DNA of 35,538 nt, taken from positions 1-35,538 of the forward strand of contig NZ_WBKP01000041.1 of the NCBI RefSeq assembly GCF_009602465.1, in the 5' to 3' direction. The notes beneath the pieces were generated by a model. It was given only the letters and a program-made list of their open reading frames with translations. It had not been told where the DNA came from and searched no databases. Positions 1 through 35,538 of the stretch are shown here, in pieces. A program made the translations under genes and the position numbers. The stretch is from Cumulibacter manganitolerans (lineage in GTDB: Bacteria > Actinomycetota > Actinomycetes > Mycobacteriales > Antricoccaceae). The number at the start of each line of letters is the position of its first letter. Position 1 is the first letter of the stretch.

Positions 1-75
<75 letters not shown>

Positions 76-546
76 GGACAGCACCCGTTCGTCCGGCCGA
101 CGGCGGGACCCGGACAGCCGCCCGGCGTCGGCCACCCGCCGAACCCCGGACAGGCCGGCCCCGCCGCGCCCCCGACCGGCGTCCCGCCGCAGCCGGGCAG
201 CGCACGCACCGCGGGACCGGCCCCGTCGGCTCCGCCCACCGGGCCGTACGGCGCCGGCGCGCCCAGCCAGCAGACGGGCGCCCGCCCGGTCGTCGCCGGT
301 TCGCCACCCACGTCCTCGGATACCCTGGGTACGCCGCTGGTCGCGGCGCCGCCGGCCGGAGGTCCGCCCGAGCGGCCACGCCCGCGGACCACCCGCCGTC
401 CGTGGCCCTGGATCGTGCTCGCCCTGGCGATCCTGGCGATCATCATCACCACGGTGCTGGTGCTGAGCAGCCGCGATCCCGATCCACCCCAGTCCGCCGG
501 AACCACCGTCTCGGCCGTCGACGTCCAGCAGGAGGACCTCCGATGA
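76..546 (+). CDS. pknA: Serine/threonine kinase PknA, C-terminal fragment
   Basis: This is the last ~156 residues of an open frame cut by the contig end. The visible part is a Pro/Gly/Ala-rich linker (many PP and PG pairs), a basic stretch (RPRPRTTRRP), then one hydrophobic segment starting WPWIVLALAILAI (near 403-470) and a short extracellular tail. The kinase domain is missing from the window. The identity rests on this juxtamembrane-plus-single-TM layout and on pknB starting inside its stop codon (ATGA overlap at 543-546), the standard actinobacterial pknA-pknB arrangement. PknA phosphorylates cell-division and peptidoglycan-synthesis proteins at the inner face of the membrane. Another short-tailed Ser/Thr kinase cannot be excluded from the tail alone. 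Confidence 0.75.
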   Translation, partial: GQHPFVRPTAGPGQPPGVGHPPNPGQAGPAAPPTGVPPQPGSARTAGPAPSAPPTGPYGAGAPSQQTGARPVVAGSPPTSSDTLGTPLVAAPPAGGPPERPRPRTTRRPWPWIVLALAILAIIITTVLVLSSRDPDPPQSAGTTVSAVDVQQEDLR

Positions 547-2474
547 CCCGCATCCTCGGGAACCGTTACGAGGTGGGCCGGCTGCTCGGGTACGGCGGCA
601 TGGCGGAGGTCCTGCTGGCGCGCGACACCCGGCTCGACCGCGACGTGGCGATCAAGATCCTGCGCTCCGACCTGGCCCGCGACCACACCTTCCAGGCCCG
701 CTTCCGGCGCGAGGCGCAGTCCGCGGCCTCGCTGAACCACCCGGCGATCGTCTCGGTGTACGACACCGGCACCGACCCGACGACCGACCCACCTACGCCG
801 TACATCGTCATGGAGTTCGTCGAGGGCCAGACGCTGCGCGAGCTGCTCCGGACCGAGGGCACCCTCGAGGCGCCCCAGGCCATGCGGATCACCGCCGAGA
901 TCTGCGGCGCGCTCGACTTCTCGCACCGCAACGGCATCGTGCACCGCGACGTCAAGCCCGGCAACGTGATGATCACGCCGGCCGGCCGCGTGAAGGTGAT
1001 GGACTTCGGCATCGCCCGCGCCGTCTCGGACACGGCTGCCACCATGACCGCCACGGCCGCGGTCGTCGGCACCGCGCAGTACCTCTCGCCCGAGCAGGCA
1101 CGCGGCGAGAGCGTCGACGCCCGGTCGGACGTGTACGCCGCGGGCTGCGTGCTGTACGAGCTGCTCACCGGGACGCCGCCGTTCACCGGCGACTCGCCGG
1201 TCGCGGTGGCCTACCAGCACGTCCGCGAGGTGCCGAAGCTGCCGAGCTCGCTGAACCCGACCGTCCCGCGCGACCTCGACTCGATCGTGATGAAGGCGCT
1301 GTCGAAGAACCCGGCCAACCGCTACCAGAGCGCCGCCGCCATGCAGGACGATCTCGACCGGGCGATCATGGGCGAGAAGGTCCAGGCCGCGCCGGTGCTC
1401 ACAGAGGAAGAGGCCACGACGATCGTTCCCGCGCTGCCGGCGGCGGCCCTGCCGGACGTCGCGGCGTACGGCGAGGAGCAGGACGACCGCCGTCGCGGCG
1501 GCGGGATCTCCGGCCGCACGTGGGCGTGGCTGGCCGCGCTGCTGGCCGCCGTCGTCGTCGCGGCGTTCTTCGTCGTCCCGTCGATGTTCGGCAAGGACGC
1601 GCCCGCGCAGGTCACCGTGCCGTCGGTCGTCAACCAGAGCCTCGACGACGCGACCGCCACTCTCCAGAAGTCCGGGCTCAAGGTCGGCGAGGTCACCAAG
1701 GTGACCAGCTCGGTCGAGCAGACCGACAAGGTCGTCGGCCAGGACCCCTCGGCGCAGGCGAGCGCCGACAAGGGCTCGAAGGTGAACCTGTCGGTCGGGG
1801 CGGGACCGGCGCAGATCACCGTCCCGGACGTGACCGGCAAGCCGCAGGACGAGGCGAAGGCGCTGATCGAGGCGGCCGGGCTGAAGTTCAGTCCCGTCGA
1901 GCAGGACAACGCACAGTCGGCCGGGACGGCGATCAGCTCGAGCCCGAAGGCCGGCGAGTCCGCGCCGGAGATGAGCACGGTCACGGTGTTCATCAGCAGC
2001 GGGCAGGTCCAGGTGCCCTCGGTCATCGGGAAGACCAAGGACGACGCGCTGCAGGTGCTCCAGCAGGCCGGTTTCAGCAACGTCCAGGTCACCGAGCAGG
2101 ACAGCAACGAGCCGGCGGGGATGGTCGTCGGCCAGGACCCCAACAGCGGCAAGCAGTCGACCGAGAACGTCGTCACGCTCGCCGTCAGCAGCGGTCAGGT
2201 CGCGGTTCCGTCCGTGGTCGGCAAGACGAGGGCGGAGGCCGAGCAGCTCCTGAAGCAGGCCGGCTTCACGCCGCAGTCGACCGAGCAGGAGGCGGCCGGC
2301 AAGACGCCCGGCACCGTGATCAGCCAGAACCCGGCGAGCGGGAAGCAGCCGGCCGGCGCGACGATCCAGCTCGTGATCGCCAAGGCGCCCCCGGCCACGA
2401 CCACCTCGTCGCCCGCACCTCCGACCACGACCAGCCCGCCGCCCGCCTCGACGTCCACCCCGCCCGGCGGATAG
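543..2474 (+). CDS. pknB: PASTA-domain serine/threonine kinase PknB
   Basis: A 643-aa transmembrane Ser/Thr kinase that senses muropeptides or lipid II and controls growth and division. The kinase domain covers residues ~9-275: Gly-rich loop GYGGMAEV (16-23), catalytic Lys38 in VAIKIL, HRD 134-136 with KPGN, DFG 154-156, and an activation loop with Thr169/Thr171 ahead of GTAQYLSPEQ. A Thr/Glu-rich juxtamembrane segment leads to one membrane helix (~327-347). Four PASTA repeats follow (from ~356 to ~617), each opening with a VPSV/VPDV-type motif, and then a Thr/Pro/Ser-rich tail. The ATG at 543 was chosen because it starts the domain directly and overlaps the pknA stop by 4 nt, implying translational coupling; the frame is open further upstream but lies in pknA. 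Length and four PASTA units match the family. Confidence 0.97.
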   Translation: MTRILGNRYEVGRLLGYGGMAEVLLARDTRLDRDVAIKILRSDLARDHTFQARFRREAQSAASLNHPAIVSVYDTGTDPTTDPPTPYIVMEFVEGQTLRELLRTEGTLEAPQAMRITAEICGALDFSHRNGIVHRDVKPGNVMITPAGRVKVMDFGIARAVSDTAATMTATAAVVGTAQYLSPEQARGESVDARSDVYAAGCVLYELLTGTPPFTGDSPVAVAYQHVREVPKLPSSLNPTVPRDLDSIVMKALSKNPANRYQSAAAMQDDLDRAIMGEKVQAAPVLTEEEATTIVPALPAAALPDVAAYGEEQDDRRRGGGISGRTWAWLAALLAAVVVAAFFVVPSMFGKDAPAQVTVPSVVNQSLDDATATLQKSGLKVGEVTKVTSSVEQTDKVVGQDPSAQASADKGSKVNLSVGAGPAQITVPDVTGKPQDEAKALIEAAGLKFSPVEQDNAQSAGTAISSSPKAGESAPEMSTVTVFISSGQVQVPSVIGKTKDDALQVLQQAGFSNVQVTEQDSNEPAGMVVGQDPNSGKQSTENVVTLAVSSGQVAVPSVVGKTRAEAEQLLKQAGFTPQSTEQEAAGKTPGTVISQNPASGKQPAGATIQLVIAKAPPATTTSSPAPPTTTSPPPASTSTPPGG

Positions 2475-2479
2475 CCGCC

Positions 2480-2528
2480 CGATCTCGTTACCGGGAACCC
2501 GCAAAGCGGGTTGGTGGTAACGAGATCG
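2480..2528. terminator. Bidirectional terminator between pknB and trpG/pabA
   Basis: A perfect 13-bp inverted repeat (2480-2492 and 2516-2528) encloses a second perfect 7-bp hairpin (2496-2502 and 2506-2512, loop AAA). It sits exactly between the two convergent stop codons (2474 and 2532). There is no long T run on either side, which is common in GC-rich actinobacteria. Confidence 0.85.
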
Positions 2529-2531
2529 GCG

Positions 2532-3212
2532 CTAGACCAGCGAGAAGTGGGCCTCGGCGCGGACACTGTCCAGCATCGCGTCGAGATCGCCGCACCGCTC
2601 GAGCGCCGCGGCGCAGCCGATGGAGTCGAGCCAGTTGGCGACGATCCGGTAGCCCTGCTGGGTGAGCACCGACTCGGGGTGGAACTGCACCCCGTCGATC
2701 GGCAGCTCGCGGTGCCGCAGCGCCATGATCAGACCGGAGTCGGTGTGCCCGGTGGCCTCGAGCTCGGCCGGGAAGGTGGCTGCATCGACCACCAGCGAGT
2801 GGTAGCGCGTCGCCGTGAACGGCCGCGGCATCCCGCGCAGGACGCCGGCGTCGTAGTGGTTCACCAGCGAGGTCTTGCCGTGCAGCAGCTCGGGCGCGTG
2901 GACGACGTCCCCGCCGAACACCTCACCGATGCACTGGTGACCCAGGCACACGCCGAACAGCGGGATCCGCTCCTCGGCGGCGAGCCGGACGACCGCGTTC
3001 GAGACGCCGGCCTCGCCGGGCGTACCGGGGCCGGGGCTCACCAGGATGCCGTCGGGCCGGTGCTCGTCGACGAGCGCCCGGGCGCCCGCGGCGTCCGGCG
3101 ACACGGCGTCGTTGCGGACCACCACCGGGTCGGCGCCGAGCTGCGCGACGTACTGCACGAGGTTGAAGACGAAGCTGTCGTAGTTGTCGACGACCAGCAC
3201 CTTCGTGCTCAT
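2532..3212 (-). CDS. Glutamine amidotransferase, anthranilate/aminodeoxychorismate synthase component II
   Basis: A 226-aa class I glutamine amidotransferase that releases ammonia from glutamine for a chorismate-using partner (TrpE or PabB), feeding tryptophan or folate synthesis. The N-terminus is typical (VLVVDNYDSFVFNLVQY). The oxyanion motif SPGPGTP (59-65), the nucleophile elbow GVCLGHQ with Cys89, and the catalytic His178/Glu180 in FHPES are all present. The synthase partner is not in the window, so TrpG and PabA cannot be separated. The position next to pknB, facing it, is conserved in many actinobacteria (annotated there as trpG or pabA). The ATG has a GAGGGAG-like ribosome site upstream. 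Confidence 0.93.
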   Translation of the reverse strand: MSTKVLVVDNYDSFVFNLVQYVAQLGADPVVVRNDAVSPDAAGARALVDEHRPDGILVSPGPGTPGEAGVSNAVVRLAAEERIPLFGVCLGHQCIGEVFGGDVVHAPELLHGKTSLVNHYDAGVLRGMPRPFTATRYHSLVVDAATFPAELEATGHTDSGLIMALRHRELPIDGVQFHPESVLTQQGYRIVANWLDSIGCAAALERCGDLDAMLDSVRAEAHFSLV

Positions 3213-3402
3213 GTGGACTCCCTCGTGCGCCGGCGCCGCGGTGGCGCGACCCCTTCACGATAGCCGCGGGGCCGGCGAGCGCGGCGGCTGCCACCGGCGT
3301 ACCCGGCGCCACCTCGGAAAACGACGCGCCGCAGACGCGCTGTCCACCGGAACGGCCGATCCGGGCCGGAAGCGCGACGTTTCCGGGCGGCCGGCGCCGG
3401 GG

Positions 3403-3558
3403 CTACCTGACCGTGACGTCGTTGTACGGCAGGTGCGGCTCGATCCACGGGAAGACGACGAAGAACAGCAGCGCGACGACCGCCAGGACCAGCAGCGCCG
3501 CCTGCGCGACCTTGGCCGCCGTGCCGCCGGGCAGCCGTCGCCAGATCCACGCGTACAT
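3403..3558 (-). CDS. Small single-pass membrane protein next to sortase
   Basis: A 51-aa protein starting MYAWIWRRLPGG, followed by one membrane helix (about residues 18-38: AALLVLAVVALLFFVVFPW) and a short tail EPHLPYNDVTVR. The ATG (3558-3556) overlaps the last base of the sortase TGA stop (TGATG) and an SD (GGAGGG) lies just upstream, so it is translated with the sortase. I recognise this as the small protein commonly found beside class E sortase in the pknB-trpG region of actinobacteria; I know of no established function. The hydrophobic helix and start-stop overlap make it a real gene in spite of its size. Confidence 0.88.
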   Translation of the reverse strand: MYAWIWRRLPGGTAAKVAQAALLVLAVVALLFFVVFPWIEPHLPYNDVTVR

Positions 3559-4346
3559 CAGCCCTCCTTCAGCGCCGGGACGTCGGCGGCCGACGGGTAC
3601 TGGGCCTTGGTCAACGGCTCGCCGTCGAGGTGCGCGTGGATGATCATCCGCTGCGCGGCCGAGAACTTCGGGTGGCAGGTGGTGAGGGTCAGCAGCCGGA
3701 GCACGGGGGCGGCGGCGGAGTCGCCGGGCACCGGCGCGATCGCCTGGTAGTCCGAGGGCGTGGTGACCGTTCGGCCCGTGATCGCCCCGTACGCCGGATC
3801 GCGGAAGTCGCCGCTGGCCTTGTCCCCGATCACCCGGTAGACGTACCAGCTGGTCTGCGTCTCCACCACGATCGCATCGCCGGGGACCAGCTTGTCGACG
3901 TTGAGGAACGGCGAGCCCTTGCCGACCCGGTGCCCGGCCACCGCGAAGTTGCCCACCTCGCCCGGCCCGGCCGTGTCGACGTAGTGGCCCGGTCCCTTCT
4001 CGAGTGCGGAGGCCGTGGTGCCCTGTACCACCACCTGCGCGTAGTCCGGCCCGAACGCCGGGATACGCAGCACGGCGAGCGCGTCACCGATCGGGACGTC
4101 GGAGTAGGTGGTGTCCTGCGTGGGGGTGCCGACGGTGGGGTCCTGCGACGACCACCGGTCGTGCAGCTGCTGGCTGAGCTGGTCCTGCGTGCGGGCGGTG
4201 AAGATGTCGGTGATGAACGCCTGATAGACGATGAACAGCAGCACCACCACGCCGAGGGTGATCAGCGTCTGGCCGATGCCGCGCATCGCCGTGCGGCATG
4301 CCGTGTCGTTCGGGGGCCGCGTCGCGTCGTCGTCGTGCCCGCGCAT
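3558..4346 (-). CDS. Class E sortase
   Basis: A 262-aa membrane-anchored cysteine transpeptidase that joins secreted proteins to the cell wall or acts as a housekeeping sortase; actinobacterial class E enzymes typically use LAxTG-type signals. One N-terminal membrane helix lies at ~25-46 (cytoplasmic N-terminus), then the sortase beta-barrel: catalytic His139 in VAGHRVGKGSPF, Cys224 in LTLTTCHP and Arg233 in AAQRMIIHAHL. The start at 4346 is preceded by GAGGGAG about 11 nt upstream; the frame is open upstream to 4493 but that part is proline/arginine-rich and runs into lanM. A second possible start lies 20 codons downstream. Its own upstream region (4347-4483) holds a hairpin and a 30-bp element resembling one in front of lanA. 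Confidence 0.93.
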   Translation of the reverse strand: MRGHDDDATRPPNDTACRTAMRGIGQTLITLGVVVLLFIVYQAFITDIFTARTQDQLSQQLHDRWSSQDPTVGTPTQDTTYSDVPIGDALAVLRIPAFGPDYAQVVVQGTTASALEKGPGHYVDTAGPGEVGNFAVAGHRVGKGSPFLNVDKLVPGDAIVVETQTSWYVYRVIGDKASGDFRDPAYGAITGRTVTTPSDYQAIAPVPGDSAAAPVLRLLTLTTCHPKFSAAQRMIIHAHLDGEPLTKAQYPSAADVPALKEG

Positions 4347-4385
4347 CCGCTGCAGCGCTCCCTCGAGGATCGGTTTGGCGATAGC

Positions 4386-4411
4386 CCCGCCTCGCGCGCC
4401 GGCGCGGCGGG
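4386..4411 (-). terminator. Strong GC hairpin between lanM and sortase
   Basis: Arms CCCGCC (4386-4391) and GGCGGG (4406-4411) enclose GCGC/GCGC (4394-4397 and 4402-4405) with a 2-nt bulge. It lies downstream of the lanM stop and upstream of the sortase start, so it may end lanM transcription or sit in the sortase leader. No T run follows. Confidence 0.45.
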
Positions 4412-4433
4412 ATTGCGCCAGCCAACCACATCC

Positions 4434-4463
4434 GAGGAAAACTCGCTGTGAGCGGCCCGAACG
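4434..4463 (-). repeat. 30-bp element upstream of sortase, similar to 7939-7969
   Basis: On the plus strand, a GAGGAAAA tract leads into GTGAGCGGCCCGAACG. The element at 7939-7969 matches at about 24 of 31 aligned positions (one gap), in the same orientation. The two copies lie ~88 nt (sortase) and ~76 nt (lanA) upstream of a start codon, and on each side of lanA-lanM. It could be a shared promoter or operator, or a duplication made when lanA-lanM was inserted. Confidence 0.4.
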
Positions 4464-4483
4464 TTCCTCGTTCCCCCGCAGGG

Positions 4484-7400
4484 TCAGCGCCACATCAGCG
4501 CCGATGGAACCACTTCGGGAGCGGCCGTCCGCAGCAGGGCGTAACCGATACCCGAGAGTCCCATGAAGAAGCCCGGCATGTGCACCCGCTGGGGCAGCGA
4601 CGAGTGCAAGGCGAACGAGCCCGTGGCCGACGCCCGCTGGACTACGGCCACGGCGCGGCGCGTCGCCTCATCGACCAGGCTGCGTTCCCCCAGGTACTGC
4701 CCCGCGGTCAGCAACAGCTCGGCTCGCCCGAGATTCCCACAGCACAGGTGGTCGGGTCCGTCGAGGTCGAGCCGCATCGTCGTCCGGACCGCCGCCACGA
4801 GGTCCTCGTTGGAAAGCTCCGCCCCGAGAGCCTTCAGGGTGCCAAGCCGGGCGAGCCCGATGCCCGGGGCACCGTGGCACCAGTTCGCCTTGTAGGACGG
4901 CTGGATGTCCTCGCGAAGATCTCTCCAGTTGGCGGCCTCGAGATCGAAGAGCGTGCTCTCGTAACGGACCGCACCGAGTGCCAAGGAACGGTAGACCGGC
5001 TGCTCGGTAACCTCGAAGAGCCGGGCCAGAGCGTAAGCGATGCCGGCGGCCCCGTGCGAGAAGCCGGTGAGCATCCGGCCACCCAGCGTCGCCCAGGCAA
5101 CACCTTCCGACGGCCCACGGCGGGCGGTCTCGACCAGTCGCCGGCCGCACAGCTCGGCGCGCGAGAGCACGGACGGGTCACCTGTTTCCGCGTACAGGGA
5201 GAGCAGCGCGAGCAGCTCTCCGGCGATACCGGCGAACACGTCGAGCGGGGCGGTCGAGACGCGCTCCGCGTTCAGGAGACCGGCCGCTCGCGTCGCATCC
5301 TCGAGGAGGTCGCGGCAGCCCAGCAGCGTCGCGCTCCTGGTGAATGCGTAGATCACCGAGCCCAGGCCAGTCGCGCCGCCCGTACCCACCGCGTTCGCGA
5401 AGTCAACCGCCGACCGGGCGAGTGCGTCGCGGACAGGTTGCAGCGCAGCCAGCGCCGTGTCCCGGAAGCGGTCATCACCGGTGACCGCGCCGAACGTGGA
5501 AAGGAACAGCGCGGGCCCGCAACCGCCGCTGTGCAGGTCGTAGGCCACGGGCTGCAGCTGGTAGCGCTCCAGTCTCGGCAAGTACTGTGGCGCGATCCAG
5601 GTGGCGGTGGCCGGCACACCCGGACCGCGGACCGCATGCCGGGAGATCTCTTCGGCCACGGCCAACGCCGCGTCGACCAGGGCCTCCGGGGCTGAATCGG
5701 CCTGCTGCGCGAAAGGCGCGGCGGCGACCGCGGACGGTCCGGGCGTCTCGTGCCGCGCCGCATCGGCATGCAGCGACCCGGCGATGAAGGCCAGTTGCCG
5801 GTGAAGGTCGCTCTCGTCGAGTCCCGCCAAGCGGGCGGTCACGAGATCGGCTGACGGTTCCCGAAGGCACCCCTCGACAGTCGTCCCGTCTTCGAGGGTC
5901 AACGTCGTCGCCGCCGCCGACGCGGCGAAGTAGGGGATGTCGAGGTTCTCCATCGCCTCGCGCTCGGCCATCGGTCCCTCGGGCGCGACCAGATCCCCCC
6001 GGTGCTCGAGCAGGAAGCGATAGCAGTGCTCGAACCCTTCGAGAAGGTCGTGGGTGTGGTTCTCGAGCCGCGCTGTCCGCCCGTCGGGCAGCCTTGGCAC
6101 GCTGTTGGGCAGCTGGAGCTGCACCGCCCCTGTCCGGATTGCCATCGCGTCGGTGTTGACGTTCTCCCAGCGGGGGGCGCGCTCGATGAGCTCGTCGGCC
6201 TCCGGCGTGTGGAGCGCGCTGATGTCGCGGGCGAGGTTGGTCTCCGACCCGTCGTCGACCTGCCAGTTGGGCAGGAGACCCGTCCCGAGCACGCCGCTAG
6301 AGAGCGCTTCGAGAGCGATCTCGTGGACGTTCCCGGCGGTCGTCGCCATCTGCACCCGGTGCTGCAGCAGGCACTCGGCGTCCACGAGCACCGGTTGTTC
6401 ACCGCTGGCCACGATGTTCTCGCGGTGGCAGTCCGCCCCGGCGAGTGCATACACCAGGCACGCCAGCATCCCGGCTCGCCTGTAGTAGCGCGAGAGCGCC
6501 GCCGCGTCTGCGCACGGATCGCGCGAGACGTGCTCGACCCAGCCGTACCCATCGCGCACCATGGTCGTCACCGTGCGAAGGTCCGGGCTGAGGCCTCGCT
6601 CGCTCAGCCACCGAATCACAGCGAAGAACGACGCCTCCGTCCCGATGTCCTTCGGCTTGTAGACCACGGCGCGGCCACACTCGAAGTGCAGTACCGACAC
6701 CATCCGGCCGCCGCGATGCGGGTCGGACAATCCGGTCTCCGCATGCGCCACCCGACCGAGAGGTGTGCCGGTCCCGAACACTGCGTGGAGATCCTCGAGA
6801 TCGTTGTGCAGGCGCGTCACCAGCTCCGCGGTCGCGTCCACCCAGAGCTCCACGAGCCTTGCCATCAGCCGGGCGAGAACGGGGTAGTGACCGAGGATTT
6901 GCAGCAGGCCACCGTCGCGGACAGAGGCGACGAAGTCGTCATATATCGCCGTTCCGGGAGCCCGCTCATCGGCGGCGACCAGCCGCTGCCAAGGGCTGGT
7001 GCGGGCCGCGCGGAACCCGCTGAACTCGGAGTAGAAAACTCGCCCTGCGACTCCCGACAGGCGAAGCAGCAGCAGGCGCTCGAGGTCCGCGACGGCCGGG
7101 GGCGCCCACGACACGGAGAGGCGTGCGCCGGTGCGCTCCTCAAGCCTCCGGCGCGCGACGGCGAGAAAAGGCGTGAGGAGCTCTTCGAACGCCGCCGGCG
7201 TCTCACGCTCGCGGCTAACCTCGCCGTCCGGGTAACCCGCGGTGAGCACGGCGCGGAGGGTGTCCGCCCAGGACGGCAGTGGCAGGTCTGCGGGCCGCAA
7301 GACGGTGAGGACGGTGCGAGCGTCGTCCGCGCTCAGGCCGTCCGCCGCCAACCGGCTCTCGAACGCCGCCGTGCTGCCGCGACCGACGGCTGCCTTCCAG

Positions 7401-7594
7401 GCGTCGAGACGCTCGTCCGCCGCTTCGGGTTCGGTGCCGTCGGTCGCGCGAAGCCACGTCGCGCGATCAGACAGCGAGCTGGCCGCCGCGACGAGCGAGG
7501 CAAGCGCTGCCTCGATGACGGAAGCCTTCAGCAGCCGCAGCCGTTCTGGATCGAGCTGAACGTCTGCGACGTCGATGCGCCACAGGTGCAGCAT
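4484..7594 (-). CDS. lanM: Class II lanthipeptide synthetase LanM
   Basis: A 1036-aa bifunctional enzyme that dehydrates Ser/Thr of a precursor peptide and adds Cys thiols to form (methyl)lanthionine rings in the cytoplasm. The N-terminal dehydratase (DUF4135, kinase-like) spans roughly residues 150-650: VVYKPKD (Lys313/315), AGADCHRENIV (Asp388, His390, Asn393) and VLVDAECLL (Asp405, Glu407). The C-terminal LanC-like cyclase (~700-1036) has NWCHGAPGIG (Cys906) and HLCCGNLG (Cys951, Cys952) as zinc ligands; the usual Cys-His pair is Cys-Cys, as in the promiscuous ProcM-type enzymes. The ATG at 7594 lies inside lanA (67-nt overlap); the next in-frame ATG, GTG or TTG is about 80 codons on (a TTG), so this start, or a nearby CTG, must be used. 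No frameshift or missing motif is seen. Confidence 0.95.
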   Translation of the reverse strand: MLHLWRIDVADVQLDPERLRLLKASVIEAALASLVAAASSLSDRATWLRATDGTEPEAADERLDAWKAAVGRGSTAAFESRLAADGLSADDARTVLTVLRPADLPLPSWADTLRAVLTAGYPDGEVSRERETPAAFEELLTPFLAVARRRLEERTGARLSVSWAPPAVADLERLLLLRLSGVAGRVFYSEFSGFRAARTSPWQRLVAADERAPGTAIYDDFVASVRDGGLLQILGHYPVLARLMARLVELWVDATAELVTRLHNDLEDLHAVFGTGTPLGRVAHAETGLSDPHRGGRMVSVLHFECGRAVVYKPKDIGTEASFFAVIRWLSERGLSPDLRTVTTMVRDGYGWVEHVSRDPCADAAALSRYYRRAGMLACLVYALAGADCHRENIVASGEQPVLVDAECLLQHRVQMATTAGNVHEIALEALSSGVLGTGLLPNWQVDDGSETNLARDISALHTPEADELIERAPRWENVNTDAMAIRTGAVQLQLPNSVPRLPDGRTARLENHTHDLLEGFEHCYRFLLEHRGDLVAPEGPMAEREAMENLDIPYFAASAAATTLTLEDGTTVEGCLREPSADLVTARLAGLDESDLHRQLAFIAGSLHADAARHETPGPSAVAAAPFAQQADSAPEALVDAALAVAEEISRHAVRGPGVPATATWIAPQYLPRLERYQLQPVAYDLHSGGCGPALFLSTFGAVTGDDRFRDTALAALQPVRDALARSAVDFANAVGTGGATGLGSVIYAFTRSATLLGCRDLLEDATRAAGLLNAERVSTAPLDVFAGIAGELLALLSLYAETGDPSVLSRAELCGRRLVETARRGPSEGVAWATLGGRMLTGFSHGAAGIAYALARLFEVTEQPVYRSLALGAVRYESTLFDLEAANWRDLREDIQPSYKANWCHGAPGIGLARLGTLKALGAELSNEDLVAAVRTTMRLDLDGPDHLCCGNLGRAELLLTAGQYLGERSLVDEATRRAVAVVQRASATGSFALHSSLPQRVHMPGFFMGLSGIGYALLRTAAPEVVPSALMWR

Positions 7595-7863
7595 CCGGTC
7601 CGGTCCGCACGCATCATCGACGTCACGATGTCATCGAGGACCTCGTCCGGGATGCGGCGAGAGGGAATCCGTCCCGGCACCACGAGGTGGATGACGTCGT
7701 CCGTCTCCTCGTGCACCTCGACGCGAACCCCATCCGGCACGCCGATGCCGTACTCCCGTTTCAGGGTCTCAACCGGGTTCGACAACAGCTCCGCGCGGAA
7801 CCCGTCGTCCCGTAGCACCCGGGAGTTGATCTCCGCCTGGCCGCCGCTTTCCTCGTGCTTCAT
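7528..7863 (-). CDS. lanA: Lanthipeptide precursor with nitrile-hydratase-like leader
   Basis: A 111-aa precursor. Residues ~8-90 form an NHLP leader: FRAELLSNPVETLKREYGI, VPDGVRVEVHEETDDVIHLV, then IPDEVLDDIV, the typical pattern derived from the nitrile hydratase alpha subunit. After MMRADRTG comes a core of 21 residues beginning CCTCGASTSQ and ending IQNGCGC, with 5 Cys and 7 Ser/Thr. No clear double-glycine cleavage site is present. The ATG at 7863 has GGGAGG 4 nt upstream; an alternative in-frame ATG at 7899 would add 12 residues. LanM starts within the last codons, so the two are coupled and LanM is the obvious modifying enzyme. A LAP or thiopeptide fate is unlikely because no YcaO or LanB-like gene is nearby. 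Confidence 0.9.
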   Translation of the reverse strand: MKHEESGGQAEINSRVLRDDGFRAELLSNPVETLKREYGIGVPDGVRVEVHEETDDVIHLVVPGRIPSRRIPDEVLDDIVTSMMRADRTGCCTCGASTSQTFSSIQNGCGC

Positions 7864-7938
7864 GGTGCCTCCCGTGCGGACTCGATTCGTACCGGTCATC
7901 GTGCTCCGATATCGACTCCGTGTCCAGAGGTCTTAGGC

Positions 7939-7969
7939 GAAGAAAAACCGGCCGTGAGCAGCCCTAACG
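7939..7969 (-). promoter_or_regulatory. Element upstream of lanA, similar to the one upstream of sortase
   Basis: A 31-bp stretch with an A5 tract and GTGAGCAGCCCTAACG on the plus strand, ~76 nt upstream of the lanA ATG. See 4434-4463 for the partner copy. The rest of the 183-nt gap (7864-8046) holds only GC-rich sequence with no convincing -35/-10 pair. Confidence 0.4.
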
Positions 7970-8046
7970 CGGCACCCGCCCGACGTTTCGGAAGGGCCCC
8001 GGGCCCGCCAACCGACCTCCGTCGGGTCGCGGGTAACGGGCGGGGA

Positions 8047-8886
8047 TCAACCGGTCGCCTTCGCGTGCGACACACCGAGGCCGCCGGTGTACGCCGGGAA
8101 CGTGACGTCCGCCCGCCGCTCGACGTCGTACCCCAGACCGAAGGCCTGCACGGCGTCGAGGAACAGCTGGACGCCGGGCGCCTTCTTCAGCGCCTGCTCG
8201 ATCGCGTCCTGATCACCCAGCCCGACGATCACGAACGGCGGCGAGTAGACGCGGCCGCCGAGCAGCAGCGTGTTGCCGACGCAGCGGACGGCGCTGGTCA
8301 TGATCAGGCGCTTGTCCTGGATCATGACCGCCTCGGCACCGGCCGCCCACATCGCGTTCACGACGCCTTGGACGTCGCTCTGGTGGATGACCACGTCGTC
8401 CGGGCGCGCCCCCGGGGGCAGCTCGCCGTCCGGCCCCAGCGGCGCGTCGGTGAGCGTCACGCGGACGGCGGGACCGTGCACCTCGGTGAGCCCGGCGGCG
8501 GCCTCCGCCTGAGCGGTCTGCGCAGCGAGGGCGTCGGTGCTCGCGTCGTGCTCCGCGAGGTTGTCGCTGAGCGTCTTGACCTGCGCCGCGAGCACACCGC
8601 GCTGCTGCTCGAGCTGCTGGTTCTCGCGAGCCCGGTCGTGGATCACCTGCTTGACCTCGGCGCTCGCGCTGCGCAGGTCGCTACCGTTGGCGGTTCGCGA
8701 GCTGACCGCGAACATCAGTCCCGCCACGAGGGCGATCACCGGGACGGCGACCGTCCACCCCGGCGTCCCGCTGCGACCGAGGAGCCGCCGCGCGCGCCGC
8801 AGCAGGGCCGCCCGCAGCAGGGACACGCGTGACCGGGGCCCGGAGACGCGATCGCGCGTCGCGGACTGGCGGGCTGGTGCGGGCAT
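8047..8886 (-). CDS. DUF881 family membrane-anchored protein
   Basis: A 279-aa protein with a basic cytoplasmic N-terminus, one membrane helix (~44-62, WTVAVPVIALVAGLMFAV), a coiled-coil-like stretch (~75-115, rich in Gln/Glu/Leu) and an extracellular DUF881 domain to the end. DUF881 resembles Bacillus YlxW/YlxX and is found beside crgA and sortase genes in actinobacteria; its molecular role is not established, though the neighbourhood suggests division or cell-wall assembly. The ATG at 8886 was chosen because the open frame upstream runs into the crgA promoter; GGAG is very close to this ATG. It is divergent from crgA with a 65-nt shared control region (8887-8951). Confidence 0.88.
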   Translation of the reverse strand: MPAPARQSATRDRVSGPRSRVSLLRAALLRRARRLLGRSGTPGWTVAVPVIALVAGLMFAVSSRTANGSDLRSASAEVKQVIHDRARENQQLEQQRGVLAAQVKTLSDNLAEHDASTDALAAQTAQAEAAAGLTEVHGPAVRVTLTDAPLGPDGELPPGARPDDVVIHQSDVQGVVNAMWAAGAEAVMIQDKRLIMTSAVRCVGNTLLLGGRVYSPPFVIVGLGDQDAIEQALKKAPGVQLFLDAVQAFGLGYDVERRADVTFPAYTGGLGVSHAKATG

Positions 8887-8951
8887 CGCTCCATTGTGCC
8901 CTGCTGGGACGGGTAGTCTGGGGGTAGCCGTCCCGACGAGGAGAACTTTCC

Positions 8952-9221
8952 GTGCCCAAGTCAAAGGTCCGCAAGAAGTCGGTCTACACGCCGCCCGCGG
9001 ACAGCCCGATCGTGAGCAGCCGCACCGCCGTTCGAGAGCCCAGCCCCGCGTGGTGGGCGCCGGTGATGGTGCTGATGATGCTTGCCGGCCTGATCTACAT
9101 GCTGGTGTTCTACATCCGCGGCGACCGCATCCCGTTCATGGTGACCCTCGGGGCGTGGAACTACGCCGTCGGTTTCGCGGCCATCGTCGTCGGCCTGCTC
9201 ATGGCGATGCGCTGGAACTAG
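8952..9221 (+). CDS. crgA: Cell division protein CrgA
   Basis: An 89-aa two-helix membrane protein. The basic N-terminus (MPKSKVRKKSVYTPP) is followed by helices at ~33-55 (AWWAPVMVLMMLAGLIYML) and ~69-88 (WNYAVGFAAIVVGLLMAMRW), ending at RWN, all hallmarks of CrgA. CrgA binds FtsZ, FtsQ, FtsI and other divisome parts and helps place peptidoglycan synthesis at the septum. It starts at GTG with a clear GAGGAG site 6-8 nt upstream, and a strong hairpin terminator follows directly. Confidence 0.95.
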   Translation: MPKSKVRKKSVYTPPADSPIVSSRTAVREPSPAWWAPVMVLMMLAGLIYMLVFYIRGDRIPFMVTLGAWNYAVGFAAIVVGLLMAMRWN

Positions 9222-9240
9222 CCCCCGCCACAGCTTCCTC

Positions 9241-9269
9241 GGCCCGCCGTCCTGCGTGGACGGCGGGCC
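9241..9269 (+). terminator. crgA terminator
   Basis: A perfect 12-bp stem (9241-9252 with 9258-9269, GGCCCGCCGTCC and its complement), 5-nt loop, followed by GTTCTGCTTC. It lies 20 nt after the crgA stop. Confidence 0.85.
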
Positions 9270-9293
9270 GTTCTGCTTCCGCCGGCGCCGCAG

Positions 9294-9325
9294 TTGTCCA
9301 CAACAGTTATCCACAGTGGGGATAA
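9294..9325. other. DnaA-box-like cluster
   Basis: Within 32 bp are TTGTCCACA (9294-9302), TTATCCACA (9307-9315) and, inverted, TTATCCCCA (9317-9325). The first two equal common DnaA-box forms and the third differs at one base. They sit in the 315-bp gene-free gap between the convergent genes crgA and the hydratase (9222-9536), which otherwise holds only hairpins. The cluster is too small for a full origin, but the pknB-crgA block is usually close to oriC. Confidence 0.6.
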
Positions 9326-9354
9326 CTACATGCGTGTAACTCGGGCGGTTTCCC

Positions 9355-9379
9355 CGCGTGCGCCGACATTGCGCACGCG
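9355..9379. repeat. Perfect inverted repeat after DnaA-like boxes
   Basis: A 9-bp perfect stem (9355-9363 CGCGTGCGC with 9371-9379) around a 7-nt loop, in the gap between crgA and the hydratase gene. It may be a second terminator or a structural element next to the boxes. Confidence 0.5.
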
Positions 9380-9454
9380 GTACGACGAGCAGCGGGCATG
9401 GCGCGCGCGCTCCGCCCGGCGAAGCAGACCCGGGCCTTCTGCGGACACACGAAC

Positions 9455-9492
9455 GGTGGGCCGGTCCGCGAGCGATCGCGGGTCGGCCCACC
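9455..9492 (-). terminator. Terminator of the enoyl-CoA hydratase gene
   Basis: An outer 9-bp stem (9455-9463 with 9484-9492) and an inner 6-bp stem (9466-9471 with 9476-9481), separated by a 2-nt internal loop, with a 4-nt apical loop GCGA. It lies 45 nt downstream of the hydratase stop on the minus strand. Confidence 0.7.
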
Positions 9493-9536
9493 GTCCTGGT
9501 GTTGCGAGAGCGTTCCCGCCGCGGCGGGATCGCGGG

Positions 9537-10325
9537 CTACTCCCCGGTGAAGCGGGCCGGCCGCTTCTCCTGGAAGGCGCGCACGCCCTCGGCGTTGTCC
9601 TTGCTCTTGAGCAGCTCGCTCTGGCCGGTGACCTCGCGCTGGAGGGACTCGGCGAGCAGGCCGACCGACGCGGCGTTGATCGCCGCCTTGGTCTTCGCGT
9701 AGGCGCGGGTCGGTCCGGCAGCCAGCTGCGAGGCGAGCTTCGCGACCTCGGCGTCGAACTCGGCGTCGGCGGCGACGCGGGTGATCAGGCCCCACTCCTT
9801 GGCGTCGGCGGCCGGGATCTTGTCGGCCATCAGCGCCATCTCGAGCGCGCGAGCGCGGCCCACCGCGGCGGAGACCCAGAGGGTCGCGCCGCCGTCGGGC
9901 ATCAGGCCGATCCGGCTGAAGGCCAGCAGGAACGACGCGGACTCCTTGGCGACGACGATGTCCGCGCACAGCGCGTAGGACACGCCCACGCCGGCGGCTA
10001 CGCCGTTGACCGCCGCGATGACCGGCTTGCTGAGGGTCGAGATCGTCGTGACGGTCTGGTTCGCCCAGCTGAGCAGGCTGTCGGTGTCGCCCAGCTCGGT
10101 ACCGCCCTCGTCCTTGCGATCGCGCACCAGGTCGGCGCCGGCGCAGAAGCCGCGGCCGGCACCGGTCAGCACGATGACGCGGACGCCGGCGTCGTTGTCG
10201 GCGGCCTTGATCTCCTCGTACAGCGCCTTGGCCATCGGGGCATCGAGGGCGTTGAGCTTGTCGGGCTTGTTCAGGGTGAGGGTCAGGACGCCGTCCTTGA
10301 GCTCACGGGTCACTGCTTCGGTCAT
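9537..10325 (-). CDS. Enoyl-CoA hydratase/isomerase family protein
   Basis: A 262-aa crotonase-fold enzyme acting on acyl-CoA thioesters (hydration or double-bond isomerisation). The oxyanion-hole regions are GAGRGFCAGADL (55-66) and NGVAAGVGVSYALCADIV (107-124); the second catalytic region reads SRIGLMPDGGATLWV (~137-151) with Asp144 where classical hydratases have Glu, like PaaG-type isomerases. The ATG at 10325 begins the conserved N-terminus (MTEAVTRELKDGVLTLTLNKP). It is the last of three minus-strand genes (thiolase, SDR, hydratase) that together look like a fatty-acid or aromatic acyl-CoA degradation set, although a strong inverted repeat separates it from the SDR gene. The exact substrate cannot be read from sequence. 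Confidence 0.9.
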   Translation of the reverse strand: MTEAVTRELKDGVLTLTLNKPDKLNALDAPMAKALYEEIKAADNDAGVRVIVLTGAGRGFCAGADLVRDRKDEGGTELGDTDSLLSWANQTVTTISTLSKPVIAAVNGVAAGVGVSYALCADIVVAKESASFLLAFSRIGLMPDGGATLWVSAAVGRARALEMALMADKIPAADAKEWGLITRVAADAEFDAEVAKLASQLAAGPTRAYAKTKAAINAASVGLLAESLQREVTGQSELLKSKDNAEGVRAFQEKRPARFTGE

Positions 10326-10350
10326 CGTGCCGTCCTTCTTCGTCGGATGC

Positions 10351-10397
10351 GGTGGGTTCTGCCCCGCTATCGGGGCGATAGCGGGGCAGAACCCACC
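10351..10397. terminator. 21-bp perfect inverted repeat between SDR and hydratase genes
   Basis: Arms 10351-10371 and 10377-10397 are perfect complements (21 bp) around the 5-nt loop GGGGC. It lies 10 nt after the SDR stop and 25 nt before the hydratase start. It can act as an intrinsic terminator or attenuator on either strand; the length is unusual for an intra-cluster site. Confidence 0.75.
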
Positions 10398-10407
10398 GCG
10401 AGAGGTC

Positions 10408-11169
10408 TTACTTGGGGGCCATCCGGATCGCGCCGTCGAGGCGGATCGTCTCGCCGTTGAGCATCGGGTTGTCGATGATCGACGCGGCCAGCTTGGCGTA
10501 CTCGCTCGGGTCGCCGAGGCGACGCGGGTGCGGAACCTGCTTGCCCAGCGAGTCGAGCAGCTCGGCCGGCGCACCCATCAGCAGCGGCGTCATGAACAGG
10601 CCCGGCGCGATGGTGCACACGCGGATCATCATCGAGCTCAGGTCGCGCGCGATCGGCAGCGTCATGCCGACGATGCCGCCCTTGGACGCCGAGTACGCCG
10701 CCTGGCCGATCTGGCCCTCGAAGGCCGCGACGGAGGCGGTGTTGATGACCACGCCGCGCTCGCCGTCGACCGCGTCGTGCTTGAGCATCCGCTCGGCGGC
10801 CAGCCGGATCACGTTGAACGTGCCGATCAGGTTGACCTCGACGACCTTCTTGAAGTGCGCGAGCGGGTAGGCGCCCTCCTTGCCGACGGTGCGCTTCGAG
10901 CCACCGATGCCGGCGCAGTTGATCGCCACGCGCAGCTCACCGAGCTCGTCGGCGACGTCGAGCGCCTTCTTGACGTCGTCCTCGCTGGTGACGTCGGTCT
11001 TGACGAACCGGACGGCGTCGCCGAGCCGCGAGACCGCCTCGGCGCCCTTGTCGTCCTGGACGTCGATGATGACGACCTTCGCGCCGAGCTCGACGAGCTT
11101 CTCGGTGGTGGCGAGTCCGAGGCCCGATGCGCCACCGGTGACGACGGCTACCTTGCCGCTGATGTCCAT
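10408..11169 (-). CDS. SDR-family 3-hydroxyacyl-CoA dehydrogenase (type II)
   Basis: A 253-aa classical short-chain dehydrogenase. The NAD-binding TGGASGLG is at 11-18 with Asp36 (VVIIDVQDD), favouring NAD over NADP; NCAGIGG is at 84-90. The catalytic Ser146, Tyr159 and Lys163 are present in NTASVAA and YSASKGG. The insert after NCAGI and the end [17 protein letters not shown] are typical of 17-beta-HSD10-like 3-hydroxyacyl-CoA dehydrogenases, which oxidise 3-hydroxyacyl-CoA in beta-oxidation. The ATG is preceded by GGAGAAAG. The flanking thiolase and hydratase support the beta-oxidation role; a steroid or other alcohol substrate remains possible. Confidence 0.9.
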
Positions 11170-11199
11170 ACTTTCTCCTTGCTAGAGGGGGATATACAG

Positions 11200-11262
11200 C
11201 GTTCTGCGGTGGATGAGCGCACGCTCATCATGCGAGAGCGTGGCCTACTCCACCGCAGAACG
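11200..11262. terminator. Inverted repeat between thiolase and SDR genes
   Basis: Perfect 14-bp arms (11200-11213 and 11249-11262), with an inner 6-bp palindromic hairpin TGAGCG/CGCTCA at 11214-11227. It lies 12 nt after the thiolase stop and 30 nt before the SDR start. Confidence 0.65.
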
Positions 11263-11274
11263 GGGCGTACGGGG

Positions 11275-12423
11275 CTAGAGCAGCTCGAGGATGGTGGCGT
11301 TGGCCTGGCCGCCGCCCTCGCACATCGTCTGCAGGCCGTACTGGACCTTCTTCTCCACCATGTGGTGGATCAGCGTGCTCATCAGGCGCGCGCCGGACCC
11401 GCCGAGCGGGTGGCCCAGCGCGATCGCGCCGCCGTTGGGGTTCAGCCGCGACTCGTCGGCACCGGTGTCCTTCAGCCACGCCATCGGGACGGAGGCGAAC
11501 GCCTCGTTGACCTCGAACGCGCCGATGTCACCGATGGACAGGCCCGAGCGCTTCAGCGCCTTCTCGGTGGCGGGGATCGGCGCGGTCAGCATGATGATGG
11601 GGTCGGTGCCCGCCAGCACGGTGGTGTGCACGCGGACCAGCGGCTTGAGCCCGAGCTCCTTGGCCTTCTCGCTGGTGGTGACCAGCATGGCGGCCGAGCC
11701 GTCGGAGATCTGCGAGGCGTTGCCCGCGCTGATCACGCCGTCCTCCTTGAACGGGGTGGGCAGCTGCGCGAGCTTCTCGACGGTCGAGCCGCGGCGGATG
11801 CCCTCGTCCTTGGTCACGACGCCGGACTCGGTCTGGATCGGGATGATCTGCGAGTCGAACAGGCCCTCGTCCTGCGCCTTGGCGGCCTTCTCGTGCGAGC
11901 GCAGCGAGAACTCGTCCAGCTGGGTGCGCGACAGGCCCCACTGATCGGCGATCATCTCGGCACCGATGCCCTGGTTGGGCCGGACGCCGTTGTAGCGGTC
12001 GAGGTAGTCCTGCGAGTACGGCGTGCCGAACTCCTTGACGGCGGTCGAGCCCATCGGGACGCGCGACATCATCTCGACGCCACCGGCGACCGCGACGTCG
12101 TAGTGACCGGCGATCACGCCGGCGGCCGCGAACGCGAGCGCCTGCTGCGACGAGCCGCACTGGCGGTCGATGGTCACGCCGGGGATCGACTCGGGCCAGC
12201 CGGCGGTGAGCACGGCGTTGCGGCCGATGTCGGCGGTCTGCTCGCCGACCTGGGAGACGCAGCCCCAGATGACGTCGTCGATCTGGGCCGGGTCGAGACC
12301 GGAACGCTCGGCAAGCGCCTTGAGGACGACGGCGGAGAGGTCGGCCGCGTGGACGCCGGACAGCGCGCCACCGCGCTTTCCGACCGGGGTGCGTACAGCT
12401 TCACAGATGACGGCATCGCGCAT
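11275..12423 (-). CDS. Acetyl-CoA acyltransferase (thiolase)
   Basis: A 382-aa thiolase that cleaves 3-ketoacyl-CoA with CoA (or condenses acetyl-CoA). It has the nucleophile Cys89 in TIDRQCGSSQQA, His338 in NGGAIALGHPLGGSGARL, and the second Cys368 in MCEGGGQANATILELL at the C-terminus. The length is normal for the family. The ATG at 12423 follows AGGAG; an upstream in-frame ATG would add only 10 residues (MIPFVLGANF) lying in the promoter region. It is the first gene of the hydratase-SDR-thiolase set. Directly upstream on the minus strand are TTGACA and TATAGT hexamers, but only 9 nt apart, so a promoter is likely here but not resolved. Confidence 0.93.
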   Translation of the reverse strand: MRDAVICEAVRTPVGKRGGALSGVHAADLSAVVLKALAERSGLDPAQIDDVIWGCVSQVGEQTADIGRNAVLTAGWPESIPGVTIDRQCGSSQQALAFAAAGVIAGHYDVAVAGGVEMMSRVPMGSTAVKEFGTPYSQDYLDRYNGVRPNQGIGAEMIADQWGLSRTQLDEFSLRSHEKAAKAQDEGLFDSQIIPIQTESGVVTKDEGIRRGSTVEKLAQLPTPFKEDGVISAGNASQISDGSAAMLVTTSEKAKELGLKPLVRVHTTVLAGTDPIIMLTAPIPATEKALKRSGLSIGDIGAFEVNEAFASVPMAWLKDTGADESRLNPNGGAIALGHPLGGSGARLMSTLIHHMVEKKVQYGLQTMCEGGGQANATILELL

Positions 12424-12491
12424 GAAATTGGCTCCTAGAACGAAGGGGATCAATTCCGACTATATGACGCGGATGTCAAGTTCACTAGTGC

Positions 12492-12507
12492 GGCCTCGGA
12501 TGAGGCC
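12492..12507 (-). terminator. Short hairpin after pseudo-rhomboid gene
   Basis: GGCCTC/GAGGCC stem (12492-12497 with 12502-12507), loop GGAT, immediately after the stop of the 12510-13214 gene. Confidence 0.5.
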
Positions 12508-12509
12508 GG

Positions 12510-13214
12510 CTAGCGGGAGATCACGTGGAGGGCGACGATGGCGCACAGCAGCACGAAGAAGGATCCGAGCAGGATCGCCTGGACCCGGTCACGGCGCCGG
12601 TCGTCGGGCGCGGCGATCAGCAGGATCGCGATGATCGCGCCGGTCGCGACGCCGCCGAGCGGCGCCCAGATCGTCGACTCGGGGGTGAACCACACGTAGA
12701 CGACGACGTCCAGCACCGCGACGAGGCTGATCGCCAGCCGGTTGTAGCCGGCGCGGGTGGCCACCACGAGGGCCGCGCCGATCAGCGCCATCACGGCGCC
12801 GTTGCCGGTGGCCCACCGCGACACGGTCGGCTCGAACAGCAGCACCGGGACGGTCGCGCCGAGGCACGCGATGACCGCCGAGGCGAGGTAGCGACGCACC
12901 CCCCACCGCGACTCGACCGCGGTCCCCACGACGAGCAGGGTGATGACCGAGGCGATGAGCGACCAGACGCTGGAGTACAGCAGGTTGGCCGTGAACATCC
13001 GGTAGACCTCGCCGTGCACCACGCGCTCGGGCACCAGCGCCAACGCTCGCAGCCCGGGCGCGGGGGTCAGGTCGTCGACCTTCGAGGCGCCCGACAGCGC
13101 GTTCCACAGGTAGATGATCGTGACGACGGTCGCGATGGTCGCCGACAGGATCCACGGCTTGCGGAGCACTGCTCGGGTCTCGTTGCGCACGACCTGGTGC
13201 TCGGTGGACGTCAT
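12510..13214 (-). CDS. Inactive rhomboid-like membrane protein
   Basis: A 234-aa polytopic membrane protein with about six or seven helices (near 22-40, 79-101, 108-127, 137-156, 160-176, 182-202, 211-230). The fold pattern is rhomboid: GEVYRMFTANLLY after the first helix, then TGNGAVMALIGA and PLGGVATGAI, which align with GASGxVFGLLGA and HAGGLVTGAL of the active rhomboid at 14513-15304. The catalytic Ser is replaced by Asn138 and the His by Pro185, so it cannot be a serine protease and may instead bind or chaperone membrane clients. No Shine-Dalgarno is visible; TTATAA about 15-20 nt before the ATG could be a -10 box of a nearly leaderless message. Confidence 0.75.
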   Translation of the reverse strand: MTSTEHQVVRNETRAVLRKPWILSATIATVVTIIYLWNALSGASKVDDLTPAPGLRALALVPERVVHGEVYRMFTANLLYSSVWSLIASVITLLVVGTAVESRWGVRRYLASAVIACLGATVPVLLFEPTVSRWATGNGAVMALIGAALVVATRAGYNRLAISLVAVLDVVVYVWFTPESTIWAPLGGVATGAIIAILLIAAPDDRRRDRVQAILLGSFFVLLCAIVALHVISR

Positions 13215-13327
13215 CAGTAAGACCCGCTTATAACCTAGTGTTTGCCTAATCCTAACCGTGCGAGCCCGCGACCGGGCAGTCCCGGTGCCGCACGGGCCGG
13301 GGTGTGTCGGGGTGAGAGCATGGCGGC
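13215..13327. promoter_or_regulatory. Divergent control region, pseudo-rhomboid and PLP enzyme
   Basis: A 113-bp gap between divergent starts. The left part is A/T-rich for this genome, with TTATAACC and GTTTGCCTAATCCTAA (13227-13257). The last part half-resembles the DtxR/IdeR iron box (GCCTAACCTAA half-site) but the other half does not match, so no operator is claimed. Confidence 0.35.
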
Positions 13328-14491
13328 ATGACGACGACCGGTCCCATCTTCCACCTCGACGCCGCCGCGATCCGGGAGCGCACGAGCTGCAAGTACCAGC
13401 AGTACGACGCCGACGTGCTGCCGCTGTGGGTCGCCGAGATGGACTGCGCGCTGGCGCCGCCGATCGCCGAGCGGCTGGCCGAGGCGGTGCGGCTGGGCGA
13501 CACCGGCTACCCGATGCTGGACCGTCAGCTGCCGGACGCGCTGGCGGGGTACGCCGCCGACCGCTGGTCGTGGCAGATCGACCCCGCGCGGGTGCGCCCG
13601 GTGCCGGACGTCGGCGTCGGGGTCACCGAGCTGCTGCGCAACAACCTCGAGCCGGGCGACCGCGTGGTGGTGAGCTCACCGGTCTACCCACCGTTCTACA
13701 TCTGGACCGCGAAGATGCGCGGCGAGCTGATCGACGTCCCGCTGCTGCGCGGCGAGGAGGAGTGGACGCTCGACCTGGACGGCCTGCGCGCGGCGTTCGC
13801 GGACGGCGCGGCGGCCTACCTGCTGTGCAACCCGGCCAACCCGGTCGGCCGGGGGTGGCGCGCCGCCGAGCTGAGCGCGCTGGCCGAGCTGGCCGCGGAG
13901 TACGGCGTGCTCGTCGTGGCCGACGAGATCCACGCGCCGCTGGCGCTGGAGGGCGCCCAGTTCGTGCCCTTCCTCACCGTCAGCGACACCGCCCGCGAGG
14001 TGGGCGTGAGCGTGCTCGCGGCCAGCAAGGGCTGGAACCTCGCGGGGCTGAAGTGCGCGCAGATCGTCGCCGGTTCACAGACCGCGCAGGCCCGGATGCG
14101 GCGGATCCACGAGTACACCTTCGAGTCGGTCGGGCACTTCGGGATGCTGGCCACGATCGTCGCCTGGAGCGCGGGGCGCGAGTGGCGCGACCAGGCGGTC
14201 CGCGAGCTGTCGGCGAATCGCGAGCTGCTCTCGCAGCTGGTCGCCGAGCATCTCCCTGCGGCCCGCTACCTGCCGCCCGAGGCGACCTACCTCGGCTGGC
14301 TCGACCTGACCGCCTACGGCTGGGGCGACACTCCGTCGCGCCGGATCCTGAAGGAGGCGCGGGTCGCGGTCAACCCGGGCCCGTCGTTCGGGGCGACGGG
14401 CCGCGGCTGCACCCGGATCAACTTCGCCTGCTCGCCGCAGGTGCTGACCGAGGCGATGGAGCGGATCGGCGCCCTGGCGGCCGCAGGCTAG
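13328..14491 (+). CDS. MalY/PatB-family PLP-dependent C-S lyase or aminotransferase
   Basis: A 387-aa fold-type I PLP enzyme. The N-terminus LPLWVAEMDCALAPPI is the mark of the MalY/PatB group (cystathionine beta-lyase-like). PLP-site residues: Asn168-Pro-Ala-Asn-Pro in LCNPANPVG, Asp199 in VVADEIHAPL, Lys234 in AASKGWNLAGLKCA, and Arg near the end in CTRINFACSP. Members cleave cystathionine or cysteine conjugates to pyruvate, ammonia and a thiol, and some act as regulators or aminotransferases; the substrate here is unknown. The ATG at 13328 is the conserved start, with no strong ribosome site. It is alone on the plus strand and converges on the rhomboid gene. Confidence 0.88.
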   Translation: MTTTGPIFHLDAAAIRERTSCKYQQYDADVLPLWVAEMDCALAPPIAERLAEAVRLGDTGYPMLDRQLPDALAGYAADRWSWQIDPARVRPVPDVGVGVTELLRNNLEPGDRVVVSSPVYPPFYIWTAKMRGELIDVPLLRGEEEWTLDLDGLRAAFADGAAAYLLCNPANPVGRGWRAAELSALAELAAEYGVLVVADEIHAPLALEGAQFVPFLTVSDTAREVGVSVLAASKGWNLAGLKCAQIVAGSQTAQARMRRIHEYTFESVGHFGMLATIVAWSAGREWRDQAVRELSANRELLSQLVAEHLPAARYLPPEATYLGWLDLTAYGWGDTPSRRILKEARVAVNPGPSFGATGRGCTRINFACSPQVLTEAMERIGALAAAG

Positions 14492-14512
14492 GAATGCAGG
14501 CGGTGCTGCCGG

Positions 14513-15304
14513 CTAGGAGCGCCGCCGGCGGACCAGCAGGAAGGTGACCAGCGCGCCGGTGACCAGGCCGCCGGCGTGCGCCGCGAGCGAGATGCCCGGC
14601 AGCAGCGAGATACCGAGGTTGATCACCAGGATCCCGACCAGCTGGCTCAGGCTCTGCCGGTTGCGCAGCAGGATCACCGCGGCCGCGCCGAGCAGCCCGA
14701 ACACCGATCCCGAGGCGCCGGCGACCACCGCGTTGGGCGTGACCAGCAGGCACGCGAGCGAGCCGCCGAGACCGGCGAGCAGGTAGACGGCGACGTACTT
14801 CCACCGGCCGAGCACCTGCTCGATGTCGCGACCGATGATGAACAGCGAGAACATGTTGACCGCGAGGTGCGTGAGCCCGAAGTGCAGGAAGGTCGAGGTC
14901 AGCGGGCGCCACAGCTCGCCGTACTGCACCAGCGGGCCGTACATGGCGAAGTCGCGGAACAGCGGCGAGTACTGGTTGCTGTTGACGCTGCCGGCCTGGA
15001 CGGCGGTCACCAGATACATCAGCACGTTGAGGGCGATCAGCCCGTAGGTGGCCACCGGGCGGACCCGCGAGCGGGCGAGCGCGGCGCGGACCGTCGACGG
15101 CCGGCGGATGGACGCCTGGCCGTCGGCCACGCACTGCGGGCACTGGAACCCGACGGACGCGGGGTGCGCGCAGTCCGGGCAGATCGGGCGCTCGCAGCGC
15201 ACGCAGGCCAGGCCGGTACGGCGGTCGGGATGGCGATAGCAGAACGCCGGGGCGCCGTGTCCCTCCTGGGGGACGGGCGCTCCGGCGTACGGCGGATGCG
15301 TCAA
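14513..15304 (-). CDS. Rhomboid intramembrane serine protease
   Basis: A 263-aa intramembrane protease that cuts transmembrane helices. Residues ~20-60 hold a zinc-finger-like Cys/His cluster (C22, H25, C34, C37, C42, C45, C55, C58), common in actinobacterial rhomboids. The membrane core has HFGLTHLAVNMFSL (141-154, with the HxxxN pair His146/Asn150), catalytic Ser198 in GASGSVFGLLGA and His243 in AAHAGGLVTGAL. The start is TTG, one nucleotide after the cyclophilin stop, so it is probably translated by coupling with that gene. The cyclophilin-rhomboid pair is a conserved feature of this actinobacterial region. Confidence 0.93.
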   Translation of the reverse strand: MTHPPYAGAPVPQEGHGAPAFCYRHPDRRTGLACVRCERPICPDCAHPASVGFQCPQCVADGQASIRRPSTVRAALARSRVRPVATYGLIALNVLMYLVTAVQAGSVNSNQYSPLFRDFAMYGPLVQYGELWRPLTSTFLHFGLTHLAVNMFSLFIIGRDIEQVLGRWKYVAVYLLAGLGGSLACLLVTPNAVVAGASGSVFGLLGAAAVILLRNRQSLSQLVGILVINLGISLLPGISLAAHAGGLVTGALVTFLLVRRRRS

Positions 15305-15305
15305 G

Positions 15306-15830
15306 CTACTTCTCGATCGTCACCGAGTTGATGACCACGTCGTCCAGCGGCTTGTCGTTGCGGTCGGTCGGCACCGACTCGATCTCGTCGACGACCTTCT
15401 TGGAGGCCTCGTCGGCGACCTCGCCGAAGATGGTGTGCTTGCCGTTCAGCCACTCCGGGGTGGTGGTCGTGATGAAGAACTGCGACCCGTTGGTGCCCTT
15501 GCCGCCCCGCTTGCCCGCGTTGGCCATCGCCAGCAGGTACTTCTTGGTGAACTGCAGCTCGGGGTGGATCTCGTCGTCGAACGTGTAGCCCGGTCCGCCG
15601 AAGCCCTGTCCGAGCGGATCGCCGCCCTGGATCATGAACCCGGAGATGATCCGGTGGAAGATGACGCCGTCGTACAGCGGGTCGGTGGAGCTCTTGCCGG
15701 TAGCCGGGTGGGTCCACTCGCGGCTGCCCTCGGCGAGCTCGACGAAGTTCTTCACGGTCTTCGGCGCGTGGTTGTCGAACAGCTCGATGCGGATATCGCC
15801 CTTGTTGGTGTGCAGCGTTGCGAAGGTCAT
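15306..15830 (-). CDS. ppiA: Cyclophilin-type peptidyl-prolyl cis-trans isomerase
   Basis: A 174-aa cytoplasmic cyclophilin (no signal peptide) that speeds proline isomerisation during folding. The active-site string FHRIISGFMIQGGDP (59-72, catalytic Arg60), the FFITT block and LNGKHTIFGEV are all present, with an insertion after ELAEGSREW as in other actinobacterial PpiA proteins. The ATG at 15830 has AAAGG 5 nt upstream; two longer in-frame starts exist but encode an Arg/Pro-rich stretch unlike the family. It lies directly upstream of rhomboid, 1 nt apart. Confidence 0.95.
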   Translation of the reverse strand: MTFATLHTNKGDIRIELFDNHAPKTVKNFVELAEGSREWTHPATGKSSTDPLYDGVIFHRIISGFMIQGGDPLGQGFGGPGYTFDDEIHPELQFTKKYLLAMANAGKRGGKGTNGSQFFITTTTPEWLNGKHTIFGEVADEASKKVVDEIESVPTDRNDKPLDDVVINSVTIEK

Positions 15831-15909
15831 GGTCGCCTTTCTCATCGGGGATGCGGGCGAACGCCGTCGGCCCTCAGGCACGACGGCGCTCACGCGATCC
15901 ATGGTTCCA

Positions 15910-15939
15910 CGAACACCGCCCGCGGGGGCACGGTGTTCG
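15910..15939 (-). terminator. Terminator hairpin after the first L,D-transpeptidase gene
   Basis: A 9-bp perfect stem CGAACACCG/CGGTGTTCG (15910-15918 and 15931-15939) with a 12-nt GC-rich loop, 20 nt downstream of the stop at 15960. Confidence 0.65.
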
Positions 15940-15959
15940 CTCAGGGTGGAGAAGGCGTC

Positions 15960-18032
15960 CTAGTAGGGCGCAGACCCGAAGACGTAGACGACGTCCCCGA
16001 CCTGCAGCTGGTCCCAGTACACCTTCGCGGCCTCCCACGACAGGTGGATGCAGCCGTGCGACGGCGTCGTCAGGCTGCCGACGTGGAAGGCCACGCCGCC
16101 GACGAAGAAGATCGAGTAGGGCATCGGGGCGCCGCCGAACTCGCTGGAGAGGTGGTCGATGTCCTTCCAGTACACCTTGAAGGTGCCGGTCGGCGTCCGG
16201 TAGCCGGCGCGGCCCGCGATCTGCTTGACCGGGCCGTAGTAGATCTGTCCGTTGGACTGCAGCCAGGTGGTGCTGTGCGTCAGGTCGACGCAGGCCTTGG
16301 CGTACGCCGGGCACGGGTTGGGCGGCGCGACCACGTTGACGTTCGTGCACTTGGTCATCTGGGTGGCGCCGAGCCCGACGTTGACGACGTACATGCAGAC
16401 GGTGTGCCAGCCAACGCTGGCCGGCAGACCCACGTTGACGCCGTGGTTGCCGCTGACGCCGAGGTACATGTTGACCCCGGGCTGCGGCTGGTTGGCGTTG
16501 GCGAACCCGACGGCGTTGCCGTCGACGGTCCACATGGTCTGCGTGGCGACGCCCCACTGGTTGGGGTCGTAGGCCCAGCCGCCGACGCCGATCGCGCCCT
16601 GGTTGCCGGTCACGTTGAAGTCGCCGCGCGGGTTGTCGCGGTAGGCGTCGGGGTTGATGGTGACGGTGGTGCACTTCGGCCAGGTGCCCTTCCCCCAACC
16701 GATGTTGTGCACGTACAGGCACACCTGGTGGTTGCCGTACGTCGACGGGCTGAACCGGTAGTCGATGCCGTGCCAGCCGGGGACGCCGTACGCCGAGAGG
16801 TCGGTGCCGGGTGCCTGCGCGTAGAACGCGCCGGCCACCGAGCCGTTGTCGGTGATCCAGACGACGGTCTTGGCGTACGGATCGCTCGGGTCGTAGGCGT
16901 ACCCGCCGACGTAGATGTCGCCGTTGCCCAGCAGCGCGGTGCCGATGTCGCCGGTCGGGTCGGCGTTGGGCACGTTGACGTCGAGGCACTTCACCAGCTG
17001 GCTGGCGCCGGGGCCGATGTTGATGACGAACATGCACACCGAGTGCTGGCCCGGGTTGGGCGCGCGCAACGCCCCGAACACCCCGCGGTTGTAGACGCCG
17101 TACGGGTAGAGGTCCGGGGACGCCAGCGTCGCGGCCTGGTACGCCACCACGCTGCCGTCCATGGTCCACATGGTGATCGGGGCCTGCGACATGTCGCTCG
17201 GGTCGTAGGCCCAGCCGGTGAAGTAGATGAGGCCGTCGCTGTTGACCCACGAGCCGAAGGTGCCGACGGGATTGTCGTTCCAGCCCGCGCTCGTCGTCTT
17301 CGGCTGCGCGTCGAGCGCGGGGGACGGCTCGGTCGTGGCGGACGCCGACGGAGCGGGCTTCGGCGACTCGGGGGTGGGGGTGGCCGTCGCGGTCGGCGAC
17401 TCGGATGGTGCCGCGGAGGACGACGAGGACGACGATCCGGAGGACGCGTCCGACGACGAGGACGACCCGGACGCCGTGTCGGGGGCGGTGGACGTCGCGT
17501 CGACCGGAGCGGGTGCCTCGAGGCAGGCGGTCGCGCTGGCGCCGGTCGCCCCGCCGACGAGCAGCGCCGCGTCGATCCGCAGGCCGCCGCCGGCCGCGCA
17601 GTTCAGCGCCGTCGGCGTGCCCTGGTAGGAGTAGGCCACGGTGACGGTGTACGTGTAGGTCTCGCCGGCCGGGACGGTCGCCTCGTCGACGAGGTACGCC
17701 CCACCGGTGGGGTGTCCCGCCTGCACCGGCTTGTCGGCTCCGCCGACGGTCACGGCGGTGGCCGTGACGCCGGTGACGGCGGCGCCGTCCGGAAGCGCGG
17801 GCGTGACCTGCGTCGACACCGGCTCGGCCACGGCGGTCGGGTTGTGCACCGTGAGCGTGTAGCGGGCCGAGCCCAGCGTGCTCGTCGGCGCGTAGTCGGT
17901 GGCCACCCCGGTGGCGGTCAGCGTCAGGTCGAACCCGGAGGCGCCGGCCGAGCCGGCGTACGCGACGACGAGGAGCGCCGACAGCACGGTGGTGAACAGC
18001 CCGCGAGCCGAGCCGATGAGGGTGCCCTTCAT
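15960..18032 (-). CDS. Secreted L,D-transpeptidase with three Cys-pair repeats
   Basis: A 690-aa exported enzyme predicted to form 3-3 peptidoglycan crosslinks or attach proteins to peptidoglycan. Layout: signal peptide (~1-31, AYAGSAGASG), a beta-rich domain resembling DUF11 (~33-165), a Ser/Thr/Pro linker (~175-245), three ~100-aa repeats (~254-355, 357-459, 466-568), and a YkuD catalytic domain (~571-690). Each repeat has a G(W/Y)AYDP motif and a Cys pair exactly 16 residues apart (333/349, 438/454, 546/562), suggesting a disulfide. The active site is His650 in AFHVGS and SHGC with Cys661. The last ~119 residues nearly copy those of the gene at 18851. The ATG follows AAAGG. Repeats of this type may bind cell wall or sugar, but that is not shown. 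Confidence 0.9.
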   Translation of the reverse strand: MKGTLIGSARGLFTTVLSALLVVAYAGSAGASGFDLTLTATGVATDYAPTSTLGSARYTLTVHNPTAVAEPVSTQVTPALPDGAAVTGVTATAVTVGGADKPVQAGHPTGGAYLVDEATVPAGETYTYTVTVAYSYQGTPTALNCAAGGGLRIDAALLVGGATGASATACLEAPAPVDATSTAPDTASGSSSSSDASSGSSSSSSSAAPSESPTATATPTPESPKPAPSASATTEPSPALDAQPKTTSAGWNDNPVGTFGSWVNSDGLIYFTGWAYDPSDMSQAPITMWTMDGSVVAYQAATLASPDLYPYGVYNRGVFGALRAPNPGQHSVCMFVINIGPGASQLVKCLDVNVPNADPTGDIGTALLGNGDIYVGGYAYDPSDPYAKTVVWITDNGSVAGAFYAQAPGTDLSAYGVPGWHGIDYRFSPSTYGNHQVCLYVHNIGWGKGTWPKCTTVTINPDAYRDNPRGDFNVTGNQGAIGVGGWAYDPNQWGVATQTMWTVDGNAVGFANANQPQPGVNMYLGVSGNHGVNVGLPASVGWHTVCMYVVNVGLGATQMTKCTNVNVVAPPNPCPAYAKACVDLTHSTTWLQSNGQIYYGPVKQIAGRAGYRTPTGTFKVYWKDIDHLSSEFGGAPMPYSIFFVGGVAFHVGSLTTPSHGCIHLSWEAAKVYWDQLQVGDVVYVFGSAPY

Positions 18033-18236
18033 GGGACGCCGACCTTTCCCGAAAGTCCGATCTCGCCGTTGCCGTCGGACGTCCTGGGCGGGCGGTGCTT
18101 CCCGTTACGTGAGGCGCGAAATCCAACGCCGATTGTATCCACGTGATTCGGTCGCGATAGTGGCGTTGCGCTGGGGACATGCCCGAACCGTGACCTGGTT
18201 GAGGCGGTTGTGCCTGGTGGGCCGTCGCCGGACCGG
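18033..18236. promoter_or_regulatory. Region upstream of first L,D-transpeptidase
   Basis: A 204-bp gap without a gene. An inverted repeat CAACGCC/GGCGTTG (18124-18130 and 18162-18168) brackets an A/T-richer stretch with TACAAT on the minus strand (18132-18137), a possible -10 box about 100 nt from the start codon. No matching -35 is clear. Confidence 0.3.
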
Positions 18237-18842
18237 TCAGAGCCCCTCGAGCACCGCCTTGGCGATCTCGACCGCCTCCAGAGAGCTCGCCTGGTTGAGG
18301 GTCACGACCACCAGCGCGGTACCGGCCCACGCGGCGAGGTCGGTCCGGGACTGGGCGCTGTCGACCCGCACCGATCCGCCCTCGCCGGCGTTCGCCGGGT
18401 TGCCGCCCGGCACCTCGGCGAGCGCTGCCGCGAGCCCCGCACCGGGCGCCACTGCCCGGGTGCGCACCGACACCGCGACGTCGCCGTCCGCGCGCACGAA
18501 CTCGCACTGCGGCCGCGGGCCGGACGGTGGCTCGGTGGTCGTGACGACCACGGACGCGATGCGCTGGCCCACCGTGGCTTCGACGAAGTCCTCTCCGAGA
18601 TACGGGCACGAACCGTCGCTGACGCTCACCCGGGTCGCGCTGGGCGCCGCCGATGCGCCCGGCGGCCCGGGGGCGGCCGACGGCTGCGACGATCCCGCAG
18701 GCTGGCCGCCGGCGGACCCGGTTGCGCTGCCGCCTCCGGGGCCGGCCGACGTCCCGGGGACGCGGTTTCCCTCACCGGTGCTCGAGCATCCCGCGACGCA
18801 GGCGACGACCGCACCGAGGACCGCGAGCGCCCGGGCCGGCAC
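18237..18842 (-). CDS. DUF2020-like lipoprotein
   Basis: A 201-aa lipoprotein. The GTG start at 18842 gives a short signal peptide ending VAGC (Cys19), followed by a Gly/Ser/Ala/Pro-rich tether (~20-65) and one globular domain beginning CPYLGEDFVEATVGQRIASV with a later QCEFVRADGDVAVSVRT. This pattern resembles DUF2020 proteins of actinobacteria, whose function is unknown. It starts 8 nt after the stop of the upstream L,D-transpeptidase, so the two likely share a transcript. The frame is open upstream inside the transpeptidase gene but that part is a shadow; the lipobox fixes the start. Confidence 0.78.
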   Translation of the reverse strand: MPARALAVLGAVVACVAGCSSTGEGNRVPGTSAGPGGGSATGSAGGQPAGSSQPSAAPGPPGASAAPSATRVSVSDGSCPYLGEDFVEATVGQRIASVVVTTTEPPSGPRPQCEFVRADGDVAVSVRTRAVAPGAGLAAALAEVPGGNPANAGEGGSVRVDSAQSRTDLAAWAGTALVVVTLNQASSLEAVEIAKAVLEGL

Positions 18843-18850
18843 GATGCGCG

Positions 18851-19816
18851 CTAGTACTGCGGCGAGCCGTAGATGTACACGACGTCCCCGGGCTGCAGCG
18901 CGTCCCAGTAGGTCTTCGCGGCCGACTCGGACAGGTGCACGCAGCCGTGCGACGGGGTGCTCAGCGAGCCGACGTGGAAGGCCATGCCCTCGCCGTTGAA
19001 GAAGATCGAGTACGGCATCGGCGCGTTGTCGAACTCCTTCGACAGGTGATCGATGTCCTTCCACTGCACGGTGTAGGTGCCCGGCGGCGTGCGGTGCCCG
19101 TTGCGCCCGGCGATCTGCTTGAACGGCCCGGCGGTCACCACGCCGTCCTTCTGCAGCCACGTCGTGTTGCTGGTCAGGTCGACGCACGCCTCGGCCGTGG
19201 CCGGGCAGGGGTTGGCGGCCGCGGCGGCCGCCTGCTCTTCCTTCTGCTTCTTGGCGGCGGCGATCTCGGCGGCGCTCAGCACGTGCAGCGACTTCGCCTT
19301 GCTCTGGTTGGCGAGGAAGCTCGGGTTGCCGGCGAACTTCGCGTAGTAGCTGTGGTCGCCGTCGGCGAGGCCCTTGACGGTGAATGCCATGTTGCCGGCG
19401 GTGTTCAGCGTGGCGGTGGCATAGCCGGCGCCGTCCACGACGAGGGTGACGTCGCCGAACGGCACGCCGGGGTTCGGCGTCTGGACGGTGATCGATACCT
19501 TGACGCTCTCACCGGTGCCGATCGAGGCCGCTGCCTTGGTGAAGATGGTGGTGGGCTGGTTGGTCGGCGGCGCTTCCGAGGTGGGCGCGGCGGACGTGGG
19601 GGCGGCCGAGGTGGTGGTCGTCTCCGAGGTCGGGGCCGCACTCGAGGTGCTGGCCGGCGAGTCCGACGGCGTCGCGGAGACGGTTTCGCCCGACGTGGGC
19701 CCGGCGGCGGACTTCGGCGCCCCGGTGGCGCATCCGCTCAGCAGGAGCCCAACGGCCGCGCTCGCAGCGATCAGCAACAGGCCGCGCTGCGACCGACGAC
19801 GTGAGCTCGTGCCCAT
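18851..19816 (-). CDS. Lipoprotein L,D-transpeptidase with Ig-like domain
   Basis: A 321-aa membrane-anchored L,D-transpeptidase. The lipobox LLLSGC sets the lipidated Cys29; a Ser/Thr-rich linker (~35-90) is followed by an Ig-like beta domain (~92-180, DVTLVVDGAGYATATLNTAG), a Lys/Glu/Ala helix (~182-201) and the YkuD domain (~203-321) with His281 (AFHVGS) and Cys292 (SHGC). Its last 119 residues align without gaps to the enzyme at 15960 apart from one or two positions (shared KDIDHLS, APMPYSIFF, TPSHGC, GDVVY), so the pair arose by duplication with different front domains. The ATG is preceded by GGAG. The 222-bp region in front (19817-20038) holds no gene. Confidence 0.92.
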   Translation of the reverse strand: MGTSSRRRSQRGLLLIAASAAVGLLLSGCATGAPKSAAGPTSGETVSATPSDSPASTSSAAPTSETTTTSAAPTSAAPTSEAPPTNQPTTIFTKAAASIGTGESVKVSITVQTPNPGVPFGDVTLVVDGAGYATATLNTAGNMAFTVKGLADGDHSYYAKFAGNPSFLANQSKAKSLHVLSAAEIAAAKKQKEEQAAAAAANPCPATAEACVDLTSNTTWLQKDGVVTAGPFKQIAGRNGHRTPPGTYTVQWKDIDHLSKEFDNAPMPYSIFFNGEGMAFHVGSLSTPSHGCVHLSESAAKTYWDALQPGDVVYIYGSPQY

Positions 19817-19959
19817 TTACCATCTCCAGGTGTTTCGTTCAACCTGCTCAATGGAACACCAGCGATCTCGGGGCCACCAGTGCGATAACCGAATCGCGTC
19901 CGGTTCGTGACGCGTTCTACAGCATCGCCTCAGAAACCTCACGAGTCCCAGGACTGTGC

Positions 19960-20020
19960 GATCTGCGGGGCTGCGAGAGACGCTGTGCCCCCGTGAGCGT
20001 TCCCCGCTGCCCCGCAGATC
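19960..20020 (-). terminator. Inverted repeat after the YceI gene
   Basis: 12-bp perfect arms (19960-19971 GATCTGCGGGGC and 20009-20020) around a 37-nt loop with further weak pairing. It lies 19 nt downstream of the YceI stop on the minus strand, in the gap before the second L,D-transpeptidase. Confidence 0.55.
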
Positions 20021-20038
20021 CGTCCCGCCGCCAGCCGG

Positions 20039-20578
20039 TCATCGGCCGAGCGGCCGATGGCAGACCAGGGTGACGTCGAGCTCCAGGTGCCGGCCGATGA
20101 TGAAGTACGGCGCCCGGATGCCCAGCGGACGCCGGTCGAGCCGTCCCCGGACACCGACCCGCAGCTCGGTGCCGGTCACCTCGGCCAGCGTCGCCTCGAG
20201 CACGATCGGTGCGGTGGCGCCGCGCGCTCGCACGACGCCGCTGCCGGACCAGCCGTATGCGGTTCGGCCGGCCGTCGCGACCTCCACCCGGATCGCGGGA
20301 TGGCCGGCTCCGTCCAGCAGCCCGGGTTTCTGCAGGTCCTTGTCCCGGTGCGCGTTCCCGGTGGCGATGCCCGGCACGAGGAGAGCGACCCAGGCGCCGA
20401 CCACCGATCCGCCGTCGGTGACCGTCGCGCCGCCGTCCGCGATCGGGATCGTGCCATGCACCGTGGCCACCAGCTTGTCGCGGACGGCGAAGCGCGCCTC
20501 GCTCGCCCGCGGATCCACCTGCCAGTCGCCGGCGAGCGGCGGGGAGCCGACCCGCCCGCTGGTGTGCTGCGTGCTCAT
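20039..20578 (-). CDS. YceI family protein
   Basis: A 179-aa lipocalin-like beta-barrel protein of the YceI family, which binds polyprenoid or other amphiphilic ligands. The family pattern is visible: GDWQVDPRASEARFAVRDKL, HGTIPIADGGATV, GNAHRDKDLQKPGLLDGAGHPAIRV (the conserved HRDxHL-like block), and LGIRAPYFIIGRHLELDVTLV at the end. There is no signal peptide, so it is predicted cytoplasmic. Its ATG overlaps the stop of the upstream gene (ATGA), so both are translated together and are probably controlled by the divergent LuxR-type regulator. Confidence 0.9.
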   Translation of the reverse strand: MSTQHTSGRVGSPPLAGDWQVDPRASEARFAVRDKLVATVHGTIPIADGGATVTDGGSVVGAWVALLVPGIATGNAHRDKDLQKPGLLDGAGHPAIRVEVATAGRTAYGWSGSGVVRARGATAPIVLEATLAEVTGTELRVGVRGRLDRRPLGIRAPYFIIGRHLELDVTLVCHRPLGR

Positions 20579-20922
20579 CGGGCCACCTCCGCCAGTGCGT
20601 CGGCGATCGGTCCGGACGAGTCCACGATCTCGAACCGTTGCACCCGCGTGGGCCCGGTCAGCAGCTGCGGGTCCTCGCCCGGCAGCAGCTCGGACGTGGT
20701 GACGAGCCGACCCATCTCCTCGAGGGTCGCCACGTCGCGGGTGAGGACGACGTGGCACTCGGCGCCGTCCGGCCCCCGGCCGTGGAACGCGCCCAGGATG
20801 CCGTCGCGGGTGACCGGGTTCGCCCGCAGCAACGGCACGATCCGGTCGGTCGCCGCGCGGCTCGCCGCCTGGACCGCCGCAGCACTGCGCTGGCCGTCGA
20901 AGGTCATGATCTGGAGGTACAT
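20575..20922 (-). CDS. Small alpha/beta-barrel-like hypothetical protein
   Basis: A 115-aa protein. Its pattern (strand MYLQIMTFDG, helix AAVQAASRAATDRIVPLLRANPV, strand GILGAFHG, strand ECHVVLTRDVATLEEM, C-terminal RVQRFEIVDSSG) suggests a ferredoxin-like dimeric alpha/beta barrel such as an antibiotic-biosynthesis-monooxygenase relative, but no catalytic signature can be seen. The ATG at 20922 follows GGGAAGG. It is the first gene of a two-gene unit with YceI and diverges from the regulator at 21054; the shared 131-bp gap (20923-21053) has no clear promoter but contains a GAACCG direct repeat on the plus strand around 21010-21030. Confidence 0.65.
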   Translation of the reverse strand: MYLQIMTFDGQRSAAAVQAASRAATDRIVPLLRANPVTRDGILGAFHGRGPDGAECHVVLTRDVATLEEMGRLVTTSELLPGEDPQLLTGPTRVQRFEIVDSSGPIADALAEVAR

Positions 20923-21053
20923 GGTGCTTCCCTTCCCTGTGCGACGGCGGTGTGTCGCCGCTGTGGCCAGCCTGCCGAGCGGGGGAACCCAGCACCTCAG
21001 TGGTGGCGCGGAACCGAGTACTGAACCGCGGGGCACGGCCGCATACTGAGCGC

Positions 21054-23870
21054 ATGTACGAGCCCCCGGGCCGCGCCTCCGAGCTGGCGCGGATCGACGC
21101 CGTACGCCGCAGCGCCCTCGCTGGTGCCGGCGGTCTGGTCCTGGTGACCGGAGAGGCCGGGATCGGCAAGACCCGGCTGGCGCACGCCGCGCTGCAGCGT
21201 GCGGCCGCCGCTGGCATGACGACGGCGCGCGGCTGGTGCATCGACGACCCGGCCGCGCCGACCCTCTGGACGTGGCGGCGGGTCGCGCGCGACGTCCCCG
21301 CCCTGGGCGCGGTCCTGAGCGAGGCCGCCGACCATCGGGACGCCGACGCGCACTTCCGGCTGGCCGAGCGCGTCGGGGCGGAGCTCTCGGCGGCTGCGGG
21401 CGGGACCGGTCTGGCGGTGCTGCTGGAGGACCAGCACTGGGCGGACACGCTGACCGCGGCGCTGCTGCGCTGCCTGCTGCCCGAGCTGGGCACGATGCGC
21501 GTGCTGCTGCTCGTGACCGCGCGAGAGGAGCACGCGGTCCAGAGCCCGTTCGGTCGCCTGCTGCCCGACCTCGTCCGCAGCCCGTTGGTCACCACCATCC
21601 AGCTCGCCGGGTTGACGACTGCCGCCGTGAGCGACTGGCTCGCCAACGACGCCGCCATGCGCGGTTGGGCGCCGCGAGCGGCCGAGCTGGTACGCCGCAC
21701 CAGCGGCAACCCGCTGCTCATCACCGCCCTGGCCTCGGCCCAGCCGCCGCAGGCCGGGGCAACCGGAGCGGATCTCGTCGAGCGGCCGGCCTGGCGCGCG
21801 GTGCTCCTCGCGCCGTACCGCACGCTGCCCGAGCCGGCCCGACGCACCGTCGCGACCGCGGCGGTGCTGGCCGAGCGGCTTCTGCCGCAGGTGCTCTCCG
21901 ACGTTCTCGGCATCCCCGTCGCGGACATCGGCGACCATCTCTCCGCGGCGGTCACCGCCGGGATCCTGCGCTTCGGTGAGACCGGCCTGGCCTTCCATCA
22001 CGCGCTCGTCCGAGACGCGGTCGTGGCCGAGCTGGGCGCCGCGGAGCGCGCGCGGATCCACGAGGCCGTCGCGCTCGCCCTGGAGAAGGTCGACGATCCG
22101 GCGTACGCGGGACTGGCGGCCACCCACTGGTCGCACGTCGGGACGCGGGCGGCGGCCGAGCGCTGCCGCGATCTCGCGGTCCGCGCCGCGCAGGCGCAGC
22201 CGCTCGCGCCGGACCGCGGCGTGGCGCTGGCGCTGCTGGCCCTCGACGCTTGCCGAGCGCTCGGCGCTGGGGACGACGAGCTCGCGGAGCGGCTGCTGGC
22301 GACGGCCCGGTTCCAGTGGGACGCCGGACTGCTGGCGGACACCCTCGACTCGTGCGCGCGGGGCATGGATCTCGCCGCGCGCGCCGGGCGCGCCGACCTG
22401 ATGGCCGGCTTCGCGCTCATCCCGCAAGGGATGGGCTCGCTCGAGGTGGCTGCGATCGCCGCCGAGATGTGCCGCCGCGCGCTGCGCGTGCTGCCGGACG
22501 GCGAGCGGGCGCTGCGCGCGCGGCTGCTGGCCTCCTGCGCGGTGGCCGGCGCCGAGGCCGCGCAGCTGCGCGCGCCCGGCGACGAGCGCTCGCCCGACGC
22601 GCTGTCGGCGGAAGCGCTTCGGGTGGCGCGTGAGGCCGGGGACCTCGCGGCCGAGATCGAGACCATCGCAGCCCGGCATCTGGTGCTGAGCTACCCGCAG
22701 CGGATCGCCGAACGGGAGCAGCTGACGGCCCGCGCGACGGAGATCGCCGAGCGGACCCCGACGCTGATGGGCGCGCTGTGGGGACGCATCTGGGCAGCCG
22801 ACCTCGCGACCCAGCGCGGGGACACGGTGGGGCTGCGCCAGGTCATCACCGAGGTGGAACGGGTCGCGGCGGCGTACGGCTCGCCGGTGGCGCGATGGCA
22901 CGCGTTGCGGTTGCGGACCGGCGCAGCCGTGCTGGTCGGCGACTTCGACCTGGCGCGGCGCATCGCGGGTGAGGGCCTGGAGATCGCGCAACGCATCGGC
23001 GACCTCTCGATGGTGGGCATGCACGCGGCGCTGCACACCTGGATCGCCGGCATGCGCGGCGATCCGGACGACCTGCTCGACGACGTGATCGAGACCGTGC
23101 TGGCCGCCCCGCCGATCCCGCTGGTCCGCGCCGAGCTGCCGATCGTCCATGCGCTGCGCGGCGATCACCAGCGCGCCGCCGCGGCGCTCGACGCGCTGCG
23201 CGACGTCCCGGGGCGGATGCCGCTGGGCCCGCGCTGGTACGGGACGGTCGCCTCGATCGGCACCGGTGCCGTGCTGCTGAACGACGCGGCGCTCGCCGAG
23301 GAGTGCCACCGGCTGCTGCTGCCGACCGCGCTGTGGTGTGCCGGCGACGGCGGCGGGTCGCCGGTGGCCGCCGGATCCAACGAGGGTCCTCTCGGGCAGC
23401 TCGCGCAGGTCGCCGGGCAGAACGCCGTCGCCGCGAGACACTTCGAGCGCTCGATCGCCGTCGACGACCGCATCGGTGCCTGGCCGTACGCCGCCCGCGC
23501 CCGCCTCGGGCTGGCCGAGTGCCTCGAGCAGACCGACCCGGCGCGGGCGGTCGAGGTCGCCACGGCGGCAGCCGCCGAGCTCGGCCGGCTGGACATGCCC
23601 GGGCCGCTCGCCCGCGCGCAGGCGCTGCTCGCCCGGCACCGAACCGACGTCCGCCCGGGCGAGGGACCGCTGTCGGCGCGCGAGCTGGAGGTGGCGCGGC
23701 TGGTCGCGGAGCCGCTGACCAACCAGCAGATCGCGGAGCGTCTGTACCTGTCGGTACGGACGGTCGAGTCCCACGTGCGCAGCGCGCTCGCGAAGCTGGA
23801 CCTCACCGGGCGGACCGAGCTGGCGATCTGGACGAGGGAGCGAGAGCGGCGGGTGAGCGGTAGGCCGTGA
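21054..23870 (+). CDS. Large LuxR-family ATP-binding transcriptional regulator (LAL type)
   Basis: A 938-aa regulator with an N-terminal STAND/AAA ATPase, a long helical repeat region and a C-terminal LuxR helix-turn-helix. Walker A is GEAGIGKT (33-40); Walker B is LAVLLEDQHWAD (~123-134); the TPR-like alpha-solenoid spans ~380-860. The DNA-binding domain is at 871-938: LSARELEVARLVAEPLTNQQIAERLYLSVRTVESHVRSAL. LAL proteins bind ATP and a ligand and switch on neighbouring genes; the divergent small-protein/YceI pair and the downstream 23944 gene are likely targets. The ATG at 21054 gives the usual short segment before Walker A; the open frame extends upstream to 20952 but overlaps the divergent promoter. 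No clear ribosome site. Confidence 0.9.
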   Translation: MYEPPGRASELARIDAVRRSALAGAGGLVLVTGEAGIGKTRLAHAALQRAAAAGMTTARGWCIDDPAAPTLWTWRRVARDVPALGAVLSEAADHRDADAHFRLAERVGAELSAAAGGTGLAVLLEDQHWADTLTAALLRCLLPELGTMRVLLLVTAREEHAVQSPFGRLLPDLVRSPLVTTIQLAGLTTAAVSDWLANDAAMRGWAPRAAELVRRTSGNPLLITALASAQPPQAGATGADLVERPAWRAVLLAPYRTLPEPARRTVATAAVLAERLLPQVLSDVLGIPVADIGDHLSAAVTAGILRFGETGLAFHHALVRDAVVAELGAAERARIHEAVALALEKVDDPAYAGLAATHWSHVGTRAAAERCRDLAVRAAQAQPLAPDRGVALALLALDACRALGAGDDELAERLLATARFQWDAGLLADTLDSCARGMDLAARAGRADLMAGFALIPQGMGSLEVAAIAAEMCRRALRVLPDGERALRARLLASCAVAGAEAAQLRAPGDERSPDALSAEALRVAREAGDLAAEIETIAARHLVLSYPQRIAEREQLTARATEIAERTPTLMGALWGRIWAADLATQRGDTVGLRQVITEVERVAAAYGSPVARWHALRLRTGAAVLVGDFDLARRIAGEGLEIAQRIGDLSMVGMHAALHTWIAGMRGDPDDLLDDVIETVLAAPPIPLVRAELPIVHALRGDHQRAAAALDALRDVPGRMPLGPRWYGTVASIGTGAVLLNDAALAEECHRLLLPTALWCAGDGGGSPVAAGSNEGPLGQLAQVAGQNAVAARHFERSIAVDDRIGAWPYAARARLGLAECLEQTDPARAVEVATAAAAELGRLDMPGPLARAQALLARHRTDVRPGEGPLSARELEVARLVAEPLTNQQIAERLYLSVRTVESHVRSALAKLDLTGRTELAIWTRERERRVSGRP

Positions 23871-23943
23871 GCCGCACAGGTCACGATGGAACCGCGGGCG
23901 CCCCGACCGGCTCGCAGACGCGCCGACTTCGCCGGAGGACCTG

Positions 23944-24561
23944 ATGAACGACACGCCTGAGCCGGCGGTGCCCGGCGGGCCGGACGACGCAGACGCCCCG
24001 ACGTCGCCGATGCCGGCGATCCGACGCCCGGAGGAGCCGAACGACGGCGTCGTCCCGGCGACCGGACCGGCCGCGAGGGCCGCCTCCACGCCGTGGCTCG
24101 TCGTGCTCGGCGTCCTGGTGCTGCTGCTGGTCGCCGGCGGGGTCTACGTACTGGCGGCCGACCGGTCCCCTCGCGGAGGCGCGGGGTCCTCGACGAGCCC
24201 GCGTCCGACCGGTGACGCGACGACCGGCTGGTCGCCGAGCGGCGGCGACGAGCAGGCGACCACCGCGGCCGGCGGTTCGGTCGGGCTGCCGCCGTCGAAG
24301 CCGGGCAAGAAGCAGCAGCCGGGGAAGGGGGCCTGCCAGGCGAGCACCAACCCGAAGAAGGCGGGCGGAACCCTCGTCCAGGACGTGACCCTCTCGTGCG
24401 CGGTGCCCACCTCGCTGACCATCGCGACCGCCGGAAAGGCAGTGATCACGCTGGACGGCGAGCAGCGCACCGGCACCGTGCAGATCTGCGCTGCGCAGGT
24501 GGAGTTCACGGTCACCGGTGGTCCGTACAAGTGGTCCGCGGACGGCCCCTGCGAACCCTGA
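23944..24561 (+). CDS. Single-pass membrane protein of unknown function
   Basis: A 205-aa protein with a Pro/Asp/Ala-rich cytoplasmic N-terminus (~1-45), one membrane helix (~50-70, WLVVLGVLVLLLVAGGVYVL), a Gly/Ser/Thr/Lys-rich linker (~75-125) and a small extracellular domain (~128-205) with four Cys (CQAS, LSCAVP, QICAAQ, GPCEP), likely two disulfides. I do not recognise a family. The GGAGG ribosome site is strong (GGAGGACCTG before the ATG). It starts 73 nt after the LAL regulator on the same strand, so the two may be co-transcribed. Confidence 0.7.
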   Translation: MNDTPEPAVPGGPDDADAPTSPMPAIRRPEEPNDGVVPATGPAARAASTPWLVVLGVLVLLLVAGGVYVLAADRSPRGGAGSSTSPRPTGDATTGWSPSGGDEQATTAAGGSVGLPPSKPGKKQQPGKGACQASTNPKKAGGTLVQDVTLSCAVPTSLTIATAGKAVITLDGEQRTGTVQICAAQVEFTVTGGPYKWSADGPCEP

Positions 24562-24629
24562 GGCGCACCGGGCCGCTCGCGCGCGAACCGCGACGCCTTC
24601 TCCACTGTTGCCGGTCTTCGGGGAGGTCT

Positions 24630-25808
24630 TCAGACCCGGCCGCGCAGCAGTGCGCGGAAATAGATCATGGGCTCGAGATATCGGTCGAAGAACCAAAGTG
24701 ACCGTCTGGGCCTGGTGAGGTCGGGCCAACGCACGGTGGGCTGGGGATGGAGGTCGCGGTCGAACTCCAGCAGCATGAGCCGGCGGCGATCGGTGGTGAT
24801 CGGGATGACGGTGTATCCGTCGTAGGTGCGCAGCGGCTCCGCGCGCCTGGACCGGACGATGTTCTCGGCCAGGATGTCAACCTGGCGGCGCAGCGCTCCG
24901 CCGGAGGGGCGGGTGTCGACGGCAGCCGCGTCGCCCAGGCTCCAGATGGACCGGTGCGAGCGATGGGCCAGGGTGTGCCGGTCGACGTCGATGAGCCCGC
25001 CGGCGTTGGTGAGCGGCTCGAGCCACCCTGCGGTGGTGTAGGGCGGGACGATGAAGGCGCGCTCTATCCCGGTGATTCGCTCGGTCTCACCGTCGGCTCC
25101 CTGCAGAGTGAGGGTCTGATGTTCATGGTCGACGGCCGAGACGGTCTTCTGGTGGTGGACCCGCACGCCGTACCGGTCCAGTTGATCCCGAAGCCGCGAC
25201 TCGGCGAAGGGAATGTCCAGGATTCCGTGATAAGGGGTGACGAGGTGGACGTCGAGATCGCGCAGGACACCGTGTTGCCGCCAGTAGTCGCACGCCGAGA
25301 AGAGTGGTTTGAGTGCGGTGCCGCCGCACGGGGCGGGTTCGGGCGGGATGCTGAAGACCACCGTTCCGGTGCGGGTCGCCGTGATCGCAGACCACGTCCG
25401 TTCGGCGTCGTCGGTGAGGTGGGCGGTGCTGCACCAGCCTGTGGCGATCGCGGTGGAGAGGCCGGGGACCGCGTCCAGACCCGGTTCGAGCCCGGGAGCC
25501 AGGACGAGGTCGTGGTAGGCCACCCGGGTACCGGAGGCGAGTAGGACCTGCTCGTGACGGGTGTCGATGCTGACGGCGGTGTCACGTAGCCATCTGCACC
25601 CGGGTGGGACGACCTGTCGGGTGGGCCGCGTGAGGCTGCGCATGGTCGCCTGTCCGCCCGCGACGTAGTTCAGCAGGGGCCGGTACCTGTGCAGCTCGCC
25701 GGGGGCGATGAGGACAACGTCGTGGCAGCCGAGCTTGCGCAGCCGCGCCGCGAGCGAGATGCCGGCGTTGCCGGCTCCCACGATCACCACGTCATGACGG
25801 TCGATCAC
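24630..25808 (-). CDS. Sulfide:quinone oxidoreductase-like FAD protein, one redox Cys missing
   Basis: A 392-aa flavoprotein of the SQR type II (SQRDL) group. FAD-binding GAGNAGIS is at 11-18; the second dinucleotide-fold glycines and SLGDAAAV (290-297) follow. Cys126 and Cys161 (PAPCGGTALKPLF) align with SQR cysteines, and the C-terminal block RRLMLLEFDRD then LEPMIYFRALLRG matches the membrane-binding tail of type II enzymes. The second redox cysteine, in the YTSCPLV motif of human SQOR, is Ile335 here (YTVIPIT), so normal disulfide-based sulfide oxidation is doubtful. It may reduce quinone with another donor. The start is GTG with GGGAG just upstream. It is 92 nt from the SRPBCC gene, same strand. 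Confidence 0.8.
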   Translation of the reverse strand: MIDRHDVVIVGAGNAGISLAARLRKLGCHDVVLIAPGELHRYRPLLNYVAGGQATMRSLTRPTRQVVPPGCRWLRDTAVSIDTRHEQVLLASGTRVAYHDLVLAPGLEPGLDAVPGLSTAIATGWCSTAHLTDDAERTWSAITATRTGTVVFSIPPEPAPCGGTALKPLFSACDYWRQHGVLRDLDVHLVTPYHGILDIPFAESRLRDQLDRYGVRVHHQKTVSAVDHEHQTLTLQGADGETERITGIERAFIVPPYTTAGWLEPLTNAGGLIDVDRHTLAHRSHRSIWSLGDAAAVDTRPSGGALRRQVDILAENIVRSRRAEPLRTYDGYTVIPITTDRRRLMLLEFDRDLHPQPTVRWPDLTRPRRSLWFFDRYLEPMIYFRALLRGRV

Positions 25809-25900
25809 GTTCTCCCTTCAGCGCGTGCTGTCCACGCCCACGGCGGCTTCTCCACTCGGGTGATGGTGAAGTCACCGGCGAGACCGAGGGGGCCCGGGTG

Positions 25901-26293
25901 CTAGGTGGCGTCTTCTTCGAGGTTGTCGGCGACGGCTTGCAGTGACTCGCGCATGGAGTCTTCGATCCCCGGCATGTCGTGATCGAGGTCGAGCTCCAAG
26001 GTCAGCTTGCTGCCGCTGCCTGCTTCGGTGACCGTCACCGAACCTTTGTAGTTGTTGCCTTCGGCCGATGACCAGGTGACGGTGTTGGTCTGCTCATCGG
26101 CGTGGAAATGAGCGAGCCCGCGGTGGGTCTCGCCGTTCTCGCCCTTGGCCTCGGTGTCCACGTCGCCGTTCTCGCGCGGGGAAGCCTTGGTCATGCGGGG
26201 GAAGTAGTGCGGCAAGTTCTGGACGTCTTTCAGGTAGGCGAACGCGTTCTCCGCGGAGGCGTCCAGCTGCTCTTCGACTGTGTAGGTGGGCAT
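25901..26293 (-). CDS. SRPBCC (START/Bet v1-like) family protein
   Basis: A 130-aa protein with the polyketide-cyclase/dehydrase-like lipid-transport fold: N-terminal strand and helix MPTYTVEEQLDASAENAFAYLKDVQNLPHYFPRM (the conserved 'LPxYFP' region), alternating beta strands, then a long acidic C-terminal helix (MRESLQAVADNLEEDAT). Such proteins bind hydrophobic ligands in a central cavity; the ligand here is unknown. The ATG at 26293 follows AAAGGGA. It lies upstream of the SQR-like gene on the same strand. Confidence 0.82.
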   Translation of the reverse strand: MPTYTVEEQLDASAENAFAYLKDVQNLPHYFPRMTKASPRENGDVDTEAKGENGETHRGLAHFHADEQTNTVTWSSAEGNNYKGSVTVTEAGSGSKLTLELDLDHDMPGIEDSMRESLQAVADNLEEDAT

Positions 26294-26503
26294 GTGGTCC
26301 CTTTCTCGATCCTGCGGGCGTAAGGGAGGTGCGGGAGTGATCACCCATCTAGGCGGCGGGCCCCCGCTGTCCACTCAGACTCCACCGGCCGGTGGCTTGG
26401 CTGAACAGTAGACCTTGCCCGGTGGTGAAGGACAGGTCTTCAGCAACACCTTTGCAGCCCGCGGCTCGATTCCCCACCTGGTTGTGTCGTCCACGCCGCC
26501 GGA
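26294..26503. other. Gene-free gap with a 14-bp palindrome
   Basis: 210 bp between the ribokinase stop and the SRPBCC start. It contains the perfect palindrome CCACCGGCCGGTGG (26382-26395), a possible operator or small terminator. Nothing else is recognisable. Confidence 0.4.
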
Positions 26504-27412
26504 CTACCGGGGATAGAACTCGCGAAGCGCGGCGTCGATCTCCGCCCGCTCGGGGATCGACGAAACGGCACCGGGGCGCTGCACGGCGAGGGCCGAGGCG
26601 CTGGAGGCGAGCTGCAGGCAGGCCGGCTCGTCGAGACCGGCCACCTTCGCCGCGGCGTACGCCCCCGCGAACGTGTCGCCGGCGGCAGTCGTGTCCACCG
26701 CGTCGACCTGCGGCGCGGTCACCCGGATCGGCTCGTGCCCTCGGCGTACCAGCAGCGAGCCGGCCGCGCCGAGAGTGATCAGGACGGCGGGGATGCGCTC
26801 GGTGATCCGCTCGGCCAGCTCGATGGGCGACCCGTCGCTGCCGGCGGCGAGCGCCGCCTCGTGCTCGTTGACGATCAGCAGGTCGATGGCCTCCACGAGC
26901 GCATCCGGCAGCCGCGCGTACGGCGCCGCGTTGAGCATGACGTACCCGCCGGCCGCGCGGGTGGTCCGGGCGGCCGCGACCACGGTCTGCATGGGGGTCT
27001 CGAGCTGCATCAGCAGCACCTTCGCCGAGCGCAACGCGTCGACCTCGTCCGGGGTCAGCTCCACCAGCCGGGCGTTGGCGCCGGCGACGACGACGATCGC
27101 GTTCTCACCGTGGCGATCCACCATGACGTACGCCGTCCCGCTGGTGATGTCGTCGCAGCGGCGCACCAGCGAGGTGTCGATGCCGGCTTCGCGCAGGCCG
27201 CCGAGCAGGAGCTCGCCGGACTCGTCGGCGCCGACGGCGCCGAGGAACCGCGTCGGGGCGCCGGCTCGCGCGGCGGCGACGGCCTGGTTGTTGCCCTTGC
27301 CGCCGCGACCGAGCGAGGAGCGGTCGGTGAGGACGGTCTCACCGGGCCCCGGGATGCGGTCGAGGTCGATGACGACGTCCAGGTTGGCGCTGCCCAGCAC
27401 GACCACACTCAT
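26504..27412 (-). CDS. rbsK: Ribokinase (PfkB family)
   Basis: A 302-aa carbohydrate kinase that phosphorylates ribose (or a related sugar) with ATP. N-terminal VVVLGSANLDVVIDLDRIPGPGETV and GRGGKGNNQAVAAAR (36-50) form the sugar-binding part; NEHE is at 182-185; the catalytic base is Asp246 in DTTAAGDTFAGAY, the second PfkB signature. Length is normal. No ribose transporter or regulator is next to it, so the real sugar could differ. The ATG at 27412 has only a weak AGG upstream. It starts 16 nt after the stop of the LamG protein gene, on the same strand, and may share its transcript. Confidence 0.9.
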   Translation of the reverse strand: MSVVVLGSANLDVVIDLDRIPGPGETVLTDRSSLGRGGKGNNQAVAAARAGAPTRFLGAVGADESGELLLGGLREAGIDTSLVRRCDDITSGTAYVMVDRHGENAIVVVAGANARLVELTPDEVDALRSAKVLLMQLETPMQTVVAAARTTRAAGGYVMLNAAPYARLPDALVEAIDLLIVNEHEAALAAGSDGSPIELAERITERIPAVLITLGAAGSLLVRRGHEPIRVTAPQVDAVDTTAAGDTFAGAYAAAKVAGLDEPACLQLASSASALAVQRPGAVSSIPERAEIDAALREFYPR

Positions 27413-27428
27413 GACTGCAGCCTAGGGG

Positions 27429-28835
27429 TTACGAGGCGGCCGCGTAGTGCGCCTTGACCTCGTCGGGCGCCAGCGCGCGGTTGTAGACCGCGACCTCGTC
27501 GATAGAGCCGATGAGCGCGGTCTTCGCGGCCCGCGGCCAGCCGGACAGGGAGTCGCCGCAGATCCGCCAGAAGCCCTCGAACTCGGTCGCCGAGGTGCCC
27601 TTGGCCTCGGCCGCCACCTGCACGCCGTCGACGTACAGCGTCAGGCCGGACGAGCCCGACATCGTGCCGACGATGTGATGCCACTTCCCGTCGGTCACGA
27701 TCGTCTCCGACGCCGCGAAGTACCGCTTGCTCTGGGTTCGGGTCGCGACGTACGCCAGCCCGGCCGTGTCGATGTACAGGGTGCGATCCACCTTGCTGCT
27801 CGCACCGGTCGCCTTGTTGCCGAAGGACAGGATCTGGCCGCCGTCCGGGCTGGTGGTGTTGACCCAGGCCTCGAGGGTGTAGTCGCCGGTCGGCGTCTCC
27901 GGCGTCTGCGAGTTGACGACGGACCGGTTGGTGGCGGTGCAGTCGATGGCGCCCGACTGGCCCTTCACGGCGCTGCTGCCGAGCATGCTGACGTCCTTGC
28001 CGAGCGTCAGGTTGCTGGTGCCCACCGCGTCGGCGCTGGGGTCGCTGCCGTAGGCGAACTGCCAGTAGTGCGTAGGTCCGGACCCCAGGACCAGGTCGCG
28101 GTAGGACTTCGCGGCGACGGCCTCCGGCGCGGACGACGCAGGAGCGGGCGGCTTGGCACTCGACGACGCCGCCTCCTCCACCGCCGGGGTGAAGAGCTTC
28201 GGGATCATGAGGAACGACAGCAGGACGAACACCGCCGCGACCGCGCCCACGAGCAGCCACTTCGAGAGGTCCCAGTTGGGGTCGGAGCGGCGCACGTAGG
28301 TGTAGCCGTCGTCCTCGTCGTCGGTGCCCCAGATCGAGCGCTCGCTGCGGTCGTCGTAGCCGCGGTCGCCGTCCCGATCGCCGACCGCGCCGTACGGGTC
28401 GTCGTCATCGTCCGAGTCGGCGGCGTATGTGTCAGCGTCGCCCGGGAGCTCGTCGTCCGCCGCGCCTCCGTCGTGCGCTGCATCGCCCTCGGCCGATCGG
28501 TCTTCCGCTTCATCGTCCACCTCGACGGCCTGCGGGCGCTCGTCGTCGGTTTCAGCGACGGCCCGGGTCTCGTCGGTTGATCCGGCGACGGCAGTCTCGG
28601 CGTCGTTCTCAGTGGCGCCGCCCAATTCGTTCGCGTCCGGATCGGCGTCATCCGACCCGGCGTCGTGGGCCGGGCGGGCGACGGGTGGGGCCACGATTCC
28701 GCCGAGCGGTTCGACGTCTGCGCCATGCCCGTCACCCGGGGCGTCGGTCGCGTCGCTGATCTGGCCGGCGGTTCCCGGCCGTGAGCTGGTGGACACCCGG
28801 CGCTCGGCGGTGGCGTCTGCGTCGTCGGAGCTCAT
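27429..28835 (-). CDS. LamG-domain single-pass membrane protein
   Basis: A 468-aa protein. Residues 1-190 are a disordered, very acidic cytoplasmic part (Asp/Glu/Ala-rich), then one membrane helix (~193-213, WLLVGAVAAVFVLLSFLMIPK), a short Pro/Ala/Ser tether and a concanavalin-like LamG domain (~245-468) with GDYTLEAWVNTTSPDGGQILSFGN, GKWHHIVGTMSGSSGLTLYVDGV and GSIDEVAVYNRALAPDEVKAHY. LamG domains bind sugars or proteins outside the cell; the acidic inner tail is unusual. The ATG at 28835 was preferred; a GTG six codons upstream is also possible. It is the last chromosomal gene before the tRNA scar. Confidence 0.82.
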   Translation of the reverse strand: MSSDDADATAERRVSTSSRPGTAGQISDATDAPGDGHGADVEPLGGIVAPPVARPAHDAGSDDADPDANELGGATENDAETAVAGSTDETRAVAETDDERPQAVEVDDEAEDRSAEGDAAHDGGAADDELPGDADTYAADSDDDDDPYGAVGDRDGDRGYDDRSERSIWGTDDEDDGYTYVRRSDPNWDLSKWLLVGAVAAVFVLLSFLMIPKLFTPAVEEAASSSAKPPAPASSAPEAVAAKSYRDLVLGSGPTHYWQFAYGSDPSADAVGTSNLTLGKDVSMLGSSAVKGQSGAIDCTATNRSVVNSQTPETPTGDYTLEAWVNTTSPDGGQILSFGNKATGASSKVDRTLYIDTAGLAYVATRTQSKRYFAASETIVTDGKWHHIVGTMSGSSGLTLYVDGVQVAAEAKGTSATEFEGFWRICGDSLSGWPRAAKTALIGSIDEVAVYNRALAPDEVKAHYAAAS

Positions 28836-28920
28836 GCCTCGATCATTTCCCACGGTCGCGGAGTTCGCTCGTCATTCGGCCAGCCGTTGGCGGGTTGTTA
28901 CGGATCCAACAACGAGAAAG

Positions 28921-28941
28921 CCCTGGCCAAGCAGGCCAGGG
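28921..28941 (-). terminator. Terminator of the tRNA-Ala gene
   Basis: A perfect 8-bp stem CCCTGGCC/GGCCAGGG (28921-28928 and 28934-28941), loop AAGCA; on the minus strand it is followed by CTTTCTCGTT. It lies 13 nt beyond the tRNA 3' end, where a tRNA terminator belongs. Confidence 0.8.
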
Positions 28942-28954
28942 AGGATCGAGATAC

Positions 28955-29003
28955 TGGTGGAGCCACGGGGAATCGAACCCCGGACCTCCTGCTTGCAAAG
29001 CAG
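28955..29003 (-). tRNA. tRNA-Ala(TGC) 3' fragment, probable attachment site scar
   Basis: On the minus strand this reads from the anticodon arm to the encoded CCA: anticodon loop TTTGCAA (anticodon TGC at 28995-28997), stem GCAGG, variable AGGTC, T arm CGGGG-TTCGATT-CCCCG, acceptor TGGCTCC, discriminator A, CCA. U70 of the alanine G3:U70 pair is present. The 5' half (acceptor strand, D arm, first base of the anticodon stem) is absent: beyond 29003 the sequence no longer pairs. Such a 3' piece with its own terminator is what an integrase leaves at one end of an element that has entered the tRNA gene. It is not a functional tRNA by itself. Confidence 0.85.
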
Positions 29004-29294
29004 CCAACAGCCGCCTGAAGTGGGGATCCAGCGGAAGACTACAGGTCAAGAGAGGCCACCTGAGGACGGATCGTCCAACGGTCGGTGTCAGCCGGTGATG
29101 CCCCCTGACGAACCCGTAGTCATGCCCGCAGTCGAGCGTCTCACCATCTGAGCGTTTGGGCGCTTCTGCCGAGGACCCTGAATAACCCTCAGCTTCCATG
29201 CTCGATGCGCTCGAGGACTGGATTGTCCCAAGGGTTGCCGACGGGCGCGAGACATTTGCGCGCTCGACGCGGGCTAACCGTCGGATCGGCACCG
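29004..29294. other. Gene-free end of the integrated element
   Basis: 291 bp between the tRNA fragment and the nuclease stop codon. The composition is more A/T-rich than the left half of the window. No integrase, excisionase or RNA gene is recognisable; open frames here run through the tRNA fragment and look spurious. Confidence 0.5.
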
Positions 29295-30374
29295 CTACCG
29301 AGTCGGTAGATCAAGCAGCAGGTCAACGATCGACGTGAGTCCTGAGACAGGATTGACTACGCCCCTGAACGGGTACGGCAGAGCGATTCTGAACTCGACC
29401 GAGTCCACATCGATGTGTGAGAATCCCGCGACGTCTGAGCGCTTGAGTATGCGGAGGTTGTCGTCCGCGAGGTCGTAGAGCCGCTCGAACGTCCGCGAGA
29501 ACCGCTTCTGGAACCGTGACTTGTTCTTGTCACGGGCATGCTTGTATCCGAGACTCGCATCGCCTCCGTACTGCTGTACCCGATCAAGAAAGTCAGCCTG
29601 GGCGGAGGTAGACGTGATCCTCTGGAGGATCCGCTCCACGATCGACGGGACTGTCTCGCCGGCCCGCTGGCCCTTGGGCACAGCGAGCACTCCCAGACTC
29701 AACAGATGCAGGGACGTCTCGGCAACGTCGGTGACCGGATGCCCGACCTCGACCTGTTGGAAGCCTTGGATGTGATGTGTAGATGTCGATCCCGACGTCG
29801 TCTTGACCTCCACACCAATCGCGCCGAGTTGGAAGTCGCGCGACGACGGCCGCCAGCCGAACCAGGACTGGACGAGATCATCGACAACTGCGGGCTGGAC
29901 ACTGACGGTGAGCTCATCTAGGAGTACTAACTCGCCATAGAGGCCCACGAGCACTTGGTCACCGACCTGATCGGCCCCGTAGATGAACTTAGCGATCAGC
30001 GGCTCGACCTGTGCAAAAGCGCCAGTCGGATCGTCGTTGTAGCCAGCCTCGATGAGCTCGACGCATATGAGCGCGGCGGCGCTGTCGAAGTGGGCGTCTC
30101 CCGGGAGAACGATCTGGTTCGCGCAGATCGCGCCCTCGTTCGACGACTGCCAGTCATCGCGGTAGTCCATCGCGCGGTCGACCACGGCCTGGGAGGCCGC
30201 AAGCCGCTCACCCACGAGGAACACCTCGACTCGCCCGCCCTCGTCGCGCGACAGCGCGATCGAGTGGCCTTCGTCGGCAAATCCGATATAGCGCTCAATC
30301 GACGACGGGGCGGGATCCAGGCTCCCGACGTAAGACTTGAGTTGCTCGTACGTCGTCTGGTCTGTCTCAGTCAC
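29295..30374 (-). CDS. PD-(D/E)XK nuclease-like protein (DUF4420 type)
   Basis: A 359-aa predicted restriction-type DNase. The motif cluster of the PD-(D/E)XK fold is visible: GLYGELVLLDEL (Glu148), SSRDFQLGAIGVEVKTTSG with Asp180, Glu189 and Lys191, and Gln207 in QGFQQVEV. The layout resembles the DUF4420 nucleases that accompany Z1-type ATPases. It starts at GTG, overlapping the Z1 stop by 8 nt, so it is the last gene of a coupled three-gene unit. The family link is by motif and context, not by a database match. Codon use is more A/T-tolerant than in the chromosome part. Confidence 0.82.
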   Translation of the reverse strand: MTETDQTTYEQLKSYVGSLDPAPSSIERYIGFADEGHSIALSRDEGGRVEVFLVGERLAASQAVVDRAMDYRDDWQSSNEGAICANQIVLPGDAHFDSAAALICVELIEAGYNDDPTGAFAQVEPLIAKFIYGADQVGDQVLVGLYGELVLLDELTVSVQPAVVDDLVQSWFGWRPSSRDFQLGAIGVEVKTTSGSTSTHHIQGFQQVEVGHPVTDVAETSLHLLSLGVLAVPKGQRAGETVPSIVERILQRITSTSAQADFLDRVQQYGGDASLGYKHARDKNKSRFQKRFSRTFERLYDLADDNLRILKRSDVAGFSHIDVDSVEFRIALPYPFRGVVNPVSGLTSIVDLLLDLPTR

Positions 30375-33132
30375 TTGAGCTCCCCGTCATCGCGTGGATC
30401 TGATCGGGGCCGCCCAGCGGGATGCTCAGCCCGATGGCCGTGGTGACTGAACCGGCAATGCGCTCGATCGGGTGAAACAGGATCAAGCCGTCCTCTCCTG
30501 CCTTCCGGTCGCCGGCCCGCGTGAGGTTCGCTTTCTGGTGACGCGCGCTGTAGTCGAACTGGTCATCGCCGCGGATCTCGCCATCGACGCCGCGGCCTCG
30601 GGAGCCCCACGTCGCTCGCAGTTCGTTGCCAGCAACCTGGCGCTTCATGGCGCGCACGGGGCCGGCAAGGGCCGCGAGGGGACCGTTCGTCACGACGCTC
30701 CCATCGCCGAAACGAAGGCCTACCCAGAACCTAGGCTGCTTGGCCCACTTCGTTCCCAGATCCACAAGGTCCCAACGCGTCGGCGGTTCGTCAGTCGTCA
30801 CGACAGAGGGCACGCGCCGGATCAAGCACGCGTGCCAGAACCGGAGGTAGGCGGCAACCCAGTACGGGGACTTTTCTCCAAGGTCGCGACCACCCGGTAC
30901 GCAGGGAGCCCGGAAGAAGGGCACGACCGGATCGGCTCCGAGTTGGGCGTGGTTCTCGACCGAACGCCATCGTTCACCCTCGGGCCCATCGCGGCCAGGC
31001 CCGTGATCGGAATAACGCAATTGGTCGAGCAGGTCTGCGGCCTCGAGCAACGACATCGGCTCGCTGCGCAAGAGCCCGCGCGGCCGCGCTCCGCTTCCCA
31101 CGTTAATCGGATCGTCCGCGAACAACTCTGCGACATGACGCAGGTTCGCGTCGTCGTCGCCAGGTGCATTCATGTGAGTGATGAACGGCTTCGGGCCAGG
31201 GAAGAGCGGCTTACTCCGGAGATTCGCGATCTTCCCCGTGGCGAGGTAGGTCCGCCCCTGAAGGACACTAATGTCTGGGAGGGCGTCACTTGACTTCATC
31301 CGAGCTAGGACATCGAGTCGGAGCGCCTCATCGTCCTCGTGATAAGTGACGAAGTTGGCGAGCAGGTCCTGCGGCATGAACACGCGGCAGAGGTCGATGT
31401 ACCTGCCGCGGTACCCGAACCACCGCTGCATCTGCATCTGCGTGTCCGCGAACGGGATGCCGGCTCGACGGGTGAACAACGTGGTGGTCAGGCCCTCGAG
31501 CGTGAGGCCGCGCGACATTACGTTGCCCGAGACGAAGATGGTCGAGAGGTTCTGCGGTGCACGCCAAGTCTCGTCCGCCAGGCGCGTCGGCGAGTACTGG
31601 GGGCGGTCGTCTGCGTCTTCGTGGCTGTTGATCACACGCACCGATGTGGCTGGCACGATCTGGCTGAGGATCGCGTTCTGAACAGAGGGCCACTCGTCGA
31701 GTTTAGGAACGGGACGATTGCCCGCCCCCGGCATGGAGACAACGGCTGCAGCGGCCTTCGTGTAATCCTCGAGCCAGCGTAGCCACCGTTCGGGCCGTGC
31801 AGTCATGTCCTGCTCGATGCCGGCAGAGCCGAGTTGCCTGTCGATCCGAGTGTCGACATCGTCGCCATCCACATCCTCGACCAAGCCCGCGGACCAACGG
31901 AGCAGTTCCTGGGCGACCCGGAAATGGTCGTCCATGCCGGACGACGGGTGGATCAGCATCGATGCCACCAGGGGCGACTGCTGTGTGGCCTGGTGTAAGG
32001 AGTCGAAAACCGCTTCTCTGGCGTCGTGGGGCCCGAGTCGGTTGGGAGTCCGTATCAGACGGACGGCAGAGGCGACGAGAAATGCTCGAACTGCCTCGGG
32101 GACCTGTTCATCAGGAGCGATCTGGTTGGTCGGGATGCACAACGGCACAGAGCTCAAGGTCTTGTAGTAGAGGTCTCCGCCGGTGTACCAGTCATTGATC
32201 CCCTCCGGCACCCGATACGTCGGCGTGCGGACCTCTAGGATGCCTTCTGCGCCAGCAGTCCTGAGGCTCGCCACGAAGTCTCGTGGGGCGAGGGGATTCT
32301 GGTCGTCCTGAAGGAAATTTGCCTCAGGAGTCGCGGTGTACCCGAGGTACGTGGCGAAGACCTTGCCGTTCACCGTCACGCCTGGACGCGCTCGGTCCTC
32401 CCAGATGTCGACGATCCTCCTCGGTACCTGCTTTGGCTCGGCCGTCGGCGACGCAGCCTCAGCGCTGACGTCCGCGACTGACGAATCGTCGGCCTCGTCA
32501 TCGATGACTAGCACGTGGAACGGCTTGTCGCGCGCAGCGGCACCCCCGTAGGCGTCTCGCATGACCTTGGCGAGCCGCTGCAGGTGCGCCCAGTTCTTCA
32601 TGACAATGGCGAGGATCGGTTTGTTCTGCTGCAAAGCAAGGTTCAGCGCCGCTGGCGCGCCGATCTGGTACAGCAGGTCGATATTGACGTCGGAGGGGTC
32701 GGTCGGGATGGTTCGTGGCACGAGAAGCCGGCGCTTGTGGGCGTTCGTCGCGAACGCCAGTTGCTCGGTTGCCCGCTCGTAAGTCTGTTTCCACAAGGCG
32801 GTTCGGGTTCCGGCGAGGATGATCACTGCATCGACGCCACGATCCAGTGCTTTGGCTGCAACGGCCATCATCGAAGCGGTCTTACCCGATTGCACAGCCC
32901 CCATCACGAGACCGCTGCGCTCACGGGAGGAGGGCCACCGGCCTTCGGCCGGATCACCGACCCCGAAGACACCCCGATCGACGATGAACTCGGCGTCGGC
33001 TTCAATGACTGCGCGGCTGGTTGCGTTGATTCCACTCAGATGAGCCGCATAGGTCTCCCACCAGGAGGGCTCCGAGACCGCACCTGTTGGACGGTAGATC
33101 CGCACCATTCCATGCGGCGCGCCGTTGCTCAT
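30367..33132 (-). CDS. Z1-domain superfamily II ATPase
   Basis: A 921-aa helicase-like ATPase with an associated Z1 domain. Walker A is GAVQSGKTA (Lys84); Walker B is LVIDDEAD (208-215); motif III is LGYTATPEAN (263-272); the C-terminal half has FVSGNVMSRGLTLEGLTT (Z1 signature) and TQMQMQRWFGYRGRY (arginine-finger helicase motif). Z1 ATPases occur in multi-gene anti-phage or restriction-like systems together with a PD-(D/E)XK nuclease and often MutL-like (GHKL) or AIPR proteins (Mza-type systems). Here the partners visible are a DUF262 protein upstream (ATGA overlap) and the nuclease downstream (8-nt overlap). Length and motifs are complete. Confidence 0.92.
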   Translation of the reverse strand: MSNGAPHGMVRIYRPTGAVSEPSWWETYAAHLSGINATSRAVIEADAEFIVDRGVFGVGDPAEGRWPSSRERSGLVMGAVQSGKTASMMAVAAKALDRGVDAVIILAGTRTALWKQTYERATEQLAFATNAHKRRLLVPRTIPTDPSDVNIDLLYQIGAPAALNLALQQNKPILAIVMKNWAHLQRLAKVMRDAYGGAAARDKPFHVLVIDDEADDSSVADVSAEAASPTAEPKQVPRRIVDIWEDRARPGVTVNGKVFATYLGYTATPEANFLQDDQNPLAPRDFVASLRTAGAEGILEVRTPTYRVPEGINDWYTGGDLYYKTLSSVPLCIPTNQIAPDEQVPEAVRAFLVASAVRLIRTPNRLGPHDAREAVFDSLHQATQQSPLVASMLIHPSSGMDDHFRVAQELLRWSAGLVEDVDGDDVDTRIDRQLGSAGIEQDMTARPERWLRWLEDYTKAAAAVVSMPGAGNRPVPKLDEWPSVQNAILSQIVPATSVRVINSHEDADDRPQYSPTRLADETWRAPQNLSTIFVSGNVMSRGLTLEGLTTTLFTRRAGIPFADTQMQMQRWFGYRGRYIDLCRVFMPQDLLANFVTYHEDDEALRLDVLARMKSSDALPDISVLQGRTYLATGKIANLRSKPLFPGPKPFITHMNAPGDDDANLRHVAELFADDPINVGSGARPRGLLRSEPMSLLEAADLLDQLRYSDHGPGRDGPEGERWRSVENHAQLGADPVVPFFRAPCVPGGRDLGEKSPYWVAAYLRFWHACLIRRVPSVVTTDEPPTRWDLVDLGTKWAKQPRFWVGLRFGDGSVVTNGPLAALAGPVRAMKRQVAGNELRATWGSRGRGVDGEIRGDDQFDYSARHQKANLTRAGDRKAGEDGLILFHPIERIAGSVTTAIGLSIPLGGPDQIHAMTGSSSD

Positions 33133-35366
33133 GCGCGCAGGAGCGCTGCCAGCCCAGACTCGCCGAACTGTTGTTTGATACGGACGTCCGCGGTTACGGG
33201 GTCGACGTCAAGCACTTCCAGCAGCTCCCTTACCACCTTCGCAATGAACTCCCACTGGTCCTTCGACTGCGCGCTCGTCGGTCGCTTCCAACCGCTCGAT
33301 GCCTCCAGGATCGCGGGCGTTGCATCGTCGGACAAGGCGCGCAGGTCGTCACCGAGCACAAGGCTCGCCGCTGACATCCCGATCACGCCAGCGACGAGTT
33401 GCAGTTCCTGCCACTTACCCTTGCTTTGGGCGTTCCTAAAGGTAGGTGCCCAGCCTCCGTTTGCCTCGACGATGGCGTGAGCGTCCACGCCCTGGTCGAG
33501 CATCGTCATCGCGAACTTGACCCGGTCAGTGCTCCGGAGACGATCGCCGGCGGTCTCCTGAACCCGCTTGAGGAGGGCATTGATGTGGCTCGCGGTCGAC
33601 CGTCCCTGAACCTCGTCATCGAGGAGAAGTGTTGCGGCCGTCCATGAAAGGATCTTGGTGCGCTTGTATCCGACTCGATCGAACCCGTATCCGTCGAGCG
33701 TCTTCGGCGTAGAGCTCAGATCGTCCCAGACGTCGACCAGGAACGGTGCCACAGCCTCGACGTCCTCGGCGTCCCCAGCGGTGACGAGCAGTGCCTTCAT
33801 CAGGTCCAGCTCGTGATACAGAGCGTTGCGGATTTCTTCCGCGTTGAGGTGCTTGCCCTGCTTGTTATACAGGCTGAACACCTCGTGGACCTGCGCCGGA
33901 GTCACCTTCTTGTAGGTGATCACCGGGACCTTGTAGGCCGAGGTCTGCTCGAAGACCGACTTGATCTTCTTCGGCAGTCCCTGGACCGGGATTGTCTCCT
34001 CGCGGATCTCCGAGTAGTACTTCCCCTTCAGGTGCGCCAGGCTCCCTTGCGGCCCTAGCGGGCCGCGGTTGGGGCGGCGAAGAGCGAACGGGAAGTAGAG
34101 CCGCCGCTCGACCTGCGCCGTCAGTTTCTCGCTCTCCTTCGTGTTCCAGAGCTTCTTGAACTTCGGGTAGTCGGTACGGAAGAGCGCCTCGGCACCCGGC
34201 TCGTCCCAGAGCGACGCCTTTTCGGCCACGAGTGCAGTCGCTCGCGGATGCGCCCCGATGAACCTGAGGATCGATGTCAGGCGCTGCTTACCGTCCACGA
34301 CTTCGTAGTTGGTTGTCACGCCGTCATCGTCCTGGAGGATGATCACGGATGGGAGGGGGATGCCGCGAAGGATGGACTCGATCAATAACTGTGCGTCGCC
34401 GGTCGGCCAGACGTCAGCGCGTTGGTACGAGGGACTTAGGTTGAGTTCGTTGTCCTCGGCGTGCTGGACGAAGTCTGAGATCGGCCAGGTGTCGGCATCC
34501 GCATTGATCGGAACGCCCTCCGACTCGGCTTCCTCCTCCTCTTCCACCTCCGCTTCTTCCCACGCGCTGACCCAGGCCTGGGTTGCCGTCGCGAGTGTCT
34601 CGGCCCCCTCGCTCGTCTCGCCCATCCGAGCTACGAACTCGTCGCGCAGCGCCGTCGCCCGGTCGAGGAGCTCCGCGAGCCTCGCGAACAGCGTGTACTC
34701 ACCCTCCCCCGCCTCCAGCCCAAGCGCGGCGGTGAGGCTCATGTCGAATGCGTGGGGATCCGAAACGTCGAGGTCGCTCGAGAGGTGAAGCCACCCCTTG
34801 ACGTCCACTAAACGCTCCCGCCAGCTGCCGTCATCGATCCGGACAGACTCGGCGTCGATCGCCGTGGGTGCGGGGTCGACCCCGATAGGAGTTGGCGCCG
34901 TATCAGCTAACTGCGCGATCAGCTCGGCGATGTTCTCCTCGATTTCGCTGAGGTCCTCTGGCACTGTCGGCTCCTGTTCTCGCGCGGCGTTCTCGCCGGG
35001 TTCTCGTCGATCGGGCAGTCTTGCGCTCATCACTCGCGTCATGAAATCTAGTGGCGACTCCTCGCGGGGAGAGTTCACATACTCGAGGACGGCGCCGTCA
35101 ATGAGCCGATTCAGGCCGATAAGTGTGATCGTGTCTCCCACCGAAAAGCAGGCCTCGCCCCAGGGGACTCCCAGGCGCTCCGCAATCACTCGCCCTGCCT
35201 CTGCCTTGCCCGGAACGAGTTGCTCAATTCCGAGGAACCGTCCCAGCGCGTCTAGGGCCGAGCGCTTCTCCTTGCTCCCGGGCCCGAGCGGCTCCGGGTG
35301 GATCCCTCCTAATGCATACATCCGCGCTGTCGCGGCCGCCTTCGACCTCGCGCTCGAGTACTCCAC
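33129..35366 (-). CDS. DUF262-domain protein with long N-terminal extension
   Basis: A 745-aa protein. The DUF262 (GmrS/ParB-like) domain lies at ~305-580: LSPSYQRADVWPTGDAQLLIESILRGIPLPSVIIL, VVDGKQRLTSILRFI (the DGQQR motif, here DGKQR), VPVITYKKVTPAQVHEVFSLYNKQGKHLNAEEIRNALY. A ~300-residue N-terminal part of unknown fold precedes it, with an acidic run (EEAEVEEEEEAESEG) just before. The C-terminal third (~600-745) is helical and unrecognised; no HNH motif is visible. DUF262 proteins are NTPase/DNase parts of modification-dependent defence (GmrSD). The GTG at 35366 is the longest start; ATG at 35321 is possible. Its stop overlaps the Z1 start (ATGA). Confidence 0.82.
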   Translation of the reverse strand: MEYSSARSKAAATARMYALGGIHPEPLGPGSKEKRSALDALGRFLGIEQLVPGKAEAGRVIAERLGVPWGEACFSVGDTITLIGLNRLIDGAVLEYVNSPREESPLDFMTRVMSARLPDRREPGENAAREQEPTVPEDLSEIEENIAELIAQLADTAPTPIGVDPAPTAIDAESVRIDDGSWRERLVDVKGWLHLSSDLDVSDPHAFDMSLTAALGLEAGEGEYTLFARLAELLDRATALRDEFVARMGETSEGAETLATATQAWVSAWEEAEVEEEEEAESEGVPINADADTWPISDFVQHAEDNELNLSPSYQRADVWPTGDAQLLIESILRGIPLPSVIILQDDDGVTTNYEVVDGKQRLTSILRFIGAHPRATALVAEKASLWDEPGAEALFRTDYPKFKKLWNTKESEKLTAQVERRLYFPFALRRPNRGPLGPQGSLAHLKGKYYSEIREETIPVQGLPKKIKSVFEQTSAYKVPVITYKKVTPAQVHEVFSLYNKQGKHLNAEEIRNALYHELDLMKALLVTAGDAEDVEAVAPFLVDVWDDLSSTPKTLDGYGFDRVGYKRTKILSWTAATLLLDDEVQGRSTASHINALLKRVQETAGDRLRSTDRVKFAMTMLDQGVDAHAIVEANGGWAPTFRNAQSKGKWQELQLVAGVIGMSAASLVLGDDLRALSDDATPAILEASSGWKRPTSAQSKDQWEFIAKVVRELLEVLDVDPVTADVRIKQQFGESGLAALLRA

Positions 35367-35538
35367 CGCGCCTCACGCTCATCACTTAGATCGCCACTTC
35401 CGCGGACCCTCCCGATGGTTTCAGCCAAGCACACACGCACCCCGGCAGGTAGGAGTGGAGTCCAGCAGAGTGGTGTACGACGGACCTGAGTGAGCGCGTG
35501 CCTCCAACGTAGGCGCGGCCACCAGGTGGATCCTTCGA
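35367..35538. promoter_or_regulatory. Upstream region of the DUF262-Z1-nuclease operon, to window end
   Basis: 172 bp without a recognisable gene; it should hold the operon promoter if the operon starts here. No clear -35/-10 pair, tRNA copy or integrase is seen. A further upstream gene may be cut off by the window end. Confidence 0.35.

What the first reader, a model, noticed from the sequence alone, without database searches (positions are those of the whole stretch)
4484..7863. Uncharacterised class II lanthipeptide pair (lanA-lanM) inserted in a conserved cell-division block
A complete LanM and an NHLP-leader precursor sit between a DUF881 gene and class E sortase, genes that are normally neighbours in actinobacteria. 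The predicted core has 5 Cys and 7 Ser/Thr and matches no lantibiotic I know. It is a minimal cluster: no LanT, C39 peptidase, LanP or immunity gene is in the window.
Basis: partly seen in the sequence, partly recalled or inferred. Interest (0 to 1): 0.85.

Follow-up and report, generated by a model that had tools for sequence, protein, structure and literature searches.

The report
Lanthipeptide gene pair with unusual synthetase
An actinobacterium carries, spliced between two housekeeping genes, a two-gene kit that very probably makes a new ring-shaped peptide (a lanthipeptide), using an enzyme type best known from cyanobacteria; it is a new member of a known kind.

Summary
On the minus strand lanA (7528-7863, 111 aa, NHLP leader model, E 1.4e-14) overlaps lanM (4484-7594, 1036 aa, LanM model, 739 bits) by 67 bases. 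The pair lies between DUF881 and class E sortase genes. Congener G002 and family member G003 have these neighbours with no room for lan genes; the other congener has mgtE there. It is an insertion.

Its closest relative found is a Nostoc plasmid enzyme (39% identity). Of 32 actinobacterial LanM ORFs read, four, this one included, are CCG. The leader lacks the usual GG cleavage site, and no C39 peptidase was found in the genome.

Most likely mechanism: leader-guided dehydration and cyclisation of a 29-aa core (5 Cys, 8 Ser/Thr). Leader removal, export and function are unknown.

The parts
7528..7863 (-). lanA, precursor peptide of 111 aa with its stop
   Evidence: TIGR03793 NHLP E 1.4e-14, 53.7 bits over cut-off 50.9; GGGAGG four bases before the ATG
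7618..7863 (-). NHLP leader, residues 1-82; the usual GG is replaced by Thr81-Ser82
   Evidence: HMM match of residues 10-79 to profile 7-74 of 77, extended by inference to the profile end; MAFFT places the GG columns a few residues later but also finds no GG
7531..7617 (-). predicted core, residues 83-111: 29 aa, 5 Cys (91, 92, 94, 109, 111), 8 Ser/Thr
   Evidence: the cleavage point is inferred
4484..7594 (-). lanM, class II lanthipeptide synthetase of 1036 aa with its stop
   Evidence: TIGR03897 739.3 bits; DUF4135 and LANC_like
7528..7594 (-). 67-base overlap of lanA and lanM in different frames; 7594 is the only in-frame ATG/GTG/TTG before codon 82. A CTG at 7531, overlapping the lanA stop as CTGA, is a possible non-standard start
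6380..6658 (-). dehydratase catalytic codons Lys313, Asp388, His390, Asn393, Asp405 (all in this stretch)
   Evidence: conserved in 33-35 of 35 aligned LanMs; correspond to CylM Lys274, Asp347, His349, Asn352, Asp364 by alignment and paper passages
4739..4879 (-). cyclase zinc ligands Cys906, Cys951 and Cys952 (CCG type)
   Evidence: CylM uses Cys875, Cys911, His912
4386..4457 (-). native sortase-upstream stretch, now between lanM and sortase
   Evidence: aligns with the DUF881-sortase interval of congener G002; 1 of 300 shuffles scores as high
7941..7969 (-). 29-base imperfect copy of 4435-4463 upstream of lanA; possible insertion footprint
   Evidence: weak: 14 of 300 shuffles score as high
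8047..8964 (-). DUF881 gene, upstream neighbour
   Evidence: PF05949 E 7e-41
3558..4346 (-). class E sortase gene, downstream neighbour (ORF can open at 4493; start at 4346 inferred)
   Evidence: NF033747 248 bits

Best explanation
It is an acquired minimal class II lanthipeptide locus. LanA is made; its NHLP leader holds the peptide on LanM (inferred). The N-terminal lipid-kinase-like domain phosphorylates core Ser/Thr and eliminates phosphate to give Dha/Dhb. The C-terminal domain, with a zinc held by three cysteines, adds core Cys to them, giving up to five thioether rings and leaving at least three Ser/Thr unused or dehydrated (inferred). The overlapping genes are probably translated together (inferred). 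Since there is no GG site and no C39 peptidase was found, a protease outside the locus must release the core, and an unlinked transporter, if any, must export it (inferred). Shown by sequence: gene identity, catalytic residues, clade, insertion. Not shown: expression, ring formation, product function.
For: Model matches for both genes. Catalytic residues of dehydratase and cyclase retained. Open frame over all 1036 codons without stops. CCG clade support 100/99 in 32 rows and 100/100 in 21 rows. Insertion seen against G002 and G003. No C39 peptidase in the assembly, matching the missing GG. The only other NHLP-model matches in the genome lie in one frame at C61, the nitrile hydratase alpha subunit.
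Against: No expression, dehydration or product data. Without GG, protease or transporter the pathway may be incomplete. The lanM start is not settled. No close relative of the pair was found, so conservation of the pairing cannot be used as evidence. The NHLP model also scores nitrile hydratase alpha over its cut-off (66.1 bits), so the model alone does not prove a precursor; the 111-aa length, the Cys-rich tail and the lanM neighbour do the rest.
Confidence: 0.77

Rival explanations
1. The locus is a decaying remnant: transporter, protease and GG site were lost after transfer, and the pair no longer yields a mature peptide.
For: No C39 found, no GG, no promoter-like site in the sigma-70 scan (poorly suited to this genome), odd lanM start.
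Against: Both frames are intact; the catalytic residues inspected are kept; a good ribosome site precedes lanA. A Streptomyces plasmid CCG LanM also sits just after a GG-less precursor with no peptidase transporter annotated within about 6 kb (that gene table is incomplete and an ABC ATP-binding gene lies at the edge), so the arrangement may recur.
Confidence: 0.14
2. LanM is a ProcM-like promiscuous enzyme whose main substrates lie elsewhere in the genome, lanA being one of many.
For: CCG enzymes such as ProcM (29 substrates) and SyncM (79) act on dispersed precursors (PMC10027976 passages).
Against: Besides lanA, the NHLP model matched the own genome only in nitrile hydratase alpha; no Nif11 leader at E<=10; LanA as a query matched nothing else in the own genome but that same gene (E 0.03). 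Precursors with other leaders were not tested.
Confidence: 0.06
3. Native ancient locus of this lineage, lost from the relatives, rather than an insertion.
For: lanM G+C is the same as the window (0.700 against 0.698), lanM GC3 is only moderately low (0.848), and two unrelated window genes are as low (0.850, 0.823).
Against: No LanM match in G001-G004; nearest relative found is cyanobacterial at 39%; lanM GC3 0.848 against 0.895-0.965 for the five nearest genes trpG, sortase, DUF881, crgA, enoyl-CoA hydratase.
Confidence: 0.1

Closest known systems
ProcM/SyncM-type (CCG) class II lanthipeptide synthetases and prochlorosins
   Same: Two-domain LanM, three-cysteine zinc site, supported CCG clade
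   Different: Actinobacterial host, one adjacent precursor with NHLP rather than Nif11 leader, no GG. ProcM itself was not in my trees.
Nostoc sp. ATCC 53789 plasmid LanM locus (NZ_CP046705, L097)
   Same: Closest LanM found: 39% identity over 988 columns, CCG motif, precursor just upstream
   Different: Nif11 precursor with GG; peptidase-domain ABC transporter and HlyD genes follow
Roseocin family (actinobacterial two-peptide lantibiotics)
   Same: Actinobacterial class II, leaders described by the authors as NHLP
   Different: RosM is CHG type with two precursors; here CCG and one precursor. Cores were not compared.
NHLP precursors next to LanM (Haft 2010; Walker 2020 families II 2, 13, 17, 25, 29)
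   Same: NHLP leader beside a LanM
   Different: Those in Haft 2010 end in Gly-Gly with cores of average length 26; here GG is lost
Streptomyces sp. NBC_00829 plasmid pair (NZ_CP108868, L129)
   Same: CCG LanM, precursor immediately upstream, no GG, Cys-Cys in the core, no peptidase transporter annotated within about 6 kb
   Different: Leader resembles Nif11 (E 1.7e-5, under cut-off), shorter core; the two LanMs are distant

Membership tests
Class II lanthipeptide synthetase (LanM) | DUF4135 dehydratase plus LanC-like cyclase in one protein | tested here: met
   PF13575 E 6e-95, PF05147 E 8e-55, TIGR03897 739 bits
Class II lanthipeptide synthetase (LanM) | Catalytic kinase residues and zinc ligands | tested here: met
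   Lys313, Asp388, His390, Asn393, Asp405; Cys906, Cys951, Cys952
Class II lanthipeptide synthetase (LanM) | Dehydration and cyclisation of LanA | not testable with these tools
   needs co-expression and mass spectrometry
ProcM-like (CCG) LanM | CCG in place of CHG | tested here: met
ProcM-like (CCG) LanM | Groups with CCG enzymes | tested here: met
   100/99 in 32 rows; 100/100 in 21 rows; two clade members have lost zinc ligands; ProcM itself not included
ProcM-like (CCG) LanM | Many dispersed substrates (seen in ProcM and SyncM; not required of the clade) | tested here: inconclusive
   no further NHLP precursor or Nif11 leader found; other leader types untested
Prochlorosins | Nif11 leader ending in GG | tested here: not met
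   LanA matches NHLP, Nif11 model not listed at E<=0.01; no GG
NHLP leader family (TIGR03793) | Score over curated cut-off | tested here: met
   53.7 against 50.9 bits; nitrile hydratase alpha also passes this cut-off
NHLP leader family (TIGR03793) | GG cleavage site at leader end (typical) | tested here: not met
   so it is filed as an NHLP-type leader that lacks the typical end
Roseocin family | CHG LanM | tested here: not met
   CCG
Roseocin family | Core homologous to Ros alpha or beta | not tested

The most novel reading that the evidence does not exclude
The pair represents an actinobacterial branch of CCG lanthipeptide systems that has dropped the GG/C39 export route: GG-less leaders (NHLP here, Nif11-like in Streptomyces NBC_00829) are fused to cores with vicinal Cys beside a CCG LanM, and maturation depends on host proteases, perhaps giving a peptide that acts inside or at the surface of the producer.
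Probability: 0.2. Interest if true: 0.55.

Novelty: new member of a known kind. Interest (0 to 1): 0.36.

Why it matters
CCG LanMs are valued as substrate-tolerant tools, and the characterised ones (ProcM, SyncM) are cyanobacterial. An intact actinobacterial one with a single neighbouring NHLP precursor and no GG site gives a compact test of whether leader family, zinc motif and promiscuity must go together. The product, if made, would be an uncharacterised peptide with up to five rings.

Tried and rejected
GC3: my first value for lanM (0.733) came from a stretch read out of frame and is wrong; the in-frame value is 0.848. So composition gives only moderate support for recent transfer.

Chance core look-alikes: two weak matches that include the core (G002, E 0.06, 43-codon frame; G001, E 1.7, 106-codon frame) were read and not followed further. 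In one search the minus-strand loci (L151, L153, L154, L156) were translated on the wrong strand; nothing in this report rests on those lines. The Acidobacteriota locus L003 shares only NHLP leader motifs and lies beside a nitroreductase-family gene; I saw no LanM in its ORF list.

G472 (CCG LanM): a 42-aa peptide on the opposite strand near its lanM was considered as precursor; it matched no NCBIfam model. With a small local model built from four peptides, no NHLP precursor was found near the LanMs of G472 or G991.

Viral contigs held no relative of LanM or LanA. DNA-level search of plasmids gave only matches of about 110-130 bases inside streptomycete lanM genes. Repeats gave no clear mobile-element ends. 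No tRNA in the window.

The rule 'NHLP with CHG, Nif11 with CCG' (PMC10027976, legend of its Fig. 2) was considered as proof that this pairing is new, and rejected: the same paper says that clusters mined with ProcM (Zhang et al. 2014) had highly varying leader families, and that study was not read. In my data the four CHG-linked precursors tested matched the mersacidin/lichenicidin model best and did not reach the NHLP cut-off, so the published label NHLP may be broader than TIGR03793.

No structure prediction was run.
Full report
What is there. On the minus strand, lanA runs from ATG 7863 to a stop at 7528 (111 aa) and lanM from ATG 7594 to a stop at 4484 (1036 aa). LanA reaches the curated NHLP leader model TIGR03793 (53.7 bits, cut-off 50.9, E 1.4e-14); LanM reaches the LanM model TIGR03897 (739.3 bits, cut-off 304) and holds DUF4135 and LANC_like domains. 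These are not chance frames. GGGAGG stands four bases before the lanA ATG. A caution: the same genome's nitrile hydratase alpha also passes the NHLP cut-off (66.1 bits); LanA differs by its length, Cys-rich tail and lanM neighbour.

Gene overlap. In the lanM frame the only ATG/GTG/TTG before codon 82 is 7594, and a tryptophan found in 32 of 35 LanMs lies at residue 66, so a start at codon 82 would cut a conserved part. With ATG 7594 the gene overlaps the lanA core by 67 bases in another frame. A CTG at 7531 forms CTGA with the lanA stop and would give an N-terminus closer in length to the Nostoc enzyme (inference from the two translations). Which is used is open.

Catalytic anatomy. In an alignment of 35 LanMs, Lys313 (34 of 35), Asp388 (35), His390 (33), Asn393 (35) and Asp405 (35) are conserved. 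By alignment with CylM they correspond to Lys274, Asp347, His349, Asn352 and Asp364, described as active-site residues in passages of PMC4550811. The cyclase has Trp905-Cys906-His-Gly and Cys951-Cys952-Gly; CylM uses Cys875, Cys911 and His912. So the third zinc ligand is Cys, the CCG or 'CCC' type (passages of PMC11251773; PMC10027976).

Relatives. The tool's tallies include the own genome; without it: at E<=1e-20, 21 of 149 relatives have a LanM match, none of them the two congeners or two family members, with matched pieces at most 41% identical; at E<=1e-40 in the class 13 of 393; at E<=1e-50 in the phylum 0 of 395; at E<=1e-48 in the order 9 of 396. These samples overlap. I read the cyclase motif of 32 actinobacterial LanM ORFs (24 rows, the window's included, and 8): 4 are CCG (window, G472, G991, Streptomyces NBC_00829), 26 CHG, one lacks the motif (L105), and one (L115) is cut short, its continuation in another frame being CHG. 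A motif scan of the short loci gave 39 further lines outside the own genome, several loci per LanM and partly the same LanMs: 37 CHG and 2 CCG, both G472. The ORFs were chosen by likeness to this LanM, which if anything favours CCG. Among plasmids, 25 records matched at E<=1e-30; best was Nostoc sp. ATCC 53789 (38.7% over 95%).

Tree. With 32 rows (three of 35 dropped: L115 truncated, L105 and L119 without the zinc motif), the window LanM is in a nine-row set supported 100/99 that holds all seven CCG rows and two cyanobacterial rows that have lost zinc ligands. With 21 selected rows, including G991, the ten-row set (eight CCG and the same two) has 100/100 and needs one change of label. The exact sister is unsettled (83/40). 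ProcM itself was not available to include.

Leader and precursor. The HMM match ends at profile position 74 of 77, so the GG columns fall, by extension, on Thr81-Ser82; MAFFT shifts this by a few residues but shows no GG either. The three Tistrella, two Nostoc UHCC 0926 and one Azospirillum NHLP peptides aligned there end in AGG; the Acidobacteriota peptide does not. No C39 peptidase domain was found in the 3.9 Mb assembly (136 contigs, 100% complete by the tool's figure) at E<=1. The predicted core MMRADRTGCCTCGASTSQTFSSIQNGCGC has 5 Cys and 8 Ser/Thr.

Partner leaders. The Nostoc CCG LanM follows a Nif11 precursor over cut-off and precedes a peptidase-domain transporter and HlyD. The Streptomyces NBC_00829 CCG LanM follows a precursor resembling Nif11 (E 1.7e-5, under cut-off), also without GG; no peptidase transporter is annotated within about 6 kb, though an ABC ATP-binding gene lies at the edge and that gene table is incomplete. 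No precursor was recognised for G472, G991 or the haloarchaeal CCG LanMs. The four precursors tested beside CHG LanMs match the mersacidin/lichenicidin model best. PMC10027976 reports NHLP leaders with CHG LanMs and, in one cyanobacterial subclade, both leader types with both motifs (passages), but also cites varied leaders for ProcM-mined clusters (section 18). Hence NHLP with CCG is a less usual pairing, not demonstrably new. Searches for print precedent; the two further papers I asked for by DOI (recalled as Zhang 2012 on LanM evolution and a 2015 actinobacterial survey) were not held.

Insertion. In G002 and G003 DUF881 is followed closely by sortase, leaving no room for lan genes; in G001 an mgtE gene (PF01769 E 1.6e-33) occupies the same interval on the other strand; G004 gave no DUF881 match but has crgA and sortase. 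Of 29 relatives' loci, 20 show sortase after DUF881 within the 1.5 kb read; in nine none was seen there. In the six genomes with both hits listed (G007, G009, G011, G022, G034, G040), LanM and DUF881 are on different contigs. The stretch between lanM and sortase aligns with the interval of G002 (1 of 300 shuffles as high), placing the insert just upstream of it; it did not align significantly with G003 or G001 (63 and 43 of 300), and an imperfect 29-base copy upstream of lanA is weak (14 of 300). GC3 of lanM is 0.848 and of lanA 0.866, against 0.895-0.965 for the five nearest genes (trpG, sortase, DUF881, crgA, enoyl-CoA hydratase); but two other window genes outside the defence-like island are as low (0.850, 0.823). 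Acquisition is well supported by synteny, only moderately by composition; the source is not known.

Other substrates. The NHLP model matched the own genome only here and in one gene at C61, nitrile hydratase alpha (TIGR01323 311.6 bits over cut-off), with similar matches in G001-G004. No Nif11 leader at E<=10. Thus I found no sign of a ProcM-like set of dispersed substrates, with leaders of other kinds untested.

Verdict. A sound class II lanthipeptide pair, inserted, with a rarer synthetase type and an unusual lack of a GG/C39 route. Known kind, new member; interest moderate. The next step is co-expression and mass spectrometry.

Noticed in passing
29295-35366: Three adjacent genes at the contig end (DUF4420 PD-(D/E)XK, Z1 domain, GmrSD_N/DUF262) with low GC3 (0.765-0.791) look like a phage-defence-like island; PADLOC gives partial matches (MzaC, NsnA and others) but no clear whole system. 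The contig ends soon after.
   Followed up: partly
L059:4884-6383: In congener G001 an mgtE gene sits in the same DUF881-sortase interval, so this interval seems to accept insertions.
   Followed up: partly
L098:7872-11132 and L131:5872-9087: Cyanobacterial LanMs in the CCG clade that have lost zinc ligands (WANG...CWG or MWG); they may dehydrate without cyclising. Near the Nostoc UHCC 0926 one lie NHLP and Nif11 precursors without core Cys.
   Followed up: no
15960-19816: Two L,D-transpeptidase (YkuD) genes close together, of 690 and 321 aa.
   Followed up: no
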